A stretch of DNA of 63,580 nucleotides from Nitrososphaerota archaeon. Its GTDB lineage: Archaea; Thermoproteota; Nitrososphaeria; Nitrososphaerales; Nitrosopumilaceae. Positions 1 to 63,580 of the stretch are shown here, one piece after another (the first letter of the stretch is position 1; each line of letters starts with the position of its first letter). The stretch covers positions 1-63,580 of the forward strand of contig JAGWFS010000009.1 of assembly GCA_028867785.1 (NCBI GenBank). Reading direction: 5' to 3'. The notes below the pieces were generated by a model that did not search any database, was not told where the DNA came from, and saw only the letters and a list, made by a program, of their open reading frames with translations. A program made the position numbers and the translations under genes.

Positions 1-77
1 CCGATGTCCTACATCAATGTGACGGCTCATATAGACCCAGACCTTCCTCTATGTTTCCTACCCATCCTACTTTCCCC
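1..77. repeat. Terminal 77-bp direct repeat, left copy
   Basis: Bases 1-77 are identical to 63504-63580. An exact, short end overlap is what a de Bruijn assembler leaves when a circular or terminally redundant molecule is closed, so the simplest reading is that the contig is circular. The overlap contains the leader and start of the gene at 63330-63533, and it contains no complete gene. A true short terminal repeat cannot be excluded without read data. Confidence 0.9.
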
Positions 78-333
78 GTCCAAATGCCTCAATCATGGCA
101 GTCTGTACGTAGAGTTCTTTAGCAGGAAAGGCTTGGGCATTGGCCCACTTCTTTGCGGTCCACTCTCCTGTCTCATACACAATTTCAGGGTCTGTGAGTT
201 GAACGCAGGTTTCATTGACGCCAGTCAATGTCCCTGCATAGAAGTAATTGTTGCAGAGGAGAATCACCTTTTCCCCAAGTAGGGATTGTAGACCCTCCCC
301 TTCAACCTCTGTGACTGTGACTAACTTTTTCAT
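67..333 (-). CDS. Small conserved phage protein, Sm-like fold possible
   Basis: This 88-aa protein is not identified with certainty. It has a beta-rich start (KVILLCNNYFYAGTL) followed by LTGVNETCVQL and ends in VQTAMIEAFG, a pattern I associate with small conserved phage proteins; an Sm/LSm-like barrel is a guess from the strand pattern. The ATG at 331-333 is preferred over an in-frame TTG one codon upstream because it sits in a TGATG junction with the stop of the gene at 333-692. It is in the leftward operon and is followed by the duplicated leader at the genome junction. Confidence 0.75.
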   Translation of the reverse strand: MKKLVTVTEVEGEGLQSLLGEKVILLCNNYFYAGTLTGVNETCVQLTDPEIVYETGEWTAKKWANAQAFPAKELYVQTAMIEAFGRGK

Positions 334-692
334 CAAGCACCTCCAAACGGAGCAAGCCCGGCCAGCTTGACTTTGGCCTTGAGGGGAAGCCGACCCTCAA
401 CCATGTAGGTCACGGCCCCAATCCCTTCAATCTCGACTGTAAATTCATCACTCACAACGAGATTACAGCCTTCAGTTTTGCCGGAATCACTTCTGCCGAT
501 CCCATTAACAAAGGCCAAGGGATCAAACAACAGGAACACTCCATCCCGTCCCTGTCCTAGGGATGCCGGAATTGTCCCATACCCTGACTGTCCTGCGGCA
601 GCCGCTTCTTGTTGCTTTTGGACCTTGAGTGCAAGGGCACTCAGGGGTTTGGCCTTAGTAGCCTGAGGCATCGGTGTGGCTGGTGTAGCCAT
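333..692 (-). CDS. Hypothetical phage protein, Pro/Ala-rich N-terminus
   Basis: This 119-aa protein is not recognised. Its first 40 residues are rich in Pro, Ala and Lys (MATPATPMPQATKAKP) and look disordered; the C-terminal half alternates charged and hydrophobic residues (FTVEIEGIGAVTYMVEGRLP), as a small beta domain would. The ATG at 690-692 is chosen over longer options because GGAGGG lies about ten bases upstream. It overlaps its downstream neighbour by one base (TGATG) and starts one base after the stop of the ORF at 694-1095, which suggests translational coupling. Confidence 0.65.
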   Translation of the reverse strand: MATPATPMPQATKAKPLSALALKVQKQQEAAAAGQSGYGTIPASLGQGRDGVFLLFDPLAFVNGIGRSDSGKTEGCNLVVSDEFTVEIEGIGAVTYMVEGRLPLKAKVKLAGLAPFGGA

Positions 693-693
693 A

Positions 694-1095
694 TCAAGTG
701 GTCCCTCCATAGGACCATTGGACGCTGTAGGGCATCCACGCAAGGTCAATACCACTCAGACGCAGTCCAAATTGAGTGGGGCAAGCTACGGGGCTGGTAC
801 TTGCTTCTATGATACGTTTGCATCCTAGCCCTATCCCACTAGAACGTACAACTTGTGGGCTAATTGTTAAACCCCTATGACGGACTTGGCCCTGATATTG
901 ACCTTGCGTGAGTGCCCTAGCCCCCTCCAAGCGGTTACGGTCTATATCCAGGAGTTTACCCAGGAGCGACTTTGGCGACTGGAGGGGAAAATTTTGCACG
1001 CCGCCTACCTTGCAGCCGGTTTGCCAAAATGCCAAGTCCTTCGTTTTCAACAATTGGCCCCAAAATTGCCCTAAAAATCGCGTAATTTTTGCCAT
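694..1095 (-). CDS. Unrecognised 133-aa ORF in the leftward operon
   Basis: No family is recognised. The ORF exactly fills the space between the stop at 1103 and the next start at 692, which is the main argument that it is real. It is basic and Gln/Leu-rich (GQFWGQLLKTKDLAFWQ). Its start lies in a short array of AAAAATTRC direct repeats (about 1080-1130) with no clear ribosome site, so the region could instead be a regulatory or replication element that happens to be open. Confidence 0.45.
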   Translation of the reverse strand: MAKITRFLGQFWGQLLKTKDLAFWQTGCKVGGVQNFPLQSPKSLLGKLLDIDRNRLEGARALTQGQYQGQVRHRGLTISPQVVRSSGIGLGCKRIIEASTSPVACPTQFGLRLSGIDLAWMPYSVQWSYGGTT

Positions 1096-1102
1096 GTAAT
1101 TT

Positions 1103-1267
1103 TTACCGGGCCGTGCAATTTTTACCTGCCACCCTGTGAATGTCTTGTGCCAGGCGGGGCTTGGACTTTGCCAGCCACAGAAATCTAGCGAAGTCCAAGG
1201 TATGGACCAGGATTCGGGCCTGATCTTTCAGGGGATGTTTTGGATTATCATGGGTCCAGATTCTCAT
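1103..1267 (-). CDS. Small hypothetical protein (54 aa)
   Basis: A 54-aa protein starting MRIWTHDNPKHPLKDQARI. A strong GGGAGGGG site lies directly upstream, inside the last codons of the gene at 1267-1455, and the junction is TGATG, so translation is probably coupled. The middle forms an amphipathic helix (LVHTLDFARFLWLAKSKPR). The function is unknown. Confidence 0.7.
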   Translation of the reverse strand: MRIWTHDNPKHPLKDQARILVHTLDFARFLWLAKSKPRLAQDIHRVAGKNCTAR

Positions 1268-1455
1268 CACTCCCCTCCCAGTAATGAAACCAACATCTCT
1301 GCAAACCGGCCATCAGGGTTTGACCTGATATAGATCTCAACCATTGCTAGGCAAGCTCCCTCCGATGGAGAGAGCCTACCCAACTTGATCTCATGATCGA
1401 TCTTATCCATGAGGTGCTGATTCATTGGGGCCTTCTTGTTGTGGGGCTGAGTCAC
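1267..1455 (-). CDS. Small hypothetical protein (62 aa)
   Basis: A 62-aa protein of unknown function with a helical core (LMDKIDHEIKLGRLSPSEG). The start is GTG at 1453-1455, overlapping the stop of the upstream gene as GTGA. It ends in GGAGGGGAGTGA, which also supplies the ribosome site for the next gene. Context is the packed micro-gene operon reading leftward. Confidence 0.75.
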   Translation of the reverse strand: MTQPHNKKAPMNQHLMDKIDHEIKLGRLSPSEGACLAMVEIYIRSNPDGRFAEMLVSLLGGE

Positions 1456-1616
1456 GCTTGGACCTCCACATCAGGATGCTCAGTCATGGTGTGAGTGAGA
1501 GCGGAGTCCAATACCCGCTGAGGATCTGGTCCATATGTGGACCATCCACAGTCACACTTTGCCTCAGTAGTCCCAGGACGGGAACTGAAGATTTCCATAA
1601 GGACTATGTCCTTCAT
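1452..1616 (-). CDS. Small Cys-containing protein, DUF1059-like in outline
   Basis: A 54-aa protein starting at the ATG at 1614-1616, behind a GGAGGAGGGG site. It contains CDCGWSTYGPDPQRVLDSAL and then HTMTEHPD. The arrangement Cys-x-Cys-Gly, helix, His near the end resembles DUF1059-type small proteins, but the match is by eye only. It overlaps its neighbours on both sides (ATGA and GTGA). Confidence 0.7.
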   Translation of the reverse strand: MKDIVLMEIFSSRPGTTEAKCDCGWSTYGPDPQRVLDSALTHTMTEHPDVEVQA

Positions 1617-1759
1617 AGCCCCTCCTCCACTGCGGCATTGGTCTCCCACATCCAGGGATGAAAAGTATTCTCCCTGAGATCCACCAGTGTTTCGTGCCAA
1701 AGGCCATCTGAGTCCTGCCAAGTGGCCTTGAATCCGTAGTTAGTGAGTTTGAGTGTCAT
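1613..1759 (-). CDS. Small hypothetical protein (48 aa)
   Basis: A 48-aa protein, MTLKLTNYGFKATWQDSDG followed by a Trp-rich acidic tail (WMWETNAAVEEGL). Support comes from the ATGA overlaps at both ends with the genes at 1756-1953 and 1452-1616, and from GGGAGGG three bases before the ATG. The Trp-rich beta pattern suggests a small folded domain. No family is recognised. Confidence 0.7.
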   Translation of the reverse strand: MTLKLTNYGFKATWQDSDGLWHETLVDLRENTFHPWMWETNAAVEEGL

Positions 1760-1953
1760 CTGCCCTCCCTGATGGGTCGGAGTTCAAGCCTGCTAGTGGT
1801 TCTGGTGTTGTCTCCATCAGCCCTGATCCAAGTCTGATAGATCAGGGCATTCTGAAAGACCCGTCTGGCCCTGTCCAGTGTGAAGCCCATCTCAGTAAGC
1901 CGGACCCAACGATTGCCCTGTTTCTCATGCAGTGTGTAGTACCGTTGACTCAT
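1756..1953 (-). CDS. Small hypothetical protein (65 aa)
   Basis: A 65-aa basic protein starting MSQRYYTLHEKQGNRWVRL, with a helix (TLDRARRVFQNALI) and a basic C-terminus. The ATG is preceded by GGGAGAACAGGGCA. It overlaps the next gene by ATGA. The pattern of strand, helix and strand is common in small phage accessory proteins. Its function is not recognised. Confidence 0.7.
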   Translation of the reverse strand: MSQRYYTLHEKQGNRWVRLTEMGFTLDRARRVFQNALIYQTWIRADGDNTRTTSRLELRPIREGR

Positions 1954-2022
1954 TGCCCTGTTCTCCCTGGGGTGGACTGTGGGGAGTGTGGTTGTCGCCA
2001 GCCGTACACTCCCCTTGCCCTG

Positions 2023-2208
2023 TTAGATCTTGTAGCAGTTCACTCCAAGCATAACCCGCTTGCCATCGGCCGTGGTGTGAACAAGCTGATTCCCTTGGGT
2101 GGACCCTACCACGGTGGACTTACCAGACTTGGACTGTCCCCCCTCTTTGGCCAGATCCAAAGTAACTGTCAAGATGCTGCCCTTCACGTTAAAAGCGATG
2201 TTCTGCAT
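2023..2208 (-). CDS. Small hypothetical protein (61 aa)
   Basis: A 61-aa protein with a clear AGGAG site seven bases before its ATG. The start ITVTLDLAKEG-like stretch (GSILTVTLDLAKEGGQSKSG) and the Ser/Gly/Lys-rich middle resemble small early phage proteins of unknown function. The stop is TAA at 2023-2025. Confidence 0.75.
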   Translation of the reverse strand: MQNIAFNVKGSILTVTLDLAKEGGQSKSGKSTVVGSTQGNQLVHTTADGKRVMLGVNCYKI

Positions 2209-2218
2209 TGTTGTTCTC

Positions 2219-2386
2219 CTAATCGAAGTCTACTACATACATCCAAACTCTGCTATACCCGTCCGCTGTCAGGTCACTGGCTACTACCTTGCCCGTGGTG
2301 GTTTGCTCAGCGGGTGAATCAGAGGCAAGCCCTACTCCCAGGTCGGATCTTAGTCCAGCCTGCCCGGTTTGGTTTGCTTGCCTCAT
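2219..2386 (-). CDS. Small hypothetical protein (55 aa)
   Basis: The frame is open from an ATG at 2384-2386 to a TAG at 2219-2221, ending ten bases before the next ATG and enclosing that gene's ribosome site region. The N-terminus is Gln/Gly-rich (MRQANQTGQAGLRSDLG) and the C-terminus is a strand-like GYSRVWMYVVDFD. The start has no strong ribosome site, so the exact N-terminus is uncertain. Function unknown. Confidence 0.55.
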   Translation of the reverse strand: MRQANQTGQAGLRSDLGVGLASDSPAEQTTTGKVVASDLTADGYSRVWMYVVDFD

Positions 2387-2432
2387 GTGCCGATTGTGCC
2401 CCAGTTAACTTTCGTTTTCCTATCAGGAATTT

Positions 2433-2453
2433 CCCCTAGCACGGTACTAGGGG
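2433..2453. other. Hairpin, 7-bp stem
   Basis: CCCCTAG (2433-2439) pairs with CTAGGGG (2447-2453) across a 7-base loop, between the genes at 2219 and 2472. The rightward strand is followed by ATTTT, which gives a weak terminator-like look. It partly overlaps a repeated word (TATCAGGAATTTCCC, 2421-2435). Role unknown: attenuator, operator or mRNA processing site. Confidence 0.5.
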
Positions 2454-2471
2454 ATTTTCCCGATGCGCCAC

Positions 2472-2666
2472 CTAACGTAAGATAATCTCACCCCTTTGCC
2501 ATTCCCCAACTAGGCTATATCCCACCCCACAGTTCATTGGGGCTGGATTCGGGGTTAGAGTGTAGGCTAGATAGTAGTTATGCTCTGCCAGTCTGACCAC
2601 TGATGCCTGACCATCTAGAGTCTTACCATAGTCTAGCATTTGGTTCCAACTAGTGAATACTCTCAT
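2472..2666 (-). CDS. First gene of the leftward operon (64 aa)
   Basis: A 64-aa protein starting MRVFTSWNQMLDYGKTLDG, preceded by an excellent AAAGGAGG site five bases before the ATG. As the first gene next to the divergent control region it is probably expressed earliest. The sequence has short alternating strands and helices and no recognised motif. It could be an early host-interacting protein, which is an inference from position only. Confidence 0.75.
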   Translation of the reverse strand: MRVFTSWNQMLDYGKTLDGQASVVRLAEHNYYLAYTLTPNPAPMNCGVGYSLVGEWQRGEIILR

Positions 2667-2949
2667 GGTTGCCTCCTTTCACCACCATGCTACCACTACT
2701 AACCATCGGCTATCAAGTACCAGAAGTACTGTTACGTTACTGTATCAGGGATTTCCCGGATGGTCCATAGAGTACTTTACATGATAAAGTCCTAGCACCT
2801 CAGCCCCGTAGTTAAGGACCCCAGCCTAGCCGGGGATAGGGTCAATCACTACAGGCCGGGCCGGTCTCAGAGTGGGGGCCTAGCTACCTCCATGAAAATA
2901 CACGACTTAGGACACCTCCAAATGAAAATAAAAATTAAAAAAATTCCAT

Positions 2950-2974
2950 AAAGTGATGCCAAAAGTATCACTTT
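2950..2974. other. Inverted repeat AAAGTGAT/ATCACTTT
   Basis: AAAGTGAT at 2950-2957 is the exact reverse complement of ATCACTTT at 2967-2974, with a 9-base spacer, inside the AT-rich part of the control region. The size and symmetry fit either an operator for a dimeric regulator or an RNA hairpin followed by TTTTAGG. Confidence 0.5.
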
Positions 2975-3075
2975 TAGGCCAAAAATAACCCCAAATAACC
3001 TCCCCACATGAAGGAATATTCATTAGGGAATTTTAATAAATCCTTTAGAATCAATAGATATAACTCCTTTCTTAT

Positions 3076-3104
3076 CAACAACATAGCCTAAGGCTATGTT
3101 GTTG
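3076..3104. other. Perfect 14-bp inverted repeat around one base
   Basis: CAACAACATAGCCT (3076-3089) is followed by a single A and then its exact reverse complement (3091-3104). As RNA it forms a long stem with a tiny loop; as DNA it is a strong operator-like palindrome. No U-tract follows on the plus strand. It lies about 80 bases upstream of the first rightward gene. Confidence 0.7.
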
Positions 3105-3145
3105 TATACTGGGGGAGGGTGTAGACTGGGTTTTTTAGAAATAAC

Positions 3146-3164
3146 CACCGCCCACAAGGCGGTG
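3146..3164 (+). other. GC hairpin in the 5' leader of the rightward operon
   Basis: CACCGCC (3146-3152) and GGCGGTG (3158-3164) form a 7-bp stem with loop CACAA, ending 17 bases before the ATG at 3182. The same stem recurs at 51101-51117 with a different loop. It may stabilise or regulate the leader. Confidence 0.55.
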
Positions 3165-3181
3165 TCCTAAGAGGGTAGGCA

Positions 3182-3739
3182 ATGGTAGAGGACCAAATTC
3201 AACCCATGGAACAGGAGCCGGGCCTTTTTGCTCCTGCCCCACAGCTCCAGCCCTGTAGTTGGCTAGTATGTACCAACGGTCACAAGTGGCCCCCGGCAAT
3301 CCTTGTGGCTAAGTGCCCTGGATGCCAAGGACCCTTCCTGGCCGTACAACAACAGAATTGCCCATTTTGCAATGAGCCAGTCCTCCAGATGTCCTTCCGG
3401 GTGGATGTGGTCCCAGCCGGTGCAGGTGGAGTTCCCCGCTGTAAAGGGGCCCGACCCTTTGGAGAGTCCATAGATGTAGTCCTGGATCGGCAAGGGCACC
3501 AAGAGGCAATATCCAATTTCAAGACATTCCTACAAAAAGAAGCTATGGAGAGGACAAAGGATGGCAAAGATCAAACTAGGATTCCCGGTGGAAGTGACTT
3601 GGGAGGATGCATTTCAGCACGGGGATTACGAAACACCCCAGGAGGCCTTGGAACATTCCAAAATGATCCTTCTCAGCTCTGGCTACCTTTTGAGACAGGA
3701 CAAGAAAGCGGTTTGCTTGGGGATGGACAAGTTGCCTGA
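3182..3739 (+). CDS. Zinc-ribbon protein at the head of the rightward operon
   Basis: A 185-aa ORF with GAGGG before its ATG. Residues about 24-70 carry a Cys at SWLVC, then CPGC and CPFC (KCPGCQGPF, NCPFCNEP), so a zinc-binding ribbon is likely. The part up to about residue 126 looks coding. Beyond 3561 it overlaps the well-supported gene at 3561-3806 in another frame for 179 bases, and the tail becomes Gly-rich and unstructured, so the natural stop may have been lost or a frameshift may be present near 3550. Function unknown; it is probably among the first rightward products. Confidence 0.65.
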   Translation: MVEDQIQPMEQEPGLFAPAPQLQPCSWLVCTNGHKWPPAILVAKCPGCQGPFLAVQQQNCPFCNEPVLQMSFRVDVVPAGAGGVPRCKGARPFGESIDVVLDRQGHQEAISNFKTFLQKEAMERTKDGKDQTRIPGGSDLGGCISARGLRNTPGGLGTFQNDPSQLWLPFETGQESGLLGDGQVA

Positions 3740-3806
3740 TGGGAGATTTAGAGATATCAAACACATTCCTAGGGGGATGGTAGTGAGGGTGAAAGGGTTA
3801 AAATAA
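3561..3806 (+). CDS. Small hypothetical protein (81 aa)
   Basis: An 81-aa protein starting MAKIKLGFPVEVTWEDAFQ behind GGAGAGG. It has a balanced composition and alternating strand and helix segments ending in RGMVVRVKGLK, typical of a real small globular protein. It lies in a different frame from the end of the gene at 3182 and abuts the next gene as TAATG. Function not recognised. Confidence 0.75.
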   Translation: MAKIKLGFPVEVTWEDAFQHGDYETPQEALEHSKMILLSSGYLLRQDKKAVCLGMDKLPDGRFRDIKHIPRGMVVRVKGLK

Positions 3807-3964
3807 TGAAGATCTATGAATTGAGAACTAAGGTAGGAAAGAAGGGTCTCAAAATGTCCAGTGGTGAGGTCCGCCATTTTTCTTCGGAGAAGAAAAGGGA
3901 CAACTTTGAGAAGGTAGCTGCGGCCTACTCCCATGGTTGGAAGGGACCGAAGAAGGGTAAATGA
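3806..3964 (+). CDS. Small basic protein (52 aa)
   Basis: A 52-aa protein, MKIYELRTKVGKKGLKMSSG through a Lys-rich C-terminus (WKGPKKGK). It begins at the TAATG junction with the gene at 3561 and ends in an ATGA overlap with the fn3 gene at 3961, which is strong positional evidence. The charge suggests nucleic-acid or membrane-surface contact, but this is speculation. Confidence 0.75.
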   Translation: MKIYELRTKVGKKGLKMSSGEVRHFSSEKKRDNFEKVAAAYSHGWKGPKKGK

Positions 3965-4317
3965 AGAAACTTCTCACACTGGCCCTACTCTTGATTGGAG
4001 TCCTTCATACCCAAACAGCTCATCAAGTGATTCTCACTTGGACTGACCCTAACAACCCCCAAGGGACTCAGTACAATGTCTATCGTCAAACATCTGCCTG
4101 TCCGGCCCAAGCTCCAACAACTACGGATGGGTTTACCAAGATCAACCTCACTCCAGTGTCGGGTCTAACCTATGTGGACACTCCAGTTCAAGTAGGAGTT
4201 GTCTATTGTTACCTTGTCACTGCTGCTAGTGGTACAGTAGAATCGGGTCCCTCACCGGATGCGGGGGCCACTCCGCTCCCTTTTTCACCTGTTACCTTAC
4301 AGATAACGGTAAAGTAG
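3961..4317 (+). CDS. Secreted fibronectin type III-like protein
   Basis: A 118-aa protein. Residues 1-20 form a signal peptide (MKKLLTLALLLIGVLHTQTA). The rest is one fn3 domain: VILTWTDPNNPQGTQYNVYR, then TYVDTPVQVGVVYCYLVTA and SGPSPDAG. Single-domain secreted fn3 proteins of this kind are familiar to me from Acidobacteriota and their phages. In a phage it could act at the host surface, for example in adhesion or in blocking superinfection. The gene overlaps the upstream 52-aa gene by ATGA. Confidence 0.75.
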   Translation: MKKLLTLALLLIGVLHTQTAHQVILTWTDPNNPQGTQYNVYRQTSACPAQAPTTTDGFTKINLTPVSGLTYVDTPVQVGVVYCYLVTAASGTVESGPSPDAGATPLPFSPVTLQITVK

Positions 4318-4350
4318 TGTCCCTACACTGTGAAGGGAGAATAAACTGAG

Positions 4351-4548
4351 ATGCCTAAGTTCCTAGAGAAGGATCTCAAAGCAGAAGCCGCCAAGAAGGG
4401 ATTCACTGGTAAGCGGGCAGATAAGTATGTATATGGGGCAATGAATAATATGGGGGCGATGCAAGGAAATAAAGAGACTCCCAAGGGCGAGGCCATGCAG
4501 GAGAAGCATGAGAGAGATGTCAAGCGGGGACGGGAGAGGTCTCACTAG
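4351..4548 (+). CDS. Conserved small basic phage protein (65 aa)
   Basis: A 65-aa Lys-rich helical protein starting MPKFLEKDLKAEAAKKGF and containing GKRADKYVYGAMNNMGAM and GNKETPKGEAM. I know this motif set from many small phage and prophage proteins of unknown function. AAGGGAGA lies upstream. It is followed at once by a GTG start. Confidence 0.8.
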   Translation: MPKFLEKDLKAEAAKKGFTGKRADKYVYGAMNNMGAMQGNKETPKGEAMQEKHERDVKRGRERSH

Positions 4549-4549
4549 T

Positions 4550-4915
4550 GTGGACAAACTTCCCAAATCCTCAGTCCTTTACCTCCACGCAAGTGGGGCC
4601 AGATATGACTGCCAGGACTGTGCAGGCTTCATCCCAGAGTCCCAAGCCTGTGCAATTGTCCAAGGAAAGATCCTCCCAGGGGACTCCTGTGGATACTTTA
4701 TGCCCGGGCCTCCATGTTCCCTCGGAGACCAATCCCTGGATGTCCTATCCAAATTGGAAGCAGGATATGCCTCAGCAGTCGAGGGAGCAAGTTGTAAGCG
4801 ATGTGAGTACTTTAGCCCCGAAGGGGATTGTCACCTAGTAGATAAGAACTCGGCTGGGGATGACCCTGATGAGATTTGTGGGGACGCATGTTGTGTCCTA
4901 TGGGAGGGGAAATAA
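4550..4915 (+). CDS. Cys-rich protein with two related modules
   Basis: A 121-aa protein; the GTG at 4550 is chosen because it follows GAGAGG and begins right after the upstream TAG. It carries two Cys modules: CQDCAGFIPESQACAIVQG ending at SCGYF (about residues 20-50), and CKRCEYFSPEGDC with later Cys residues (about 80-118). The spacing recalls high-potential iron-sulphur proteins or a metal-binding fold. I cannot decide between FeS and Zn. Function unknown. Confidence 0.7.
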   Translation: MDKLPKSSVLYLHASGARYDCQDCAGFIPESQACAIVQGKILPGDSCGYFMPGPPCSLGDQSLDVLSKLEAGYASAVEGASCKRCEYFSPEGDCHLVDKNSAGDDPDEICGDACCVLWEGK

Positions 4916-5016
4916 AGAAATATAAATGTAGGGTATGTGGGCACTAGTTCAATCCAGATATTTGGTTCAAAAACACCAACTATTGCAGTTACACTTGTGC
5001 ATTTAGGGATAGATAA
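4900..5016 (+). pseudogene. Zinc-finger micro-gene interrupted by an in-frame TAG
   Basis: From the ATG at 4900 (or an ATA at 4912 after GGGAGGGGAA) the frame reads KKYKCRVCGH, then TAG at 4945-4947, then FNPDIWFKNTNYCSYTCAF and a TAA at 5014-5016, two bases before the next gene. C-x2-C before and C-x3-C after the stop together make one plausible small zinc finger. Either a nonsense mutation (CAG to TAG is one change) killed the gene, or TAG is read through. TAG ends many other genes here, so wholesale recoding is unlikely. Confidence 0.5.
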
Positions 5017-5018
5017 CT

Positions 5019-5510
5019 ATGGCAAATAAAGCAACTCGGGCCTCTATTGGCCCCCGTCCTGGTCCTGCTCGGTCTGGCTCCAAACCCAAGGCTGGCCCCA
5101 CCAATGACACGACCTACAACCTGGAGAACATTGGGCCCACTGAGGCCGGGAGCCCAACCAACAACCCTCCCAACCGAAGTGACCAAATCTTCTATGGCCT
5201 TCCCCTACCGGTGATTGCCCCTCAAGACCAGGTCCAACGGAGGGATTTCACCATCCCCATTCGCCCTACCCTCCACTACCGGGATGGCCTGGATGGGGCT
5301 GCTGAGACTGTGACTGTGAAGGAAAGACGCTTCTTCAAGGACCCCAATGTTGGAGAGGGTGAGTCCAGTCAGTCCCACTACGTGAAGGGCACTGATGATA
5401 CGGATGACCATGGGGAGTTTGGGGCAGACCCAGGCCAAGACCCCAATAAGTATGCTGAGGACCCTAACACTGCTTACACTTTGAATGGCCAGTGGATCAG
5501 AGGGACCTAG
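5019..5510 (+). CDS. Pro/Gly-rich hypothetical protein (163 aa)
   Basis: A 163-aa protein with a disordered, Pro/Gly/Asn-rich first third (GPRPGPARSGSKPKAGPTND) and a strand-rich middle around residues 65-110 (DFTIPIRPTLHYRDGLDG). The tail is acidic. No family recognised. Position ahead of the packaging genes fits a virion-associated or assembly protein, but nothing in the sequence proves it. Confidence 0.65.
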   Translation: MANKATRASIGPRPGPARSGSKPKAGPTNDTTYNLENIGPTEAGSPTNNPPNRSDQIFYGLPLPVIAPQDQVQRRDFTIPIRPTLHYRDGLDGAAETVTVKERRFFKDPNVGEGESSQSHYVKGTDDTDDHGEFGADPGQDPNKYAEDPNTAYTLNGQWIRGT

Positions 5511-5513
5511 ACC

Positions 5514-5777
5514 ATGGCCGGTGAAATGAACAACATCCCCAGTGATTCCGCCACTCCTATGCGGAATCTCAACAAGGGAAATCGAAACCCCTTTGTTGAC
5601 CAGGCACTCCATAGCCCCAAGACCGAAACTAAGGTGGACCAATCCATGGGTGGGTCCTGGGTCCGGCCTAGGGAAGAGATGAGGAGAAAGTCTATGGATG
5701 GATTAAGGGGAGTGAGGGACAAGCTTGCCCCGCATTTGGACCTACCAAAGGATGTGGGTCAACGAGGGGCTCAGTGA
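5514..5777 (+). CDS. Small hypothetical protein (87 aa)
   Basis: An 87-aa polar protein starting MAGEMNNIPSDSATPMRN, with a basic helix near the C-terminus (RPREEMRRKSMDGLRGVRDK). It begins three bases after the preceding stop. It appears largely disordered and is not recognised. Confidence 0.6.
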   Translation: MAGEMNNIPSDSATPMRNLNKGNRNPFVDQALHSPKTETKVDQSMGGSWVRPREEMRRKSMDGLRGVRDKLAPHLDLPKDVGQRGAQ

Positions 5778-5816
5778 TTCTAAAGGACTTAGAGGAACAA
5801 TCCTAAAAGGATAATT

Positions 5817-5921
5817 TTGGCCCTTGAATTATATGCTGCCGCTTATGCTCTAGCATATAAGACGTATAAACTAGGCAAAAGGTTACACCTAAAGGGCAAT
5901 TTTAACATTATTTTTTCTTAA
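5817..5921 (+). CDS. Possible 34-aa helical micro-protein
   Basis: A TTG at 5817 after AAAAGG opens a 34-codon frame (ALELYAAAYALAYKTYKLGK and a short tail) ending three bases before the endonuclease gene. The same DNA contains a 9-bp inverted repeat TTATATGCT/AGCATATAA, so the open frame could instead be a structured leader. The peptide would be an amphipathic helix. Confidence 0.3.
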   Translation: MALELYAAAYALAYKTYKLGKRLHLKGNFNIIFS

Positions 5922-5924
5922 TCT

Positions 5925-6227
5925 ATGAAGTGGGTATTGGCTTATAGGCGCTTTGGTCTTACAAAGGAAACTCTTCGAGATCTTTATGAAAAACAGAATG
6001 GTATATGTGCTATCTGTTTTAGATCTGGGACGGACAAGGGCGGACTAGTTCTGGATCATGATCATAAAACAAACAAAATAAGAGGTTTATTGTGTTATAA
6101 CTGCAATATTGGCTTGGGTCATTTTAAAGATGATCCAGCATTGTTGGAGTTAGCGAAGCAATACTTATCCCTCCGGTCAGATTCATCCCTGGCCATCGAC
6201 CACCTAGGGTCCGCAAAGGAAGCGTAA
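5925..6227 (+). CDS. Endonuclease VII-like HNH-type nuclease
   Basis: A 100-aa protein with the recombination endonuclease VII/HNH signature: CAICFRSG (zinc Cys pair), then VLDHDHKTNKIRGLLCYNCN and GLGHFKDDP. Endonuclease VII of T4 resolves branched DNA; short stand-alone copies like this one are often mobile nicking or homing enzymes. The gene is more AT-rich than its neighbours and has no good ribosome site, which suits a recent insertion. Its role could be DNA debranching or selfish homing. Confidence 0.8.
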   Translation: MKWVLAYRRFGLTKETLRDLYEKQNGICAICFRSGTDKGGLVLDHDHKTNKIRGLLCYNCNIGLGHFKDDPALLELAKQYLSLRSDSSLAIDHLGSAKEA

Positions 6228-6259
6228 TTCCTAGAATCTAAAGGAGATAATTTTTTTTT

Positions 6260-6589
6260 ATGGCTAATCCCAATCGTTCAGCAGAGTTTAACCGGGTTGA
6301 AAAGCAGCCCGAGTACAAATCCAGTGACACCTCCCGAGGGGCCAAGAACCCTGAGGCGGCCCGTAGTGGGGCCACTCCTGGTCGGGCCCGGGGTGTGGAA
6401 CATCCCATCCCCGAAGACATGGCCCTCATTGGAGATACCCGTCATATGCTCCATTACAAGGGCTTGCCCAAACTGTTGCATCCCTATGCGGAGCACCAAA
6501 ACTCAGGCTATCCCAACAGTGCTGGTAATCTCTCTGGCTCGGACCAGTTCCGAGTGGAGAGTGGCAGTGGGGCTGATGGGGATCTCTAA
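6260..6589 (+). CDS. Hypothetical protein (109 aa)
   Basis: A 109-aa polar protein starting MANPNRSAEFNRVEKQPEYK, behind GGAGATAATTTTTTTT. It contains HPIPEDMALIGDTRHMLHYK and ends with a Ser/Gly/Asp tail. It shares the disordered Pro/Gly/Ser character of the proteins at 5019 and 5514. Function unknown. Confidence 0.65.
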   Translation: MANPNRSAEFNRVEKQPEYKSSDTSRGAKNPEAARSGATPGRARGVEHPIPEDMALIGDTRHMLHYKGLPKLLHPYAEHQNSGYPNSAGNLSGSDQFRVESGSGADGDL

Positions 6590-6620
6590 CCTCTAGCTGT
6601 GGGCAAGGAGGGCCCAAGTT

Positions 6621-6845
6621 ATGAAGGCCAGACTGGTAATTATCGGTATTGATGACATTCTCAGGATCTTCCAGGACTATGCTGGAATGACTGAGTCCAT
6701 TCCGGCTGACTCCAAGTGTGAGACACTTCTATTCAATAAGGCCCTTATGAAAATGGCCTTGAAGGTCTCCTCCGAGACCTGGAGTGGACCTCAACCACCT
6801 GAGTCCATATCATTTGAGTTGAAGCGGGTTTGGGGGGTGAGTTAG
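6621..6845 (+). CDS. Small hypothetical protein (74 aa)
   Basis: A 74-aa protein (MKARLVIIGIDDILRIFQDY) with an alternating strand-helix start and a helical middle containing LLFNKALMKMALKVSSETW. It overlaps the next start by one base. No family recognised. Confidence 0.65.
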   Translation: MKARLVIIGIDDILRIFQDYAGMTESIPADSKCETLLFNKALMKMALKVSSETWSGPQPPESISFELKRVWGVS

Positions 6846-7105
6846 TGGTAACTTGTAGGCATTTTGGTAGATGGAATGGACATGATTTTGACTTAGTGGA
6901 ACAACCATGTAGGAGCTGCATAGTAGAGGCTAGTTGGCAAGGAAACCAAAAATGGATTAGTACACCTATTAAGATTAAAGGAAAAATAGTGGTCCCGACT
7001 AGTGAAATGGCAGATATGGAAGTTCTTCCAGAACAATATATTAATACGCGTAAAAATTTAGAACTACGCATGAAAAATGTAATTCCAAACGAGTTTAGTC
7101 ATTAG
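6845..7105 (+). CDS. Small Cys/His protein, possible zinc finger
   Basis: An 86-aa protein. The GTG at 6845 is preferred to the TTG at 6830 because GGGGGG lies about eight bases before it. VTCRHFGRWNGHDFDLVEQP is followed by CRSC, so a C-x2-H plus C-x2-C metal site is plausible. The second half is basic and more AT-rich than its neighbours, a hint of separate origin. Function unknown. Confidence 0.6.
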   Translation: MVTCRHFGRWNGHDFDLVEQPCRSCIVEASWQGNQKWISTPIKIKGKIVVPTSEMADMEVLPEQYINTRKNLELRMKNVIPNEFSH

Positions 7106-7112
7106 TATTAAT

Positions 7113-7394
7113 ATGGGAACCAAAGATCTCGTATTCGACCCTAAAGACCTACTCTCTCTCCTTATCCACTACACAGATGGGGAAGTCCCCCTTAGTGGAA
7201 AAGTGACTGACTTCCTAGTCCACCCCGCCATGTCCCGGAAGATTGGCCTCCTAATTGAGTCCCCAGAATGGGATTCCCCCGAGCCCCTATTCTTAGGTTA
7301 TGATGGAAAAAGGATTCGGTCCTGGGCCAATGTGGATGGTCAGCGAGAACCTGTGTGGGAGCAGAGAGAAGATACTCCTAGTAGAACAAGTTAA
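7113..7394 (+). CDS. Hypothetical protein (93 aa)
   Basis: A 93-aa protein starting MGTKDLVFDPKDLLSLLIHY with strand-rich segments (GKVTDFLVHP, KIGLLIESPEW, PLFLGYDGKR). It looks like a small beta domain. It is followed by a 134-base gap with a long inverted repeat. Confidence 0.7.
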   Translation: MGTKDLVFDPKDLLSLLIHYTDGEVPLSGKVTDFLVHPAMSRKIGLLIESPEWDSPEPLFLGYDGKRIRSWANVDGQREPVWEQREDTPSRTS

Positions 7395-7415
7395 GGCCTA
7401 GTCAGGCCTATAAGT

Positions 7416-7488
7416 TTCCCGGGCCTACGGTCCCTGTGGTTGCCCTCCCCACTTGGACTTTATGCCGTGCCTACCGGTGGCCCGGGAA
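7416..7488 (+). other. Long inverted repeat, possible structured RNA
   Basis: TTCCCGGGCC (7416-7425) pairs perfectly with GGCCCGGGAA (7479-7488), with partial continuation of the stem inward. The element is 73 bases long, the size of a tRNA, but it lacks a T-loop consensus and a 4-arm fold I can draw, so I do not call a tRNA. It lies between two genes in the same operon and may be an mRNA processing or stability element. Confidence 0.5.
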
Positions 7489-7528
7489 TTACATCAAGGG
7501 GCGGGGGCACAACTCACCTGGAGGGTGC

Positions 7529-7711
7529 ATGGCAGAAAATTGGCTTAATGATAAAACAGTTGAGGCTCTTGTCAATGCTGGAATTGGAACAGCATTAATT
7601 CCTTCTTGGATGCAATATAATGCTGACTTCCAAAAGATTCAATTAGCTCATAAAGATGTAGAGATAGATTTTCTTAAAAAAGAAATTGTTAGGTTGAGGA
7701 ATGGGCAATGA
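7529..7711 (+). CDS. Small hypothetical protein with coiled C-terminus (60 aa)
   Basis: A 60-aa protein starting at the ATG at 7529 after GGAGGG. The N-terminal half is hydrophobic (LVNAGIGTALIPSWMQYNAD) and the C-terminus is a charged helix (VEIDFLKKEIVRLRNG), possibly a short membrane-associated coiled coil. It overlaps the kinase gene by ATGA. Confidence 0.7.
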   Translation: MAENWLNDKTVEALVNAGIGTALIPSWMQYNADFQKIQLAHKDVEIDFLKKEIVRLRNGQ

Positions 7712-8742
7712 AGATCTTTATTGTAGGAGACGTGGGCTGGGATACATATCTTATTGGGAAGGTGCGAGGACTTTCAGCTGAGGCCCCCATCCCTGTTGTG
7801 GATGTAACCCAACCAGAGACCCTGCCTGGAATGGCCGGAAATGTCCTAGCCAATGTAAGGGCCCTGGGTATTGATGCAGAAGTACTTCAACCTGAGGGAC
7901 AGAACTTTCCTTGGAAGTTCCGGCTAGTGACCCCTGAGGGGCATCAAATGGCCCGATTTGATTTCCAGGATTTCTGTAAGCCCCTTCAGAGGGCAGATCT
8001 ACTGCCCCTGATGGATGCAGATGCAGTGATTGTAGCGGACTATGGGAAAGGGGCTATTGACTCCACTATCACCTCGATACTTGCTGGAATGCAAGCTCCT
8101 TTGTTTGTCGATACAAAACGAGACCCCAGTCCTTGGCTCCAATCCAATGCCATCCTCTTTCCAAACCAGACCGAGTGGGACAAATACCAAGATAAATATG
8201 AATGGTTTCCCCGAGTAGTCCTCAAACAGGGCTCACAGGGAATGAGCTTTGTAGAGTATGGGAAGGTAGTTACTACCCGTTCCGCATGGGCCAAGCAAGT
8301 CCAATGTGTGAATGGAGCAGGGGACACAGTCATTGCAGCGTTTGCTACAGCATACCTTGGCCTCCAAAGCTCCATCCAACATTGCCTAGATGTGGCCTCA
8401 GCAGCCGCAGCCCTGGTTGTGGAGCAGGATTTCCTGCACCGCACCACTACAGGGGATAAGATTTACAGGAGGATTACCCATGAAGTTCCCGAAAAAGCTT
8501 ACCGTCCAGACCAAACACCTAGTCGGAGTATGCCTACTATTAGCCACGCTTGGCAGCTTGGGGTGGCAAGTTCGTTACCTCAGCAAGCAGTTGGAGAAGG
8601 ACGAGGCCCATATCGAGGAACTTCACCAGTGGGCAACACAGGTTACAGTAATGCTCAATTCGGCCCGACAGTAGGTTTGCCAGAGGATTACTGGGACAAG
8701 TTAGAGAAATCTCTAGAAGATCAATTCAAGTGGCAGGATTAA
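7708..8742 (+). CDS. PfkB/RfaE-like sugar kinase (HldE domain I type)
   Basis: The first about 255 residues form a ribokinase/PfkB-family kinase close to the HldE kinase domain, which phosphorylates D-glycero-manno-heptose 7-phosphate. Visible motifs: IFIVGDVGWDTYLIGKVRG, AEAPIPVVDV, a Gly-rich PGMAGNVLANVRALG, ADYGKG, and the catalytic NGAGDTVIAAFATAY. The nucleotidyltransferase domain of full HldE is absent. From about residue 258 the ORF overlaps the well-supported membrane gene at 8480-8674 in another frame and looks non-native, so the true stop may be lost. Possible partners are the SIS isomerase (50197) and GT9 transferase (20889). Confidence 0.8.
   Translation: MKIFIVGDVGWDTYLIGKVRGLSAEAPIPVVDVTQPETLPGMAGNVLANVRALGIDAEVLQPEGQNFPWKFRLVTPEGHQMARFDFQDFCKPLQRADLLPLMDADAVIVADYGKGAIDSTITSILAGMQAPLFVDTKRDPSPWLQSNAILFPNQTEWDKYQDKYEWFPRVVLKQGSQGMSFVEYGKVVTTRSAWAKQVQCVNGAGDTVIAAFATAYLGLQSSIQHCLDVASAAAALVVEQDFLHRTTTGDKIYRRITHEVPEKAYRPDQTPSRSMPTISHAWQLGVASSLPQQAVGEGRGPYRGTSPVGNTGYSNAQFGPTVGLPEDYWDKLEKSLEDQFKWQD
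8480..8674 (+). CDS. Embedded small membrane protein (possible spanin or holin-type)
   Basis: A 64-aa protein with an AGGAGG site seven bases before its ATG, lying wholly inside the kinase ORF in another frame. It has a basic N-terminus, one TM helix (HLVGVCLLLATLGSLGW), then a charged coiled-coil-like tail (YLSKQLEKDEAHIEELHQW). This N-in, helix-out layout is typical of phage inner-membrane spanins, and lysis-type genes follow at 9736. A short TTG frame (8677-8742) continues after its stop and shares the kinase frame. Confidence 0.65.
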   Translation: MKFPKKLTVQTKHLVGVCLLLATLGSLGWQVRYLSKQLEKDEAHIEELHQWATQVTVMLNSARQ

Positions 8743-9569
8743 ATCTCAGGGCCTTAGCCCAACTCCCAAAAGCCCAGCGCCAGGCCGTAATGGCCCTCCA
8801 TGGGCAAAGTGAGTGGGTCAAATGTGCAGAAGACCCAATCTACTGGTTGGATTCCTCTCAGCACCCAGACAAGATCCCCTACGTCTACACTAAGGACCCT
8901 CACAAGATCTATACATGCCGGGCCTGTCAGACAGAGGTAGTGGAAGACCGAAGGGTCTTCCACAATGAAATTATCCATGACAAACATCAGAATGGATTGA
9001 GGCAGCTCCTAGAGGATTTTGAACTCCTCCCAGCAATTCGCCCTTTTACTTTGATGGAGTATATGCCTCCCATCATTCAGGCCTGGGTCACTTCTCAGTA
9101 TTTTGCAATTGAGAAATCCCGGGACATGATGGCCACCTGGCTTATGATTGCCTTATTTACTTGGGATGCCATGTTCCATGAAGGCAGGCAACATATCTTC
9201 CAATCTGAGGATGCATTCAAAACATTGGAACTTGTACAAAGAGCTGACTTAATTTACCGGGAGACACCGGCTTTTCTTAAGAAGGCCATTGGCCGGGCCC
9301 AGTTCTCGAAAGGCAATGCCAAGTCTGGGGAGTTGTTCTTCCTAGATCAAAAAAGTGAGATCCTAGGCTTCCCTCAAGGACCAGACCAGATCCGTCAGTT
9401 CCACCCCACCGGAGTCTTTGCTGATGAGGCTGCATTCCAGTTAGAGGCTGGGGCCTCCTTTGCAGCAGTCAAACCAGCCATCATGATGGGAGGAAGATAC
9501 TCTATGATCTCCTCGGCAAATAGATCTTGGTTTGAGCAGGTTTGTAGGGATAGGGTGGAGGAAGCATGA
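8730..9569 (+). CDS. terL: Terminase large subunit, ATPase half (split gene)
   Basis: A 279-aa protein starting at a GTG. It holds the motor part of a large terminase: WVTSQYFAIEKSRDMMATWL contains a Walker A-like KSRDMMATW, and HPTGVFADEAAFQLEAG contains the Walker B FADEA with a downstream SMISSAN coupling motif. The protein ends at WFEQVCRDRVEEA, exactly where the ATPase of a normal TerL passes to the nuclease. The nuclease half is a separate gene at 11098. Together they total 580 aa, a normal TerL length. It overlaps the next gene by ATGA. Confidence 0.9.
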   Translation: MAGLNLRALAQLPKAQRQAVMALHGQSEWVKCAEDPIYWLDSSQHPDKIPYVYTKDPHKIYTCRACQTEVVEDRRVFHNEIIHDKHQNGLRQLLEDFELLPAIRPFTLMEYMPPIIQAWVTSQYFAIEKSRDMMATWLMIALFTWDAMFHEGRQHIFQSEDAFKTLELVQRADLIYRETPAFLKKAIGRAQFSKGNAKSGELFFLDQKSEILGFPQGPDQIRQFHPTGVFADEAAFQLEAGASFAAVKPAIMMGGRYSMISSANRSWFEQVCRDRVEEA

Positions 9570-9739
9570 CACAAAAAAGAAAAGAGGGATCCATAAAAAT
9601 ATATCGAGAAGATGGAAAAACTTCCTGCATTTTTTGGGGGCCTTTTAGTATAGTGTCTATGAATATGGGGCATTATCCGGCATGTATAACTTTTAAATTA
9701 CCTCTGTGGCTCCATAATTGGATCGTCAATAATTTATGA
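9566..9739 (+). CDS. Small AT-rich gene inside the terminase split (57 aa)
   Basis: A 57-aa protein starting MTQKRKEGSIKIYREDGK, with an aromatic, hydrophobic C-terminus (ITFKLPLWLHNWIVNNL). ATGA overlaps on both sides tie it to the terminase ATPase gene and the lysis-type gene. It is visibly more AT-rich than its neighbours. No family is recognised. It does not resemble a homing endonuclease or an intein. Confidence 0.65.
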   Translation: MTQKRKEGSIKIYREDGKTSCIFWGPFSIVSMNMGHYPACITFKLPLWLHNWIVNNL

Positions 9740-10131
9740 ATGATCTTCTTGTTAAACTTGCAGGTGCTATTGCAACAGCAGAAGGGTACTTTGCTCCCAA
9801 CTCAGTCCCCGCTAGGGACAACAACCCTGGAGATCTTCGGGCAGCTCCATGGCTCCCAGCAGCTAAGATAGTCCGCAATTTTACAGTCTTCTCTTCCCCA
9901 GCCCAAGGGATTGGAGGCCTCTACCACCAACTCGCCCTAGATATTGCTAGGGGAGATACTCTGAGACAGTTAGTATATCGGTGGGCACCTCCTGAGGATG
10001 GAAATAACACAGAGAACTACTTGAAAGAGACAGCCCGTAGGGTGGGGATTGAAGTCCTTAACCCCCCAGTCAAGGGGAAGGGCCTTGACCAACCTTTGCA
10101 GGAGCTACTTGAACTATGTCATATTCCCTAA
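9736..10131 (+). CDS. Lysozyme-like or transglycosylase-like lytic protein
   Basis: A 131-aa protein resembling small phage cell-wall-degrading proteins: the start LVKLAGAIATAEGYFAP places a Glu in the AEG position typical of the lysozyme fold, followed by ARDNNPGDLRAAPW, FSSPAQGIGGLYHQL and TLRQLVYRWAPPEDGNN. The pattern NNPGDL plus WAPPxDGNN recurs in phage endolysin-like or virion muralytic proteins. No signal peptide is seen. Its neighbours at 10116 and 10362 fit a lysis cassette. Confidence 0.7.
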   Translation: MNDLLVKLAGAIATAEGYFAPNSVPARDNNPGDLRAAPWLPAAKIVRNFTVFSSPAQGIGGLYHQLALDIARGDTLRQLVYRWAPPEDGNNTENYLKETARRVGIEVLNPPVKGKGLDQPLQELLELCHIP

Positions 10132-10361
10132 AAAAGTCAGTCCTCAACTGTTTGTACAATCTGGATCGGGCTATAGCCTCCCTCTTTGGAGCCCCTCCCC
10201 AGGAGACCATCTCTAGTGAGACGGGTCGGGCTGCAAATAAGGGCAACCCTATCGCAGAAGCAGGGAAGGATGTTTTAGATAAAATTCAAAAAGACCATTG
10301 TGAGAACGCAATAGTTCATGCAAATGAACTGGACCGGGCTGACAATGGAGAGGAGAAATAA
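10116..10361 (+). CDS. Conserved small protein of the lysis cassette (81 aa)
   Basis: An 81-aa protein with SLKKSVLNCLYNLDRAIASL and GAPPQETISSETGRAANKGN, then a Cys/His tail (KDHCENAIVHANELDRA). I know proteins with SLFG-x-P-x-ETIS from phage lysis regions, usually annotated hypothetical. It overlaps the muralytic gene by 16 bases and has GGAG upstream. Confidence 0.7.
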   Translation: MSYSLKKSVLNCLYNLDRAIASLFGAPPQETISSETGRAANKGNPIAEAGKDVLDKIQKDHCENAIVHANELDRADNGEEK

Positions 10362-10553
10362 ATGCCGCGTTGGTTACAAATTCTGTTACAGATTCTTGCT
10401 ACTGGTGCTGGGGCTTATGCCTCTTATAGTACTGGTACACCCCTACCCCTCGTGGTGAGTGGTGGAGCAAATGCTGTGATTGGTGGAATTGCCCAATCCT
10501 ATAACACGGATGGGACTCCGCAGGCTCAGCCCTTCGTTCCCAAAGCCAAGTAA
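10362..10553 (+). CDS. Small membrane protein, candidate holin
   Basis: A 63-aa protein with an amphipathic start (PRWLQILLQILATGAGAYAS) and a second Gly/Ala/Val-rich hydrophobic stretch (PLPLVVSGGANAVIGGIAQS), then a short polar tail. Size, hydrophobicity and position beside a muralytic gene fit a holin or antiholin, though the segments are weak. The stop and the next start share TAATG. Confidence 0.55.
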   Translation: MPRWLQILLQILATGAGAYASYSTGTPLPLVVSGGANAVIGGIAQSYNTDGTPQAQPFVPKAK

Positions 10554-11110
10554 TGGATGTATTTGAACAATTAGACCGGGAGTATCCATCCCAGACTCAC
10601 AAGTTGGATAAGTTCAAGGAGTTGTTTGATCCACTGGTACCTGGAGATTTTGCTGAGTTTGGAGTCTATAATGGGAATGGGGCAAGGGAGTTGGCCTCTC
10701 TTGATCCCTCCCGGACTTGTTGGGCCTTTGATACCTTTGAGGGAATGCCCCAAGAGGATTATAGTGGGGATGAAGATAGTTCAGATCCTCCCGGTAAGTG
10801 GAAACCATCCGCAGAGCCTGAGGCCCTCTTCCACGGAATCCCTAATATCACAGCAATCAAGGGGCGTTTTGTAGATACACTAGGCCTAGTGAATGATGAA
10901 GTACACTTCTCCCTCGTCCATGTAGATTGTGATTGGTATTGGAGTCATCGCCAAGTCCTGGAATTCCTAGAGTCACACCTCAACCATGGAGCAAAGATCG
11001 TCTTTGATGATTGGACATTGGCTGGGGCTAAACGGGCCATTCAAGAGTGGCGGGACCGAGTAGGCCCCAAAGTGAAGGGTGAAGGAGAAGTACTAGTGTG
11101 GGTAGGGTAA
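10553..11110 (+). CDS. SAM-dependent methyltransferase, TylF/MycF-like
   Basis: A 185-aa class I methyltransferase: GDFAEFGVYNGNGARELASL is the SAM-binding motif I, followed by WAFDTFEGMPQEDYSGDED, FSLVHVDCDWYWS (acidic motif) and AKIVFDDWTLAGAKRAI. These are hallmarks of TylF/MycF macrocin O-methyltransferase-type enzymes, which methylate sugar hydroxyls with a metal ion. It may modify a glycan together with the other sugar enzymes. It sits inside the split terminase and overlaps the nuclease half by 13 bases. Confidence 0.85.
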   Translation: MDVFEQLDREYPSQTHKLDKFKELFDPLVPGDFAEFGVYNGNGARELASLDPSRTCWAFDTFEGMPQEDYSGDEDSSDPPGKWKPSAEPEALFHGIPNITAIKGRFVDTLGLVNDEVHFSLVHVDCDWYWSHRQVLEFLESHLNHGAKIVFDDWTLAGAKRAIQEWRDRVGPKVKGEGEVLVWVG

Positions 11111-12003
11111 TTCATGAACAAACGGGTCTGCGAATTGTTACTAATGATAAAAATGGCTTTACAATTTGCACACTACATTATACTGCTGATCCCCGTAAAA
11201 GATCTCCAGAGTGGCGGGATGCAGCCCGAAAGGGTCTAAAGCAGGCCGAGTTTGAGCAGGAATACGAGATCATCTATGATGCCTACATGGGGCAAAAGGT
11301 CTTTCCTGAGATCAAATCCCGTAGATCAGAGATCATCGTAAGGGAAGGGCCTTATGAATTCAATGCCTGGCCAAAGCACCTTCCAATGTGGGGAGGATTT
11401 GATTACGGTAAAAATAACCCTTCCAGCTTCCATGTGTACACCATTGTTGATGGAGTTACTTATGCCCTCTGGGAACTCTATGAACCGTGTAGAAATATAT
11501 TCGATTTTGTCTCTGCTCTCAAGTCATGCCCTTACTGGGACCAAATCCGGTACATTGCCCATGACCCTGACATCGACAATTTCAAAGAACGGGATATGAA
11601 AACTGGTGGAGTCACCACAGTGAAGAGACAGTTTGAGTCCCTAGGGATTTCTAAGTGGATGCGGGGTAATAATGATGAGCAGTCCTGGCTCATTAAGATG
11701 AATCAACACTGGGTCCCAGAGCAGGTGACTTTTAAGATCCTTGAGTGCTGCCCAGCTATGATTGATGAGTTTGAATCAGCTACCTACACACAAATGACCC
11801 ACCGGCAGTTGGAGACTCAAAATTATAAGGAAACCATGGTCAATAAGCATAATCATGCTATGGATGATTGTAAATATTTTATGAACTCCAACCCCAACCC
11901 AGTGGTGAGACCACTCAAGTACTTCAATGTGGCCTCCACGTATGGATGGGGTGGTCCAGAGCAACGCCCCTCTCAACGACCATCACAGTTAGGACTTTAT
12001 TAG
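11098..12003 (+). CDS. terL: Terminase large subunit, nuclease half (split gene)
   Basis: A 301-aa protein starting at GTG 11098 behind GAAGGAGA. It begins in what is normally the linker of TerL (FTICTLHYTADPRK), then has the RuvC-like nuclease core: MWGGFDYGKNNPSSFHVYTI (first Asp), YIAHDPDIDNF (second acidic site) and MVNKHNHAMDDCKYFMNSNP (final Asp pair). No ATPase motif is present, so it must work with the product of 8730-9569. It cuts concatemeric DNA during packaging. Confidence 0.9.
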   Translation: MGRVIHEQTGLRIVTNDKNGFTICTLHYTADPRKRSPEWRDAARKGLKQAEFEQEYEIIYDAYMGQKVFPEIKSRRSEIIVREGPYEFNAWPKHLPMWGGFDYGKNNPSSFHVYTIVDGVTYALWELYEPCRNIFDFVSALKSCPYWDQIRYIAHDPDIDNFKERDMKTGGVTTVKRQFESLGISKWMRGNNDEQSWLIKMNQHWVPEQVTFKILECCPAMIDEFESATYTQMTHRQLETQNYKETMVNKHNHAMDDCKYFMNSNPNPVVRPLKYFNVASTYGWGGPEQRPSQRPSQLGLY

Positions 12004-12005
12004 AT

Positions 12006-12416
12006 ATGCCCTTCCCCTCCACACCTGGCTTTAATTTTGATGATGTCCTTAATCTTCTGGCTAGGGCCTCAGCTAAGACCCCCACTCCTTCACAGAGTGA
12101 TGGATACCAATACTTTTGGAATGACCATCCTGAGAAGAATAAAACTGTGATGAGCCGGTATGAGAACTTTGGGGTTTCAGCAGATCCCCCTACTGTAAGT
12201 GATGGAGCAGCGGTGGAAGGAGGACGGGAGTCCTCGGGCTATCAATATGACAAGGCCAACTCCTTTCGATTGGGAAATCCTACTGGAGATGCAATAAATA
12301 GACTGCCTATCCGTATGAGACAGAAGTATCTTTACATGCTTGATCAGACCCGGGCAAATACCATGGACTGGGCCCGTCCTAATAGTGATGGGGCCTCTGG
12401 TGGCTCGTGGCAATAA
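12006..12416 (+). CDS. Hypothetical protein before the portal (136 aa)
   Basis: A 136-aa protein starting MPFPSTPGFNFDDVLNLLAR, with a C-terminal helix (LPIRMRQKYLYMLDQTRAN) and a Ser/Gly tail. The ATG at 12006 is used because it follows the terminase stop. It could be a packaging or head-completion accessory given its place between terminase and portal; no motif confirms this. Confidence 0.6.
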   Translation: MPFPSTPGFNFDDVLNLLARASAKTPTPSQSDGYQYFWNDHPEKNKTVMSRYENFGVSADPPTVSDGAAVEGGRESSGYQYDKANSFRLGNPTGDAINRLPIRMRQKYLYMLDQTRANTMDWARPNSDGASGGSWQ

Positions 12417-12429
12417 AAGGATTTAACCT

Positions 12430-14787
12430 GTGATCTACCCCTGGGAACATAGTTATCCAATAGAATATCAGCAGCAGAATCTGGCCTCTGGGAATACCAT
12501 CCCCAATGAGTTTGAGGCCAAGGTGTCCCAGTACATTATGACCTGGCGACAACAGTGCAGATCTGTCTTCATCCAACGAAGGAATATCTGGGACCGTTGC
12601 TGGAAGTACTTTCGTCTTGAGGAGGACTACTCCGCTAAACAGGGATGGCAAAGTCAGATCGTCCTGCCTAAAGTCTTTACCTCAGTGAAGATGGCTGCAA
12701 ACACAATCAAAAGACTTCTCCTGGCTGCTAAGAAACCCTGGGATGTAGAGGCAGTAAATGAGGATGACCTCATCCAAACCCTCAGGGCCGAGCAGATGAC
12801 CGATCTCACAAAGCTCTTCCTGGATAAGGCCTATTTCCTACCGGAATTTACTGAGGGCCTTGAATCGGCCTTCATCACAGGGATAGGAGTATGGAAACTT
12901 TGGTGGGGCCAGGTCCCCCGTAAGCAAGTCCGGGTTGAGACCCGGATGATCCAGAGTCCCTACAATCAGCCCCAGGCCCAGCAGGGCCAGTCTCTATTAG
13001 GGTCTGTGCCCAGTCCCCGGGAGGCCCCACCTCCTTTTGCCCAGCCCCGATTTGGCTATGCCCAACAGGCAGTGTCCCAGTTCCCTACCCAAATGGGTGG
13101 AGAGTTCATCAATCCTATGGGATTACCAGGAGGACAGGCTGCCCCCAGTGCTCCGCCTAATGTTCTTGAAATACCTACTGTCCTCCATGAAAAGCGGGTC
13201 ATTGAGGAAGAGATCCTTGAGGGTCGCCTTTTTATGAAGGCTGTAGACCCCTATAATTTCTATTGGCTCCCCGGCTCCAAACTTAATCGGTGGGTAGGGA
13301 CGTTGGAGGATATTGAAATCCCCAAGTGGGAACTTATCAAGATGGCTGAGGCAGGGATCTTCCCTATGGACAAGGTCATGCAGGTCCAACCCCGGCGTAT
13401 TGATGAGCGATACAAAATGTCCAACCTTCGGTGGACAGAGACTGTGATGACCCAGAATGGGCCTAATGCTGACACAGCAGTGGTAAAGCTCACTGAATAT
13501 TATGGGCCGTTGGTCTGGGATGGTAAGATCATCGAAGAGTATGCCCATGTTCTCCTGGCCAATGACACCACAGTGCTGGTCCTTCAACGGAATCCTTTCT
13601 ATCACCGGAAGCCCCCATATATTGCATTCTCTCCCCTAGCCATTCCCTTCCGTACTGAGGGTGTGGGTATTGTGGAACCCGTCCTCCAGCTTCAGAAGGC
13701 CCTATCCAACCTGGCCAATATGAGTGTGGACACACTCCAATTCCGACTCATGCCCCTCTTTGAAGTGGCTACGGAGACCCTGGAAAACCAGGAAGATCTA
13801 GAGACGGGGATGACCCCGGGGAAGGTCTTTAGGAAGAACTTGGGCCATGCCGGGATTGAGGCTATCAAACCGGTGGAGATGATGGATATTTCCTCAGGTA
13901 CCACCCAAGTGTGGAGTGCCCTTGACCGATCCTTCCAGGAAGGTGCCCTCGTAAGTGATGTGGCAGAGGGGCTACCTAGAAATAGAGGCCAACAGACTGC
14001 CACAGAAACTCAACTCCTTTCTCAACAGACTGAGACCTTCATGGGTGGAATGGCAGCAGATATTGAGAAGCAGGCTCTAGAACCAATTGTCTCTATGGCT
14101 ATAGACCTTATCTTCCAATTCATTGACACTGCCAATGATCCTCGGATTGCCTCAATCCTAGGGGTAGGGGCGGACATCCTTAAAGGTATGAGCCGGGCTG
14201 AGATCTTGGAGATGATCTCTGGTGACTACAAAGTGAAGGTCAGTGGGATTACTGGCCAACTTATGAAGGCCGATATGCTCCAGAATCTGGTTCAGTTCAT
14301 GAACCTGGTGGGCCAAAATCCACAGGCCTGGCTTCCCTACATCAATGAAGATGCCCTCCTACGGAGAATGCTTGAGGCCTTTCGACCCCATATCCATGAC
14401 CTGGAGGATATCATTGCAGATCCTGCTATTGCAGAAGCCAAACGGGCTGCTATGGTTCAGACAGAGAATCTACCAGAACTTATGAGACTTCTGCCCCAGT
14501 TGTTACAACTCCAGCAGGGTCAACAGCAGCAACCCCAGCAACTTGATCCTAACCAGCTTCTTCAGTCTCTTGGGGATATGCATCAACAGAATCAGGACAT
14601 CGGCCTTCAACTCCAGACCCAGCAACATGAGAGGGAGATGGCTCAGATGGAGCAGAAGAGTCAGGCCATGCAAGCCCAGCAGCAAATGCAACAGGCTCAG
14701 GTAGAGCATCAACAGCAACTCCAGCAAATGGCAGCCCAGGCAGGTTTACAGAATGCTGCCAAAGCAAATCAAGGACAACAAGGATGA
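12430..14787 (+). CDS. Portal protein
   Basis: A 785-aa protein starting at GTG. The size and order (terminase, portal, scaffold, capsid) fit a podovirus-type portal that forms the dodecameric ring at the capsid vertex. Features: N-terminal helical region with WRQQCRSVFIQRRNIWDRCW, a central core with DPYNFYWLPG, PPYIAFSPLAIPFRTEGVG and LSNLANMSVDTLQF, then PRNRGQQTATETQLLSQQT, as in many portal clip and wing regions. The last about 100 residues are Gln/Met-rich and coiled. A Pro/Gln-rich insertion lies near residues 175-250. Confidence 0.85.
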   Translation: MIYPWEHSYPIEYQQQNLASGNTIPNEFEAKVSQYIMTWRQQCRSVFIQRRNIWDRCWKYFRLEEDYSAKQGWQSQIVLPKVFTSVKMAANTIKRLLLAAKKPWDVEAVNEDDLIQTLRAEQMTDLTKLFLDKAYFLPEFTEGLESAFITGIGVWKLWWGQVPRKQVRVETRMIQSPYNQPQAQQGQSLLGSVPSPREAPPPFAQPRFGYAQQAVSQFPTQMGGEFINPMGLPGGQAAPSAPPNVLEIPTVLHEKRVIEEEILEGRLFMKAVDPYNFYWLPGSKLNRWVGTLEDIEIPKWELIKMAEAGIFPMDKVMQVQPRRIDERYKMSNLRWTETVMTQNGPNADTAVVKLTEYYGPLVWDGKIIEEYAHVLLANDTTVLVLQRNPFYHRKPPYIAFSPLAIPFRTEGVGIVEPVLQLQKALSNLANMSVDTLQFRLMPLFEVATETLENQEDLETGMTPGKVFRKNLGHAGIEAIKPVEMMDISSGTTQVWSALDRSFQEGALVSDVAEGLPRNRGQQTATETQLLSQQTETFMGGMAADIEKQALEPIVSMAIDLIFQFIDTANDPRIASILGVGADILKGMSRAEILEMISGDYKVKVSGITGQLMKADMLQNLVQFMNLVGQNPQAWLPYINEDALLRRMLEAFRPHIHDLEDIIADPAIAEAKRAAMVQTENLPELMRLLPQLLQLQQGQQQQPQQLDPNQLLQSLGDMHQQNQDIGLQLQTQQHEREMAQMEQKSQAMQAQQQMQQAQVEHQQQLQQMAAQAGLQNAAKANQGQQG

Positions 14788-14909
14788 GTTATAGTCTTGG
14801 ATCTCCGGGTGGTTGGCATAATACAGCAAGCATTACTTCAATTACTCTTACACCGGGAGCGGGAAATTTTACAATAGGCAGTACGTTCACACTTTATGGA
14901 GTGCAATAG
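14784..14909 (+). pseudogene. Remnant of a tail-fibre C-terminal tip (41 codons)
   Basis: An ATG overlapping the portal stop opens a 41-codon frame with WHNTASITSITLTPGAGNF and TFTLYGVQ. This closely matches the last 34 residues of the next gene (WNNTAAITSITVTLGSGNF then TFILRGLN). It therefore looks like the surviving 3' end of a second fibre gene, or a spare tip segment. It overlaps the start of the beta-propeller gene by one base. Whether it is translated is unknown. Confidence 0.65.
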
Positions 14910-17050
14910 TGAAAAAAATTTTAGGTCTGCTTTTGGGTCTTGTATCATTTTGTCATAGTGCATCTATCACATCTGCTAATTGGGATCAGGCCCGAACTGG
15001 AGCCAATCCTAATGAAGTACAGATCACAGCAGCAAATGTAAACACCCTTGTGGCTGGCCCAGTTCTACCTGTCAGTGGGGCGGTTATGGGACAGCCTTTG
15101 GTGGTTCCTATTGGACCAACCACAGGTCTTATCACCTGTACCATGACCAATGACTGTTATGCATTTGATGCAGTGGCGGGGACTCAACTATGGCATACAA
15201 ATTTAGGTATTACTCCCCGTACCTCATTGAATGCTGGTCAGAACATCAATCAATTCTATACCTCAGGTGTGGGTTGTGTAGCAACTCCAGCAGTGGATTT
15301 GGCCCTGGGGAAGGTCTTTGCTGTGTGTGCTACGAGTACACCTAGTTGGGTGCTTTTCTCACTAGATCTTACCACCGGTAATACTCTCGGAAGTGTAACA
15401 GTCACGGGTTCTGTGACTGGTAGTGGAGATCCATCTGGTGGAGATCTGGTAGCTGGTGGATCACTAACCTTTTATCCTGCCTATGAATTAAGCAGAGGTG
15501 GTGTGACTCTGGCTAATGGAAATGTCTATGTGACATTTGCAAGTTATAATGATACCCATCCTTATCACGGGTGGGTGATGGGATATACTGAAACAACTCT
15601 TGCTCCTGTGGGGGTATTTTGTACCACTCCATCGGGTGGGGCGGGTGGAGTGTGGATGGCAGGTGGCGGGATAGCAGTAGATTCCACAGGGAATCTTTAC
15701 CTCTCTACTGGAAATGGGACTTGGGATGGTACGACAAACTTTGCCAACTCCATCCTAAAACTTAGTCCATCACTCCAGTTGCTGGACTGGTTTACCCCAA
15801 GTAACTATGCAGCCCTTTCTTCGGTGGATGCAGATTTGGCCTCTAATCGACCAATCCTCATCCCAAACACCTCCTACCTTGTCCATACAAGTAAGGGATT
15901 TCAGGTGTTTGTACTAAGTATCACCAATCTTGGGCATCTCCAAGGAACGCCAGTACAGACTTGGACAATGGCTGGTACACCTGGTAATGACTCTGGGGCT
16001 TTTGGATCACTACTCTCCAATGGGGTATTCTATATCCCTACCACTACTGGTCTTCTTAGTGCATTCCAGTGGACTGGGGGTGGATTCAACACCACACCTG
16101 TGGCTACAAATACTTTCAGTGTAGGCTCTCCGGGTCCAAGTGCTTTGGCCGGTACTCCAGGGTTGGTTTGGGTAATCACTACCGCAGGTACTGGCTCTGC
16201 TGATACCATGGCCCAGCAGGGAGTGCTTCATGCACTTAATTCTACCAGCTTGGTAGAGCTGTGGAACTCAGGAAGTTTTGGGACAATGACAAAGTTCTCC
16301 AGTCCCACAGTTGCTAATGGCCAGATTTTTATTCCTACACAAGATGGAAAGATCTTAGTGTATACCCTTCCCGCCCAGGGTGGGGGATCAGATGTAGATA
16401 CCCCGGCCAGTGTTCCCACTGCCAATAAGACCTCTACTACTGGGACAATCTTTATGTTGGCGGCTTCTGATGTGGCGACAGCACCAGCAGGGACCCTAAC
16501 CTGTATCAATGGTGGACTCATCACAACAGTGGGATGTAATGGAACCACTTCTGGTGGTGGGGCAGTTACCACAATAAGTACTAACACTGTCGGTACTGCT
16601 ACACCAAGTGTGACTTTCTCAAATATACCTAGTGGATATCTGGAACTAGAATTAACCATCACGGGTCGTAGCGATACCACTAGTGCTACTACATTCGGTA
16701 ATCTCCAATTCAATGGGGATGTGGGAGCAAACTATAACTACTACAATCTACTCTCCAATTGGAATGCTGGAAGTACTGGCCAAACATCCATCCATGTATG
16801 TTCATTTACTGGTGCAGGTGGGAGTGCCTCCTATGCGGGCACTTGTATTGTCAGGCTACCTCTCTATAGTAAAACATCCTTTAATAAACTTGTATCTGAG
16901 TTAGAGGGATCACATGGTAGTGGAAGCACTTCTACAGGTGTGTCATTTGGGGACTGGAATAATACAGCCGCAATTACCTCTATTACAGTGACTTTAGGTA
17001 GTGGTAATTTTGCCCCTGGCACTACCTTTATTTTGAGAGGTTTAAATTGA
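14909..17050 (+). CDS. Secreted PQQ-like beta-propeller fused to a tail-fibre tip
   Basis: A 713-aa protein starting at GTG. Residues 1-18 form a signal peptide (VKKILGLLLGLVSFCHSAS). About residues 20-500 form a PQQ-like beta-propeller: the opening NWDQARTGANPNEVQITAAN and repeated blades such as GNVYVTFAS, GNLYLSTGNGTWDG, GVFYIPTTTGLLSA and GQIFIPTQDGKILVYTLP. From about 540 a different domain begins, ending in SYAGTCIVRLPLYS and SITVTLGSGNFAPGTTFIL, which is a phage tail-fibre C-terminal domain. It looks like a host-derived propeller joined to a fibre tip; it could bind a surface receptor or be exported. Confidence 0.8.
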   Translation: MKKILGLLLGLVSFCHSASITSANWDQARTGANPNEVQITAANVNTLVAGPVLPVSGAVMGQPLVVPIGPTTGLITCTMTNDCYAFDAVAGTQLWHTNLGITPRTSLNAGQNINQFYTSGVGCVATPAVDLALGKVFAVCATSTPSWVLFSLDLTTGNTLGSVTVTGSVTGSGDPSGGDLVAGGSLTFYPAYELSRGGVTLANGNVYVTFASYNDTHPYHGWVMGYTETTLAPVGVFCTTPSGGAGGVWMAGGGIAVDSTGNLYLSTGNGTWDGTTNFANSILKLSPSLQLLDWFTPSNYAALSSVDADLASNRPILIPNTSYLVHTSKGFQVFVLSITNLGHLQGTPVQTWTMAGTPGNDSGAFGSLLSNGVFYIPTTTGLLSAFQWTGGGFNTTPVATNTFSVGSPGPSALAGTPGLVWVITTAGTGSADTMAQQGVLHALNSTSLVELWNSGSFGTMTKFSSPTVANGQIFIPTQDGKILVYTLPAQGGGSDVDTPASVPTANKTSTTGTIFMLAASDVATAPAGTLTCINGGLITTVGCNGTTSGGGAVTTISTNTVGTATPSVTFSNIPSGYLELELTITGRSDTTSATTFGNLQFNGDVGANYNYYNLLSNWNAGSTGQTSIHVCSFTGAGGSASYAGTCIVRLPLYSKTSFNKLVSELEGSHGSGSTSTGVSFGDWNNTAAITSITVTLGSGNFAPGTTFILRGLN

Positions 17051-17343
17051 CAAGATCAGATCAACTTGTGGCAGTAGCTAAGGCAGAGGACACTTATGAT
17101 CTCCTCCAACATATTGCCTGGGAAAAAATTATCAAGCCCGCCCTGGACCAAGAGGTGAAGAAATACTCCGAACTTCTTGTGGCCGAGGCTCTTGGCACAT
17201 CCCTTCCGGGTGGGTTGACCCGTGAGCAGGTAGCAGGCCGTTGCTATGGAATTCACTTTGTATCCTCCCTCTTTGAAAAGATTCTCCAACGAGGTGAGAA
17301 GGCACTTGAGGATCTACAAGGCGCTGGAATTAAGGTCCAGTAG
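17047..17343 (+). CDS. Hypothetical protein before the scaffold (98 aa)
   Basis: A 98-aa helical protein starting at TTG (TTGA overlap with the fibre stop). It contains LLQHIAWEKIIKPALDQEVK and QVAGRCYGIHFVSSLFEKIL. The position between fibre and scaffold suggests a capsid-assembly helper. No family recognised. Confidence 0.6.
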   Translation: MTRSDQLVAVAKAEDTYDLLQHIAWEKIIKPALDQEVKKYSELLVAEALGTSLPGGLTREQVAGRCYGIHFVSSLFEKILQRGEKALEDLQGAGIKVQ

Positions 17344-17369
17344 CCGACCCTAAAACTAAGGAAACCCAT

Positions 17370-18173
17370 ATGCCCTATACCTACACACCCCCAGCTACGC
17401 CGGATACCCAACAGGTCCAGACTCAACAGGTCCAACAGCAGGAAACCCCTGACCAGAAGTATGAACGCTTGTATGGTCAGACTAATCAGGAGATCAAGCA
17501 AATTCGAGAGGCCCTAACCTCAGCCAACCCCAGTGAGGAGTTGAAAGCCCTCCGTGCTGAGTTGGCCTCCCTTAAGGAAACAGTTAAACCCCCGGCCCCT
17601 GTCCAGCAGGCACCTGTCCGCCCCAAGTGGGTGGAGAAAATTGCCACTGGTGAGTACGTGGATGCAGAAGGGGAACTGGCCAATTCTATTAAGTCCCGTT
17701 TGGATGGGGACTATAAAAAAGCTCTTGACGAAGTGAGGGCCGCTGCCTACCAGGATGCTCTCAATGCCACACATGTAAATCTTGAGATTGATCGCCATGT
17801 CCAGGCATTGAGAATCAGCAACCCTGAGCTGGTACCGTTTGAAAAATATCTTCAGGCCCCTGTAGCCCAACGCGTGGAGGAAGCCAAGGCTGCTGGGAAA
17901 ATTAAAGCTCCAACAGATTTTATCCGTGAATACACTGCTGCTATTGATGCAGAAGTGGATAACTTACGACAACTGGGTCTTGTGCTTCGTGGCCAAGGCA
18001 AGCAGGAGGCACAGATGCGGAACCAGCAAGTGCTGGCCTCAACTGTGATTACTCCAAATCCTATCCAATCCATTCAGCCCCAAGGGCAGTCGCAGCAGGT
18101 CTCTGAACAGTCAATTGATGATTACTTTAGCCAGAGACGTTCTGATGAGGCCCGGCGTAAGGGGATGGCATAG
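17370..18173 (+). CDS. Probable capsid scaffolding protein
   Basis: A 267-aa Gln/Glu-rich, mostly helical protein directly before the capsid gene: a Pro/Gln-rich start (PPATPDTQQVQTQQVQQQET), coiled coil (SEELKALRAELASLKETV), and a basic C-terminal end (DDYFSQRRSDEARRKGMA) that in scaffolds contacts the capsid protein. Assignment rests on composition and position, since scaffolds share little sequence. Confidence 0.7.
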   Translation: MPYTYTPPATPDTQQVQTQQVQQQETPDQKYERLYGQTNQEIKQIREALTSANPSEELKALRAELASLKETVKPPAPVQQAPVRPKWVEKIATGEYVDAEGELANSIKSRLDGDYKKALDEVRAAAYQDALNATHVNLEIDRHVQALRISNPELVPFEKYLQAPVAQRVEEAKAAGKIKAPTDFIREYTAAIDAEVDNLRQLGLVLRGQGKQEAQMRNQQVLASTVITPNPIQSIQPQGQSQQVSEQSIDDYFSQRRSDEARRKGMA

Positions 18174-18199
18174 GATCAAATCAAAGGAGAATATAGAGT

Positions 18200-19810
18200 A
18201 TGGCAGGTCCCCACAAAGTGGGCATGGCCTGAAAGCCAGGTAACTGGTAGATGAACTTCGCTATATGCGAGAAAATCCTAAAGTTCCTTTTACTACCTAG
18301 TAAAAATAAAGGAGATGAAACAATGGACAACCCGCAGGCAACACCCTATGAAATAGGCTATTTAGCTGGGCTCATTGATGGAGAAGGCTGTATTGCAATT
18401 CAAAAAACCTCAGGTAATTCCTTTGGAATTAATTTGAAGATTACCAATACGGATGAACACATCATTGAGAAAGCCCAGTCGATAATGTTAAAGATTGGAG
18501 TTAATCCTCTTATCCGAGACAGAGTCAATACCAACAATCCGCAATGGCGGGGTTGGATGGAAGTTTACCTCACAAAGAAGGATAATATCAAGAAGGTCCT
18601 TGAAATAGTCCTTCCATACCTTGTAGGTAAATATCCTCGTGCCATTATGATGCTTAGATTTATAGATAAATCTATAGATCGTGAGGATGCTTATTGGCAA
18701 ATGAAGGCCATGAATAAAAAGGGTGAGTCCCCAGAGACTACACGCGAAGCTCCAAAAGGTACATCATATGATGACTGTTCTGGTAATTGGAATGGTATCA
18801 TCAATAATGTAGCTGTTGGGTGAAGATATAGTCCACGCAGCCTAGAAATATGCTGATACAACGTGCAACAGTATTCCACCGGGTCTCTCGGTGGATTCAT
18901 GTCCCAGCCCTACCTGACTCAGCGTCTCCGTGCTGTGGCCCAGCCCCAGTTCCGTTTCCGCCAGTTTGTGGATGTTAAGGAAGCCATTGGTAAAAACCGT
19001 GGTGACACTTGGCTCTATGATAAACGTGGAAATGTGAGCACCCAGGGTACAGTACTGAGTGAAACCAATACCATTCCCCAGACACAATTTGTAGTTGGTC
19101 AAGGGACGGGTATTGTAGTTGAATATGCTAACAGCGTCCCCTACACTGGGAAGCTGGAAGCCCTTGGCCAGATCATGATTGAACCTGCTGTTGAGCAGGC
19201 CCTTCGTGATGACATGGTTAAGGCTCTTGAGTCAGCGGCTGGATCTCAATACATTAACACTGAATTCATCGCTGTGATGAGTGCAACTAACAGCGTTGTC
19301 ATTACTACTAATGGCACCGCAACCGCTACTGCAACTGCGGACCTTACGGCCTTCAATGTGCAGTCTGTGGTCAACTTCATGAAGAAAAAGCTGATTCCCA
19401 AGTATGACGGGCAGTCCTATATTTGTATTGCCTCTACCTCTGCTCTGGCTGGCATGTTTACTGATGCCTCTGCCGGTGGCTGGGTTGATGTGTCCAAATA
19501 TCAGGTTGAATTTGCTAAGAACATCTTTAATGGTGAGATTGGCAAGTACTACAATACCCGTTTTGTTGAGGAGACTGGCTTCTTCTCCAACACTATTGGC
19601 AGTGGCAGTACCCATGGTGCTGCGGTTTTCTTTGGGGCAGACTCGGTCTATGAGGCCGTGACTATCCCTGAGGAAATTCGTGTCAAGGTGTCCATTGACT
19701 TTGGACGTGATCAGGCCCTAGCCTGGTACTTCCTTGGTGGATGGAAGACTGTGTGGTCCTGGTCTGCAACCCCTGCGGAACAGCACATTGTCTATGTGAC
19801 TTCAGCCTAA
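18200..19810 (+). CDS. Major capsid protein, N4-gp56-like, interrupted by an intron
   Basis: Two exons are proposed: 18200-18230 (MAGPHKVGMA and one base, behind AAAGGAGA) and 18864-19810, giving 325 aa. The second exon has features of the N4-gp56 capsid family: QYSTGSLGGFMSQPYLTQRL, FVDVKEAIGKNRGDTWLYDK, QGTGIVVEYANSVPYTGKLE and KVSIDFGRDQALAWYFLGGW. Without splicing, the capsid frame has only a GTG at 18863 with no ribosome site. The join T|TG restores the frame (codon 11, Leu). It forms the shell of the head. Confidence 0.8.
18231..18863 (+). mobile_element. Group I intron in the capsid gene
   Basis: A 633-base insertion. Its 3' part carries GAAGATATAGTCC (about 18822-18834), the conserved P7 sequence of group I introns, and it encodes a LAGLIDADG endonuclease. 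The proposed 5' site follows a T (18230) that can pair in a P1-like helix TGGC/GCCA, and the 3' end is a G (18863), as group I chemistry requires. The exact ends are inferred from the reading frame and could shift by a few bases. Confidence 0.8.
18323..18823 (+). CDS. LAGLIDADG homing endonuclease
   Basis: A 166-aa protein; the ATG at 18323 follows AAAGGAGATG. It contains YLAGLIDGEGCIAIQKTSG, a single LAGLIDADG motif with the catalytic acidic residue, then NTDEHIIEKAQSIM and YLTKKDNIKKVLEIVLPYL. Single-motif enzymes act as homodimers, cutting intron-less capsid genes to spread the intron. The frame lies wholly within the intron, ending just before the P7 sequence. More AT-rich than the flanking exons. 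Confidence 0.9.
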   Translation: MDNPQATPYEIGYLAGLIDGEGCIAIQKTSGNSFGINLKITNTDEHIIEKAQSIMLKIGVNPLIRDRVNTNNPQWRGWMEVYLTKKDNIKKVLEIVLPYLVGKYPRAIMMLRFIDKSIDREDAYWQMKAMNKKGESPETTREAPKGTSYDDCSGNWNGIINNVAVG

Positions 19811-19828
19811 GAAAGGAGATATTGAGAT

Positions 19829-20350
19829 ATGGCTTATCCTGATCCTAATTTTAATGTCACTTTCCAAGATGCTATGGTGGGTTTGCCTTCCGCTGGTATC
19901 TCACTAGGCACAGTCACTGCCTCCGCTACGCAGACCTATACTGGTACTGCTGGCTCACAGGCTAATGGTACCTACCGGTTTGAGGTCTTTAAACAACCTG
20001 CCCAAATCACTGGTATCCGTGTTTATTGCACGGCTGCCGCTGGTGGGGGTGTGACCGGTATTACCCTGGCCTTCACCAATGGTACGGCCACAGGTAGCAC
20101 TGCTGCCCATGGAACCTACACTAACATCACTTCTGTTACTGCTCCCGCAGTTGGCACCTTTGTTGATGCCACCATTAGTGCTGTTGTGGTTGATTCCCAT
20201 GGGGTGGTTGTTGCCGCCCAAAGCCCCTCTTTGTTCCTTGGAACCAACGGGGAAATTACCATGATTAACACTGCCACAGGCACCGCCTCTGGTAGTGCTC
20301 TTGGTAGTTACTCTATTGATGTTCTGTGGAACAATGAGTTCACAGTCTAG
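19829..20350 (+). CDS. Probable capsid decoration or minor head protein
   Basis: A 173-aa Thr/Ala/Gly/Val-rich beta protein directly after the capsid gene with a strong AAGGAGATAT site. Segments such as GTYRFEVFKQPAQITGIRVY and SYSIDVLWNNEFTV suggest a beta-sandwich or jelly roll. It is probably made in high amounts; a decoration protein is the usual product at this position, but the fold is inferred. Confidence 0.6.
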   Translation: MAYPDPNFNVTFQDAMVGLPSAGISLGTVTASATQTYTGTAGSQANGTYRFEVFKQPAQITGIRVYCTAAAGGGVTGITLAFTNGTATGSTAAHGTYTNITSVTAPAVGTFVDATISAVVVDSHGVVVAAQSPSLFLGTNGEITMINTATGTASGSALGSYSIDVLWNNEFTV

Positions 20351-20366
20351 TTAGACCTAGAGCCCC

Positions 20367-20389
20367 TGGGGGAGGCCTTGTATCCCCCA
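20367..20389 (+). terminator. Hairpin after the capsid/decoration genes
   Basis: TGGGGGA (20367-20373) and TCCCCCA (20383-20389) pair around a 9-base loop in the 59-base gap after the decoration gene, followed by ATAAACC rather than a T-run. It may be a partial terminator or an RNA-stabilising element for the abundant capsid transcript. Confidence 0.5.
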
Positions 20390-20409
20390 ATAAACCTATA
20401 GAGGTATTT

Positions 20410-20889
20410 ATGGCAACCAAAACGGTACAGGAGCTAGATGCTCCCAAAACGGAAGAGAAGTCCAAGACCCTTACCAACTGGAAGGTCTTTGAAGAGGCGG
20501 GGTTCATCCCTGCTACAGTCAAGTGTTCAGGATATAAAGGAAGTCACCCGGCAGATCTTAGCTGCCAAACAAATATTGTCCCCACTACGGAGAATGTCCT
20601 CCGTCATCTTAACCCTGATCATGGTGGTGGGTGGTTTAGGATTAAGTTTAGGATCTCCGATTCCAAAAAGTCTCCTCTTTGGAAGGGACTTGAAGAGGCG
20701 GGAATTGAATTGAAGGAGTTCTACTGCCCTCATTGTGAAGCAGATGTGCCCCTGACTCCCCGCAGAATTATTTACCATCTTAATCCCCACCCAGGCCGAA
20801 ATAGGGTGAATCTGGACCCTCAGGTCCTTTGCATGTCTCTCAGTCCTGATAAAGAAGAGATGGCTGATACGGGAGATCTATATATCTAA
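20410..20889 (+). CDS. Protein with two Cys-containing repeats
   Basis: A 159-aa protein with an internal duplication. Repeat 1 (about 22-80): WKVFEEAGFIPATVKCSGY, a second Cys, and VLRHLNPDHGGGWFRIKF. Repeat 2 (about 93-140): LWKGLEEAGIELKEFYCPHC and IIYHLNPHPGRNRVN. Each has paired Cys and a HLNP-H motif, so a duplicated metal-binding fold is likely. It ends in TAATG with the next gene. Function unknown. Confidence 0.7.
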   Translation: MATKTVQELDAPKTEEKSKTLTNWKVFEEAGFIPATVKCSGYKGSHPADLSCQTNIVPTTENVLRHLNPDHGGGWFRIKFRISDSKKSPLWKGLEEAGIELKEFYCPHCEADVPLTPRRIIYHLNPHPGRNRVNLDPQVLCMSLSPDKEEMADTGDLYI

Positions 20890-22385
20890 TGGCAGACTAT
20901 CGGTGGGCATTATTTAGGGCGGGTGCATACCTTCGGGGGAGGGGAGTTACTTTTGGGTCTCCCCTCGTTCCTCAAGAGGCAGTCAATTCAAAGATTTACT
21001 CCATCTGTGTGGGTCTCGTGAAGGGTAATGGGGTGGTAGGGCTGGATGAGAATTTTGATATCTTTTCCTACCGAAGTTTGGATCATGTCCTGGTGACTCC
21101 TATGGTAGCTGCTTGTAAGGATACCCAACAGGTGGTGAAGGACCTAATCTCTAAACTCAAGGTGGGTGGTCATTTTGTGACCCTCACTGATGACTATGCT
21201 AGAGGTCCGGGGACGCTAGATCTTCCCTCCTACCAACTTGAACAATGGATTGGGGAGTCGGGACGGTGGCAGAGGAAGTTGGTCCATGGGCAGGATGGCA
21301 AGACCTTAATGATCTTCAAACGGCTAGAGGGCAAAAAGGGGGTGATCCAGTGGACGGCCCCACAAGGAAGACGGGTCCTTGTGTGTAGGTATGGAGCACT
21401 TGGCGATGCAATTGTAATGACCCCGCTCCTTCGGAAGCTAAAGGAGGATGGATGGCATGTGTCCCTTAATGTTAATCCCTACTGCTTGGCAGCACTTGAG
21501 AATAATCCCTACGTGGATAATCTCATTGTGCAGGAGAAGGATGTAATTCCCAATCCCCTTCTTGGGGAGTACTGGAAATTTTGGGCAGGCCAGTATGATA
21601 AATACATTAATCTATCTGAATCTATTGAAGGGGATCTCCTAATGGTTGAGGGGAGACCCTGCTTTTATACCCCTCAGGCCTGGCGGCATTCTGTGGCAAA
21701 TGTCAATTACTATGACTACACCATGTCCCGAGGAGGCTATCCAAAGATCCTTGGCACCCGAGGAGAGTTATTCTTTACTAATGCTGAGGAAAGGAAGGCT
21801 AAGGACTATTTCAGGACGTTGACTGGGAAGTTTGTGGTGGTGTGGGCCCTCAATGGGTCTTCCCATCACAAGGTCTATCCTATGATGGAGCCCACATTGA
21901 GAACCTGGTTCAAGTCCCATCCTGACTCGGTGGTGATTACTACTGGGGATACGATGGCCCAGTTATTGGAATTTCCACATCCCCAAATGATCCCGCAGGC
22001 TGGGAAGTGGGGAATTCGAGAGTCCCTCATCTCTACCAAATATGCAGATCTGGTGATTGGACCTGAGACTATGATGACTAATGCAGCGGGGTGCTTTCCC
22101 ACTCCTAAGATGGTCTTCCTCAGTCACTCCTCACCCGAGAATCTCACTAAGTATTGGGAGAATTGTGTGGCCTTAGAACCAACTGAAGCTCCGTGCTGGC
22201 CTTGCCACCAACTCCATTACACCAAAGAGTCCTGTCCAATTGGGGTGATGAGGGATACAATCACTGGAGAAGAACTAGGACAGGCCCCAATGTGTTCTAT
22301 GGGGGTATCCCCAACAAAGGTCTTGGAGGAGATGGAGAAGATCTACCAGGCATGGAAGGGAACTAGGAAGGTTCTTGCAGCGTGA
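20889..22385 (+). CDS. GT9 (heptosyltransferase-like) glycosyltransferase with N-terminal methyltransferase-like part
   Basis: A 498-aa protein. From about residue 160 it is a family 9 glycosyltransferase, the family of ADP-heptose:LPS heptosyltransferases: GRRVLVCRYGALGDAIVMTP (GDxxxxTP motif), a central VVVWALNGSSHHKVYP, and TKYADLVIGPETMMTNAAG. A Cys cluster near the C-terminus (APCWPCHQ, ESCP) is also seen in GT9 relatives. Residues about 30-150 resemble the end of a class I methyltransferase (SKLKVGGHFVTLTDD). It may transfer heptose to LPS or virion glycans. Confidence 0.85.
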   Translation: MADYRWALFRAGAYLRGRGVTFGSPLVPQEAVNSKIYSICVGLVKGNGVVGLDENFDIFSYRSLDHVLVTPMVAACKDTQQVVKDLISKLKVGGHFVTLTDDYARGPGTLDLPSYQLEQWIGESGRWQRKLVHGQDGKTLMIFKRLEGKKGVIQWTAPQGRRVLVCRYGALGDAIVMTPLLRKLKEDGWHVSLNVNPYCLAALENNPYVDNLIVQEKDVIPNPLLGEYWKFWAGQYDKYINLSESIEGDLLMVEGRPCFYTPQAWRHSVANVNYYDYTMSRGGYPKILGTRGELFFTNAEERKAKDYFRTLTGKFVVVWALNGSSHHKVYPMMEPTLRTWFKSHPDSVVITTGDTMAQLLEFPHPQMIPQAGKWGIRESLISTKYADLVIGPETMMTNAAGCFPTPKMVFLSHSSPENLTKYWENCVALEPTEAPCWPCHQLHYTKESCPIGVMRDTITGEELGQAPMCSMGVSPTKVLEEMEKIYQAWKGTRKVLAA

Positions 22386-23143
22386 CTCAATATCAAAACT
22401 GGAGCCGGGCTGATTTCAAGTCAGTAATTCGTAGGGAACTTATGGACACCAATACCAAGTGGGTCCAAGATCCCGAGTTGAATCAGTATCTCCAGAACTG
22501 GCTTGATGACTTGAATCAGGAATTTGAACTGACTTGGGCCATTAATACGGTGAGTTTTACCAACTCCCAGAGTGCCATCTCCCTGTCCAATCTTAGCCCT
22601 CAACCTGTGAGAATTGATGCGGTGTATTATAATGGGTTTAGACTTGCGGGTCGAAGGCTCCAACAGTTGGAAGTTCTCAACCCCACATGGAGAAATCAAG
22701 GTACCCTCACTAACACCCAGGATACTCCCCGATTGGGAATTATGTATCCCGATTTTAATACTTGGTTGGTATGGCCTACGCCACCCAACTCCACTAACAC
22801 TGGAAGTACCACCTTCAGCAATGTGTTTGTATTTGAGTACCCAGCATTACTGAGCTTTGCCACAGATACAGATACCTCGGGCCTTCCTATGTGGACCCAG
22901 TGGTGTGCTAAGCCCTACGTCTGTGCAAAGGTCTATCAAAGGCCGGGCCCTATCTCTGATCCCAAGAAAGCCCAACGATATTGGGCCCAGTACCAAAGAT
23001 CTAAGGAACGAGTGAGACGGTTGTGGAACTACTACATGCCAGAGAGATACCGGAGACTTCTCCCTGCTACTCAATATGAATGGAATATCTTTACTCCGCC
23101 ACCTGCCTGGGATGCAGGTACAAATACAGCTACAGGGACGTAA
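22382..23143 (+). CDS. Head-tail adaptor or neck protein
   Basis: A 253-aa protein starting at GTG (GTGA overlap). It has an aromatic N-terminus (FKSVIRRELMDTNTKWVQDP), a beta-rich centre and a helical, basic C-terminus (QRSKERVRRLWNYYMPERYR). It shares overall layout with the protein at 23806, suggesting two related connector proteins. Assignment is by position after the capsid genes. Confidence 0.55.
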   Translation: MTQYQNWSRADFKSVIRRELMDTNTKWVQDPELNQYLQNWLDDLNQEFELTWAINTVSFTNSQSAISLSNLSPQPVRIDAVYYNGFRLAGRRLQQLEVLNPTWRNQGTLTNTQDTPRLGIMYPDFNTWLVWPTPPNSTNTGSTTFSNVFVFEYPALLSFATDTDTSGLPMWTQWCAKPYVCAKVYQRPGPISDPKKAQRYWAQYQRSKERVRRLWNYYMPERYRRLLPATQYEWNIFTPPPAWDAGTNTATGT

Positions 23144-23146
23144 CAT

Positions 23147-23326
23147 GTGTCATCGTCACTTCAATCAGAGGTGACAAGTACTCAAGTCTGTGCCCTGCTC
23201 AGTCAGATACTTGTTCAACTTGCAGCAATAGATAACACATTAAGGGGACTTAGTAATGGTCATTCTTGTGATTGTCATGGTAGGTCTGATCATGGGGGGC
23301 CTGGTAGCGTGGACCCCAAAGTGTAA
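23147..23326 (+). CDS. Possible small helical protein (59 aa)
   Basis: A GTG four bases after the preceding stop opens a 59-codon frame with a helix-like SSSLQSEVTSTQVCALLSQ and LAAIDNTLRGLSN. The second part overlaps the better-supported gene at 23256 and becomes Gly/His-rich, so only the first half may be meaningful. No clear ribosome site. Confidence 0.35.
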   Translation: MSSSLQSEVTSTQVCALLSQILVQLAAIDNTLRGLSNGHSCDCHGRSDHGGPGSVDPKV

Positions 23327-23432
23327 ATGTGGGCACCGGTCCTGTTGGCATGAGCCCCGCCCAGATACAAGTGATTATAAATTGGGCCAGTGTTTTAAGT
23401 GTTCTTGCGAGGAGTTTAAGCGTGGCAAATGA
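23256..23432 (+). CDS. TM-anchored zinc-finger micro-protein (58 aa)
   Basis: A 58-aa protein with an N-terminal TM helix (MVILVIVMVGLIMGGLVAW) followed by CKCGHRSCWHEPRPD and a second pair in GQCFKCSCEEFKRGK. Membrane anchor plus C-x-C-G-H and C-x2-C-x-C make a convincing metal-binding micro-protein. AAGGGG lies upstream of its ATG. It overlaps the next GTG start by 11 bases. Confidence 0.7.
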   Translation: MVILVIVMVGLIMGGLVAWTPKCKCGHRSCWHEPRPDTSDYKLGQCFKCSCEEFKRGK

Positions 23433-23805
23433 AATTACAGTAACCGCTAGTCTGGGATATAACAACACAGCCAAAGGCCTGCCTAATGAGGTCCTGGCTA
23501 TTCTTGGATCAACCTTTACTATCACTGGGGTTAACTACCAAAAAGGGTCGATGACTGTTCCTACCACTGCTGGTGGGACGGCCATTCCTCTTGGAGGAGT
23601 GTCCACACCTGGAGGATGGGTTTATATCAAGAACACGGATGGCACCAACTATGTGCAGATCCTCACTGCTGTGAGTGGCACGACCTTTGCTCGGCTCTAT
23701 CCTGGAGAGGCAGGAGTTATCAGATTGGATGCTGGGGTGACTGCCCCTGCTGCCCTGGCCAACGTGGCCTCCCTGAAGATTGACTATATGATCTTGGAGA
23801 ACTAG
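23422..23805 (+). CDS. Small beta-rich virion protein (127 aa)
   Basis: A 127-aa protein; the GTG at 23422 after GAGGAG is preferred to a longer GTG start at 23329, whose extra part reads the membrane gene out of frame. Beta-rich with Gly/Thr loops (GNTVTASLGYNN-like start, GWVYIKNTDGTNYVQIL, LKIDYMILEN). Such proteins are common in tails and heads. The next gene starts directly after its TAG. Confidence 0.65.
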   Translation: MANEITVTASLGYNNTAKGLPNEVLAILGSTFTITGVNYQKGSMTVPTTAGGTAIPLGGVSTPGGWVYIKNTDGTNYVQILTAVSGTTFARLYPGEAGVIRLDAGVTAPAALANVASLKIDYMILEN

Positions 23806-24537
23806 GTGAGCATCGTCCAACAAGTCCAAACTCTGCTATTTGACACAAATGTGTTCTGGCCCAACCAGTGGCTATTTGATGCCATCAATGAGGCCCAGTT
23901 CCATGTGTATGCAGAGACCCGTTGGGCAATTACCTCTGCCTCTTTTACCCTGAATTCCAATGCAGATGTGTTTCCATTGCCTGGGGGGATTCAAATCCCC
24001 CGGTGGATTGAGGGGACCAACAATCTCATCCAACCTCCGGTAGTGAAGAGGTTCTTTCCCACCACACAGAGAAATTTGGAGGCCTTCCTAAGGACTTGGC
24101 GAGGTCAAAATCAGGGCCAGCCAGTGTACTTTGTGATCTGGGATGCCACGCACCTACGGTGCTTTCCCCGCCCTGATGCCTTAGGATCGGGGCCTGGTGG
24201 CTCCTATCCTTTCGCTATGTTTGGGATAGGTACCCCAAATGAGATTGTGGACACAACCACAGATATTATTGGGCCTGCTACCTATGTGCAGGCAATTCAA
24301 AACTATGCAGCCGCCCTTCTCTTTGAGGCTACACGCCCTGACTTGGCGGATATGTATAGATCCCTAGCAGAGCAGCAGATACTAGAATTTAAGAAGCGTC
24401 TTAGACACTTTCAGAGCCATGATATTTGGCAACTGGTCCCGGCCACTACCCGGTTTGAAGTTGACCAGGGTGGTGAGGTGTACTCCACCCCAGATTATTA
24501 CCCACTGGAAGGTGCTATCAATCAACCCGGACCATGA
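23806..24537 (+). CDS. Second head-tail or tail-tubular protein
   Basis: A 243-aa protein starting at GTG. Helical start (SIVQQVQTLLFDTNVFWPNQ), aromatic beta centre (YFVIWDATHLRCFPRP) and helical C-terminus (LLFEATRPDLADMYRSLAEQ, EFKKRLRHFQ). The layout matches the protein at 22382 and resembles podoviral tail-tubular A or stopper-type proteins. Assigned by position and pattern. Confidence 0.55.
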   Translation: MSIVQQVQTLLFDTNVFWPNQWLFDAINEAQFHVYAETRWAITSASFTLNSNADVFPLPGGIQIPRWIEGTNNLIQPPVVKRFFPTTQRNLEAFLRTWRGQNQGQPVYFVIWDATHLRCFPRPDALGSGPGGSYPFAMFGIGTPNEIVDTTTDIIGPATYVQAIQNYAAALLFEATRPDLADMYRSLAEQQILEFKKRLRHFQSHDIWQLVPATTRFEVDQGGEVYSTPDYYPLEGAINQPGP

Positions 24538-24549
24538 TGGAGATTACTG

Positions 24550-27500
24550 TTGGCTGAAAATCAATCAAAAGAAGGCGGGGTTGTAGCGTACCCTGAGTAC
24601 CTACCCTCAAAGACTCTCCAACCAGATTTCTCTGGGGCACTCAATGCCCAAGGTGCACCTCATCTGATTGGGGCCAATGAGGTCCAGACCTCAACAAATA
24701 TTGACTATTCCTTGGAGTGGGGTGGGGCCCCTGCCCGGTTGGGGGAGTTCACCTATGCCTGGGAATCCACCCACGGAACAACCACCTCAGCTATCAATAT
24801 CCAGCTTATTGGTCGAAATTATGCGCTTAGCCAGGGGGTCTGGAGTGATAATCTTATCCCCTGGGTTGCTGGAGCAGATTCTGGAGTAACATATCTTGGG
24901 ACTGGAACGGCCCAAGTTGCCCTTGCTTCAGCTACAGGCTATGCAGGTGGATCTACTTCTCTAGTCTTCCCGGTGATAACAGCGTATAATAGCTATGTCT
25001 ATGTGGGGAATGGGACCTCTGCATTTAGGACCAATGGGACCAACACCCTAGATTGGCTCCTTCCCCAAGCTGATACCCCGACTGTGAGTTTTGCCCAGCA
25101 GGGGACCTTCACGGGGACAGGCAACCAAGCTGGAGCTGCGGTACTTTGGACCGGGACTTGGACTGCTACAGAGGGATCTGTCACTGCAAATGGGACATCC
25201 AGCTACTTTGGTAATCCTGGTGGGGTGATCGTCTCTACCTGCACTACCGGTACAGGTTCTAGGATTGTGGTAATTGGAACCAATACCGGAAGTAATTGGG
25301 AGAATCCCGTTACCTTTATCACTAATCCGACAGGGACTACCATCACTGGTGGTGCTGGTGGGACCTACACTCTTGGTGGGGCTATTGACTTCCACCAAGG
25401 ATGGCCTTCAGGGGATCTATCAGGGGGAAGTGGGACATACACTGGGACAGCCACAGTGACACAGACCCTGACTATTGGGGTGTATGGAACTGATTATATA
25501 CTTCTAGGACTTTTTGACCAGCAGAGTGTAGTGTCTATTCAGAGGGATCTATCTATTGGTGACACAACATTCACCAACTACTGGCATAGTGAGACCACAC
25601 CTTCTTCTATTGCTGATGCTGCCACCGATCCTCTGTCCCTCATGTTAACTGCCCAAGGTACAGGGCCGCTGGATAATCAAGTAACAGCCCTAAACCAGAG
25701 TAGGTTAAGTACACCTGTCCCTCGTCGGGGAATTGTACCCTCACCTCTTCCTGCTTTTCGCAAGACTGCATCCAAGGCCTCAACCAATGCTCAGGCTGCT
25801 CCGTGGGCTACTGCAAGAACAGATTATCAATTTATTGGAACCCTTCCAACACCAGACTTCTCAAATATCAAAGCTGTTCGGGTAACTGTAGAGTTCTCCT
25901 CTACTGGGCATCAGGCCTTGGTAGGAGGGGTAGTGACGTATGGGGCCCAAGGTTGGTGCCTTAATGACCAGGCCACCGGGATCTCATATTTTCAGACCTT
26001 TGCCCGAGTGGAGAATGGGGTGATTGTAGCAGAAGGGGCACCATCAAATCCCTCTCCTCCCACCAAGGCCCAGTATGCCTATGGGATGCTTACATGTACA
26101 TCTAATACAAACACCACAGCAGGAATTACACATAGATGTTTCTACCGGACAGGTGGGCTTCTTCAGGACGCCTATCGAGTAGGGTCCTGTACAATTACTT
26201 CTGGCACAGCTACGATTTATGACTATGCTAATCCTGATATGGCAGTCCTTGCTCGACCTGTCCTCAGAAGATTCCTCTGGAGTCAATGGCCCTCTCCTTC
26301 AGCGGGGACCGGACTTCCTGGGGTAAATTGTATCTCAGAGCCCTTCCTGGACCGTATATTTGTGGGGGTATCTAATTATCTTTACTGGTCCTATCCCGGC
26401 CAACCTTCCCAAATCAATGATGCCTCCCAAGTCACTGTAGGTAATACTGGGGACCCAATCATGGGTCTCATCCCCTACACAAACTTGGTCATTGTCACTC
26501 AGGCCTCAGTGTATGAGATGGGTGGCACGATCTTTGAGGGAACCGGACAGGACTGGTGGCTCCAGAAAAGTGGGTCTCGGAGGGGATCGGCCGCTCCCAA
26601 GACAGTTATCAAAACCCCATTTGGTATTCTACTCTTCTCTTTTGATGGGATAAGTTTCTATCGGCAGGGATATGGAGTTGACCAGGATCTTAGTTGGGTG
26701 TATGATAAGATTGGAGATTTGTGGAAAGGGACCTCAGCTACTGATCCTGCTGCACTGAAGGGTAGAATCCCAGCTCTTAATCAAACTGCCATTTACAACT
26801 CCTGTGCAGCGTACAGGGATGAGAAGATCTACTTGGCAGTACCCACAGGGACCAACACCCAACCTGACACAGTGTTTGTTCTAGATATCCCCCGGCAAAA
26901 AGTGGCGATGTACACCTACCCATTCAAGGTGAACTCCTTGTTTTGGGACCGAGTAGGAAATAGGATCTTTGCGGGTACAGACAAGGGCACTATCCAGCAA
27001 CTTGAGGAGGGGTTGGTGGATACCACTCCTGCTAATGTGGCACAGGGAATTGCTTGGCACTTTAAAAGTCGGACTTGGACCACACCCCGAGATCTCATCT
27101 TTGAGAACCTTCAGGTAGAAAATGTAGGGACCTCAACCGTCTCTGCTACGGTGGATGGAGTAGGACTGGCTCTCAACACCTTCTCGAATACCTCCAAAAC
27201 CTGGACTCCATGCTCAATTCAGGGCACTATTGGGGACGCAATCACGTTTGATTTCACAGGAACCCAGTCTGGGACGTTCCAGGAGATTTACCAGATGCAA
27301 TGGGACATGGTGCCCCAGGGGGCGAAGGTCTCTTTCTTTAAGACAGACTATCTGTCTACACCTGCCCAAAACTATGTAAAGACCTGGCTTGCTGAGATTG
27401 ATCTTAATGGTACGGCTACAGTCACTGCTACTCTCCTAGGGGATGGGACCGCTCTCACATTGGCCAATGGGGGAACTTCCACAGCCCTTAGTGGGTACAA

Positions 27501-28014
27501 TGGGAAGAAGTGGTTTGAGATCTCTCTACCCAATCCCACCACAGCCAAAGTTCTTCAGGCAGTCTACCAGTCGAGTTCTACCTCACCATTTAAGTACTAT
27601 GATACAGAATTTGAATATGAGACCAAACCCTTTGAGAAGTATACTTGGCTGGTGACATACAAAAAAATTGGTGGGGCAACTCAGGCAGATATGCTCCGGT
27701 TCTATGCAATGGATATAGAAGGGACTCTCACAGCTACTGTGACTGCTACTTGGATTGTGGATGGATCAGCAGTGACCACCAATACCTTCACGATTAGTTC
27801 ATCTAATGCTGGTGAAAATACTGGGGATGGACGTATCTATGCGGACCAAATCCCTATGCCTCCAGGTGTAAGGGGATATCTCTTTCAGCAACAACTGACA
27901 TCTGCCCAACCTTTCCGGGTATGGAAGGCCCATGTTGATATTGACCGGATTGGTGTGAAGGGGTTGAGTCGGATTTCACTTACAGGAACTCCAACGGAGC
28001 AGCAAAGACAATGA
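24550..28014 (+). CDS. Large tail protein, probable hub/tubular B analogue
   Basis: A 1154-aa protein starting at TTG behind ATGGAGATT. It is beta-rich and Thr/Gly-rich throughout. Central segments such as GLPGVNCISEPFLDRIFVGV, YWSYPGQPSQINDASQ, DPIMGLIPYTNLVIVTQASV and KIYLAVPTGTN form propeller-like repeats typical of large short-tail hub proteins (tubular B or gp10-like). The C-terminal third has several Ig-like repeats (ATVTATLLGDGTALTLANGG and ATVTATWIVDGSAVTTNTF). It is the main structural tail protein by size. Confidence 0.65.
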   Translation: MAENQSKEGGVVAYPEYLPSKTLQPDFSGALNAQGAPHLIGANEVQTSTNIDYSLEWGGAPARLGEFTYAWESTHGTTTSAINIQLIGRNYALSQGVWSDNLIPWVAGADSGVTYLGTGTAQVALASATGYAGGSTSLVFPVITAYNSYVYVGNGTSAFRTNGTNTLDWLLPQADTPTVSFAQQGTFTGTGNQAGAAVLWTGTWTATEGSVTANGTSSYFGNPGGVIVSTCTTGTGSRIVVIGTNTGSNWENPVTFITNPTGTTITGGAGGTYTLGGAIDFHQGWPSGDLSGGSGTYTGTATVTQTLTIGVYGTDYILLGLFDQQSVVSIQRDLSIGDTTFTNYWHSETTPSSIADAATDPLSLMLTAQGTGPLDNQVTALNQSRLSTPVPRRGIVPSPLPAFRKTASKASTNAQAAPWATARTDYQFIGTLPTPDFSNIKAVRVTVEFSSTGHQALVGGVVTYGAQGWCLNDQATGISYFQTFARVENGVIVAEGAPSNPSPPTKAQYAYGMLTCTSNTNTTAGITHRCFYRTGGLLQDAYRVGSCTITSGTATIYDYANPDMAVLARPVLRRFLWSQWPSPSAGTGLPGVNCISEPFLDRIFVGVSNYLYWSYPGQPSQINDASQVTVGNTGDPIMGLIPYTNLVIVTQASVYEMGGTIFEGTGQDWWLQKSGSRRGSAAPKTVIKTPFGILLFSFDGISFYRQGYGVDQDLSWVYDKIGDLWKGTSATDPAALKGRIPALNQTAIYNSCAAYRDEKIYLAVPTGTNTQPDTVFVLDIPRQKVAMYTYPFKVNSLFWDRVGNRIFAGTDKGTIQQLEEGLVDTTPANVAQGIAWHFKSRTWTTPRDLIFENLQVENVGTSTVSATVDGVGLALNTFSNTSKTWTPCSIQGTIGDAITFDFTGTQSGTFQEIYQMQWDMVPQGAKVSFFKTDYLSTPAQNYVKTWLAEIDLNGTATVTATLLGDGTALTLANGGTSTALSGYNGKKWFEISLPNPTTAKVLQAVYQSSSTSPFKYYDTEFEYETKPFEKYTWLVTYKKIGGATQADMLRFYAMDIEGTLTATVTATWIVDGSAVTTNTFTISSSNAGENTGDGRIYADQIPMPPGVRGYLFQQQLTSAQPFRVWKAHVDIDRIGVKGLSRISLTGTPTEQQRQ

Positions 28015-28493
28015 GTACAATTAAAAGTTTATACGGAACAAATAATCAGGCAATCACAATCACCTTGGCCTCGTTGACTAATGCAGCATTTAGACAATCA
28101 ACTGCGGTGGATAATACCACAAATTTATTCCTTGATGCACTTGTGTCGGTGGTTATTAAAACTGCTGCCGCTAGTACATCTAGTACTGGATATGTGGCTG
28201 TGTATGCCTATGGTACAACAGACGGAGGTACTCACTATACTGATGGAGCTAGTGGGACAGATGGAGCCTTCACTCCTACTACTCCCCCCAATATTCGGCT
28301 TATTGGTCTTATCAATGCTGTTGCTAATTCTACAACTTATGTAGGTGGGCCTTTCTCAGTTGCTGCTGCTTTTGGTGGAGTTCTCCCAGATCATTGGGGA
28401 ATTATTGTGGAGAATGAAACAGGAGCTACTTTGGATGCCACAGCAGCCAACTTCGTGGCTGACTATCAGGGCTGGCAAAATCAGGTTGTATGA
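28011..28493 (+). CDS. Tail or fibre-associated protein (160 aa)
   Basis: A 160-aa Thr/Ala/Gly-rich beta protein joined to neighbours by ATGA on both sides. Segments AITITLASLTNAAFRQSTAV, YVAVYAYGTTDGGTHYTDGA and WGIIVENETGATLDATAANF resemble baseplate- or fibre-associated sandwich proteins found just upstream of LamG-type tail proteins. Confidence 0.6.
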   Translation: MSTIKSLYGTNNQAITITLASLTNAAFRQSTAVDNTTNLFLDALVSVVIKTAAASTSSTGYVAVYAYGTTDGGTHYTDGASGTDGAFTPTTPPNIRLIGLINAVANSTTYVGGPFSVAAAFGGVLPDHWGIIVENETGATLDATAANFVADYQGWQNQVV

Positions 28494-29617
28494 AACGGTT
28501 CTTTAGAACACGGTTTGATAAACCCCAGTTGGGGACACCGCTTGCAGCGGGTAATCTGTCTATTGGTCTCCAACTGGCCTGTGTTCTTAATGAGTATGCC
28601 ACTGGTGGGCCTGACTCCAGTGGGACACTTCCGGCTGGGCATATATATAATCTTATTGGTCGTAACCATGGGACTGGGACAGGAATTCTTGGTCCAAGTG
28701 CGCAATCCAATCGGTACTGGAAGCCCTCCAGTCAGGGGATTGGTTTTTGTAATCAATCCGCTGCCCAGTCAGGGGCAATTGATTTTGGTCCGGTGAGTAA
28801 TTTTCCTGCCTTTAGTAATAAATTTAGTGTGTTTGTAGGGGCAGCGTTTCCCAATGTTTCTTCCTCAGTTAATAGAGCTTTTGTAATCGTTAACCCAGGA
28901 GGAAATTCTGAACATCTTGGTGTTGTTGCAACTACTACTGGTAAGTGGAGTTTAGAGTATGTTGACTCTGGGGGGACAGGGCACTTTGTCCAGATCAGTC
29001 CAAGTCATCAGACAAATCATGCATGGATTGATTTTTTGGGGATGACCTTTGATGGGGCAAATCTGAAGGGATACATCAATGGAATTCTTGGGGGTACCGC
29101 TGCAACCTCAGGGACCTTTGCACCACTAAGTACTGATCATGTATACCTCGGTGGGTGGATGGGAGCAAGTGGTGGTAACTTCTTCAATAACCCCATCACT
29201 GTAGCATATATGTGGAACCGGGTACTATCTCCCGCAGAGATACAACAATTATATCTTGACCCATATTGGGCACTAGTACCTAAGAATTACTCCTATCGGA
29301 CAGGTCTTCCTGTTATTCCACCTACACCGACTCTTCAGATTCGGGGATCTTCCAATACTCAAGGTCGATATGGAAAGTCAGGAATTAAGCAGCGAGTAAT
29401 CACTGTCCCTGAGATGTATAGCTTTGAAGAGGTACGGCAAGCCATGGCCAAGGCCCTTAATGACCTTCAGGTTCATATTGCCTCTCAACTTCCAATCTCT
29501 AATTATCAGGGACAAAATATTAGTAACGTAGGACCGCCTGTGGCGGCAGATGATGTAGTAACACTTAGATACCTCCAGTCAGTATATGTACCTCCTCTGA
29601 CTGGTACAAAGACATAA
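28490..29617 (+). CDS. LamG/concanavalin-like tail protein
   Basis: A 375-aa protein. Residues about 85-260 form a LamG (concanavalin A-like) carbohydrate-binding fold: FSVFVGAAFPNVSSSVNRAF, KWSLEYVDSGG, HAWIDFLGMTFDGANLKGYI, STDHVYLGGWMGA and the closing VAYMWNRVLSPAEIQQLYLD. The C-terminal helix and LPISNYQGQNISNVGPPVAA are common ends of phage tail proteins. Likely host-surface binding. Confidence 0.8.
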   Translation: MKRFFRTRFDKPQLGTPLAAGNLSIGLQLACVLNEYATGGPDSSGTLPAGHIYNLIGRNHGTGTGILGPSAQSNRYWKPSSQGIGFCNQSAAQSGAIDFGPVSNFPAFSNKFSVFVGAAFPNVSSSVNRAFVIVNPGGNSEHLGVVATTTGKWSLEYVDSGGTGHFVQISPSHQTNHAWIDFLGMTFDGANLKGYINGILGGTAATSGTFAPLSTDHVYLGGWMGASGGNFFNNPITVAYMWNRVLSPAEIQQLYLDPYWALVPKNYSYRTGLPVIPPTPTLQIRGSSNTQGRYGKSGIKQRVITVPEMYSFEEVRQAMAKALNDLQVHIASQLPISNYQGQNISNVGPPVAADDVVTLRYLQSVYVPPLTGTKT

Positions 29618-29625
29618 GGAGATGT

Positions 29626-30333
29626 ATGAATATTATATCAGGACAGAATGTAGATCTGATCTCACCCTTCCCAGCCAATGAGGTGCGTAGGGTGTTTGGA
29701 TGGAATCACTGCTACCGAACCATTACAGAGAATGATGATACCCCTAACAATATTGAGGACTTTACAACTCATGTCCAGTCCTTGCTTAATGTGTGTCCGA
29801 GTTGGGGAATTATTGATAAGAACCGAATTACCAACTCCTCACATGAGGCTCCTTTGGTGGGGATTGGGCTCTTTGAGCCTGCTGGTCCTCGGACAGGATA
29901 TTTCCATGTAGCCACTGCCCGGAAGGCATTTAGGACTGGCCTTATTGACGAGGCAGGAGAGTTGGTGATTAAGACACTCTTTGAGAGTGCTCCAACTCTG
30001 TTGAGACTGGGGGCTTATATGGATGAGAAGAATGCCCCAGCAAAGGCCCTTTGTCGGAGACTGGGATTCAAATTTGAGGGTGTGTGCGAGGATGCAATAA
30101 TTCAAAACGGTCAACCCAAAGCGGTGGCCTATTTTGGATTGACTAGGAGAAATTGGTTATGCCGATCCCAGGAATTGGAAAAGGTCTCCCACTTGGGGGA
30201 CTTGGACAAGGTGTCCCTTTTGGTAGTCCCTTCGGAGCAAACCTCCCCAAAACAGGCCCCCTTCCAGCCGGAGGTAACTCAGATCTTGGAGGAGCAGGTT
30301 CCTACCATGGTGGAGGCGGTGGCTACACATTAG
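29626..30333 (+). CDS. GNAT-family acetyltransferase-like protein
   Basis: A 235-aa ORF with an AAGGAGATGT site. Residues about 20-180 are GNAT-like: VGIGLFEPAGPRTGYFHVAT, the helix AGELVIKTLFES and the RimJ/RimL-like end APAKALCRRLGFKFEGVCED, YFGLTRRNW. GNAT proteins among late phage genes may modify a virion protein. The last about 58 residues overlap the gene at 30159 in another frame for 175 bases, so one C- or N-terminus may be artefactual. Confidence 0.75.
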   Translation: MNIISGQNVDLISPFPANEVRRVFGWNHCYRTITENDDTPNNIEDFTTHVQSLLNVCPSWGIIDKNRITNSSHEAPLVGIGLFEPAGPRTGYFHVATARKAFRTGLIDEAGELVIKTLFESAPTLLRLGAYMDEKNAPAKALCRRLGFKFEGVCEDAIIQNGQPKAVAYFGLTRRNWLCRSQELEKVSHLGDLDKVSLLVVPSEQTSPKQAPFQPEVTQILEEQVPTMVEAVATH

Positions 30334-30536
30334 GGGGAGTAAATCCCTTTGCCTCCCTACCTGCTGGTGTAGGACTTAGTTCTTCAGTGGCTGGGAATAG
30401 TTCTCTTGGGGCTCCTGTGGCTTCTCCCAGAAATCCCTCTCCCGTGAACTATAGTGTGCCCACCACTGGGCAGGGACTAAGTAATATTGGACAACTTTGG
30501 CAAACAGGGCCAATGGATTCTAGACTTAGGAGATAG
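30159..30536 (+). CDS. Gly/Pro-rich virion-type protein (125 aa)
   Basis: A 125-aa Gly/Pro/Leu/Ser-rich protein starting MPIPGIGKGLPLGGLGQGVP; the ATG at 30159 follows AGGAG. The composition matches that of the next two genes, which encode internal virion proteins, so a role in the virion or DNA ejection is reasonable. It overlaps the end of the GNAT ORF. Confidence 0.6.
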   Translation: MPIPGIGKGLPLGGLGQGVPFGSPFGANLPKTGPLPAGGNSDLGGAGSYHGGGGGYTLGGVNPFASLPAGVGLSSSVAGNSSLGAPVASPRNPSPVNYSVPTTGQGLSNIGQLWQTGPMDSRLRR

Positions 30537-30538
30537 AC

Positions 30539-31426
30539 ATGTCACTTGGTGGACCTACAACAACTACCACACAGAATCAACAGCAAAATACTACACAGAA
30601 TCAACAGCAGCAAAATGCCACACTTGGGGGTTCTACTGGACAGACATCTGTCACTCCAAATTTACCTAGTTGGCTTTCTAATTATTATCAGGGAATGCCG
30701 GGACAGCAGCAAAATTTACTAGCCCAAGCTGGAGCTGCGGCTGGGAAACCCCTGTATGGCCAACAGCAGCAGGCCAACTATCAACAACAATTGAATCAGC
30801 AATTGGGACAGGCAAACCAGAATCTCCAATCCTCTCTTGCTCGGAGTGGGGCCCTTAACTCAGCCCGAGCGGGGCAGGCCCAAACTGGTCTGGCCCTTGG
30901 TGGGGCTCAACAGATGGGTAACTACCTGGCCAATGTACCCCTTCAGAATGCCCAGTTCCAACAGCAGTCATTGGGACAGCTTGGGAATATGCTCACCAAT
31001 GCTATGAACTGGAAGCCTCCTGTGATTGGTCAAACCACGAACCAGAATCAACTCTACAACCAGCTTCTTAATTCTTTGTCTTCTGGGACTTCACAAAGTG
31101 ATACCTCTGGGACTACAACTCAACAAACCTCTGGTGGCCTCCTTCAGAGCCTGCTTGGTGGTGTTCTTAATGCGGGACTTGGATTAGCTACTGGGGGATT
31201 GAGTAATATGTTGGGACTTGGTCAACAAGGTGGGGGAGGGGGCGGAGGAAGTCAAAATGACTTTGTTCCATACAACCAGGGAAATTCTTGGAATACTCAA
31301 AGTCCTGGCTATCAAGGAGGACCTAGTTATTTTCCACCGCCTTCTATTCCCCAAGCGCCATCGGTTAATACTGGATATAATCCCGGATTTGGTCTGGGCT
31401 CTTTAGGAATTCCAGGACTTGGATAG
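30539..31426 (+). CDS. Internal virion (ejection) protein, Gln-rich
   Basis: A 295-aa Gln/Asn/Gly-rich protein: TQNQQQNTTQNQQQQNATLG, a helical middle with SSLARSGALNSARAGQAQTG, and a Gly-rich, hydrophobic stretch (GLLQSLLGGVLNAGLGLATG) that could insert into membranes. This layout resembles small podoviral ejection proteins released with the DNA. Identity by composition and position. Confidence 0.65.
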   Translation: MSLGGPTTTTTQNQQQNTTQNQQQQNATLGGSTGQTSVTPNLPSWLSNYYQGMPGQQQNLLAQAGAAAGKPLYGQQQQANYQQQLNQQLGQANQNLQSSLARSGALNSARAGQAQTGLALGGAQQMGNYLANVPLQNAQFQQQSLGQLGNMLTNAMNWKPPVIGQTTNQNQLYNQLLNSLSSGTSQSDTSGTTTQQTSGGLLQSLLGGVLNAGLGLATGGLSNMLGLGQQGGGGGGGSQNDFVPYNQGNSWNTQSPGYQGGPSYFPPPSIPQAPSVNTGYNPGFGLGSLGIPGLG

Positions 31427-31435
31427 GATTAAAAT

Positions 31436-32884
31436 ATGGCACTTTCTGATATTCTTCAATCAATCGGTAGTGGGATTAAGACTGGGGGTCAGGACATTCT
31501 CCAAGGTCTTCAACAAGCTGTACCTGTGGTAGCTCAGATGGGATTAGGAGGTCTTGGGGCTCTTGGGAATGCTATGCAGGCCCAAGGGAATCCACTGGCC
31601 TTTCAGGCCCAGCAACAGCAGCAGATGGAGAGGATGAGGGAGGCCTTTCAGGATAAGCAGGGCTCTGAGCTTTCTGCCTTCCAACAGGCCCAACTCCATA
31701 TGGAGGACCAGGATAGACAGAATAGAAATGCCCAGTGGCTTGCCCAGCAAACACAGCAAGGGGCTATTGAACCTGCTCAGCCAGGAGAGGATGGATCTAT
31801 GGAGATCTCGGGGCACTTCTTCAAACCCACTAAGACTCCTACAGTTACTCCACCCCCTGAGTTACAGGATATGTTAGGTAAGGACCCAATCCCTCTTACT
31901 AGATTGGACCCAGGTATGGCCTCAATTATTGGGGACTATATGAAGGGGAAGACCGGCCACAAACAGGCCATGGCTAATCTGCCTATGGTCCTCAAACAAG
32001 TGGACTCGATATTTGATCCTACAGATCCTGAGACCGCCCCACTAAACCAGAGATATAGCCAACAGATGCAGGCCCTTGCTGCTAATGGGGATACCACTCG
32101 AATGGATGCTCTCCTCAATAAGATTACTGATGCAGACCGGGAGGAGCGGATGAAGGTCAAACAGGCAGGGGATATTCAGACTGCCCAGGATCAGGCAGGT
32201 ATGACTGCTGCCCGAACAGACCTACCAGATGATCAGTTGGATTATTGGTACCGCCAAATTAAAGAAGGTCGTATTGATGAGGCCCAAGCTACAAGGTCTA
32301 TGGGGATTTCAGACAAGTATGGGCGAAGGCGGTGGAATGAGTACCTTGCCAAGCGGGGAGATCCCTTACCTGTAGCCCTCAATGCTTCTGCCCAAAGAGA
32401 TATCCGTAATGTGGTCTCTGTCAATGATAGTTTGAAGAAGCTCAAAACTCTCCTTGAACCGGTGAAGGACAAGGATACTCTTGGTGAGGACTTTTGGAAC
32501 CGGCTTAAGTACTCTATGGGTATATCAGGGGATTCAGGGGGGCTGATCTCATTGGGTGAGATGGACCGATTGAGAGGTACTGCCCAGTCCCTTACAGGAT
32601 TGAGGACTGGCTTTAACATTATTGAGCAGGGCTTGATTCATACCCCCAACTTCTGGAAGGACTCTGGGAAGTTGATGTATGAGAAGGTCAAGAACATGTC
32701 TGACTACCTGGATAATCAGGAGGATAATATTTATAAATTTGGGTCCAAGACTGGGGTGGTCCAATCTGGGAAGAGTGCTTACTTTGGGGGAGGCACAACC
32801 TCTACTCAACAACCCAAAGCTGCCAAGTGGATTTATGATAAGGATTCAAAGAAGGTTATTCCCAACCCGGCCTATAAGGAGTAG
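31436..32884 (+). CDS. Internal virion (ejection) protein, helical
   Basis: A 482-aa helical, Gln/Asp-rich protein. An amphipathic start (LSDILQSIGSGIKTGGQDI) precedes a long charged coiled-coil region and a C-terminal Tyr/Lys tail (WIYDKDSKKVIPNPAYKE). It lies between two other internal virion genes and before the transglycosylase protein, the usual order in short-tailed phages. Confidence 0.65.
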   Translation: MALSDILQSIGSGIKTGGQDILQGLQQAVPVVAQMGLGGLGALGNAMQAQGNPLAFQAQQQQQMERMREAFQDKQGSELSAFQQAQLHMEDQDRQNRNAQWLAQQTQQGAIEPAQPGEDGSMEISGHFFKPTKTPTVTPPPELQDMLGKDPIPLTRLDPGMASIIGDYMKGKTGHKQAMANLPMVLKQVDSIFDPTDPETAPLNQRYSQQMQALAANGDTTRMDALLNKITDADREERMKVKQAGDIQTAQDQAGMTAARTDLPDDQLDYWYRQIKEGRIDEAQATRSMGISDKYGRRRWNEYLAKRGDPLPVALNASAQRDIRNVVSVNDSLKKLKTLLEPVKDKDTLGEDFWNRLKYSMGISGDSGGLISLGEMDRLRGTAQSLTGLRTGFNIIEQGLIHTPNFWKDSGKLMYEKVKNMSDYLDNQEDNIYKFGSKTGVVQSGKSAYFGGGTTSTQQPKAAKWIYDKDSKKVIPNPAYKE

Positions 32885-32886
32885 TT

Positions 32887-34815
32887 GTGGCACAAGTTAT
32901 ACTAGCAAATGGTGATCCACTTGATGTTCCTGATGATGCCTCACAAGAGGATGTTCAAAAGGTGGTAGATCAATTTAATCAGGGACAGGTGGCCCAGCAT
33001 CTAGGACTTCAGCAACCAGAAACCTTCCTTGGGGCTATGGGGCGTACCCTCAAGGAACAAAATGTTGATCCTCTAACTAACCTAACTGAGGAGATGCTTA
33101 ATAGGTATCGCCAGGGCGGCTCAGTGGAGATGAATAAGTTCCTTGGGTCCCTGCCTACTGGGGCTGCTGCTGGGCTTTGGCAACAGTCCTTACCCCATAC
33201 CCAAGCCGCAATTCAAGCCCTTCAACAAGGAGGACTACCAGGAATTGGCTCGGCCATTACCCAGGGTGTATTTGCCTTGCCTGGGATTGGTCCTCAACTT
33301 GCTGACCTATTTGGGGCGGCTGCCAAGTACTCGAATGCTCCTGCTGAGCAAAGATCAGGGCTGGCTGGGGAAACGGCGGGGCAGGCCCTCACAGCGGGGG
33401 CCCAAATGTTTCCTGAGGAAGCCCTTGATTGGGCAGGGCAGGGAATTAGGGAAGCTGCTACAGGGCTTTATCGTAAGACGGCTGGATTCCCTCAGGCTAT
33501 GTCTAGGGATGAGGCCAAAGCTGCTGCGGAGTTAGCGGTCCGGGAGAAGATACCTTTGGGGGGCTTTCTAGGAGTCTATGGTGGAGCAGATGATGCAGTG
33601 GAAAAATTGGGCAACCCCAAGACTGGGGTGATTGGTCAGAATATGGACCAGGTTAAGAAACTGGTCCAGCAACATGCGTCAGAGCAATTGGATATGAACA
33701 CAGTCCTTCAGCCCCTTATGGATGCCATTGATATGTGGGACAAGGCCCCTAATGGAAAGAATGTGGCAGACCAGCTCCGGGAGATGGGGAAGAACTTTCT
33801 TAAAGAAAAGTCTATTGGTATTTATGAGCATAAGACTGGAAACCTTGTGGGGCTTAAACCCGTTACTATGAGGGACGCTCAAGAGTTAAAGCAGGGGGCC
33901 TATGGGATTTTGCCCTCTGGGATGTTCTCAGATGCCAAGGATGGTTGGGGTGCCACTCAGAAGGAGTTCAATAAACTTATTGCATCAGGGCTCCGTAAAG
34001 GACAGAATGATATTGTCCCAGAGTTAAGGGACTTTAATGATACAGTTCATAATGCAATAAATTTGAAGGATCGGATTGAGGAGTTAGATAAGAAGGGGAT
34101 TCACTTTGGGTGGAATGACCTGGTGCCTCTTGGGATTGGGGCGGGGATTGGAGCACTAGGCCCTGCGTCTGGGCATGGGATGATGTTCAGTCCTGAGGCC
34201 CTTACTGCTACGGCTGCCTCATATGCTTTGAGTAGACCTCAGACTGCCTCCCGGATAGCAGTGGCTATGGGGGATGTTGGGCGTGGGCCTATGAGTCAAC
34301 TAGCTGCCCAGGCTCCTAGGGCTGCACTTCTAGCTAAGGATCGACAAAAATTTGTGGATAGCATCAATGCCAAGTTCGCTCTACCTCCAGGACAGAAGCT
34401 TGATGTCTCTCAAGTCCCAGTGAGTGGGAAGATTCCACTTACCCAAATTCCCATGTTAGTGGAGAATGCAGCCCGAGCTGAGGGGATTGATCCCAAGTTG
34501 GCTAGGGCGGTGGCTGGAGTGGAGTCTGGGATGGGAGAGAATCAAGGCCCTAGTCCTAAGGGGGCTATAGGGGTCATGCAACTTATGCCTGATGCAGCAG
34601 CAGAGATGGGAGTAAAGGACCGATCTAATGCTGCGGATAATATCAGGGGCGGGGTGAAATATCTCAAGAAGATGTTGGATAGGTATCATGGGGATGTGCC
34701 CACAGCCCTGGCGGCCTACAACTTTGGCCCAGCCAATGTAGACTCAGGGAAGGATCTCCCCCCCGAGACTCAGGCCTATATTGATAATGTAATGTCTAAA
34801 ATGCAAGAAAAATAA
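32887..34815 (+). CDS. Internal virion protein with lytic transglycosylase domain
   Basis: A 642-aa protein starting at GTG. The C-terminal 130 residues are a soluble lytic transglycosylase: LVENAARAEGIDPKLARAVA, the catalytic Glu in VESGMGENQGPSPKGAIGVM, QLMPDAAAEMGV and YLKKMLDRYHGDVPTALAAY-NFGP. It would cut murein for DNA entry. The first 500 residues are helical with a hydrophobic Gly/Ala segment near 415-440 (PLGIGAGIGALGPASGHGMM). Confidence 0.85.
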   Translation: MAQVILANGDPLDVPDDASQEDVQKVVDQFNQGQVAQHLGLQQPETFLGAMGRTLKEQNVDPLTNLTEEMLNRYRQGGSVEMNKFLGSLPTGAAAGLWQQSLPHTQAAIQALQQGGLPGIGSAITQGVFALPGIGPQLADLFGAAAKYSNAPAEQRSGLAGETAGQALTAGAQMFPEEALDWAGQGIREAATGLYRKTAGFPQAMSRDEAKAAAELAVREKIPLGGFLGVYGGADDAVEKLGNPKTGVIGQNMDQVKKLVQQHASEQLDMNTVLQPLMDAIDMWDKAPNGKNVADQLREMGKNFLKEKSIGIYEHKTGNLVGLKPVTMRDAQELKQGAYGILPSGMFSDAKDGWGATQKEFNKLIASGLRKGQNDIVPELRDFNDTVHNAINLKDRIEELDKKGIHFGWNDLVPLGIGAGIGALGPASGHGMMFSPEALTATAASYALSRPQTASRIAVAMGDVGRGPMSQLAAQAPRAALLAKDRQKFVDSINAKFALPPGQKLDVSQVPVSGKIPLTQIPMLVENAARAEGIDPKLARAVAGVESGMGENQGPSPKGAIGVMQLMPDAAAEMGVKDRSNAADNIRGGVKYLKKMLDRYHGDVPTALAAYNFGPANVDSGKDLPPETQAYIDNVMSKMQEK

Positions 34816-34879
34816 AAGGGACGTGACATAGGAGATATAGGACTAGGGCCCAAAAGACCCAGAAAAGTAGGACTTGTAT

Positions 34880-35104
34880 ATGTTTGATTATCCGAGTGAG
34901 TATAAGATGAACCTCCAAAAAGTATTGTGGTATGCTCTAGTAGGGGCACTCATGCTATTGAGTTCTATTGGTGGGGCTTGGGCGATGAGTATTAGTAATA
35001 CAGTATCTACGGATCATACTAGTATTGCTGTTCTATCTGAGGAGCTTCATCAGATCCACCAGGATATGGAAGATATTAAACAGCTTTTGAAGGATAAGAA
35101 CTAA
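34880..35104 (+). CDS. Small single-TM protein with helical tail (74 aa)
   Basis: A 74-aa protein starting MFDYPSEYKMNLQKVLWYAL, with one TM helix (LVGALMLLSSIGGAWAMSI) and a C-terminal coiled coil (VLSEELHQIHQDMEDIKQLL). The architecture fits a spanin-like or class-III-holin-like protein. The stop and next start share TAATG. Confidence 0.6.
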   Translation: MFDYPSEYKMNLQKVLWYALVGALMLLSSIGGAWAMSISNTVSTDHTSIAVLSEELHQIHQDMEDIKQLLKDKN

Positions 35105-35670
35105 TGCCTGACCCCTCTCTTTTTGAGAATGCTTTGTATGGCCTTCTAAGTAAGATGCCTTTTGGGGCCTCACAACCTACTTCAATTGCTCAAGCTAGAA
35201 TAACTCATACGCCTATTGGGTTTGAACCTCAGCCTCAAGGACATCCTGGACTTTGGGGTTTAACTAGACCGGGACAAAATTGGGCCCAATATGCTCTTGG
35301 TCATGCAAGCGGGTTGGCAGGTATTGATCCTGAGACCCAGGGGAATATTTCTATTTATCAAAATCAACAGGGATTTACTCCTAAACATGTTCTTAAACAT
35401 GAGATTATACATGCAGCTACAATCCCTGATCTACAGCCGGGAGGTAAGTTGTATCAACAAGTTCAAAAGCTATTACCTGATGACGTGGTAAATACGGTAA
35501 AGGATCAATATCAGGGAATGGAACATGATCCGGTCCATGAAGGGGTAAGTTGGCTTTTGACTTTTCCAGAGTTTCAAGATCCCAAGTATAATGCGGCTAA
35601 GTTAAAAGTTATTAATGCTTTTCCTGCTGCAACTAGGTCTAAGATCACTCGTATTTTAGGAGCCCAATAG
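35104..35670 (+). CDS. Zincin-like putative metallopeptidase
   Basis: A 188-aa protein with the zinc-protease motif HEIIH in HVLKHEIIHAATIPDLQPGG (about residues 98-117); a downstream EHDPVHEGVSWLL could give a third ligand. A late gene of this kind may be a virion protease or an entry factor. No signal peptide. It is followed directly (TAGATG) by the phosphatase-like gene. Confidence 0.65.
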   Translation: MPDPSLFENALYGLLSKMPFGASQPTSIAQARITHTPIGFEPQPQGHPGLWGLTRPGQNWAQYALGHASGLAGIDPETQGNISIYQNQQGFTPKHVLKHEIIHAATIPDLQPGGKLYQQVQKLLPDDVVNTVKDQYQGMEHDPVHEGVSWLLTFPEFQDPKYNAAKLKVINAFPAATRSKITRILGAQ

Positions 35671-36552
35671 ATGCCCCAATCTCTAGACAGTTTTGATAAT
35701 GATTATTATGTGGGGGAAACTCCCCGTCTTGGGAATGTCCCCGATCTTCGAGTCCCCAATGAGGGCCAGTACCCAACCAATGTAGGGATCTATTCTCCTG
35801 GGGCGGAGGAGCCCTTTTCTGGAGGGGAAAAGTTCAGGGGGTCCTCAGAGTTGCCCCTCACCTCAGAGGGCCTTATGAAGGCCCATACCCTGGCCCAAAA
35901 GTTGGCTATGAAGGGTGGGCTTGACCGGATTGTTACCTCAGATCTAGGAAGGACTGTCCAGACAGCCAAGATCATCTCCCACTATACTCATGCTCCAGTG
36001 ACAGATATTACTAAGGCCCTTGGACCATGGCATTTGGGGGGACTTGAGGGACAGCCTGTGGATAAGGACAATGTGGACCTTATGAATCACCTTATCTCTG
36101 AGGAGCCAGATCTAAAGTTACCGGGGAGGGGTCCTCTTAGTACCTCGGATGGGGAGTCCTTCAATGACTTCCGTAGGAGAACACTTCCCTATCTACAAAA
36201 ACTTATTGGAGAGGCCCGATCCCGTCCCCAGGAGAGGACTGGTGTGGTCACTCACTATCGAGTAAGGAAACTTCTTGAGGCCTGGATGCGGAATGGAATG
36301 CCAGATGATGGGTCAATTGATTCAGGGGAGATGACACTTAACAGTTCTAATAATAAACCCGGCTCTCTTGAGAGGCTTCATGTTGATCCGTTTAATGGAC
36401 CCCAACTGAGTAATGTGGACCTGGATCATATGGGGTTGTTGCAAGGGGGACTATATTTTATCAGACATGAGGACACCCCATGGAATAGGAAAGAGTCAGG
36501 ATTTAGTCGAGGGCCCAACAAACCCTTGGATAGGTCGGGGCTTTCTACGTAG
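35671..36552 (+). CDS. Histidine-phosphatase-like protein with rearranged RHG motif
   Basis: A 293-aa protein. Residues about 50-230 follow the phosphoglycerate mutase/histidine phosphatase fold: FRGSSELPLTSEGLMKAHTL, RIVTSDLGRTVQTAKIISHY, LGPWHLGGLEGQ and TGVVTHYRVRKLLEAW. The N-terminal RHG position is degenerate (IYSPGAEEPFS). A good RH motif instead appears at the C-terminus: GGLYFIRHEDTPWNRKESGF, followed by SRGPNKPLDRSG. This is either a circular permutation or a tandem copy cut short. Catalysis would need the C-terminal His. Confidence 0.75.
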   Translation: MPQSLDSFDNDYYVGETPRLGNVPDLRVPNEGQYPTNVGIYSPGAEEPFSGGEKFRGSSELPLTSEGLMKAHTLAQKLAMKGGLDRIVTSDLGRTVQTAKIISHYTHAPVTDITKALGPWHLGGLEGQPVDKDNVDLMNHLISEEPDLKLPGRGPLSTSDGESFNDFRRRTLPYLQKLIGEARSRPQERTGVVTHYRVRKLLEAWMRNGMPDDGSIDSGEMTLNSSNNKPGSLERLHVDPFNGPQLSNVDLDHMGLLQGGLYFIRHEDTPWNRKESGFSRGPNKPLDRSGLST

Positions 36553-36560
36553 GAGATCTT

Positions 36561-36866
36561 ATGCGGCCTGATGATTGGCTCCGGTTAATGTTACAATTTT
36601 ATGGTCCTCAAGGGGACTCAGTGAATCCCCTACACCAACTCATGTCATCCATTATTCAGGGGGACCGGGGTTGGGGAATTGTGAATGACTACTCCACTCC
36701 CAATCCCTATAATGCATATAATGGGATGCCCATCACTGACCAACCCCCAGCCCTGAGTTTGGATGCGTACCGAAATCAAATGCCCCTAGGTATGAATGGT
36801 GGAACTCCTGATGGGCCTTTGTATGGGAACCGACAGGCTGGGGCTATGCCATTGGCTAGGGCCTAG
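36561..36866 (+). CDS. Last rightward gene, hypothetical (101 aa)
   Basis: A 101-aa Pro/Gly/Asn-rich protein starting MRPDDWLRLMLQFYGPQGDS behind AGGAGATCTT. Mostly disordered, resembling the small virion-type proteins elsewhere in this block. It ends 17 bases before the convergent leftward gene. Confidence 0.6.
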   Translation: MRPDDWLRLMLQFYGPQGDSVNPLHQLMSSIIQGDRGWGIVNDYSTPNPYNAYNGMPITDQPPALSLDAYRNQMPLGMNGGTPDGPLYGNRQAGAMPLARA

Positions 36867-36883
36867 GTGAGGATAAGGGATTT

Positions 36884-37216
36884 TTAGGGGATAGGGGAGC
36901 TGCTCCGCAGTCCTATCAAAGCTTGGGCCACCCTGTTCAATCCCCTTTCATAGAGGGCATCATAAGCCCTTAACCCGCTATCTCCCTCAAAAACCACATG
37001 CAACATTTCATGCACTAGGGTCTCCTCAGTAGCCCCCCGCCTAAGTAGGATCTCAGCAAACATCTCCTCCTGGTGGATGAAGCACAGGCCCTCACACTCA
37101 TCTCCATTATGGGACATCTCCCGGGCTGGAGCAGTCCTGGCCTCTATCCTCCAATCCTCCAACCGAAGGGCCCTTTGCCAAAAAGGGAGGGCCCGTAGGA
37201 TCTCACGCTGAGTCAT
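36884..37216 (-). CDS. HEMLH zincin-like protein, last leftward gene
   Basis: A 110-aa protein containing ETLVHEMLHVVFEGDSGL (HExxH, about residues 70-80) preceded by strands (IEARTAPAR, AEILLRRGA). It resembles small phage and prophage zincins of unknown substrate. It overlaps the upstream gene by ATGA. Its TAA stop lies within the repeated word AGGGATTTTTAGGGG at 36876-36890. Confidence 0.65.
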   Translation of the reverse strand: MTQREILRALPFWQRALRLEDWRIEARTAPAREMSHNGDECEGLCFIHQEEMFAEILLRRGATEETLVHEMLHVVFEGDSGLRAYDALYERGLNRVAQALIGLRSSSPIP

Positions 37217-37413
37217 CCCCTATATACCTTTCCATCCACATACATCTCTGCCCGAATGTACTCTCCAAAGTCATCAAGCGTTTTCTTGAATATATCAAGA
37301 TCTCCCTTCATAGTAGCGAGTTCTAGGGGAGTAAATTGTTTATCTAGATTTGGCTCCCAGGTATTGCCATAAAAGGTTAAAGGGTCAATCTGAACTTGAA
37401 AGGTAATTACCAT
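37213..37413 (-). CDS. Small hypothetical protein (66 aa)
   Basis: A 66-aa protein, MVITFQVQIDPLTFYGNTWE, with an amphipathic helix (DIFKKTLDDFGEYIRAEM). It overlaps neighbours by 1 and 4 bases in a coupled string. No family recognised. Confidence 0.65.
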   Translation of the reverse strand: MVITFQVQIDPLTFYGNTWEPNLDKQFTPLELATMKGDLDIFKKTLDDFGEYIRAEMYVDGKVYRG

Positions 37414-37721
37414 TAACCAATCAACTCCTTATAAACTGCCTCAGCATCAAAGGCCCCTTCAGGATCTTGGGTCGGGGCCGCAGCTTTTGCAGGGGCAAGA
37501 TGGAATTTCAACTGCTGAATGACTGTGTCCCTTAGGAAATTGAGGCACTTGAGACGGTCATCTAAGGTCATAGACTCTTTGTGATCCTTGTACCATCCCT
37601 TCAGATCCTCGGCCATCTGCTTGTAGAGCTTGGCATCTGAGATGACCTGTTGGCGGGAGATTCGGTTGGGGTCATCTCCCGTCCCTACAGGCCTTCCCCC
37701 TAGGTTTTTTTCTTCACTCAT
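37413..37721 (-). CDS. Hypothetical helical protein (102 aa)
   Basis: A 102-aa helical protein with a basic GGRPVGTG start and helices KLYKQMAEDLKGWYKDHKES and DDRLKCLNFLRDTVIQQLKF. GRPxGT starts are seen in small DNA-binding or terminase-small-like proteins; the protein at 37995 begins similarly (GRPVGSGTK). A small terminase role is possible but weak. Confidence 0.6.
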   Translation of the reverse strand: MSEEKNLGGRPVGTGDDPNRISRQQVISDAKLYKQMAEDLKGWYKDHKESMTLDDRLKCLNFLRDTVIQQLKFHLAPAKAAAPTQDPEGAFDAEAVYKELIG

Positions 37722-37998
37722 GAAGTTCCTTCCAGAGTTTTATAATTACATCTCCATGACAGGCCAGAGGTTTACACCAACAACCAAGAATAGCATCCTC
37801 AGGAAGTTTATAGATGGCATCCAGAATTCGTCTATTCATTTTAGCGTAGTCCTCAAACTTATTTATAGATTCCTCTCGGGTCTCACAATTCTTTTCTACT
37901 ATAGAAGAATACTTAACATGTGTGAAAGGATTGCCTAATAGGGAGGGCCTACCAATATAGTGAGTATATGGCTCTTTCTTACAGTGAACAACTCTCAT
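37714..37998 (-). CDS. DUF4326-family protein
   Basis: A 94-aa protein; the ATG at 37996-37998 overlaps the upstream stop (ATGA). It has the DUF4326 signature: MRVVHCKKEPYTHYIGRPS, LLGNPF, and near the end ILGCWCKPLACHGDVIIKLW. This family is common in phages and bacteria; its biochemical role is not established. The conserved Cys and His could bind metal. Confidence 0.8.
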   Translation of the reverse strand: MRVVHCKKEPYTHYIGRPSLLGNPFTHVKYSSIVEKNCETREESINKFEDYAKMNRRILDAIYKLPEDAILGCWCKPLACHGDVIIKLWKELHE

Positions 37999-38186
37999 AC
38001 CTTGAAAGGTCTCCGACAGTTTGAGCAGTTCTCTTTCCATACCAAGGACCACCACTTGCATTTGGGGCATTGCTTGATGTCGGTGCTTCTGGGAAGTCCA
38101 TTACCCGACTTGGAAGAGCGGGGAGATTTCTTGTTGTAGTCCTTGGTTCCACTCCCTACAGGCCTTCCTTGTTTAGACCTCGGCAT
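37995..38186 (-). CDS. Zinc-ribbon micro-protein (63 aa)
   Basis: A 63-aa basic protein: a Lys/Ser/Arg-rich half (KQGRPVGSGTKDYNKKSPRS) and then a ribbon with C-x2-C twice (QCPKCKWWS and NCSNCRRPF). Likely binds zinc and perhaps nucleic acid. GAGGG precedes its ATG. Confidence 0.7.
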   Translation of the reverse strand: MPRSKQGRPVGSGTKDYNKKSPRSSKSGNGLPRSTDIKQCPKCKWWSLVWKENCSNCRRPFKV

Positions 38187-38388
38187 AGACCCTCAAGCGC
38201 TGTCTACATCCTGGGCAGTAGAAGGCCTCTACCTTTTCTGAGATCACTGGATCAGCAGGCCGGGGAGTAGCATTCTCAACTTGTGTGGTGAAGGTGCAGT
38301 ACTTTCCATTGGGATTCTTGGCAGGACAGTACCACCCTCCTTTGAAGGATTCACGAAGTTTAACCTTAGGGTGTTTAGGACAGTTCAT
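38173..38388 (-). CDS. Double zinc-ribbon protein (71 aa)
   Basis: A 71-aa protein from the ATG at 38386-38388 behind GGAGAAGAA. It has MNCPKHPKVKLRES with GGWYCPAKNPNGKYC (Cys/His ligands) and a second pair in FYCPGCRQRLRVY. It overlaps the next gene by 14 bases. Function unknown. Confidence 0.7.
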   Translation of the reverse strand: MNCPKHPKVKLRESFKGGWYCPAKNPNGKYCTFTTQVENATPRPADPVISEKVEAFYCPGCRQRLRVYAEV

Positions 38389-38768
38389 TTCTTCTCCTTC
38401 CAAACTTGGGACCACATGCCCTTACGTCTGTCATCAAATTTCTCATATCGCTCTTTATTTAGTTCATAATGTAAAAGGGTATTGGCTGCCCAGGCCACAC
38501 TTGCAAGATGGTGTTGTCCATCTTGTTCATCCAGATCTTCGCCCATAATGAACTTTGCAAGGTGCCGTCTAAGGGCAGCCACAATTCTACTATACTTAAT
38601 ACCTGATTGCCAATTCCATGGGTCATATTTCTTGGCACCAATTGTATAGACACGGGCGATTTCCCATAGGGCATCTTCGGGAATTAGGTCAAATCTAATT
38701 TTATCTAAATCATCTTTTCGGCCTTCTCTTTGTCCTTCTGACGTTGATGTAACTTCTTTAGATTCCAC
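38385..38768 (-). CDS. dATP/dGTP diphosphohydrolase-like (DUF5664)
   Basis: A 127-aa protein. The GTG at 38766-38768 is preferred since GGAGG lies nine bases upstream; it gives a 64-base overlap with the MazG gene. Motifs: RFDLIPEDALWEIARVYTIG, AKKYDPWNW and LDEQDGQHHLASVAWAANTL, the MazG-like helical signature of DUF5664. Such phage enzymes hydrolyse dNTPs to dNMP and pyrophosphate. It lies next to a MazG and a HAD gene. Confidence 0.8.
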   Translation of the reverse strand: MESKEVTSTSEGQREGRKDDLDKIRFDLIPEDALWEIARVYTIGAKKYDPWNWQSGIKYSRIVAALRRHLAKFIMGEDLDEQDGQHHLASVAWAANTLLHYELNKERYEKFDDRRKGMWSQVWKEKK

Positions 38769-39010
38769 CCTGCTATATCCTCCAATCGCATATCCAACCT
38801 GGTAGCTAGACATGTGAGATACCAAAGAACATCCCCAAGTTCTAGAGCCAAATGCCCTTTGTCCAACTTTCTTCCATCCCGATATAACTTCTTGATGGGT
38901 TCAGTAACTTCACCTACCTCACCTGCCAGTCCTAGGCATGGGTACCAAAGATTATCTTTCTCTCCTTGGTCAAGTGCTGCTACTTCCTTCTGGTACTTTG
39001 TGAGCGTCAA
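38705..39010 (-). CDS. MazG-like nucleotide pyrophosphohydrolase
   Basis: A 101-aa protein starting at TTG behind AAAGGAGAGA. It has the MazG signature: CLGLAGEVGEVTEPIKKLY (ExxE) and LALELGDVLWYLTCLATRL (ExxD). It probably hydrolyses NTPs or dNTPs, shaping nucleotide pools or quenching alarmone signals. It overlaps both the HAD gene upstream (41 bases) and the DUF5664 gene downstream. Confidence 0.85.
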   Translation of the reverse strand: MTLTKYQKEVAALDQGEKDNLWYPCLGLAGEVGEVTEPIKKLYRDGRKLDKGHLALELGDVLWYLTCLATRLDMRLEDIAGWNLKKLHQRQKDKEKAEKMI

Positions 39011-39575
39011 TGATTCTCTCCTTTACGATATCCAAGGTGTGGGATGCTGAGGCCCATTCCTGATTCCACAAACGGGGCACCCTAATCCCCACTCCCCCAT
39101 GCTTCTGAAACTCTCTGATATTCTTATCTCGGTCATCAATAAGGACCCGACCTGAACCTGAGACAAAGTACTTATCCGACCCAAACAGGAGTTGGCCTGC
39201 TGTGTAGGTCTTGGCTTTGGGGCCGAAGAACTCTGGGAAGTGGTGCTGAAGCCAGTAGTGCTTTCCTGGGACACAGTGGGGGTCCTCAAAGTCTGGGGAA
39301 GTGAGGACACAGCAATTGGCCAGGCCAAAGGTGTTCTTGGCATTTTCTATAATCCCCTTGGCCTCTGGCATTTCATCTAAGGTGAACCAGAAGTCCGGGT
39401 TAGCCCGGATAGGTTCCCAGAACTCCTCAGGTGAGATGCCCCAAATTTTCTCAATATTGAATTCACCTAGGGCTTTGGGGTCTCCGGAGGTGTAGGCATC
39501 AGGCCTACCATGGGCCTCGTGAGCACCCTTGTTAAAGTCTGCTAGGACTCCATCCTGGTCTATGAAGCAGATCAT
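38970..39575 (-). CDS. HAD-family phosphatase, 5'-nucleotidase-like
   Basis: A 201-aa protein. ICFIDQDGVLADFNKGAHEA holds the HAD nucleophile motif (DxDG), CVLTSPDFEDPHCVPGK is motif II/III-like, and RVLIDDRDKNIREFQKHGGV carries the terminal DD. The arrangement fits the deoxyribonucleotidase-like NT5C group in phages. A role as a heptose-bisphosphate phosphatase (GmhB-like) is conceivable but not indicated by sequence. Confidence 0.8.
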   Translation of the reverse strand: MICFIDQDGVLADFNKGAHEAHGRPDAYTSGDPKALGEFNIEKIWGISPEEFWEPIRANPDFWFTLDEMPEAKGIIENAKNTFGLANCCVLTSPDFEDPHCVPGKHYWLQHHFPEFFGPKAKTYTAGQLLFGSDKYFVSGSGRVLIDDRDKNIREFQKHGGVGIRVPRLWNQEWASASHTLDIVKERIIDAHKVPEGSSST

Positions 39576-40237
39576 ATAGATGTATTTGAAGGTCTCCCAA
39601 AGCTCTCAATCTTATTGTAAAGCTTCTCCAGATCTAGAACGTCCTTTTTATTATGGTCCAATATGTAGGCCAAGGATTTAGCATCCCCACGAAGTGCCCC
39701 ATGCCAATTTTTGGGATCAATCTTGGTCTTTTGAGTGGCTCCAAGTAGGACTCGACAGGCATTCTCAAGGCGGTTACTAGAGAGTTTAAATTTTCCACGG
39801 CAAGTGAACCACAGATCTTTGTGGACTAGGGACCCATAAGTTGGGAATTCGATCCTATTGGTCATAGCCCTTGTTCGGATAAAAGGCAGATCAAATCTAG
39901 CTCCATACCAAGTTACTACTTTGTCATAGGTGGGCAGAGTTTTGATCAAATCACGAACAATTCTTTGATCTGCATGTCCTGCTGGAGACTTGAAGATGTC
40001 TTTCTTGTTGATAAGACCGTGTTCAATAACCTTCGAGTCTGAGGGTTTAATACACCAGGAGAGCATCTGGCCAAAGTCAGCATCCAGATTTGAAGATTCA
40101 ATGTCCAGAAATCCAACCCGTTCCGGTTCTTGATCATAACAACTATAGTGCTCCAGCATAGTATGGCCATGCTCACATCGAAGGTTACTCAACTTTACCA
40201 TCTGAGCCTTCGTTAATTTATGTAGTGGTGCTTTCAA
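39572..40237 (-). CDS. DEDD-type 3'-5' exonuclease (RNase H-like)
   Basis: A 221-aa protein. VGFLDIESSNLDADFGQML is exonuclease motif I (DxE), VVTWYGARFDLPFIRTRAM is motif II, HKDLWFT follows, and NKKDVLDLEKLYNKIES is motif III. It is close in outline to YprB-type ribonuclease-H-like exonucleases. The TTG start at 40235-40237 is used; an ATG at 40201 with AAGG upstream is an alternative. A CEHGH...SCY knuckle lies at the N-terminus. Confidence 0.8.
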   Translation of the reverse strand: MKAPLHKLTKAQMVKLSNLRCEHGHTMLEHYSCYDQEPERVGFLDIESSNLDADFGQMLSWCIKPSDSKVIEHGLINKKDIFKSPAGHADQRIVRDLIKTLPTYDKVVTWYGARFDLPFIRTRAMTNRIEFPTYGSLVHKDLWFTCRGKFKLSSNRLENACRVLLGATQKTKIDPKNWHGALRGDAKSLAYILDHNKKDVLDLEKLYNKIESFGRPSNTSI

Positions 40238-41399
40238 TAACTTCCATCCTTTCTGTCCTACTATTGAACCAAGCCCTACCAGATCTACGAAGTAGGTCTA
40301 GGGCCTCAAAGATATCCCTTGTCTGGTACCGATCCCCTAGTGCTGCATAGATAGTCCTCTCTGGGCAGGGAAGCATATCCATAATCTTGGCTGCAATGGC
40401 TGCTCCACGGGCTGGTGGAATTACAACCTTGTCTATCCTCTGTGCAACTTCTTGGATGAGGGCAATCGCAAAGTCCATATCCACTCCCTCAATCCATCTG
40501 TAATGGCCGCGACTAATAGCCATAAGCAAAGCAATCCGAAGGACCATATCCCGGCTTCTATTAGCGTATGGAAGAACAGCCCGAGAGAAGAGCCTGAACC
40601 TATTGTGGTACCAATTTCCATAGATCTCCTCCGCTTCTGGTAGAAGATGGACCTCAGCAGGTTTTCTACACTCATCAACAATGGTCTTTACTCCTGCCAT
40701 CCAGCTATCTAGTTGATTCCAAAGGGCTTTAATCTCGGCCTGAGTCTTATCCGTCTTCACTAAGGGGACATGCTTAGAACCAAATTCCTCACACATAATA
40801 AGGAATCGGCCAAGAAATCCTCCTTCCAATGTGCCCTCTGGCATCTGCTTGTGAAGCCACTCCACAGTTGATCCTCCATGCATGGTTACTGTGGGTTGAT
40901 AGATGTAGACTGGATGCCCTGTGAAGTTCCCATCCCTAAATATTGCTCCTTTGGTGGTGATGTCTACCTTATCCCCACAAGAGAGAATATTGGTCATCCC
41001 TGCAAGCATGGTTTGTTGGTACTCAGACCGTCCAAAGAAAGCCGTAAGTTCATGGGCCGGGATGTAGGCACAGGCTGGTTTACCAAGTTGGGCAAGCCGG
41101 GCTGCAATCCCTTCATAGGTTGTGCCTCCCATCACTGGGACTCCACCAGTTACATCCATCACCCTTACAACCCGATTGATGATGGTGTCCTTGCCAATCC
41201 CAGAAGGACCAATAAGAAGGACTGACTGACAGGGCCACACTTTGAATTCAATTTGGTCAATGTACCTATTCCGTCTGAGGAGAGATCCTAGGGCTGTGAG
41301 TCCACAGGCGATCTGGTAGTTTGTGGGGATCTCACTCATAGAGAGATAGCGGACCCAGTGGGTGAGTATACTGTCAGTTGGAATGTTCTTTAGCGTCAT
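40218..41399 (-). CDS. DUF3987/RepA-like ATPase, probable replicative helicase
   Basis: A 393-aa protein. VWPCQSVLLIGPSGIGKDTI is a Walker A loop; KPACAYIPAHELTAFFGRSE is Walker B-like; STVEWLHKQMPEGTLEGGFL-GRF is the sensor/arginine region of DUF3987-type primase-helicase proteins. A C-terminal winged-helix-like part follows (YQTRDIFEALDLLRRSGRAW). It probably unwinds DNA at the fork; a primase domain is not obvious. Confidence 0.75.
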   Translation of the reverse strand: MTLKNIPTDSILTHWVRYLSMSEIPTNYQIACGLTALGSLLRRNRYIDQIEFKVWPCQSVLLIGPSGIGKDTIINRVVRVMDVTGGVPVMGGTTYEGIAARLAQLGKPACAYIPAHELTAFFGRSEYQQTMLAGMTNILSCGDKVDITTKGAIFRDGNFTGHPVYIYQPTVTMHGGSTVEWLHKQMPEGTLEGGFLGRFLIMCEEFGSKHVPLVKTDKTQAEIKALWNQLDSWMAGVKTIVDECRKPAEVHLLPEAEEIYGNWYHNRFRLFSRAVLPYANRSRDMVLRIALLMAISRGHYRWIEGVDMDFAIALIQEVAQRIDKVVIPPARGAAIAAKIMDMLPCPERTIYAALGDRYQTRDIFEALDLLRRSGRAWFNSRTERMEVIESTTT

Positions 41400-41739
41400 T
41401 TACGATATAGATAAAGACCGGCTTTTTCAATTTCTTCATGAAATCAATCATATGCTTGGTACCTGTGCTCTTACCATCCCATACTGCTATAAGAGCATCT
41501 GCATACCAGCCCATTTGTTGATTCCTTACGAAACCTGCCCCACGTCCATACTTATCCCACTTGGCGGGGAACTCCTTTACTGGGAGTCCAAGGGTCTTTG
41601 CACATTGTTCACCTTGCCAGTCAACTCCTCGGGCTCTGCCTGAGACCACCTCAGTGATGTGAAAACCACTAGTCTTGATTGCTTCCATTACATGGAAAGG
41701 ATCATCTATAGATCTACTTCCAGCAATGATAACTTTCAA
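41374..41739 (-). CDS. SLOG-family protein (YpsA/DUF2493-like)
   Basis: A 121-aa Rossmann-like protein starting at TTG (TTGA overlap, GAGGGGG upstream): KVIIAGSRSIDDPFHVMEAI, ITEVVSGRARGVDWQGEQCA, GAGFVRNQQMGWYADALIAV-WDG and STGTKHMIDFMKKL. This is the DUF2493/YspA-type SLOG family, predicted to bind nucleotides or their derivatives. Common in phages; role undefined. Confidence 0.85.
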   Translation of the reverse strand: MKVIIAGSRSIDDPFHVMEAIKTSGFHITEVVSGRARGVDWQGEQCAKTLGLPVKEFPAKWDKYGRGAGFVRNQQMGWYADALIAVWDGKSTGTKHMIDFMKKLKKPVFIYIVNDAKEHSN

Positions 41740-41966
41740 TCCACCCCCTCTTCATATTGGGCCAGTACTGTGTAGGCCTTCTCCATAATCTCGAACACTT
41801 CATCTGTAGGGCCTTCAGAAGCATTAGCTACTAGAAGGTCTCGATCCCATAAGTCAATGATATTGGACAGGACATTTTCAAGTTCCTCTACCCGCCCCAC
41901 ACTATCTAGGGATTCATCTTCATCCTCATCAATTGCTAGTGCATCATAGAGTAGTTCTTGTTCCAT
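41736..41966 (-). CDS. Acidic hypothetical protein (76 aa)
   Basis: A 76-aa very acidic protein (LAIDEDEDESLDSVG) with a helical centre (VEELENVLSNIIDLWDRDLL). The ATG at 41964-41966 with GGAGGG upstream is chosen over the TTG one codon earlier. Acidic phage proteins of this size can be DNA mimics, but no further evidence supports that here. Confidence 0.65.
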   Translation of the reverse strand: MEQELLYDALAIDEDEDESLDSVGRVEELENVLSNIIDLWDRDLLVANASEGPTDEVFEIMEKAYTVLAQYEEGVD

Positions 41967-42151
41967 CAAAATAGGCCCTCCATAGTTCCTATAATCTCAG
42001 TATAAACTTTACCTTTACTCTCAAGCCATTTGATTAATTTTTCATATGGTTGCCCTATAAACTTTTTCCAGATGGGTGGAGCAAATATAATGGTACCCTT
42101 ACTTGTATTGACTTGACCTGTGGCCCAATAAGTACTAATCCAGTACTTCAT
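41966..42151 (-). CDS. Small hypothetical protein (61 aa)
   Basis: A 61-aa protein starting MKYWISTYWATGQVNTSKG with strand-rich, aromatic sequence and a basic helix (WKKFIGQPYEKLIKWLESKG). It begins just after the stop of the micro-gene at 42155. Not recognised. Confidence 0.65.
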   Translation of the reverse strand: MKYWISTYWATGQVNTSKGTIIFAPPIWKKFIGQPYEKLIKWLESKGKVYTEIIGTMEGLF

Positions 42152-42154
42152 ATA

Positions 42155-42283
42155 TCACTGGCCAAAACAATCCTCACAACAATCATCATAACAATGATCT
42201 GCAAATAGATATCCTTTAGCTTTTGCCTTTCTATCCGCCTCATCACAGTCAAAATGTCTGTTACAAGATCTTTTAGATTTCAA
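42155..42283 (-). CDS. Cys-rich micro-protein (42 aa)
   Basis: A 42-aa protein, TTG start at 42281-42283 behind GGGGAGAATG, overlapping the polymerase stop. SCNRHFDCDEADRKAKAKGY and HCYDDCCEDCFGQ give six Cys and two His, a pattern I have seen in small phage zinc proteins. It is a confident micro-gene despite its length. Confidence 0.65.
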   Translation of the reverse strand: MKSKRSCNRHFDCDEADRKAKAKGYLFADHCYDDCCEDCFGQ

Positions 42284-45020
42284 CTGTTTTGCATTCTCCC
42301 CACGATTTATCTCCATGCTTCACCTCACACCGAAATCTAAAGTTCCCCAATGCAGGCCACTGTTGTTCCATGATCATTTTGGATCTCTCGGCCTGCTCTT
42401 TCCAGCCCTCACCCGGTCCCATCAGGACTAGAGAATCATGCACTTGAATTGCCAAGCGCCACCCATCCACAATTGGTGCAAAAACAGCTAACTGGTTGGC
42501 CTCTATACTTGGGCCAATACGTGGGTCTAGTGGATAGTGGGCTATCATCATACGCAATACCATATCTGCAAGGGTGCTGGCTGGCAAGAAAGCTAAGGCT
42601 TCTGTAGCTATGGATCGAGTTGTAAACCACCGGACCCTCCCAAAAGCATTCCGTAGGTATCCCTGTTGCTCTGCCGAAGCTATGGTCTCTGTCTGCCACT
42701 CTGCTGTCCGGGCATTGAGCTTCTTCCATATGGCTATGAACTCCTTGATGTCAGCTTGGGTGTAGGTATCGAATCCCTGGCTCACTAATTCATCCAGTTG
42801 CTTCTTTACTCCCATCCCATAGTTACGGCCATGGTTAATTTTCTTCCCTACTTGTCGGAGTTTGTCATAGTAGTCTGCTTCGGCGGCACACTTAGCAGGA
42901 GACCAAGTAGCATTAAGATTGTGCCAATAGCTATCCTTAGTTCTTTGTTTGTCAATCGTGAATCCAAAAATTCTTGAAGCCAGCTCTGAGTGTTCATCAT
43001 AAGCAGGGTCCTGTAATCTCTCCCAACGTGCCCAGTCCTTTGCAATCCAGGTCGTAAGCCAATTCTCACCTTGGACAATATCCAAGTTGAGGATATGGTG
43101 CCCGGGGATATCTGGGACATAAATCACCCGGAATTTATTTGGCTGGTTCTGAATATTGAGGTCAATGCCCTTGCGTCTTCCAGAACTAGACAATCTCCCT
43201 TCCGATGTTCCATGCACTTTCAAGTTGAAGTACATTCTCTCTTGAGCCGGGATACCAAGGGTGGGATTTCCAACTAGGGTATCCTTTGCGAAATTTGTCT
43301 GTAAGGTCTTCTGCTCTTTCAGTGCTGAAAGCACTGCAAATTCCGGGTGGTCTTTTGCCCATATCTTTCTAGCTCTCTTTCCAGTAGTGCGCCTACCTGT
43401 CTTGCCATCAAAAACCGACTCTAGGGCTAAGGAATCTACATATGCTTGAACCTGTGGGGCTGAACTATAGGGGACTACCCGCTCTAATCTAGTCCCTTTG
43501 ATAACCTTTGCCAAGACCATTTTACCGGAAGAGGTCTCTTTCCCGCAAACAGGGCAAGTAAGCTTTCCCGGTTCCTTGAAATCCACTGTCCATATTGGAT
43601 GAGGGCTTTTCTTTGTACCCGAGCAAGATCTGGACTTAGGTCGATAGGTTCCTTCTGGGGCTTTGATATTACACGAGACTTGCTTTTCATATGGCTTAAA
43701 TCCTTCCGGAAGTTTATCTTCTAGGGCTTGGATAGTGGAGTCAATCTCAGTCCTTATCTCTCCGAGGCGGGAGGTATCAAGTCGAAGTCCTCTCTCTGAA
43801 AGGTCTCTGCAAATAAATGCAATAGGTCTGCTAACGTGTTGATAGACTTGAGTGAGTTGATATTTATTGAGTAGGTTATTAAGTGGGGTGTTGATTTGGA
43901 ACTCAGCATCAGTGTCACGGGCATTGTAGAGAGAGAATGCCTCACCTGCTGATATACATCCTCCATAACCACCAAGGGATCTAGGCAGGGCATCAACCCG
44001 GTTCCAGCTTCTCCACTGCTGTCCGGCTGGGGTAATTTCTCCTGTATCATCATCCTCCTCTTCCCATCCCTTACCTTTCCAGAAGACCTTGTTAGTAAAA
44101 ACGCTGGCAACAAAAGCAAGGTCATGAGGAAGATCAGGCTGAACAAGGTGCTGCTTGAGCATTGTATCCTCAATGGACACATCCTCACGGAGGGACCAAC
44201 CAAGCTGTTCAATATATTTAAGATCAGCACCAATGATGTTATGGCCAATCAACCCTCTGGCCCGCTCAAATATAAGTCTAAGCTCGTCAATGTAAGGACC
44301 ACGGAAAGGAACCACAAGAGCAGAGTAAAATCTGTCAGATAACCCGCAGTGTGTAATGTTCCCATCACGATCCCACTCAAAATCGAAGGCAAATACTTCA
44401 CTTTTAAAACTCCTTACTTCCTCCAGAGAGGGGGCAAGATTATAGTGCTCTGGAGGGAGGACTAAACCTTTCTTGAGATCTTGAACAACTACACTGGTTA
44501 GTTTGGCTTGCCGCATGAGGGCGGCAGGATGGATAGTAGGTAATACACTACATTTTCCAGAAGCATCCCCAACAAGAGGAAGAGGACTACCACGCCAGAT
44601 ATTGATTCCAACTCTTCCTGTAAGTGCTTCAAGGGCCTTACCTCCAATAGCATTGATTCTAGTCCTTCCAGCTTTGACCAAACCAGGCCACATGTGGTGC
44701 TTCTTACAATACTCTACTGCTGCGCGTCCTTCTGCCCTGGTGCAATAGGTAGCCTGTGGATCAGTAGGGAATATATTATCAGGAGGCCTGCATCCTATGA
44801 CATTGATGGTGGAGATGTTGTCCCATTTTTGTCCAGCGCTTCGGTGGAGATTATGTAGCCATTGACCAGAGCCACCACTGAAACCCTCCCCAGTTCTAAT
44901 CTCATCGGCTCCAGCAGCTTCTCCGACATCAATGATAGTACCTGGGCGTATCTTAAGAGGGACATATCCCTCTGTATATTTATCAATTGGACATTGAGAA
45001 CAAAAGTCAGGCTTGGTCAG
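42273..45020 (-). CDS. Family A DNA polymerase with N-terminal FeS uracil-glycosylase-like domain
   Basis: A 915-aa protein if translation starts at the CTG at 45018-45020, six bases after AGGAGA. The only ATG (44691-44693) would remove the first 109 residues, which contain conserved family 4 UDG features: Cys7 and Cys10, IIDVGEAAGADEIRTGEGF, Cys77 and Cys93 with CRPPDN between, then PTIHPAALMR near 164. A DEDD exonuclease follows (VFAFDFEWDRDGN). Polymerase motif A is unusual (NLDIVQGENWL), motif B is KKINHGRNYGMG, and motif C is VHDS rather than VHDE. It is the replicative polymerase. Confidence 0.85.
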   Translation of the reverse strand: MTKPDFCSQCPIDKYTEGYVPLKIRPGTIIDVGEAAGADEIRTGEGFSGGSGQWLHNLHRSAGQKWDNISTINVIGCRPPDNIFPTDPQATYCTRAEGRAAVEYCKKHHMWPGLVKAGRTRINAIGGKALEALTGRVGINIWRGSPLPLVGDASGKCSVLPTIHPAALMRQAKLTSVVVQDLKKGLVLPPEHYNLAPSLEEVRSFKSEVFAFDFEWDRDGNITHCGLSDRFYSALVVPFRGPYIDELRLIFERARGLIGHNIIGADLKYIEQLGWSLREDVSIEDTMLKQHLVQPDLPHDLAFVASVFTNKVFWKGKGWEEEDDDTGEITPAGQQWRSWNRVDALPRSLGGYGGCISAGEAFSLYNARDTDAEFQINTPLNNLLNKYQLTQVYQHVSRPIAFICRDLSERGLRLDTSRLGEIRTEIDSTIQALEDKLPEGFKPYEKQVSCNIKAPEGTYRPKSRSCSGTKKSPHPIWTVDFKEPGKLTCPVCGKETSSGKMVLAKVIKGTRLERVVPYSSAPQVQAYVDSLALESVFDGKTGRRTTGKRARKIWAKDHPEFAVLSALKEQKTLQTNFAKDTLVGNPTLGIPAQERMYFNLKVHGTSEGRLSSSGRRKGIDLNIQNQPNKFRVIYVPDIPGHHILNLDIVQGENWLTTWIAKDWARWERLQDPAYDEHSELASRIFGFTIDKQRTKDSYWHNLNATWSPAKCAAEADYYDKLRQVGKKINHGRNYGMGVKKQLDELVSQGFDTYTQADIKEFIAIWKKLNARTAEWQTETIASAEQQGYLRNAFGRVRWFTTRSIATEALAFLPASTLADMVLRMMIAHYPLDPRIGPSIEANQLAVFAPIVDGWRLAIQVHDSLVLMGPGEGWKEQAERSKMIMEQQWPALGNFRFRCEVKHGDKSWGECKTVEI

Positions 45021-45219
45021 TGGCGGTCTCCTCTTCCTTCAACATCCACAATAGAACTTTTCTCTTCTCCAACACCAATCTCTCTATCTCATTAAGGGCT
45101 GCATTACGGATCTCTGAATACCCTTGGTTGAGATTTCTCATGGATCTTAGTTCCTCAATATGCTCCAACTCTCGGGAGGTCTCTGATAAGGCCTCCCGAA
45201 CCACCTTCTCTTTTTGCAT
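45007..45219 (-). CDS. Coiled-coil protein before the polymerase (70 aa)
   Basis: A 70-aa helical protein starting MQKEKVVREALSETSRELEH behind GGAGG. Heptads continue through IERLVLEKRKVLLWMLKEEE. Its last 14 bases overlap the polymerase CTG start, supporting coupled translation of the polymerase. Role unknown. Confidence 0.7.
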   Translation of the reverse strand: MQKEKVVREALSETSRELEHIEELRSMRNLNQGYSEIRNAALNEIERLVLEKRKVLLWMLKEEETATDQA

Positions 45220-45225
45220 GGCCAC

Positions 45226-45410
45226 CTCCAGGGTGGCAAAAATTTGATCACCAGTAACAGGTTGCTAATCCCTGCTGCACCGATAAGTCCCCGCTGGTGA
45301 GTCCAGGGCGGAACTGTGCCCGGCCTTTCACCGGGCTTGGAGGTTATTGGATGGGACTACCATCCTCGTCACCACCTCTAACGAGCATTGGGGTCACCTC
45401 CTAGAATCCA
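45226..45410 (-). other. Short non-coding-looking interval with hairpin
   Basis: This 185-base stretch between the DUF669-like gene and the coiled-coil gene has no ORF of convincing length. It contains AGGAGGTGACCCC followed by a 14-codon frame (MLVRGGDEDGSPIQ), a hairpin GCCCGG/CCGGGC (45318-45336), and a long-range pair TCACCAG/CTGGTGA. It may be a leader peptide plus attenuator or a small RNA ahead of the polymerase genes. Confidence 0.4.
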
Positions 45411-45875
45411 CTAGTTAGTGACGGGCTTAATGCTGAAGGGGTTGACTTGGTTCTTCTCAACCCCATCATCTCCCTTACGGGTATCAACCAGAGCCTGAAT
45501 CCGAGCGGGGGGATTCAATTCTCCAAACTGAGTTGCCCATTCGGGGATGGACTGGCCCTCAGCCTGTTGGACTCCAGTGGAGGTTTGGATCTTGGACAGC
45601 CCAACCTGACCGGCCTTGTAGGGGGTCCAGAAGTCTGTCCATACTTTGCGGCTGGAGTACTTGTCACTATCCACAACAGTGAAGGAACCCTTGAGGACAG
45701 TCACAGACTGACCCTTTAGGGCTGATCCCTCCTTGTTAATGGTAATCTTCACGGGCTCCAGCTTGTTGATCTCCAGGGTGTAGTAGTCCTGGGGAAGGGG
45801 TTGACGGGAATCATCCACATCACTCAAACGGATGTGGTCAAAATCAATAGGTTGTTCCATAGCAGGTGCTGTCAA
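45411..45875 (-). CDS. DUF669-like protein, possible ssDNA-binding protein
   Basis: A 154-aa protein starting at TTG behind AAGGAG; the ATG five codons in has no ribosome site. Core: YYTLEINKLEPVKITINKEG, ALKGQSVTVLKGSFTVVDSD, KYSSRKVWTDFWTPY and KIQTSTGVQQAEGQSIPEWA. This is the layout of DUF669 proteins, which sit beside recombination ATPases and are thought to act as phage SSBs. Here it is two genes from a Sak4-like ATPase. Confidence 0.7.
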   Translation of the reverse strand: MTAPAMEQPIDFDHIRLSDVDDSRQPLPQDYYTLEINKLEPVKITINKEGSALKGQSVTVLKGSFTVVDSDKYSSRKVWTDFWTPYKAGQVGLSKIQTSTGVQQAEGQSIPEWATQFGELNPPARIQALVDTRKGDDGVEKNQVNPFSIKPVTN

Positions 45876-45902
45876 TATGCTCTCCTTATCCTAGTTAATG
45901 TC

Positions 45903-46124
45903 TTACAGAGTTCTCACTCTGCGCTTCTTGGCAGCGTCTTTACACTGATTAGCCCAAAGAATAATTCCTTTGGCCACTGTCAAATCTTGTTTAGATCCTA
46001 CACCATCAAGAATGGCAAGGGCAATATCTTTAGCAATAGGGCCTAAATACTTTAGCCATTGACGTTGGCGATAGGCCCCAATCATAGCTAACCATGTTGC
46101 CTCTTCAGGTGTGATCTCTCTCAT
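45903..46124 (-). CDS. Helical hypothetical protein (73 aa)
   Basis: A 73-aa basic helical protein starting MREITPEEATWLAMIGAYRQ and ending KDAAKKRRVRTL. The ATG at 46122-46124 is used since it overlaps the preceding stop by 20 bases and fits the spacing in this operon. Probably a small nucleic-acid-associated protein in the recombination module. Confidence 0.65.
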   Translation of the reverse strand: MREITPEEATWLAMIGAYRQRQWLKYLGPIAKDIALAILDGVGSKQDLTVAKGIILWANQCKDAAKKRRVRTL

Positions 46125-46287
46125 TACATTTAAACCAATGGCAGGCCCAAGTCCCCTCCTCCTGAGTGTTATAGATATGGGCTGGTTCCCCAGGATGGAT
46201 TGGGCCTCCACAGACCTGACAGGTCAGACCTTTGTGAGGACTGAGCTTTCCGTCTGGGGTATTGCTGGTAGCCAAAACTTGGCCCAT
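46105..46287 (-). CDS. Zinc-binding micro-protein (60 aa)
   Basis: A 60-aa protein with LTCQVCGGPIHPGEPAHIYN and WACHWFKCNERDH, giving C-x2-C, His and C-x-x-x-x-C ligands. The first 20 residues overlap the ATPase gene for 64 bases, so the start at 46287 is less sure than the zinc domain. It belongs to the recombination operon. Confidence 0.65.
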   Translation of the reverse strand: MGQVLATSNTPDGKLSPHKGLTCQVCGGPIHPGEPAHIYNTQEEGTWACHWFKCNERDHT

Positions 46288-47093
46288 ATAGTTTCTAAAT
46301 CCTCTCCACTGGAGTCACCAGCTTCTTTGCGTAGTGGTATTGATTGGGGAAGAATGTCAAACCTGTCTTTTACTGAAAGGACACCATCAGTAGAGGAGAC
46401 CAGAAATCTCCGAGTAGTCCTCTTACCTCCAATGACCTCTGCTTTAATTTCAATAGTACTAACTTGCTGGAACATTTGGACTGCCTCACGGCTCATTCTC
46501 CCAGGAAGATCTGGCCCGGCCCAGATCAACCTTTCTGTATCATCATCAAACTTCTGCTGGTCTGTGGCAGTCACCACAAGATGCTTACGGTAGGAGGGGT
46601 CTTCATGTGTAGTAAGAAGCATCAACTGTCGGAAGGTTTGGGAGGTGAGTTCTCCGGCAACCTGATAGTCAGATCTTGTAAGGACTCCTGCGGCTCGGGT
46701 GGGGACATTCTCTCTGGAGGGATACTTGAGGGTGGCGGGTTTGATGTGGGTCTTGTAAAGTTCTGTGGAGGAATCCAACACCACACCCCCGATAGATTTG
46801 TCATTTCTAAGATATCCGAGGGTCTTGAATAGATCTGAGTAGTCTTTTGGGACATAGAGAGGGACTCCAAGTTTACGGATAGTGGCTGCCCCACCACCTT
46901 CAGCAGTCTCTACAGCAATGTAGAGAGTACGCTTCCCGTCATACTTTTGGGTGAGGGCATCAAGACTTCCAGCAAGGGTAGTCTTGCCAAAACCTGAGGG
47001 GGCCCATAGCAGGAGGGCCATTTTGGTGTTCTTGCTTAGGATATCTGAACTAGATGTGATTTTGATTCCAGGAATTGTAGGGACTTGAATCAA
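46224..47093 (-). CDS. Sak4-like RecA-fold ATPase
   Basis: A 289-aa protein starting at TTG behind AAAGGAG. MALLLWAPSGFGKTTLAGSL is Walker A, GGVVLDSSTELYK is Walker B-like, and RKHLVVTATDQQKFDDDTER is the following sensor strand. It fits the AAA_24/Sak4 single-strand annealing family, which in phages cooperates with an SSB (here the DUF669-like protein) and a nuclease (47193). Confidence 0.8.
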   Translation of the reverse strand: MIQVPTIPGIKITSSSDILSKNTKMALLLWAPSGFGKTTLAGSLDALTQKYDGKRTLYIAVETAEGGGAATIRKLGVPLYVPKDYSDLFKTLGYLRNDKSIGGVVLDSSTELYKTHIKPATLKYPSRENVPTRAAGVLTRSDYQVAGELTSQTFRQLMLLTTHEDPSYRKHLVVTATDQQKFDDDTERLIWAGPDLPGRMSREAVQMFQQVSTIEIKAEVIGGKRTTRRFLVSSTDGVLSVKDRFDILPQSIPLRKEAGDSSGEDLETIWAKFWLPAIPQTESSVLTKV

Positions 47094-47192
47094 TAGTGTG
47101 GCTCCTTTGAAGTTCTTTTAGTGTAGCATAGGTTCCCTGAAAGTCAAGTGATTTAATGCTCCTTTCATGTTAAGGTTTGTTCATAAAATTCC

Positions 47193-48233
47193 TCATTGTA
47201 TCTCCACCAGCCCCCGGTATTCCGGTACATCCATCAATTCCTGATCCTCCTTGGTAGAGATCCCATTCCGATGATGCCCAAAATAATCGCAGGCCGAATT
47301 CCATTTGAAGTCCACACAGTTCTTGGTGGTCCAAGGTACAGAGTCCAAACCTTGCTCAGCCATTTGGATCATCTGCTGCCCTACTTGGATGATCTGGGGT
47401 TTCCACCTCTCCAGGTCCTCCCGGGTCCTGGTGACCGGGAATCGATAATACTCAGGTGGGACGGTGGGTGTGTCCAGCTTGAGGGGCTGGAGGACCTGTC
47501 TAGTTCCACAAGAGGGACAGGCATACTCTCCAGTCCCTGTAGGAATGTAGGTGGCAAACTCCTGTGTCTCTTTGCAGCCCTTACATTTCCGCTTGGGGAT
47601 ATACTTGCGGGGCTTCTCCAAGACATTTATCAAGACCCCCTGCACTGGCTCTCCTTTGAGCTTGTGACTAAGGGCCATGCATTGAAAGGTAGCCTGCATG
47701 TTCATGTCCCAACTCTGCATGTAGAGGCTGATGGGAATATATGGGGACTTGGTTTTATACTCATGAATCCAAAAGCCGGGATTGAGGATCATGGACTGAC
47801 CTGGGACTCCTGTGTCAATCTGGGAGGGCTCGGGGACATAAAAATACCTATCTATCTTTGCAAGACCCTCAAGGCGACCTACCTCTTTAGTTCCATATAC
47901 TCCACCAATAATTAGAGGGAACAGTACCGGCTCTTCACATTTTCCAAGGGGCCAAAGTTCCTGGGGGTATCGGCGGGCATATCCATAGATCAACTCCAGG
48001 GCCAGGTTTCGGGTCTCCATATCTGGAGTGAACTCCTCTATAGCCTGGTCAGGGATAGCTACTACGTGGGACTCTTGCCAGACCTGAAGACCTGAGTGAA
48101 CCAGGGCCCCCAAGCAAAGGGCATCAGAGCGTTGAGCCTTAGGCCAACGTCTTTGGCGTTTGTTGATATATTTTTCATACCATTTGGCGGGACAATCCTG
48201 CCAGGTATTGTAGGAACTATAGTCTATAATCAT
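47193..48233 (-). CDS. PD-(D/E)XK nuclease, Cas4/RecB-like
   Basis: A 346-aa protein. DYSSYNTWQDCPAKWYEKYI opens the fold, CLGALVHSGLQVW is the His motif, and FWIHEYKTKSPYIPISLYM carries the ExK of the active site. A Cys ribbon is inserted (KCKGCKETQEFA and ACPSCGTRQ), and a late CDYFGHH resembles the C-terminal Cys of Cas4-type FeS nucleases. Likely the exonuclease of the recombination module. Confidence 0.85.
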   Translation of the reverse strand: MIIDYSSYNTWQDCPAKWYEKYINKRQRRWPKAQRSDALCLGALVHSGLQVWQESHVVAIPDQAIEEFTPDMETRNLALELIYGYARRYPQELWPLGKCEEPVLFPLIIGGVYGTKEVGRLEGLAKIDRYFYVPEPSQIDTGVPGQSMILNPGFWIHEYKTKSPYIPISLYMQSWDMNMQATFQCMALSHKLKGEPVQGVLINVLEKPRKYIPKRKCKGCKETQEFATYIPTGTGEYACPSCGTRQVLQPLKLDTPTVPPEYYRFPVTRTREDLERWKPQIIQVGQQMIQMAEQGLDSVPWTTKNCVDFKWNSACDYFGHHRNGISTKEDQELMDVPEYRGLVEIQ

Positions 48234-49045
48234 CGGTCTGGATTACCTAGTGTGAAATGTCCATAAGCAATAGTGGCCTGACTGGTTGCTCTCGGCTGAT
48301 TTAGGGGAGTAGGTTGAAAGCTTTCAATGATCCGGGGAAGAGGTGGCGGATAATCTGCATCCAAAGCTGATTTCCTATGCTTCATTTTCACTGGCCCGAA
48401 CTGAGGCATCCGTCCTTCAGTCACCAACAACCATCTTTCTTTGGCAATGTCCAGGGGAAGAACTTTATCTGTAATCTTTCCCGGGGTTTTGAGGCCATTA
48501 TACCCACAATAAAAACTATTGGTATCAATAGGAATGGACCCAAAAGGACAACCTCCGAGATGCTCCATCATAGATATAAAGAGGTGCCAAAAGTCCAGGT
48601 TAGAAGTACAGGCAATGAGTCTACCTTGAGACTTCTTTAGCCATTGATCAAAACCATCCATAGCATTGGCCAAAGAGATTGCATCTTTCTGGAGGACCTT
48701 GAACTCCTCCGGGTGTTTGTCCCATAGTGGCGACGACTTGTATACTGGTGGCTTTACGTTGATTGTGAAGTCCTGACTTCCACCTATTGTTGCACCAATG
48801 GCTAGGATATTGTCTCGGCCCGGGAGGGGGCCATCTGTAGCAAGGGCTACTCCCACATGTACTACTTGTTTTGCCATGTCTTTATCTTCTTTCTCAGGGG
48901 ATATCCAGATTCCTGTTCTTTTCCATGTAAAGTAGGGTCTCAGTCCCGCATTACCAAAGGTTGATTTGACCCAGGATTTAAATTTAAATTTGGCTTGGAC
49001 CCATTGGGCAAAGTCTGGAAAATCTTCTCTCTTTGGGGGTACCAT
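48230..49045 (-). CDS. Putative diverged DEDD-type exonuclease
   Basis: A 271-aa protein. After an N-terminal basic region, VVHVGVALATDGPLPGRDNI could be motif I of a DnaQ-like fold, then LIACTSNLDFWHLFISMMEH is motif II-like and KHRKSALDADYPPP is a diverged motif III. The order WDKHPEEFKVLQKDAISL between strands also fits. It overlaps the nuclease gene by ATGA. Catalytic residues are not all obvious, so activity is uncertain. Confidence 0.55.
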   Translation of the reverse strand: MVPPKREDFPDFAQWVQAKFKFKSWVKSTFGNAGLRPYFTWKRTGIWISPEKEDKDMAKQVVHVGVALATDGPLPGRDNILAIGATIGGSQDFTINVKPPVYKSSPLWDKHPEEFKVLQKDAISLANAMDGFDQWLKKSQGRLIACTSNLDFWHLFISMMEHLGGCPFGSIPIDTNSFYCGYNGLKTPGKITDKVLPLDIAKERWLLVTEGRMPQFGPVKMKHRKSALDADYPPPLPRIIESFQPTPLNQPRATSQATIAYGHFTLGNPDR

Positions 49046-49047
49046 AT

Positions 49048-49602
49048 CTATCTATTCTTATTATGGGAGTCCTTGGGATCGTCCTCAAACATAGGCTTGT
49101 CCTTGAGCCGGTCATAGATCTCATCCCAGTGGTATGGGTAGAAATTATGCGTGTCCACACCCACATCCATAGAACGGCCTAGCCCCGGTTCCAATGTTCC
49201 ATGGCAGTGCCCATAGAGTTGAATCCCACCATGCCCTTTGATGTTCCAACTCCTGATCGGATAATGGAAGAGAACTACTGGGACTGAGCCTATTGTGATC
49301 TTCTCGTAATCCCTTGCCCATATGAAACCAGCCTCCGTATAGGCCTGTGGCTTTTGCTTGTCATGATTACCAAAAATGAGATACCGGGCTTTAGTGTTAA
49401 GACGATTAAGGGTGTAGAGAGGCCATGAAGACCAAGCCACATCTCCAAGATGGTAGAGGCGATCTCCAGGCCTGACCACCGAGTTGAACCTTTCAAAAAT
49501 GATTTCTTCCATTTCATGGTGATCTTTGAAGGGCCGTTTACAGTAGTCTATGATCCGAGCATGTCCAAAATGAGTATCAGCGGTGAACCAACAATTAGCC
49601 AT
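49048..49602 (-). CDS. Metallophosphoesterase
   Basis: A 184-aa protein from the ATG at 49600-49602. All calcineurin-like motifs are visible: WFTADTHFGHARIIDYCKRP (DxH), YHLGDVAWSS (GD), YLIFGNHDKQ (GNHD), VVLFHYPIRS and QLYGHCHGTL (GHxH). It probably cleaves a cyclic nucleotide or other phosphodiester. Common in phages near DNA metabolism genes. Confidence 0.9.
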   Translation of the reverse strand: MANCWFTADTHFGHARIIDYCKRPFKDHHEMEEIIFERFNSVVRPGDRLYHLGDVAWSSWPLYTLNRLNTKARYLIFGNHDKQKPQAYTEAGFIWARDYEKITIGSVPVVLFHYPIRSWNIKGHGGIQLYGHCHGTLEPGLGRSMDVGVDTHNFYPYHWDEIYDRLKDKPMFEDDPKDSHNKNR

Positions 49603-49686
49603 ACCAAAGGACCTTTCTACATTTATTACAGATCCAACACCCAAGTTTTCTAATTGGCCAGCCTCCACAAGGACATTGCTGCTGTT

Positions 49687-49863
49687 TCACCGTGCCCTCC
49701 ACTTCCCCACATGGCAGGTAGCGGCACAGTCCTCACACAGTGATACTTCCTGCTCCTCTAGGGTTATCTTTATTAGTTCAACTGGAAAGGCTGTGCAAAT
49801 CTCACAAGTGCCGGTATTTGTATCTGAAGAATCTCCACCAGATTTGTACATAAGACCATTCAC
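49687..49863 (-). CDS. Zinc-ribbon micro-protein (58 aa)
   Basis: The frame ends at TGA 49687-49689 and contains GTCEICTAFPVELIKITLEE and SLCEDCAATCHVGKWRAR, a two-pair zinc ribbon. The start is uncertain: GTG at 49861-49863 is used, but GGAGG lies fifteen bases before it. It fills most of the 49603-49946 interval. Confidence 0.65.
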   Translation of the reverse strand: MNGLMYKSGGDSSDTNTGTCEICTAFPVELIKITLEEQEVSLCEDCAATCHVGKWRAR

Positions 49864-49946
49864 TAATGAAGTGAATTTTTCCTCCGGAGTAAACTGGAAC
49901 TATACTCCCTGTATAAAATACTAAGCCCTTCCATAAATGTAACCAC

Positions 49947-50129
49947 TTACCCCTCCCCCAAGGCATCATTAAACATCTCCCTCATTTGTTCGTAAGCTTC
50001 AGTAAGCTCTGAGGCTTCCCATGGCCGTCCACTAGGACTTTCATGAAATCCAATGTGTCCTTCAGGGCGTTGATATAGCCTTGGTGATACTGGTGCTGCG
50101 CCAAAGTAAGGTCCTGTTTTGATAGCCAT
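49947..50129 (-). CDS. Hypothetical ORF overlapping 49982-50200
   Basis: A 60-codon frame whose second half (EASELTEAYEQMREMFNDAL) looks like a real helix. It overlaps the gene at 49982-50200 by 148 bases in another frame. Either both are translated, or they are one gene broken by a frameshift, with the helix being its natural C-terminus. A GGAG site lies eleven bases before the ATG. Confidence 0.4.
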   Translation of the reverse strand: MAIKTGPYFGAAPVSPRLYQRPEGHIGFHESPSGRPWEASELTEAYEQMREMFNDALGEG

Positions 50130-50200
50130 GAGATTTTTATCTCCAAGTCCTGTTCAAGTTGGGTGAAAAGTTGGAGGAATTTTTCTCCGTAGGTTGTCAC
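49982..50200 (-). CDS. Small helical protein (72 aa)
   Basis: A 72-aa protein starting at GTG in a GTGA overlap with the isomerase, with GGAG nine bases upstream. Helical: EKFLQLFTQLEQDLEIKISW and QYHQGYINALKDTLDFMKVL. The final 20 residues after this helix look less natural, supporting the frameshift idea noted for 49947-50129. Confidence 0.6.
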   Translation of the reverse strand: MTTYGEKFLQLFTQLEQDLEIKISWLSKQDLTLAQHQYHQGYINALKDTLDFMKVLVDGHGKPQSLLKLTNK

Positions 50201-50766
50201 TGCACTTTTCTCCTGTCCATAAGGTAGTAGCAGATCATATGGAGTACTACTTGGTGCCCGTCTTGGGATACACCCATGTGGTTGGTGGGGATGTTGATAT
50301 GAATAGCTGAATGGAATCCTGCCACCCCTCCAGGTACAGATTTACATGTATTACCTGTAACTGCAATTACAGGGACTCCATATTTAGATATATGACAGTA
50401 CATGCGTTTAATAGCCTGAACAATATTACTCGATGTGCCACTACCAGAAATGGCAATAATTAAGTCTCCATTTCTAGCCAAAAGCTCAAGCTGCTTTTGG
50501 AATACCCGACCAAAATGGAAATCATTTGCGTAGGTAGTGATTGCTGCCACATCAGTCAATGCAATAGCCCTCTTCCCCACAAGTTGGAGGTCTGTGGCCA
50601 TATGACTGGCAAGGGCAGCCGAGCCCCCATTCCCAATGAGCCAAATGGTGCCCCGGCAGTTGGAGATAAGATCTATTGCCTCTTTGACCTTGTCCAAATC
50701 TACCTTTGATATAGCACGGGCAAGGTCTCTCATGTAGTCCGAAGCAAATTCTTTAAAGAGTTTCAT
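50197..50766 (-). CDS. SIS-domain phosphosugar isomerase, GmhA-like
   Basis: A 189-aa protein; the ATG at 50764-50766 overlaps the upstream stop. It has the sugar isomerase fold of phosphoheptose isomerase: TIWLIGNGGSAALASHMATD, YANDFHFGRVFQKQLELLAR, GDLIIAISGSGTSSNIVQAI and a C-terminal SQDGHQVVLHMICYYL. GmhA converts sedoheptulose 7-phosphate to heptose 7-phosphate. One active-site Glu of GmhA appears replaced in the SHMATD helix, so a related substrate is possible. It matches the kinase at 7708 in pathway logic. Confidence 0.8.
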   Translation of the reverse strand: MKLFKEFASDYMRDLARAISKVDLDKVKEAIDLISNCRGTIWLIGNGGSAALASHMATDLQLVGKRAIALTDVAAITTYANDFHFGRVFQKQLELLARNGDLIIAISGSGTSSNIVQAIKRMYCHISKYGVPVIAVTGNTCKSVPGGVAGFHSAIHINIPTNHMGVSQDGHQVVLHMICYYLMDRRKVQ

Positions 50767-50960
50767 TTGTGACTTCCCCAAGTCTCCTTGTAGTATTGGG
50801 CTGTGGCTTTGGCTCGACCCTCCCGGATGGCATCCATGAGCCAAGTTAACTCATGCCCATCGGCCCTGATCTCCACCCCATACCCGGTAGTCTCGGGCCA
50901 AGGGTCTCCAACATACCAGGTCCTAGCCTGGGCATCTTTGTATCCTTTGATTGTAAGCAT
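50763..50960 (-). CDS. Hypothetical protein, possibly extended through an upstream TAG
   Basis: A 65-aa protein starting MLTIKGYKDAQARTWYVGDP with a GGAAGG site. The same frame is open and coding-like upstream: 17 codons (TALLQDLFPKNVSHGRP) back to a TAG at 51012-51014, then 41 more codons (WTGWYTALGGEGFLGDRYAG and onward) to the stop of the upstream gene. The annotated start may therefore be only the remnant of a longer gene. No family recognised. Confidence 0.65.
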   Translation of the reverse strand: MLTIKGYKDAQARTWYVGDPWPETTGYGVEIRADGHELTWLMDAIREGRAKATAQYYKETWGSHK

Positions 50961-51100
50961 AGGCCTTCCATGTGAGACATTTTTAGGGAACAGGTCTTGT
51001 AAGAGGGCGGTCTATCCCCCCGGCTTGGAATCCCTTAAAAACCAAGTTGTTCCGGATTTAATACCCGGAGCCCCTGCATACCTATCCCCTAAAAATCCCT

Positions 51101-51117
51101 CACCGCCAAGGGCGGTG
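51101..51117 (-). terminator. GC hairpin followed by T-rich run
   Basis: On the minus strand CACCGCC-CTT-GGCGGTG is followed by AGGGATTTTT. The 7-bp stem with a 3-base loop resembles a factor-independent terminator downstream of the secreted-protein gene at 51134. The stem is the same as the leader hairpin at 3146-3164. The region is also open in one frame, so coding is a competing explanation. Confidence 0.5.
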
Positions 51118-51133
51118 TACCACCCAGTCCATT

Positions 51134-51451
51134 CTATTGATTCCCCTCCACCACATAGAACTCATGGAAGGATCTCTCGACCTTCCTGAACTCGCCCTGC
51201 ATTCCTTGCCAAGCAATCCACATAGCTGTAAATTTCTTAAGAGCTTGGGCATTCACTGTTCCTGGCTGATTCAACTCAGCCTGCTTTGCCAGGGCCCAGT
51301 CATGGGCCGCTTGGGCAAAGGTCAATTGAAGATCTCCAAATGTATGAAGCTCCTGGACTGCATCATTCCAGAGCTTGATATCTGGGGGAGGGTCTTTGGA
51401 GGCCCGAGCCAGTCCCAATCCAAGAAGTAGAAAGATACCTATCTTTTTCAT
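51134..51451 (-). CDS. Small secreted protein (105 aa)
   Basis: A 105-aa protein with a signal peptide (MKKIGIFLLLGLGLARAS) and a helical mature part (NDAVQELHTFGDLQLTFAQA, QALKKFTAMWIAWQGMQGEF). It would be periplasmic. No lipobox Cys. A host-envelope role such as lysis control or exclusion is possible; no family recognised. Confidence 0.7.
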   Translation of the reverse strand: MKKIGIFLLLGLGLARASKDPPPDIKLWNDAVQELHTFGDLQLTFAQAAHDWALAKQAELNQPGTVNAQALKKFTAMWIAWQGMQGEFRKVERSFHEFYVVEGNQ

Positions 51452-52163
51452 ATGAGAACTCTTGCTACCAGTTAGGCCCCAAAAGCATTATTATAAGGAG
51501 ACCCGACGCTGGTAGCCCCGTCACCCCAAGTCCCAAAGGCTCTTCTATGAGGCCGAAGCTCCTGAAGGCGAGGAACTTGCAGGATTTGTCCATCCACCCA
51601 ATTGCATTACTACTATGCTACCCCAGCCTGGGATAGGGAGTAGTCTAAGCTCCTCTGCCCAGCGGTGGGTCCATGTTGCGGGGATGGTTCCCTTGGATGG
51701 GGGAAACTGGTGGGGTCCTTGAAAGAACCCCAGAACTTTTGCAGGACAATGACTTTCACATTGTTATCTATCCAGCTATTGGCTAACGCCAATAAAGGAA
51801 AAGGAGATCCCAACTCTGTTGGGAAATGCCCTCCTTACCTCCACAGTTGAGGCCCTCGATTGGGCATCCTGGAATCGCTCCGTCTTTCACCCCAAGGCTA
51901 ATGCCCTGGACGGGCTGCAAGAAGGGATGTAGCTCCCTTGGGCATTGTGACTACCTATCATGGGAAGGCTCAGCACCTCCTCCACAGCAGTGGTAGTCAC
52001 TGGTGGCGCAACCCATATCCATGGGATCACAGTTGGCGTCTGTGAGATCTTGCACCACATCGACCCTACCCCAGCAATTATTAAACTATGTGCTAGGCAC
52101 ATAGCGATGGCCATTAAGCCCCTGTGTGGCCGCGTGGGGCGCTGTAGTTGTAGGGCAAGCTTG
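51452..52163 (-). other. 712-base stretch with fragmented frames
   Basis: No ORF here is clearly intact. Coding-like pieces lie in different frames: a Cys-rich frame (51951-52058), an open 66-codon frame ending in TAG TAG TAA (51605-51813), and a 42-codon frame read from GTG (VDGQILQVPRLQELRPHRRA onward) that ends near 51482. A hairpin ATTGGC-GTTA-GCCAAT lies near 51777-51792. This looks like decayed or rearranged genes; alternatively it hides several micro-genes. Confidence 0.4.
51951..52058 (-). CDS. Possible Cys-rich micro-protein (35 aa)
   Basis: A GTG after GGGTAGGG opens a 35-codon frame with NCDPMDMGCATSDYHCC, a Cys-dense pattern that seems non-random. It ends with TAG, after which the same frame stays open for another 54 codons. 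It may be a micro-protein or a fragment of a broken gene. Confidence 0.4.
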   Translation of the reverse strand: MVQDLTDANCDPMDMGCATSDYHCCGGGAEPSHDR

Positions 52164-52346
52164 TTAGGTCTTAGTAAATATGATCTTCCCACCTATACGC
52201 TGGCCATAGTTTTTGGCCCCACCACCAGTCCTTAGCGGATGCCCACACTCTACACAGCGATAAAGTTGCTCTGAAGTGAGAGCCTTTTTCTTGAGCGGAT
52301 TCTGCCAGGTATCTTTATTACAATTCCTACAGAATTGATGTTTCAT
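52164..52346 (-). CDS. Zinc-ribbon micro-protein (60 aa)
   Basis: A 60-aa protein with MKHQFCRNCNKDTWQNPLKK and YRCVECGHPLRTGG, a classic two-knuckle zinc ribbon, then a basic tail. GGGAGG lies four bases before the ATG. Function unknown; one of many ribbons in this block. Confidence 0.75.
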   Translation of the reverse strand: MKHQFCRNCNKDTWQNPLKKKALTSEQLYRCVECGHPLRTGGGAKNYGQRIGGKIIFTKT

Positions 52347-52355
52347 GTGTCCTCC

Positions 52356-52793
52356 CTAGCATGCCACATAACTTGAGGGCTTAGGTGCTTTCTCTGTTAT
52401 GTAGGGACTAACAATTTTCCAGTCCGGGCAGGCCTTGATAAAATGGTCAAAACTAATGGCGTAGTCCAAATTGTGGGGGAAGGAGGACCAATTCCAGAAC
52501 CGATCCCCATCAGAGATATAGATCCTTGTAGAAGTAGGCTCGTCAATGTAGACCTTTCGGGCATACAAACGAAGCTCAATAGGGATATACCATTCCTTAA
52601 TATCGTGGCGGTTCTTGAGTTTGGGAACCATAATCACTAGGACCTTCTTCCCCGGCTCCCGACAATTTTTGCACATGGTCTCCTTCTTCCACTGATATCC
52701 CCAAAGCCGCTGCATATCTGAGGGGGCAGGTTGGACACCACACTTCTGGCATCTCTTAGAGATGCACTGGACTAAGGCTGTTTCTTCAGGCAC
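52356..52793 (-). CDS. Hypothetical protein with zinc-binding N-terminus
   Basis: A 145-aa protein from the GTG at 52791-52793 (GGAGG four bases upstream); a TTG at 52841 would add 16 residues. The N-terminal third has CISKRCQKCGVQPAP and TMCKNCREPGKK, a zinc ribbon; the remainder alternates strands (KVYIDEPTSTRIYISDGDRF, NLDYAISFDHFIKACPDW). Next to the ATP-grasp gene, so possibly part of the ligase island. Confidence 0.65.
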   Translation of the reverse strand: MPEETALVQCISKRCQKCGVQPAPSDMQRLWGYQWKKETMCKNCREPGKKVLVIMVPKLKNRHDIKEWYIPIELRLYARKVYIDEPTSTRIYISDGDRFWNWSSFPHNLDYAISFDHFIKACPDWKIVSPYITEKAPKPSSYVAC

Positions 52794-52960
52794 AGGACCT
52801 CCAAAATTTTGTGAAAAATCTTTAACATTAAAGAACCTCAAGGAATGTAACCTTTTGGAACTTTTGAGCGTCTTTACTTTTGCAAAGCCAAAAGCGGAGC
52901 AAAAGGAAGTTCAAGGGGAGGGTCTACCCTCTTGCTTGATATCCATCAACACACTGGGTT

Positions 52961-53668
52961 TCATTTGGGTGTATTACTGATTTTACCATTGGCCTTCTTG
53001 GCCTCCCTCTTCACCCACCGCTGGATGGCCTGTACATAAGCCCCCAGTGTATGCTCATCCCTCAAAGACGGGGCGCTGTTCACTTCAAGAACATACAGCT
53101 TCCCATCCCGCCCTTCTAGAATATCCACAGCCCCTCCAAGGTACCCTACCGATGTTACGGCAGCTTTTGAGAGCTGCCTAATTTGATCGGTAAAAGGCTC
53201 ACTTGGAGATTTGAAACTGTAGTCAATTGTCCATCCATTGTTTCGGGACCGGACCAAGTTCTTTCTCCATGACTCCCCTGTGTGGGCCTTCTTTCCTATC
53301 CTAATAGCCCGTCCATCCCATACATGTTGACGATACTCAGCTACAGAGTCAATGACCTTTACCCAGAAGTCCCGCTGGGTCCATTCCCTATTCCATCGCT
53401 CGGCTTTGTATCCTGGACCAATGATGTCACTCCCGTGAGTGTGATGGAGTCGTCTCCCAAAGACCTTAACTCCAGCACGGACCCATTTCTTAGCCTGAGC
53501 AAGATCACTTGTCCACTCGGGACATGCAATGTGGGAGGCTGTGAAAGTTCTAAGTTGAGTAAGTCCATCTTTAGCTCCTTGGCCCCACCGGAGGTCTGGG
53601 CCTGGGACATCTTTGAGGGCCTCCGCTAGAGCGTGTGTGGAAGGCCAGTTTGGTCCTGTGACTTTCAT
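52961..53668 (-). CDS. ATP-grasp ligase of the amidoligase island
   Basis: A 235-aa protein related to phage ATP-grasp enzymes: RAGVKVFGRRLHHTHGSDII, DFWVKVIDSVAEYRQHVWDG, RAIRIGKKAHT and, near the end, GGAVDILEGRDGKLYVLEVN followed by SAPSLRDEHTL. The ExN at the end binds metal-ATP. Such enzymes join a carboxylate to an amine via an acyl phosphate. It lies with amidoligase and amidotransferase genes, as in phiEco32-type gene clusters. Substrate unknown. Confidence 0.8.
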   Translation of the reverse strand: MKVTGPNWPSTHALAEALKDVPGPDLRWGQGAKDGLTQLRTFTASHIACPEWTSDLAQAKKWVRAGVKVFGRRLHHTHGSDIIGPGYKAERWNREWTQRDFWVKVIDSVAEYRQHVWDGRAIRIGKKAHTGESWRKNLVRSRNNGWTIDYSFKSPSEPFTDQIRQLSKAAVTSVGYLGGAVDILEGRDGKLYVLEVNSAPSLRDEHTLGAYVQAIQRWVKREAKKANGKISNTPK

Positions 53669-53669
53669 T

Positions 53670-54266
53670 TCAGTCTACCTCATTTGCAGCATCATAGATA
53701 TTGAGGTCTGCTGTGACCACAGCAGTGGGGACCTCCTCCTCCTCAGGGTCTACTGGAGGATCATTCTTTGAGCAGCGGGTCTGGACTGAGTACTTTTTGA
53801 TCTTGAGTTTGAGCCCACCAGGAATTCGATTGGTGTTGTCAATCTGCTGGGCAAGGGATCTTAAATTGCCTGCCGTAAGATTGGGCATTCGATAGATGGC
53901 TCCCTCACAAATTCCACAATGGGCCGTGGGTTTCCATTGAAGCTCTGGGCGGTAAGGGTAGTCGGGGTCCATTTTTGAGGCCAGCCAATGAAATAATTCT
54001 ACCTTCTCCCCATTTCCTTTGAAATGGAATTGGACGTGGGCCTCTTTGGGAGGTCTTTGAAGGACTTCTTCACTCATCTCTTTGATCCTTTCTTTCTGTA
54101 GGGCCTGTTCAGGGTACCAAGCATGCCAACCCATCCCATCTACATCTAATGCATAGACTCCATAACCGGCCCGTTTGATCCTGGCCCATTTAGAGTGTGG
54201 GAGGTTGGGGAAGTTCCTCAGCCCTGACTTATCAATCCAAACACGATCCCCCTCTTCAAAGGGCAT
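53670..54266 (-). CDS. Hypothetical protein between the ligase and amidotransferase
   Basis: A 198-aa protein: an SH3/KOW-like start (FEEGDRVWIDKSGLRNFPNL), a beta middle (VQFHFKGNGEKVELFHWLAS), then AHCGICEGAIYR and LKLKIKKYSVQTRC. The acidic tail VDPEEEEVPTA could be a substrate or tag-like segment, but that is speculation. Tight spacing on both sides puts it in the island's transcript. Confidence 0.6.
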   Translation of the reverse strand: MPFEEGDRVWIDKSGLRNFPNLPHSKWARIKRAGYGVYALDVDGMGWHAWYPEQALQKERIKEMSEEVLQRPPKEAHVQFHFKGNGEKVELFHWLASKMDPDYPYRPELQWKPTAHCGICEGAIYRMPNLTAGNLRSLAQQIDNTNRIPGGLKLKIKKYSVQTRCSKNDPPVDPEEEEVPTAVVTADLNIYDAANEVD

Positions 54267-54267
54267 C

Positions 54268-55182
54268 TCAGTTCACCCCAACAAGGGCTTTCTTTGTGGC
54301 ATTGAATTGGGATACCAAGTCATTGAAGCAGCCGATGCATAGTACGTGAGTCTTACTACTTACCTTTGTGTTTCCACACTTTAGACAATAACTGTCTAGG
54401 TCGTTTTTTAGGCTGGGTCTTACAGGGCCTCTGCCGCAATACCCGTACTCGCCTTGATAGGGTATAGCTACTAACTGAGAAAAACGAGGACCAAAAGGGA
54501 AGCGTTGCTCACCCCTCCACATAGTTATGGCACCAGTATCATTTGGGGCAAACCAGTAGGGATGCTGCTCATCCAAAGTGTAGAAGGCCTTTACAGGATT
54601 GCCAAAGAGTTTGGCGATAGTCCGGATGGGGGCCATCTCTGAGGCAAAGACCCACTCGCCTTGTTCAAGTTGGGCCACATCCAGATTGTTGGAGTTGAAT
54701 CGGGTGAGATGGAGGACCTGGCCAAATTTGGGTGTGGTTTCCCACCATGCAAGATTTCCCCACCCTTCAATGTCAGACCAGGGCTTTCCCTCTGCAAGGT
54801 GCATCCAAATGTGCATAGAGTCCACTTCACAGGACCGGCTGTATTTCCTATTGAGGGCATCATGATTGTGGAGGCAACCATTGTGGATACCGATGATCCA
54901 ACTCCCGTCCTCTTTTTGATAGCTGAAAGGATGGGCATTCTCTACCTTTCCCTTCTCTCCACAAGAGGCTCCACGGGTGTGAAAGATTCCCTGACTCCAA
55001 TCCTTGGTGGTTTGGAAGGACTTGTCCCAAGTGTCAATGAGTTCTCCAGTGTATCGGAGAACTGTTTGGCCATCACTACATCCCCATGCATCCCGACCAC
55101 GGCTTTGCATGACCATACCCAGATATGGGAGCATGGCCCGGACTGAGGGGGTGATTGTTGGACTACCAAAGATTCCACACAC
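54268..55182 (-). CDS. Class II glutamine amidotransferase
   Basis: A 304-aa Ntn-hydrolase starting at GTG so that Cys2 is the nucleophile (MCGIFGSPTITPSVRAML). Other motifs: MVMQSRGRDAWGCSDG, GIFHTRGASCGEKGKVENAH and GIHNGCLHNHDALN (oxyanion and substrate Asn/Gly). It releases ammonia from glutamine. A C-terminal zinc ribbon is added (YCLKCGNTKVSSKTHVLCIG-C). In the island it could feed ammonia to a ligase or hydrolyse an amide. Confidence 0.9.
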   Translation of the reverse strand: MCGIFGSPTITPSVRAMLPYLGMVMQSRGRDAWGCSDGQTVLRYTGELIDTWDKSFQTTKDWSQGIFHTRGASCGEKGKVENAHPFSYQKEDGSWIIGIHNGCLHNHDALNRKYSRSCEVDSMHIWMHLAEGKPWSDIEGWGNLAWWETTPKFGQVLHLTRFNSNNLDVAQLEQGEWVFASEMAPIRTIAKLFGNPVKAFYTLDEQHPYWFAPNDTGAITMWRGEQRFPFGPRFSQLVAIPYQGEYGYCGRGPVRPSLKNDLDSYCLKCGNTKVSSKTHVLCIGCFNDLVSQFNATKKALVGVN

Positions 55183-55183
55183 G

Positions 55184-55426
55184 TTAGTTAATCCCTTTCT
55201 GCTTTCTTTTCAATACCTTCATACATGAGCAGTTCTCATCGTCCCATACCCAAACTTGTTTGCGGATCAGAATTGATCCACCTCCACCACAGATCTTACA
55301 GTGAGGATTGGGATCTTTGAGATCAGTGAGTGGGGTGTTGTCGATTTCTTCTTTGTAACACTTGAGACATTGGCCATCGGGCCGGGTGGTTACCTTCCCA
55401 CAGTCATAACAGTGTTTAGTCTGCAT
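55184..55426 (-). CDS. Zinc-ribbon protein (80 aa)
   Basis: An 80-aa protein with three Cys pairs: HCYDCGKVTTRPDGQCLKCY, HCKICGGGGSILIRK and ENCSCMKVLKRKQ. It overlaps the amidoligase stop by 11 bases and ends before the amidotransferase start. It may be a partner or a small-protein substrate of the island. Confidence 0.75.
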   Translation of the reverse strand: MQTKHCYDCGKVTTRPDGQCLKCYKEEIDNTPLTDLKDPNPHCKICGGGGSILIRKQVWVWDDENCSCMKVLKRKQKGIN

Positions 55427-56702
55427 GTCCTCTCTCCTTCAATGTCTTATACACCCAATCCCTTACGGGTTGGGGCAAAGTAATGACTCGACCCGGCCTA
55501 CACCACTCTCCATCCACTAAGGCCTGCCAATGCCCTAGTCTGGAGATCTCAGTCTCAGTGAGGACTGAGGCCAACTCCGTAAACCAGCCACACCACAAAG
55601 GCCAATAGAGGAGTTTATCCAGGGCCACTGTCCCTTCATGATGCCGGTACTCTACTGTATGGCGTTGAAAGTAGGTGTGAAGATTGAGACCATAGTACCT
55701 ACATGCTTCATACTTGTGGGCTGCAAGGGTCCGCATGGACTGATATCCATGAGCCCGAGTTCTGTACTTATCCGACAGTTCCATCGGCCACACAGAGTAG
55801 GAATGACCACCATTGAAAATGGTTTTGGCTTTGCCGTGGATAGTACTCGCCCTGTTGTTACTTATGTGAGGGCTGATATTACCCCGATAAAGGGCCTCCA
55901 CAATAGCCCTCCTAATTTTACTGGGCTCGTTCAAGTCCTCAAATTTGTCCATCCACCCCTTGGGAAACAGTCCATTGGTCCACCGCTTAGCATAGTACTT
56001 TCTTTCCCCTCGATGTTCTCTCCACCCATCTCTTCCCTTAGCCACAAGCTGATAGAAAAGGTCCTCAAACTTGGAGTAGAGGAGGACCAGCTTTTTGAGT
56101 TGGGGTGCTCCCCAATCATCCACTCCCACATGGACATGCAGCCCACAAGACTGGTCAGTCTTAAAATCATATCTAGCAAACTGTCCTGCCAGGGCAGTGA
56201 TACCCCGAATAAAGTCATCCCCCACCAATCGGCCTAGGACCAACTCTTGGCCACCAGCAGTGATGGAGCCGTCATGTTCCCAGGAGTAGTGGACATAGCT
56301 GGGAACCTGGATTTGAGTTGCTCCGAGATAGGATACCTCAATTTCTAGACCCAATGTTCTGGGCAGGGAATTTATCTCCATTGTACTTAGTGGAGGGAGG
56401 TCCCGACCTTTGGAAGGTCTTTTCCTACAGGTGCATGTATATTCTATCAGCCCATCTGGGTTGTGTCTACGACAATGTTTACATATGGTACAAAAGTACT
56501 TTGGATGGTGCCGGACAAGGCGGTCCTCATTTATTACTCTATACCCGGCAGCATTGAGTTTGGTGGGGGAGCAATTGTAACAATCCTGGCAGATACATCC
56601 ACAGTGGGCTTTGCACCGCCTACACTCTAGGCAGCCCTTGACATTGAGAGCCCGGCAGGCCACACAATTGATAAGACCCGGATCTGGTTTGGGGAAGTTC
56701 AT
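55416..56702 (-). CDS. Amidoligase (COOH-NH2 ligase) with N-terminal zinc cluster
   Basis: A 428-aa protein. The first 100 residues hold many Cys (NCVACRALNVKGCLECRRCK, CGCICQDCYNC, FCTICKHCRR). From about 108 it is a glutamine-synthetase-fold amidoligase (PF12224-like): RTLGLEIEVSYLGATQ, YSWEHDGSITAGGQELVLGR and DQSCGLHVHVGVDDWGAPQL, with a later TVEYRHHEGTVALDKL. Those residues bind Mg-ATP. It should form amide or peptide bonds. It overlaps a 23-aa micro-gene by ATGA. Confidence 0.85.
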   Translation of the reverse strand: MNFPKPDPGLINCVACRALNVKGCLECRRCKAHCGCICQDCYNCSPTKLNAAGYRVINEDRLVRHHPKYFCTICKHCRRHNPDGLIEYTCTCRKRPSKGRDLPPLSTMEINSLPRTLGLEIEVSYLGATQIQVPSYVHYSWEHDGSITAGGQELVLGRLVGDDFIRGITALAGQFARYDFKTDQSCGLHVHVGVDDWGAPQLKKLVLLYSKFEDLFYQLVAKGRDGWREHRGERKYYAKRWTNGLFPKGWMDKFEDLNEPSKIRRAIVEALYRGNISPHISNNRASTIHGKAKTIFNGGHSYSVWPMELSDKYRTRAHGYQSMRTLAAHKYEACRYYGLNLHTYFQRHTVEYRHHEGTVALDKLLYWPLWCGWFTELASVLTETEISRLGHWQALVDGEWCRPGRVITLPQPVRDWVYKTLKERGHAD

Positions 56703-56770
56703 TGTTCGCTACGCTCACAAAGTTCAATGATCTTGTAGTGCTTGGGCCACCATTCATTGAAGGCCTTCAT
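56699..56770 (-). CDS. 23-aa micro-protein coupled to the amidoligase
   Basis: ATG at 56768-56770, TGA at 56699-56701: MKAFNEWWPKHYKIIELCER and three more residues. GGAGGAGAAAGGG directly precedes it, and it overlaps both neighbours (TAATG and ATGA). Too short for usual gene finders, but the junctions make translation likely. It could be a leader for coupling or a peptide substrate of the adjacent ligase. Confidence 0.6.
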   Translation of the reverse strand: MKAFNEWWPKHYKIIELCERSEQ

Positions 56771-56940
56771 TACCCTTTCTCCTCCTCTGTGAGGGCCCGG
56801 AGGTGACACTCACAGATCTCTCTACAGTTCTCCAGTCTATAGAGCCACTGCCCGTACCAGGAATAGCTGAGGACTCGCTGGTAGCCATGGATCTTGGTAT
56901 GGACTACTTGGCCGGGCCAGAACTTGTGGGGAGGTCTCAT
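56770..56940 (-). CDS. Small protein with aromatic core (56 aa)
   Basis: A 56-aa protein: KFWPGQVVHTKIHGYQRVLS, YSWYGQWLYRLENCREICEC and an acidic end. The pattern is familiar from small phage proteins of unknown role and probably folds as a small beta barrel with Cys ligands. It is coupled to both neighbours. Confidence 0.7.
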   Translation of the reverse strand: MRPPHKFWPGQVVHTKIHGYQRVLSYSWYGQWLYRLENCREICECHLRALTEEEKG

Positions 56941-57113
56941 AGGCCCTTCACAACTCCTAAGGTCTTACGAGAACTTGCGGGATATATGTGGTACTTAGAA
57001 ATACGGGCCTCAATAATCAAGAACAATGCCTCCTCCTCAGTTTGATCTTTGTGTAGAGAGCACTCTGTAGAGGTGTATTGCAACCAAACATCGTAAAGTT
57101 CATCCAAAGGCAT
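56937..57113 (-). CDS. Small helical protein (58 aa)
   Basis: A 58-aa protein from the ATG at 57111-57113 behind AAGGAT: MPLDELYDVWLQYTSTECSL, then EEALFLIIEARISKYHI and a basic tail. It overlaps the next gene by ATGA. A longer upstream start would run through the zinc gene at 57119 in the wrong frame. Confidence 0.65.
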   Translation of the reverse strand: MPLDELYDVWLQYTSTECSLHKDQTEEEALFLIIEARISKYHIYPASSRKTLGVVKGL

Positions 57114-57118
57114 AGTGG

Positions 57119-57301
57119 TTATCCTTCTTGATCCATAAAACCTATGCAAGAGCAGTCCTTGCAATGACAAACTGCAAACTGGCCCGGCTTTAGGTGACGA
57201 GCTAGGTATCCACCAGTACAGCACCGGCCAGGTCTTGGACATCTATGGTCAGTCCAACTGTGGTTGCAGCGAAGGCAAATAGAACTGGAAGGCCTCCCCA
57301 T
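57119..57301 (-). CDS. Zinc-ribbon micro-protein (60 aa)
   Basis: A 60-aa protein with CLRCNHSWTDHRCPRPGRCC and FAVCHCKDCSCIGFMDQEG: at least eight Cys and two His. AGGGGGATAG upstream of the ATG belongs to the repeated word described at 57307-57327. It is inside the ligase island. Confidence 0.7.
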   Translation of the reverse strand: MGRPSSSICLRCNHSWTDHRCPRPGRCCTGGYLARHLKPGQFAVCHCKDCSCIGFMDQEG

Positions 57302-57306
57302 AGCAT

Positions 57307-57327
57307 CTATCCCCCTAAAAATCCCTT
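57307..57327 (-). repeat. Repeated word AGGGATTTTTAGGGG(G)ATAG, copy 3
   Basis: On the minus strand this reads AAGGGATTTTTAGGGGGATAG, spanning the stop of the gene at 57315 and the ribosome site of the gene at 57119. Near-identical words occur at 51081-51100 (minus) and 36875-36896 (plus). Each lies at a gene boundary. It may be a promoter, processing or binding site. Confidence 0.5.
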
Positions 57328-58229
57328 CCCCTTGCGTGGGCCTTCAAGACCTTCTTTTCTTGGAGGATCTTAGCCGGGTCTCCCCATGGGCTTAACTGTT
57401 GGGCAATCGTGGCCTGCCAGGCCTCCTTATCCCACTGTTTGAGAAATCCCAGGGCCTTGGCATGTGCTAGGAGTTCTTGTTGTTGAGAGGTAGTGCCCAA
57501 GCTCCTATCTGCCAATCCCTCATTTAGTTGCCTGAGAAACAGATATGCATTATCTGCTGAATAGGACAATGGGCTCTTTCTGTAGCCTATAAGTTGTTTA
57601 GCTCGTTCATTTACCCATGTAGCTAGATCTCTATTAGGCTGAACCTTTTGCTTTGTTAGATCAATTACTAACCAATTAGAGTGTATCCCTACACCTTGTG
57701 GGAAGGATGAATATAAACCAGTACTAAGCACCCCGGTAAGTTCCAGAGTCCGACCAATAATGTTTTTCCCATTTGAGAGGCTTCTCCCCACCAAATCCCA
57801 TCCAAAAGGATAAAGAGCCAATAGCCCCTCTGTTGTGAGGAGCCAGCCAAGAAAGTGATCTGCTATCACCAGGGAGTCAATTTTATATTGTTTGTCAGGA
57901 ATGGTCCTTATCAGGGAAGGTAGCAAAGCGGCTGCCCCATTATCCCAGTATTGAAAACGCCCAGTATAACGGGTTCTTAAAGCCACTATCCTACAGTGGC
58001 GGCAATACCTCCCTTGTACTACTACCTGTGAGCGGACTTCTTCATTAATTTGGAGTAGGGGTCTGCCACACCGTCCACACCGACCATACCCCCATCCCTG
58101 AAGAAAGAACAATTCATCTGCCCAATTCCGTTTGGCCTCCAATAGGAGACCAGTGTCAATCCCACCACCAGTCTCCTCAACAGAGATGACAGAAGTGTGG
58201 TCAGAGTTAAATTTGATATCCCAACTCAT
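57315..58229 (-). CDS. Unknown protein coupled to the second amidoligase (304 aa)
   Basis: A 304-aa protein with a zinc ribbon at about 50-80 (YGRCGRCGRPLLQINEE, YCRHCRIVALRTRYTG). Downstream it has alternating strands and helices (HFLGWLLTTEGLLALYPFGW, HSNWLVIDLTKQKV) and no motif I know. It overlaps the amidoligase at 58226 by ATGA, as a partner or substrate carrier would. Function unknown. Confidence 0.65.
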   Translation of the reverse strand: MSWDIKFNSDHTSVISVEETGGGIDTGLLLEAKRNWADELFFLQGWGYGRCGRCGRPLLQINEEVRSQVVVQGRYCRHCRIVALRTRYTGRFQYWDNGAAALLPSLIRTIPDKQYKIDSLVIADHFLGWLLTTEGLLALYPFGWDLVGRSLSNGKNIIGRTLELTGVLSTGLYSSFPQGVGIHSNWLVIDLTKQKVQPNRDLATWVNERAKQLIGYRKSPLSYSADNAYLFLRQLNEGLADRSLGTTSQQQELLAHAKALGFLKQWDKEAWQATIAQQLSPWGDPAKILQEKKVLKAHARGRDF

Positions 58230-58990
58230 AGCTCACCCTCCTTGGCCAGCCAAGGTACCAGTACTGGGAACCTTTTGGGATGCTTACAAAGGAAGTCCTT
58301 CAGTGACTGAACCGTAAGGGGATCTACCTTCAATTGAACCGCCTGCACCAGGGCTGCCACAAATTCCAATCTAAGCATAAATTCCTGGTAGTCCAAGGTA
58401 GCGGCAAAGAGTCTCACCTCCACCGTAGCGGAGGGAGTACAATTCACCGCCTCATACTTACCCTTGGCCGTGGCCTCATTCACTGAGATCTCAGGCTTAA
58501 TGAGCCTACATGCATGGGTGTTAAAATCCCTCCCCGCCAATTTGACTAACCATTTTGCCCCATCCCCAGTACATCCTCTAGTTCCATCTGAGGCCCCCCG
58601 TTTGGTCTGGGAGTTAATAAAATTATGGATTTGCCATACTTGATGCCGGGTGAGATCCTTTCGGGTGAAGTGTACATGCATCCCGTCCCTGTCTCTCACC
58701 ACAAAATCCTTGGGTATACCTTTGAAGAACTTCTTCCATCTGCTTCGATGGACCTGAAGGGAGGCAGGGTGGGTGACTATCTCCACTCCACTAATAGACC
58801 CGTCATGCTTGAAATAGACTAAATCCCCAAGCAAGTCCTGAACCTTACTTGCAGGCCTTACAGAATCCCCATCCCCCATCCACCCTTCAATATCCAACTC
58901 TAGCTCCACTCCGAGGTACACCCCGAGATAAGGTGTACCAAAGAACTTGGCCGGGGGCTTGTAGGAGTGGGAGTAAATTGTGATGCTCAT
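58226..58990 (-). CDS. Second amidoligase-like enzyme
   Basis: A 254-aa protein from the ATG at 58988-58990. It follows the amidoligase pattern of the enzyme at 55416: GVYLGVELELDIEGWMGDGD, FKHDGSISGVEIVTHPASLQ, DFVVRDRDGMHVHFTRKDLT and later TVEVRLFAATLDYQEF. Conserved acidic residues and the HxHF segment fit Mg-ATP binding in the glutamine-synthetase fold. It is more diverged than the first. Confidence 0.75.
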   Translation of the reverse strand: MSITIYSHSYKPPAKFFGTPYLGVYLGVELELDIEGWMGDGDSVRPASKVQDLLGDLVYFKHDGSISGVEIVTHPASLQVHRSRWKKFFKGIPKDFVVRDRDGMHVHFTRKDLTRHQVWQIHNFINSQTKRGASDGTRGCTGDGAKWLVKLAGRDFNTHACRLIKPEISVNEATAKGKYEAVNCTPSATVEVRLFAATLDYQEFMLRLEFVAALVQAVQLKVDPLTVQSLKDFLCKHPKRFPVLVPWLAKEGEL

Positions 58991-58994
58991 TGAC

Positions 58995-59456
58995 CTAATC
59001 CACCTTAAAAGTCTTAGTTGTGGTGACAACCTGTTTTAGATCAATATAGGCCAGCACTAAAGGATTCCCTGTCTTCTTATTGACCATAGGCTTAGACAAG
59101 ATGTATCCAGCCTTTTGAAGATCCTCTAGAGCCTCTTGACTGGACTGTAACAAACTGAGCATGAGTGTGGCATATCCAGCCTTTTTAGCTGCATCAAAGA
59201 CAGCGATCATTGTTGAGTACCAGGACTCTCGTCCCCCATCAGGCCTCACATAATAGACTACAAGGATTCCACAACATCCGGGTAGTGGTCTGGCCCTAAA
59301 TGAGATCAACCGCTTGGGTTTAGCCCCAACTTTCCAGTACTCATACTGGTACTCGGTAGAATCATCTGAGTACTTAACAGGACTGACTCGAAGCTGCCCT
59401 GGTCCTTTAATTAAGTATAGCTCAGATGTGAAATTGTTTGCGTGTACGGCACCCAT
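58995..59456 (-). CDS. Putative acetyltransferase-like partner (153 aa)
   Basis: A 153-aa protein from the ATG at 59454-59456 with AGGAGG four bases upstream. Strands GCCGILVVYYVRPDGGRESW and a helix IAVFDAAKKAGYATLMLSLL, then SSQEALEDLQKAGYILSKPM-V, recall the end of a GNAT fold, a class known in amidoligase clusters. The acetyl-CoA loop is not clear, so the call is tentative. Confidence 0.5.
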   Translation of the reverse strand: MGAVHANNFTSELYLIKGPGQLRVSPVKYSDDSTEYQYEYWKVGAKPKRLISFRARPLPGCCGILVVYYVRPDGGRESWYSTMIAVFDAAKKAGYATLMLSLLQSSQEALEDLQKAGYILSKPMVNKKTGNPLVLAYIDLKQVVTTTKTFKVD

Positions 59457-59475
59457 AGATCCTCCTACAAGGGCG

Positions 59476-60825
59476 TCAGCCCATGGCCACCATGGTCTTT
59501 GCCTTGAATTCCTGGGCACAGAGAGAGGCCATCATTTGGGGATTAAAACTAGTACTAGTCAGCCCCCAATTCTTTGTCATATCCAATTCAATGAAATCCC
59601 TAATCCCCTTCATTAGGAGACCGTCAAAGATCCGTTCAAAGTAGTGAGGAGGTAGGGGAAATGTGGGATAATACCTTCCCAACAATCCCTGCATCAATCG
59701 TTGATTCCTTCTAAGAGCCACCCGTGCCCCATCCACATCCAATTCATTGATAATATGAGTGGTCTCATCCTCAGAACCCTCCCACAAGGTATCCAACCCG
59801 TGCATAGCCAATTGGCAACCAGCCCGCACAAAGTCCAGATGGATATAGGACAGGGCGGGGTGCCACAGGGCAGCAGAGGAAATCACCCGATATTCAAGCC
59901 CATGTGATGGGGTTCGATATTCCCCAGCCAATCCATAGTACTGACGGCGGATGGGGTCCTCAAGTCCCTCCAGGAGAGACACCGAAAGAACTCCACCAAT
60001 GTTGTCCATGGATTTGACTAGGCGAACTGGGTCTTTGTAGAGTGTGGTGCCCACAGCACCTGAGTAGACCTTCGTTGCATGATGAATATGAAACCCAGCA
60101 AACCGAATGGGGAAGTCTCGGCCCTCACTCACTACCTGTCCCTTATGCCCGTAGGCATTCTTGGATGGAGCACAACCTAGAGCCACATGCTCCTCAGAGG
60201 CTTTATCCATAACATTTTTGGGTACTAGCATGGTTGGAGCCCCAACCAGGCTAGAGTCCTTCAAGTGTTTTTTGGCTTTCTGGTGAAGTGCCACCAACTT
60301 GCTTCTGATGTTATTAGTAAGGACTACATGGCAAGTAGCAGGATTGACTTTGAACTCTGCCTGAAAGCCGTCCCAGTAAGGACTGCTATCCCAGATGGCC
60401 TCCTTTTCAGAAGGTAGAAAGTCAAATGCAGGCACTAAAGTCCCAGTTTTGTTGACTACAAATACCTCAGGGTCGGAGCCAATGGTCATAGTAGCTTCAA
60501 GATCGCAGTGGGATTGAGGAAAGTCCTTCTTACTCTCTTCAATTAGTTTTGTGATTGGGGAATCATCCTCCACAGGCTGAAGAACCTTCTCAAGCTCCTC
60601 CAATGTACGAGGGAGAATGCTGAAATTCTTGTTCAGTCTCGCATCTTTCTGTAGACTAAAAAGCGTAACGTGTTGGAGTTTTACAGCTCTGCTTGGACCT
60701 CCACTGTAATCAACATAGGGATAGTCCTTTACTGAAGTAGGCCGTATGTACGAGCCTTCTATCAGCATGTATCCAACAGGGTCCTGAAAAGTGGCAGTCA
60801 CCTCGTACCACTGATTGAGCTTCAT
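59476..60825 (-). CDS. phiEco32-like COOH-NH2 ligase
   Basis: A 449-aa protein from the ATG at 60823-60825 behind GGGAGA. After a 110-residue N-terminal region it shows the phiEco32-type ligase pattern: ATMTIGSDPEVFVVNKTGTL (DPE), YWDGFQAEFKVNPATC, RFAGFHIHHATKVYSGAVG and YRTPSHGLEYRVISSAALWH. These residues form the Mg-ATP pocket of the glutamine-synthetase fold. Third ligase of this superfamily in the island, and the largest; it may form peptide bonds on a protein tail. Confidence 0.85.
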   Translation of the reverse strand: MKLNQWYEVTATFQDPVGYMLIEGSYIRPTSVKDYPYVDYSGGPSRAVKLQHVTLFSLQKDARLNKNFSILPRTLEELEKVLQPVEDDSPITKLIEESKKDFPQSHCDLEATMTIGSDPEVFVVNKTGTLVPAFDFLPSEKEAIWDSSPYWDGFQAEFKVNPATCHVVLTNNIRSKLVALHQKAKKHLKDSSLVGAPTMLVPKNVMDKASEEHVALGCAPSKNAYGHKGQVVSEGRDFPIRFAGFHIHHATKVYSGAVGTTLYKDPVRLVKSMDNIGGVLSVSLLEGLEDPIRRQYYGLAGEYRTPSHGLEYRVISSAALWHPALSYIHLDFVRAGCQLAMHGLDTLWEGSEDETTHIINELDVDGARVALRRNQRLMQGLLGRYYPTFPLPPHYFERIFDGLLMKGIRDFIELDMTKNWGLTSTSFNPQMMASLCAQEFKAKTMVAMG

Positions 60826-61001
60826 TTCTGATCTCCCTTCAAAACTCTTCCGATGGTTCTGGGACTTACTCCAAAAGACCAAGCCAACGCCCGCTGGGAC
60901 CATCCCAACCTACGGAGGGCTTTCACTTTGGAGGCCCGCTCTGGCCCCAACTTCCGATAGGTCTTCATGTAGTGCTTGCGAGGATAAATTCCTATGGGCA
61001 T
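60822..61001 (-). CDS. Small helix-turn-helix protein (59 aa)
   Basis: A 59-aa basic protein: MPIGIYPRKHYMKTYRKLGP and a helix-turn-helix, VKALRRLGWSQRALAWSFGV then SPRTIGRVLKGDQ. It is a likely DNA-binding regulator. It overlaps the ligase gene by ATGA and the preceding gene by 10 bases, making it the first obvious regulator of the ligase island. Confidence 0.75.
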   Translation of the reverse strand: MPIGIYPRKHYMKTYRKLGPERASKVKALRRLGWSQRALAWSFGVSPRTIGRVLKGDQK

Positions 61002-61258
61002 ACCTTGATCTCCACATCCACTGGACGATAGTCTTTGAATCCTCCTAGAGAATTAACACACTTATCAACGGTCCAATTGAGCTGCCCGTCTGAATTAAAG
61101 CACTGAAAGTTGTCGTGATGTAGACCCATAGGGGCAAAAAACAGACGAGTTTTCACATCACTGCCCAATTTGGCCGTAAACCAGGTACCTCTAGGAACAT
61201 CTACGGCTAATACGGCATGAAGGGGTGTTTCATCAGGCAAAATTACTGTAACTCCCAT
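60992..61258 (-). CDS. Hypothetical protein (88 aa)
   Basis: An 88-aa beta-rich protein: MGVTVILPDETPLHAVLAVD, GTWFTAKLGSDVKTRLFFAP and LNWTVDKCVNSLGGFKDYRP. The stop overlaps the HTH gene start. Not recognised. Confidence 0.7.
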   Translation of the reverse strand: MGVTVILPDETPLHAVLAVDVPRGTWFTAKLGSDVKTRLFFAPMGLHHDNFQCFNSDGQLNWTVDKCVNSLGGFKDYRPVDVEIKVCP

Positions 61259-61263
61259 ACAAG

Positions 61264-61413
61264 TTAAACCTTCTTTCCCAATTTGGCCTTCACCTCAGAG
61301 AAGACCTGTCCAAATGTGTCCCAGTCCTCCGAGTCCATTTGCTCCTCCAGCTTTTCGAGAGCAAACTCCAGGAGGTAGAATTGAGGTAGAGTGAATTCAA
61401 ACGGAACAGTCAT
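61264..61413 (-). CDS. Small acidic protein (49 aa)
   Basis: A 49-aa protein: MTVPFEFTLPQFYLLEFALE and DWDTFGQVFSEVKAKLGKK. GAGGTGAT precedes the ATG, and it ends five bases before the next start. Helical. Function unknown. Confidence 0.7.
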   Translation of the reverse strand: MTVPFEFTLPQFYLLEFALEKLEEQMDSEDWDTFGQVFSEVKAKLGKKV

Positions 61414-61470
61414 AAATCACCTCAAGAATGCCCCCTCTGGGTGGCATTCAATCCCACTCCATGCCCACAT

Positions 61471-61614
61471 CTACTTCCAAGGACTCTCCCACCGTTGCCA
61501 ACAGGTCTTGCACAGGTAGAATCCATGCTTAGGTAAAGTAACATTGTGATGGAAGGACTTACACCACCAACGCTCAAAGCCAGTCAACCACCTGTTAATC
61601 AAGGAATCCTGCAC
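61471..61614 (-). CDS. Zinc-binding micro-protein (47 aa)
   Basis: GTG at 61612-61614, eight bases after GGAGGGG, opens a 47-codon frame: LINRWLTGFERWWCKSFHHN then GFYLCKTCWQRWES. Cys and His spacing suggests a single zinc site. It overlaps the end of the gene at 61599 by 16 bases. A hairpin GAATGCC/GGCATTC follows near 61427-61450. Confidence 0.65.
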   Translation of the reverse strand: MQDSLINRWLTGFERWWCKSFHHNVTLPKHGFYLCKTCWQRWESPWK

Positions 61615-62006
61615 AATGTTACCCCTCCTTTGACCTTACCCAAGTTCTTGGCTCTTGACGCCCTAAAATCATGGGGCACACAGTTCCTAAACAATTCTGG
61701 GCGGAGTTGACTTATTTCCTCCATTGCTGCTTTACCCGCAGGAGTTCTTAGCACTTCTTCACACAGCCACATTTTACAGGCCAGGGAATGAACTCTGCAT
61801 CCAGAAATGCTAAGATGCTCACACCCATTACAGCAGAGTTGATCCTTCCGATAGGTGTTGGTCCTGGTATCATGACAACTCACCGTCCCATCAAGTTCTT
61901 GTCTGATCTGACAGGGATTGTGTTTGGCTAAGATCTCATCCGCCCTACGATATAGATCATCATAGGAATTCTGAATGATGTGGAAAGGTATGTGCCTAGA
62001 AGTCAT
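61599..62006 (-). CDS. Cys-rich conserved phage protein (135 aa)
   Basis: A 135-aa protein from the ATG at 62004-62006 with GGGGAAAGAAG upstream. It has NPCQIRQELDGTVSCHDTRT, LCCNGCEHLSISGCRVHSLA and CKMWLCEEVLRTPAGKAAME. At least eight Cys in a pattern I know from phage proteins of unknown role; FeS or Zn binding is likely. Helical C-terminus. Confidence 0.7.
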   Translation of the reverse strand: MTSRHIPFHIIQNSYDDLYRRADEILAKHNPCQIRQELDGTVSCHDTRTNTYRKDQLCCNGCEHLSISGCRVHSLACKMWLCEEVLRTPAGKAAMEEISQLRPELFRNCVPHDFRASRAKNLGKVKGGVTLCRIP

Positions 62007-62112
62007 CTTCTTTCCCCAAATTCCACAGACGAAGTGCAAACCAAAGTATGACCCAAGCCAGTCCCAATCCCACACTAAGCGAGATCACTATCATGAGGCA
62101 CAGGATCAGCAA
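61996..62112 (-). CDS. Single-TM micro-protein (38 aa)
   Basis: TTG at 62110-62112, seven bases after AGGA, opens a 38-codon frame: LILCLMIVISLSVGLGLAWV, then ILWFALRLWNLGKEDDF. One TM helix and an acidic tail. It overlaps neighbours in other frames at both ends, like other coupled genes here. Confidence 0.5.
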   Translation of the reverse strand: MLILCLMIVISLSVGLGLAWVILWFALRLWNLGKEDDF

Positions 62113-62242
62113 GACGGAGTCCTTTCTTGCCCTTATGGGGTATGTGAATCCCCCTGGGCCGGGGTGTGTGGATGCGGGGATGCGTCAGCACACCCGCCAC
62201 ACTAAAGCCCAGGAGTGTGAGAACCGTAAGGGGAGTGCTCAT
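62075..62242 (-). CDS. Small protein with N-terminal TM (55 aa)
   Basis: A 55-aa protein from an ATGA overlap: MSTPLTVLTLLGFSVAGVLT and a basic, His/Pro-rich tail (HPRIHTPRPRGIHIPHKGKK). Looks like a membrane-anchored or exported basic peptide. Not recognised. Confidence 0.55.
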   Translation of the reverse strand: MSTPLTVLTLLGFSVAGVLTHPRIHTPRPRGIHIPHKGKKGLRLADPVPHDSDLA

Positions 62243-62382
62243 ACTGTGTACACCCTCACTGGATGGGATTGTGGCTGGGCCTTGGGTATGACCGACCTGT
62301 GCAGAAGCAACAGAAGGTAGGCCATGAGGACCAGGGCCAAGGCTTGAAAGAGACAGCCCGGGGTGATGCCTAGAAGTCTCAT
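62239..62382 (-). CDS. Single-TM micro-protein (47 aa)
   Basis: A 47-aa protein with GGAGGGGGG before its ATG: MRLLGITPGCLFQALALVLM and AYLLLLLHRSVIPKA. One TM helix. ATGA overlaps on both sides. Candidate inner-membrane micro-protein such as a holin-like or exclusion peptide. Confidence 0.65.
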   Translation of the reverse strand: MRLLGITPGCLFQALALVLMAYLLLLLHRSVIPKAQPQSHPVRVYTV

Positions 62383-62552
62383 TTCCCCCCTCCAAACCTG
62401 CTTTGTCCCCGATGGGTGCACATATTGGTGGAGGTCCTTGGGCATCCAGCCTCATGGGCCTCACTCACAGGCCTCAAACAGGAGATACAGGTCTTACCCC
62501 TCCAGGCCTGTTTAGCTTTGGCCTGATCTTTAGGACGTTTGGATTGTGCCAT
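62379..62552 (-). CDS. Zinc-binding micro-protein (57 aa)
   Basis: A 57-aa basic protein: MAQSKRPKDQAKAKQAWRGK, then TCISCLRPVSEAHEAGCPRT and NMCTHRG, giving four Cys and His for one zinc site. Overlaps the next gene by ATGA. Confidence 0.7.
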   Translation of the reverse strand: MAQSKRPKDQAKAKQAWRGKTCISCLRPVSEAHEAGCPRTSTNMCTHRGQSRFGGGK

Positions 62553-62865
62553 CTGAGTACACTCCAATCTTGTGCCTACGGAGCCAGTCCTCAGTGGACT
62601 CAGCAGGGGCCTCAGCCGCTTTGGCCCTGGCCTTCCCCACCCGGACTAGCATCATAAAATCACTATGCCTCATTGTCCCCTTCTCACGGGACACATAATG
62701 GCCCTCTTGGGGCTTGGGCTTGGGTAGTCCTGGATGTTTGGGGTTGAGATTGATAATCTGGTCCCCTACGCATACTGAGACTTTGGGACCTTGTGTGACC
62801 TTCCTATGGGAAGGCCCTCCACTTACATTCTCAGTAGCGTAATTGAAGGCCCCTCTATGACTCAT
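62530..62865 (-). CDS. Hypothetical basic protein (111 aa)
   Basis: A 111-aa basic protein; the ATG at 62863-62865 follows GGGAG by six bases. Segments VSVCVGDQIINLNPKHPGLP and HYVSREKGTMRHSDFMMLVR, then an Ala/Glu-rich helix (GKARAKAAEAPAESTEDWLR). No family recognised. Confidence 0.65.
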   Translation of the reverse strand: MSHRGAFNYATENVSGGPSHRKVTQGPKVSVCVGDQIINLNPKHPGLPKPKPQEGHYVSREKGTMRHSDFMMLVRVGKARAKAAEAPAESTEDWLRRHKIGVYSDGTIQTS

Positions 62866-62944
62866 GGTCATCTCCCAACCAGAACGTCCAGAACATGACC
62901 CCAGCCACCACAAGGATCAGTACACCTGTCAAGAAATCATACAT
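62855..62944 (-). CDS. Single-TM micro-protein (29 aa)
   Basis: ATG at 62942-62944: MYDFLTGVLILVVAGVMFWT then FWLGDDHES. One TM helix with a short acidic tail, overlapping the next start by 11 bases. It resembles the TM micro-proteins at 61996 and 62239. GGAG lies eleven bases upstream. Confidence 0.55.
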   Translation of the reverse strand: MYDFLTGVLILVVAGVMFWTFWLGDDHES

Positions 62945-62946
62945 TG

Positions 62947-63102
62947 TCACAACATCTCCAATGTCCTCAGCCGATCCCTCAGCCCTCTCCAGCACCGTTG
63001 ACACAGGTCATGATCCGGCCTAGAGAGGATCTTGTGTTGCCTGAAAATCCTTCCCCGTAGGGTGGTGAACAGGGCCTTCCGCCCACAGGTTTGACAGGTC
63101 AT
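62947..63102 (-). CDS. Zinc-ribbon micro-protein (51 aa)
   Basis: A 51-aa protein: MTCQTCGRKALFTTLRGRIF and DLCQRCWRGLRDRLRTLEML, two C-x2-C pairs. The ATG at 63100-63102 is preferred. Its leader is a copy of the one before 63330-63533, but a 190-base hexamer array separates the ribosome site (GAGGAAGG) from the ATG, so translation could also start upstream and run through the array. Confidence 0.65.
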   Translation of the reverse strand: MTCQTCGRKALFTTLRGRIFRQHKILSRPDHDLCQRCWRGLRDRLRTLEML

Positions 63103-63103
63103 A

Positions 63104-63292
63104 TAGACCCAGACCAAGAAGACCCAGACCCAGACCAAGACCTAGACCAAGACCCAGATAAAGACCTAGACCTAGACCTAGACCTAGACCAAGACCTAGA
63201 CCAAGACCCAGATAAAGACCTAGACCTAGACCTAGACCAAGACCCAGACCAAGACGACCCAGACCAAGACCTAGACCAAGACCCAGACCCAG
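63104..63292. repeat. Hexamer microsatellite-like array
   Basis: About 190 bases built from 6-base units of the form AGACCN (AGACCT, AGACCC, AGACCA with some changes). Within it a longer block with AGATAAAGACCTAGACC occurs twice, so duplications are nested. All six frames are free of stops through most of it: one strand reads as Asp-Leu/Asp-Gln repeats, the other as Gly-Leu, Gly-Ser/Trp-Ser or Val-Trp repeats. It lies between a duplicated leader and the ATG at 63102. Confidence 0.9.
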
Positions 63293-63330
63293 ACCTTCCT
63301 CTATGTTTCCTACCCATCCTACTTTCCCCC
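63286..63330 (-). promoter_or_regulatory. Duplicated leader, copy A
   Basis: This 45-base segment is identical to 63536-63580. On the minus strand it carries GGGGAAAGTAGGATGGG and the ribosome site GAGGAAGG. Both copies lie just upstream of small genes, and the 17 bases at the start codons (TCATATAGACCCAGACC) also match, so the whole leader was duplicated and copy A was then split by the hexamer array. Confidence 0.75.
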
Positions 63331-63533
63331 TATCGGGCATGTCTCATATGAGCAGGGAACCCTCCCCGCTGGTAGTCCCTGTCAATGGCCTTCAGGGCTT
63401 CTTGATTGACCTGAAAAGTCATATGGGCCTTAACTTTATCTGCTAGGGTCATTGGTTTATCAAAAGTGGGGTCGTGGAAGATAACCCGTACTGGCCCATG
63501 TCCCCGATGTCCTACATCAATGTGACGGCTCAT
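63330..63533 (-). CDS. Small hypothetical protein (67 aa)
   Basis: A 67-aa protein: MSRHIDVGHRGHGPVRVIFH, then DKVKAHMTFQVNQEALKAID and a basic end. The ATG at 63531-63533 follows the intact leader copy with GAGGAAGG about 12 bases upstream. No family recognised. Confidence 0.7.
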   Translation of the reverse strand: MSRHIDVGHRGHGPVRVIFHDPTFDKPMTLADKVKAHMTFQVNQEALKAIDRDYQRGGFPAHMRHAR

Positions 63534-63580
63534 ATAGACCCAGACCTTCCTCTATGTTTCCTACCCATCCTACTTTCCCC
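63504..63580. repeat. Terminal 77-bp direct repeat, right copy
   Basis: Identical to bases 1-77; see the left copy. It includes the second leader (63536-63580) and the first codons of the gene at 63330-63533. Removing one copy gives a circular map of 63,503 bp. Confidence 0.9.

Follow-up and report, generated by a model that had tools for sequence, protein, structure and literature searches.

A variable slot between the portal and head genes of a phage clade encodes fiber-like proteins with predicted signal peptides

We analyzed a stretch of 63,580 nucleotides (the window; contig JAGWFS010000009.1) whose ends, positions 1-77 and 63504-63580, form an identical 77-bp terminal repeat. The contig is a circular or complete phage genome that encodes a terminase, a portal, a capsid protein and DNA polymerase A. 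Between the portal gene and a conserved 98-aa gene lie a 41-codon frame and a gene for a 713-aa protein, both present exactly as an initial annotation had described them. The features of the window are as follows.

7708-8742, + strand: HldE-kinase-like PfkB gene (E 1e-37), heptose-pathway-like
8730-9569 and 11098-12003: terminase large subunit, in two frames about 1.5 kb apart
12430-14787, + strand: portal protein gene (phrog_1216 portal, E 4e-26), left border of the variable slot
14784-14909, + strand: 41-codon leftover tip with an ATG start, corresponding to the C-terminal quarter of the fiber-tip domain
14909-17050, + strand: gene for the 713-aa protein, with a GTG start
14909-14965, + strand: Sec-type signal peptide, residues about 1-19 (rule-based score 2.99)
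14966-16378, + strand: PQQ-like (BamB/quinoprotein-type) eight-bladed beta-propeller, residues about 20-490
16379-16558, + strand: linker with a Cys pair and a Gly-rich stretch, residues about 491-550 (TLTCINGGLITTVGCNGTTSGGG; pLDDT under 50)
16559-17050, + strand: C-terminal jelly-roll fiber-tip domain and stop, residues about 551-713
17047-17343, + strand: conserved 98-aa gene with a TTG start, 45-59% identical in relatives, right border of the slot
17370-18173, + strand: scaffold-like gene, 40% identical in relative L021, positioned before the capsid gene
18863-19810, + strand: major capsid protein gene (phrog_1357)
20889-22385, + strand: 498-aa protein resembling a GT9 heptosyltransferase (by eye; no Pfam match)
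50197-50844, - strand: GmhA-like SIS gene (E 4e-25), heptose-pathway-like
63105-63296: array of 6- and 24-bp tandem repeats (AAGACC / AGACCCAGACCAAGACCTAGACCA), near the circular junction

The genes of the slot are joined by overlapping codons: the portal stop and the 41-codon start share ATGA, the stop of the 41-codon frame and the GTG start share TAGTG, and the stop of the 713-aa gene and the start of the 98-aa gene share TTGA. By inspection, both starts have plausible Shine-Dalgarno sequences (AAGGA, and GGAG at 7 nt). The contig had been placed in the bin of an archaeal genome, in which rpoB_arch scored over its cut-off and an rRNA search found no SSU, and the same fusion appeared on no second independent contig, as would be expected if an assembly or binning artefact had brought together a propeller and a fiber tip from different genomes. 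Such an artefact is most improbable, given the circular contig with its terminal repeat, the overlapping stop and start codons at both gene ends and the conservation of the flanks in relatives. Moreover, the 713-codon frame is unbroken and its two halves have similar third-position G+C (37% and 33%), and we therefore disfavored a chimeric assembly. We attribute the archaeal assignment to faulty binning rather than to a chimeric contig. Because the window encodes a lytic transglycosylase within a tail-type protein, heptose-pathway-like genes and a coliphage-related capsid, it almost certainly belongs to a phage of bacteria and was wrongly placed in an archaeal MAG, which is contaminated. Acidobacteriota would be a guess at its host, based on the relatives of the propeller.

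The 713-aa protein starts with a signal-peptide-like N-terminus (MKKILGLLLGLVSFCHSA, followed by S), with cleavage predicted near 18/19. The secretion signal that had been proposed for it was recovered by the rule-based caller, and its alignment with the signal peptide of a secreted homolog of cellular type begins at residue 1. The protein lacks a lipobox, as VSFC does not qualify. No enzyme family scored above the cut-off in Pfam or NCBIfam, and a direct protein search of 50,697 phage genomes, with either the full 713 aa or the tip alone, returned no match.

Residues 20-490 had been assigned to a PQQ-like propeller of a type found in acidobacterial secreted proteins, and both parts of this assignment held. 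In Pfam alone, the match to PF01011 stayed below the curated cut-off (E 5e-4; 19.3 bits versus 26.7). An alignment-based scan of bacterial genomes found 288 related loci, with the best (E 7e-72) in Bryobacterales L025, and a family-profile search matched BamB and quinoprotein dehydrogenases of known structure. The AlphaFold model has a pLDDT of about 90 over these residues, and fold comparison aligned it with BamB at Z 34.8 (332 residues) and with quinoprotein (PQQ) dehydrogenases at Z of about 32. The best 80 of the 288 loci are mostly from Acidobacteriota and Verrucomicrobiota, and the tree also supports this kinship. The signal peptide, the eight blades and the invariant R/D/W/D/D/K residues are common to the window protein and the secreted family, although the closest secreted relative, L025, shares only 36% identity with the window propeller, and family members end in nothing or in other C-terminal extensions, whereas the window protein ends in a phage fiber tip. 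The phage propeller keeps 58 of 83 conserved family positions, so it is not decaying; the invariant polar residues R196, D215, W249, D258, D307, D309 and K329 are all kept. In a tree of 65 sequences, the window propeller sits on a long branch (1.77) with no close kin, and a 100/100 branch separates it from four archaeal homologs, for which reason we rejected an archaeal donor. This placement points to an old bacterial-type acquisition or to fast evolution.

The propeller alone, used as a single sequence, had no match in IMG/VR, and an alignment-based scan of the same collection returned L022, L023 and L024. We rejected L022 and L023 as further phage captures and did not use them as evidence, because their propellers nest in Acidobacteriaceae in the tree; both may be host or provirus sequence, and the L022 propeller is 82% identical in DNA to L103. 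L024 is a sound phage contig in which a signal-peptide PQQ-like propeller (1704-3398) lies within a tail gene module, beside the tail sheath and tape measure genes; its long branch leaves its place in the tree unsure.

The C-terminal part of the 713-aa protein is a typical fiber C-terminal domain, as had been proposed. It matched a phage-fiber C-terminal profile at E 1e-47 (the window tip is one of the 16 rows of this profile) and had 143 matches at E <= 1e-3 among the BFVD predicted viral proteins (top E 8e-22), which come from uncultured Caudovirales and include several named tail-fiber or collagen proteins. The tip was poorly predicted in the full-length model, in which the mixed alignment put tips on the propeller; we therefore used a separate tip model, which is a beta jelly-roll with a pLDDT of 88.6. 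Its PDB matches were only middling (Z 6-7.5: fructofuranosidase beta-sandwiches, galectins and a chlamydial Pgp3 domain), and we claim no ligand for this reason. Uncultured Caudovirales L002 and L004-L006 carry the same tip domain as tandem stand-alone genes, with the same fold, length and end motif (W-NTAAITSIT...GSTF-LYGI). However, the Caudovirales tips stand alone or behind fiber modules without a signal peptide, whereas the window tip stands behind a signal peptide and a propeller.

The 41-codon frame upstream matched the last 41 columns (130-170 of 170) of the tip profile at E 5e-10, well above any chance match and in agreement with its earlier description as a leftover tip, and the similarity starts within the last bases of the portal gene, at 14778. 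Its identity to the intact tip (61% in protein, 58% in DNA, 30% at third codon positions) indicates an old, once-constrained copy rather than a recent duplicate. The most plausible origin of the frame is an earlier slot gene of which the 3′ end survives, and it may have been retained as a link between the translation of the portal and that of the new gene. Modular or invertible fiber-tip cassettes of the Mu/P1 type likewise combine a variable fiber locus with a spare tip end. Unlike those cassettes, the window has no inverted repeats flanking the tips, only short weak repeats, and no further copy of the tip was found elsewhere in its genome; a diversity-generating retroelement was considered through the repeat part of this test. 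The divergence of the two tips makes homologous exchange between them unlikely. Therefore, we rejected an invertible or recombinational cassette, and the idea that the second tip is exchangeable and offers a route for receptor switching was not borne out.

Relatives of the window phage were found by alignment-based scans with the capsid, the portal and the 98-aa gene, and the capsid gene served to find the clade. Capsids are 66-87% identical within the clade and 37% identical in Escherichia phage PTXU04, and the relatives' portals are 63-75% identical to that of the window. The clade comprises uncultured phages of podovirus type, with coliphage PTXU04 as a distant relative, and has a constant order of terminase, portal, slot, 98-aa gene, scaffold and capsid. 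The cultured Escherichia phages PTXU04 and HelliStehle Bas95 (Xuquatrovirus group; Bas95 depends on O-antigen, PMC11990801) are also of podovirus type and share the core order of portal, small gene, scaffold and capsid. However, they have no slot, the portal being followed directly by the small gene, and their fiber genes, which lack signal peptides, lie between the terminase and the portal.

The genes that reside in the slot differ from relative to relative; even L021, whose capsid is 87% identical to that of the window, has a wholly different slot. Wide slots span about 1.9-8 kb, and 10 of the 11 wide-slot genomes carry at least one signal-peptide protein there (rule-based calls, with L179, L180 and L181 judged by eye). 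In L021, a signal peptide is joined to a LamG lectin (Laminin_G_3, E 1e-21). A signal peptide and a Cys module precede a collagen-like fiber assigned to tail-fiber PHROGs in L105, collagen-like repeats in L154 and a long beta-rich protein in L155, L160 and L161. Four signal-peptide genes stand in a row in L128, three occupy the slot of L179, and L180 encodes a signal-peptide protein of 1,769 aa. The wide slot of L181 (same as L182) holds tail-fiber-family genes without signal peptides, which marks the locus as a fiber locus, and the narrow slots of a sister group are mostly without signal-peptide genes. The signal peptide with a two-Cys N-terminal module is common to five members, whose C-terminal parts are divergent, and a scan of all IMG/VR found this module in this clade only.

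These comparisons bear on the earlier proposal that a host gene had been captured into a fiber locus. The core of the proposal stands, as a bacterial-type secreted propeller is joined to a fiber tip, but the signal peptide is no isolated remnant of that capture. A single capture that left an unselected signal peptide behind would account for a propeller that is cellular in type, aligns with secreted homologs from residue 1, has low third-position G+C and branches far outside the known clades. It would not account for signal peptides that recur on unrelated mature slot proteins in nearly all wide-slot genomes, nor for their presence on a clade-specific N-terminal module. The comparative data thus already disfavor this explanation, which we regard as highly unlikely.

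The enrichment of signal peptides in the slot was assessed with a home-made rule-based caller. Signal peptides were called in 13 of 36 slot genes versus 6 of 259 other genes (Fisher p 2.5e-9), and none of 20,000 within-genome shuffles reached 13. Genes within one slot are not independent, and the per-genome count of 10 of 11 is therefore the safer figure. The caller is conservative, as it missed a 236-aa protein of L161 and a twin-arginine-like 423-aa protein of L105. Cysteine content, a measure independent of the caller, is 2.06% in mature signal-peptide slot proteins versus 0.33% in the other virion-type proteins of the window, a six-fold difference; it is 0.50% in the relatives' head proteins and 1.05% in slot proteins without signals. 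The number of cysteines is even in 12 of 15 mature signal-peptide slot proteins (p 0.018). Export of the slot proteins is strongly suggested, and the earlier idea that a signal peptide on the 713-aa protein points to secretion is supported.

The fibers of tailed phages are assembled in the cytoplasm. Phage virion proteins have been recognized, among other things, by their lack of a signal peptide (PMC6199706), against which the predicted signal peptide of the window protein stands out. A clade with predicted export signals on most of its fiber-locus proteins breaks the expectation of signal-free fibers made in the cytoplasm. The main rival to export with action at the surface is that the slot proteins are head or tail fibers of the virion, which either use their hydrophobic N-terminus not for export but as an anchor in the virion or a membrane, or are exported, folded in the periplasm and attached to particles at lysis. 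Virion incorporation is possible because the slot genes lie among the head genes and fiber modules are normally virion parts; such modules are found in the window tip, in the collagen-like tail-fiber families of L105 and in the tail-fiber families of L181. Additionally, a conserved N-terminal module before variable C-termini resembles a virion attachment domain, and the head and tail fiber genes of Bas95 lie near its portal gene. However, classical signal peptides occur on many unrelated mature slot proteins, their high and mostly even cysteine counts point to an oxidizing compartment, tailed phages assemble in the cytoplasm, and the fibers of the cultured relatives lack signals. On balance, we consider virion fibers a possible but rather unlikely explanation.

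Overall, we favor, at roughly even odds (a probability of about 0.5), a reading in which a swappable fiber or adhesin cassette occupies the region from the portal to the 98-aa gene, and its products are exported and probably act on the surface of the infected cell. The gene residing there would, in the window and most other members, encode a modular fiber-like binding protein with a signal peptide, which would be exported by Sec during late infection, fold outside the cytoplasm with disulfide bonds and display a lectin-like C-terminal domain. For the window protein, this would mean a stalk derived from an old acquisition, the propeller of a bacterial family of secreted proteins, and a phage fiber tip as the binding end; the 41-codon frame would be the surviving 3′ end of a previous resident, retained within the chain of overlapping stop and start codons. 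We infer that such proteins most likely act at the cell surface or in the medium, where they would bind surface glycans and thereby keep later phages and newly released progeny from adhering to that cell or to its debris. Expression together with the structural genes, if it occurs, would be late for superinfection exclusion, yet suitable for keeping progeny off debris. The window protein need not bind the receptor of its own phage, since its tip has no second copy in the genome.

Virulent phages that bind porins are known to disable their receptors (Cor, Llp). The O16-dependent coliphages have no recognizable receptor-inactivating strategy (PMC11990801). These two observations, together with the lectin-like or fiber-tip C-terminal domains, lead us to favor surface masking. 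Llp of T5 (PMC9586334) and Ltp of TP-J34 (PMC3952083) are small exported superinfection-exclusion lipoproteins; like the slot proteins, they are phage-encoded and exported (by prediction, for the slot proteins), and are proposed to act at the host surface. Unlike them, the slot proteins are large, modular and fiber-like, occupy a head-gene slot and differ in every relative, and they have no lipobox; the window protein, with VSFC and 713 aa, matches neither the lipobox nor the size of Llp and Ltp. Full-text literature searches for phage propeller fibers or for phages with exported fibers returned nothing on point. More tentatively, we speculate that a fiber locus has turned into a secretion locus, which releases free, disulfide-bonded, lectin-like fibers via Sec (perhaps Tat) to coat the surface glycans of the dying cell, as receptor masking for glycan-binding virulent phages with turnover by whole-protein swaps. 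The clade offers a concrete, testable answer to how such phages might keep their progeny off debris. It also shows that fiber loci draw on secreted proteins of bacteria for their parts.

Alternatively, the slot proteins might be cargo, that is, secreted enzymes or accessory proteins acquired from hosts that alter the envelope or surroundings of the infected cell, with the tip only anchoring the propeller to a surface. Secreted proteins of the propeller family are widespread in bacteria, and their invariant polar residues are retained in the phage copy. Additionally, the window carries heptose-pathway-like genes, and the 423-aa slot protein of L105 has a twin-arginine-like N-terminus and metallophosphoesterase-like motifs. 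However, most slot proteins resemble binding or fiber proteins rather than enzymes, and the 713-aa protein itself belongs to no enzyme family above the Pfam and NCBIfam cut-offs. We therefore find cargo quite unlikely and retain the exported adhesin cassette. The heptose-pathway-like genes may serve to modify the LPS of the host or to glycosylate exported phage proteins.

Several further observations concern individual slot proteins and the rest of these genomes. The 423-aa protein of L105 (7307-8578) has a good twin-arginine motif (TRRKFGK), metallophosphoesterase-like motifs (GDCVN, GNHDY) and no Pfam match; a phage-encoded Tat substrate, as it suggests, would be unusual. In L021, a 417-aa slot protein (8811-10064) has a long coiled-coil-like N-terminus, an internal membrane segment that ends in a signal-peptidase-like site (ARPAHA-QQ) and a fiber-like C-terminus related to L128 proteins. 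Outside the slot, two more short genes of the window (3961-4317, + strand, and 51134-51451, - strand), with no Pfam match, have signal-peptide-like N-termini. A histidine-phosphatase-like gene lies downstream of the tail genes in the window (35671-36552) and inside the slot in L105 (3453-4202). Between the two terminase frames of the window are a small ORF (9736) and a TylF-type methyltransferase gene (10553), and the split is possibly an intron or an insertion. A homing-endonuclease-like ORF (18251-18823) adjoins the capsid gene of the window. In L125/L160 and L130, the major capsid gene is broken by about 0.6-0.7 kb, with matches to residues 2-132 and 73-315 or to residues 2-72 and 71-315, which suggests that these breaks are introns.

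Follow-up and report, generated by a model that had tools for sequence, protein, structure and literature searches.

The leftward gene island between positions 60825 and 52961 of the window (the whole 63,580-nt stretch of DNA analysed) is a variant of a known phage module, the COOH-NH2 ligase/amidoligase module of the phiEco32/LUZ24 type. Membership follows from the joint presence of an intact type-2 ligase, Amidoligase_2, a glutamine amidotransferase (GATase) with a Cys2 nucleophile and an ATP-grasp ligase; the variant features are two Amidoligase_2 genes of two lineages and the lack of a recognisable gamma-glutamyl cyclotransferase. We somewhat favour, at a little better than even, a reading in which the island encodes a glutamine-fed, ATP-dependent amide-ligation pathway whose small product would alter the host. 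All ORFs named in an earlier note on this DNA are real and lie where it had placed them. Neighbouring genes overlap or lie a short gap apart, and this tight order with start-stop overlaps fits a single operon:

59476..60825, minus strand: type-2 phage COOH-NH2 ligase (PF14395), predicted glutamine-synthetase (GS) fold; ATG at 60825, GGGAGA upstream
58995..59456, minus strand: GNAT-related protein with PGCCG and N..TGN motifs; ATG at 59456, GGAGG upstream
58226..58990, minus strand: Amidoligase_2 of the lineage of two-gene amidoligase-GATase systems (mycobacteriophage Marvin, OM43 phages, ctgrD200)
57315..58229, minus strand: orphan, 304 aa, with CxxC pairs
57119..57301, minus strand: Cys-rich small protein, 60 aa, from the ORF and its sequence
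56937..57113, minus strand: possible ORF, 58 aa, from the start-site scan alone; ATG at 57113, AGAAGGA upstream
55416..56702, minus strand: Amidoligase_2 with Cys-rich N-terminus, full-module lineage
55184..55426, minus strand: 80-aa protein with CxxC pairs, from the ORF
54268..55182, minus strand: class II glutamine amidotransferase, Cys2 nucleophile, C-terminal Cys-pair extension
53670..54266, minus strand: orphan, 198 aa, between GATase and ATP-grasp
52961..53668, minus strand: R2K/RimK-type ATP-grasp ligase
52356..52841, minus strand: 161-aa Cys-pair protein, DUF7685-like (PF24734, E 0.0018, below cut-off), 119 nt downstream of 52961 and of uncertain module membership

The window is probably a complete, circular tailed-phage genome of ~63.5 kb, as fits its identical first and last 77 bases. 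It has a G+C content of 48.5% and carries genes for terminase, portal, a tail protein with an SLT transglycosylase, DNA polymerase and exonuclease, together with a DUF3987 primase-type protein, a Sak4-like protein and a PD-(D/E)XK exonuclease. Structural genes run rightward, and replication genes and the island leftward. A promoter scan found sites no more frequently than expected by chance, and the type-2 ligase was found in none of 100 genomes related to the bin. Elsewhere in the genome lie genes for a GmhA-like isomerase, an HldE-kinase-like protein and a TylF-like methyltransferase, which could be sugar-modifying.

All three ligases proposed in the earlier note held up. The product of 59476, described there as a phiEco32-type COOH-NH2 ligase, matches PF14395 above cut-off (E 3.7e-7) and the phrog_3815 COOH.NH2 ligase (1e-25). 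Aligned with ~100 homologues it keeps the GxDPE, AE, HxH and EYR positions, and has GFH where these usually have GGH; a search against PDB sequences gave no meaningful match. Of the two proposed amidoligases, 55416 matches PF12224 (1.9e-17), while 58226 stays under the Pfam cut-off (0.019) and matches phrog_16683/22302 at 6e-19 and 1e-18. An Amidoligase_2 profile built without either sequence finds 55416 at 8.5e-30 and 58226 at 5.5e-18. Both keep the GxExE, D.S, E, HxH, N and ExR positions, which show little or no variation across the family; in 58226, for which the start-site scan makes 58990 the more likely start, these are G27xE29xE31, D63, S65, E70, H105xH107, N183 and E191xR193 (numbered from that start). 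Catalytic residues are thus retained in all three ligases, and the finding that the earlier note had named as refuting its reading, a missing ligase fold or missing ATP-binding residues, did not appear, as judged by residues for all three and by fold for 58226. The GS fold of 55416 and 59476 is predicted from family membership, and that of 58226 from an AlphaFold2 model (pLDDT 73, pTM 0.74; residues 132–176 unreliable). The best PDB matches of this model are YbdK (1tt4/1r8g), then Dop, with PafA lower down; these are GS-like carboxylate-amine ligases or relatives, so that the modelled fold appears GS-like, at a distance (TM-score ~0.3–0.4, identity 11–15%). YbdK is a ligase of small molecules.

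The structural matches bear on one possible end use, protein tagging, with the ligases coupling either single amino acids or a non-ribosomal peptide to a protein of the phage or of its host. We regard such tagging as unlikely: resemblance of the 58226 model to Dop, and lower down to PafA, speaks for it, but YbdK, the best match, is the small-molecule enzyme, no tag peptide was found, and no target gene is conserved across module loci. No island ORF has a Pup-like Gly-Gly-Glu/Gln C-terminus; even the looser ending G[GA][QE] is found in only one of 1241 small ORFs, which lies outside the island, elsewhere in the window. Support also comes from R2K ATP-grasp enzymes, predicted protein-peptide ligases that are present in phages too (PMC4431377, PMC7824862). 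This reading lies close to published R2K and pupylation analogies. The more specific proposal of the earlier note, that a branched or extended peptide tag is assembled in a set order, found no backing in the form of a precursor peptide, Pup-like tail or target.

In a tree of amidoligases, 55416 falls inside the full-module clade, grouped with loci L034/L035 and L004. 58226 lies outside this clade (89% support), among amidoligases such as those of Marvin, MEP402, AR1086-1 and ctgrD200. Placed in separate lineages, the two are not a recent duplication. Exact peptide patterns identified no close relatives of 55416, 54268 or 58226 in viral contigs.

The two partner enzymes were also correctly identified in the earlier note. 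The GATase (54268) matches GATase_6 (1e-7) and phrog_4736 (7e-15) and keeps the class II residues C2, R28, H68/R70, H84, H100-N101-G102 and D121-S122. The ATP-grasp ligase (52961) matches phrog_2599, ‘S6 glutaminyl transferase’ (1e-25), falls below the R2K_3 cut-off (E 0.0009; 19.9 bits vs 26.3) and keeps E111xR113, K127, D182 and E195xN197. For 58995, whose better start in the start-site scan is 59456, the label ‘GNAT-like’ survives in part. Alone it has no family match in Pfam or PHROGs, and the relationship is made through distant homologues, present in eight other non-redundant loci; most of these have an RGKGxG acyl-CoA loop, where 58995 reads PDGGRESW, so that the Q/RxxGxG/A loop of GNAT proteins is absent from it.

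The three proteins previously called ribbons (55184, 57119 and 57315) do contain Cys pairs, but family support is lacking for 55184, which matches no Pfam or PHROGs family at a useful E-value, and for 57315, for which Pfam, PHROGs, phages and viral contigs all yielded no homologue and whose single-sequence model was unusable (pLDDT 38). 57119 has no homologue in the module loci; nor has 53670, which also matches no Pfam or PHROGs family. 55184 and the orphans 57315 and 53670 have no detectable counterpart in related modules.

A profile-guided scan of viral contigs yielded 79 loci, which together with loci from phage records gave 63 non-redundant loci besides the window. As loci were fetched mainly by their ligase, presence of a GS-fold ligase is by construction, and the frequency of the type-2 ligase, which served as bait (60/63), carries no meaning; flanks are incomplete in some loci, so that frequencies of non-ligase genes are lower bounds. 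On this basis the GATase is present in at least 54 of the 63 loci, ATP-grasp in at least 47, Amidoligase_2 in at least 43, the cyclotransferase in at least 34 and a phrog_4877/11055-type protein in at least 32. The commonest order, seen in 10 loci, is ligase, phrog_4877/11055-type protein, amidoligase, GATase, ATP-grasp and cyclotransferase, and the ligase, amidoligase, GATase and ATP-grasp of the window follow the conserved order. Most of the 63 loci share the greater part of this gene set and, to a large extent, its order, which argues against a chance assembly in the window. The phiEco32-type assignment of the earlier note is supported. The cyclotransferase, missing from nearly half of the loci, was for that reason not treated as module-defining, and neither was the phrog_4877/11055-type protein.

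Two genes of the common arrangement were not recognised in the window. No cyclotransferase was found among ORFs of at least 50 aa (hmmsearch --max, best E 3.2), and no phrog_4877/11055-type protein was identified, the GNAT-related 58995 occupying that position. A GNAT identity for the phrog_4877/11055-type proteins themselves was rejected, their conserved pattern not being that of GNAT. Peptidase C26 (Pfam match, L040) was considered as a replacement for the cyclotransferase and discarded: the family occurs in 18 loci, 10 of which also have a cyclotransferase. Two Amidoligase_2 genes occur in the window only (1/64 loci). Three GS-fold ligases are found in six other non-redundant loci, in five of them as three type-2 ligases, and the number of ligases alone therefore says little about a branched tag. 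L021, L029, L030 and L033 (viral contigs from IMG/VR) have three GS-fold ligases with a GATase and ATP-grasp in an order similar to that of the window, but all three of their ligases are type-2, where the window has one type-2 ligase and two Amidoligase_2.

Among the closest parallels are the LUZ24-like phages (UFV-P2 and its relatives PaP3, PaP4, tf and LUZ24), whose module likewise includes type-2 ligase, amidoligase, GATase_6 and ATP-grasp (PMC3890496). In UFV-P2 it spans ORFs 21–29, just before the primase/helicase, with a gene order matching the commonest one, and in both the LUZ24-like phages (PMC3890496) and the window it forms a co-directional run next to replication genes. The LUZ24-like module has a single Amidoligase_2 and a cyclotransferase, and its ligase and amidoligase are separated by a conserved protein, whereas the window has two Amidoligase_2, no cyclotransferase and added orphans. 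The phiEco32-like (Gordonclarkvirinae) phage KBNP1711 (gp080–gp089) carries the same enzyme families on one strand, as in the window, and in the commonest order; its ligase is ~26% identical to that of the window, and it differs in having a 627-aa GATase, a 405-aa ATP-grasp protein and a cyclotransferase. A two-gene core of amidoligase plus GATase is found in Marvin (gp105–106; L003), the OM43 phage MEP402 (gp06–07; L005) and ctgrD200 (L112); the sequence retrieved for these showed neither a type-2 ligase nor ATP-grasp. Although 58226 lies near the amidoligases of these phages in the tree, it is much shorter (254 aa vs ORFs of ~540–550 aa), and the sole GATase of the window is several genes away from it rather than adjacent.

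In 25 of 53 GATase-bearing loci a primase/helicase or polymerase lies on the same strand, mostly within ~5 kb downstream. Adjacency of the module to these genes in many loci would suit an intracellular role, with the product either modifying DNA or nucleotides or acting as a block on defence signalling. We consider this rather improbable: none of the annotated ORFs was seen to encode a thymidylate synthase, a base hydroxylase or another partner that would modify bases, and the accessible parts of the literature showed no link between hypermodified DNA and an amidoligase.

Our leading guess as to end use, itself held at low probability, is addition of the product to the host envelope, modifying the surface against superinfection. 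According to PMC10580990 and PMC11318856, both citing Iyer (2009), a change of the cell surface that blocks competing phages was proposed for the phiEco32 module in 2009, and the GmhA-, HldE-kinase- and TylF-like genes of the present genome would be in keeping with it. These genes are, however, located away from the module, which is co-directional with replication genes, and within the module no transporter, membrane or envelope enzyme was recognised.

Homologues of the type-2 ligase include that of phage ZRK32, for whose similar gene set a role in nitrogen metabolism has been claimed (PMC10945688). That the genes serve to improve host use of glutamate and ammonia seems very improbable here. 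The ZRK32 claim, in the accessible part of that source, rests on growth effects rather than enzyme assays (PMC10945688), and three different ligases plus an ATP-grasp enzyme would be left unexplained.

Discussion of the module goes back to 2009, and tailed phages commonly carry it; we found no report naming its product, nor biochemistry for any module member in the literature. Gene identities and active-site residues are established here; which reactions the favoured amide-ligation pathway runs, in what order, on what substrate and to what end we infer as follows. Class II GATases use an N-terminal Cys to release ammonia from glutamine, and acyl phosphates are the intermediates of GS-fold ligases. 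The GATase would split glutamine at Cys2 and feed ammonia to the GS-fold ligases, or act as an amidotransferase; the ligases would use Mg-ATP to turn a carboxylate into an acyl phosphate and from this make an amide bond, and the ATP-grasp ligase would add a further amino acid by the same chemistry. The predicted product is a small peptide-like compound or conjugate, either amidated or gamma-glutamyl; it would be made in parallel with replication and would serve to alter the host. The locus has no evident substrate gene or target. Cyclotransferase and C26-type genes hint at gamma-glutamyl intermediates in other loci; the cyclotransferase, the gene that suggests such chemistry elsewhere, is absent from the window, which counts against the mechanism.

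Occurrence of both a two-gene core and a larger module with ATP-grasp and cyclotransferase suggests a GS-fold ligase supplied by the GATase, with additional ligases lengthening the product. The pattern of loss (cyclotransferase, ATP-grasp, phrog_4877-type protein), doubling and exchange of parts likewise indicates that the core is a GS-fold ligase supplied by a GATase. It is conceivable, at low probability, that in the window two amidoligase systems of different descent, the two-gene amidoligase-GATase pair and the full module with type-2 ligase and ATP-grasp, have merged into a single pathway around one shared GATase, with no gamma-glutamyl removal step, a product unlike that of the known modules, and the orphans 57315 and 53670 as specific partners. 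Culturable phages carry both the minimal module (Marvin, MEP402) and the full module (LUZ24-like phages, KBNP1711), and in these the question of the product is directly answerable.

Small proteins with a CCG-type motif recur in the neighbourhoods of type-2 COOH-NH2 ligases, in four of the loci compared with the amidoligase module of the window:

L025, 15087-17270, small CCG-motif proteins in the vicinity of type-2 ligases
L020, 13157-14144, the same
L024, 14193-14726, the same
L048, 11612-12139, the same

These proteins are GNAT-like, some of them without the acyl-CoA loop, and a C-terminal N..[ST]GN motif is often present. In 10 loci (L020, L024, L028-L033, L036 and L037), a conserved Cys-rich protein of ~185 aa (cluster c26) lies upstream of the second copy of the type-2 ligase. 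Three IMG/VR contigs (L022, L023 and L025) each exceed 430 kb, the size of jumbo phages, and carry the type-2 ligase in two or three copies together with a long cyclotransferase-like protein; neither the GATase nor the ATP-grasp ligase was found in their fetched flanks.

Elsewhere in the window, three genes possibly represent a phage-borne heptose or sugar pathway:

50197-50844, minus strand, GmhA-like sedoheptulose-7-phosphate isomerase (SIS; match below the NCBIfam cut-off)
7708-8742, plus strand, protein resembling the HldE heptose-7-phosphate kinase domain (match below the NCBIfam cut-off)
10553-11110, plus strand, TylF-like methyltransferase

The source assembly of the contig (GCA_028867785.1) contains a gene for an archaeal-type RNA polymerase subunit N, while the phage itself encodes an SLT transglycosylase, of the type that cuts bacterial cell walls, and no relatives of its portal were found among 100 related genomes. 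The contig may have been mis-binned, with a bacterium as the phage host. Short tandem repeats (63091-63351), in which several frames are open, encoding Asp-rich, Gly-Leu or Ser-rich repeats, adjoin the joining point of the genome.
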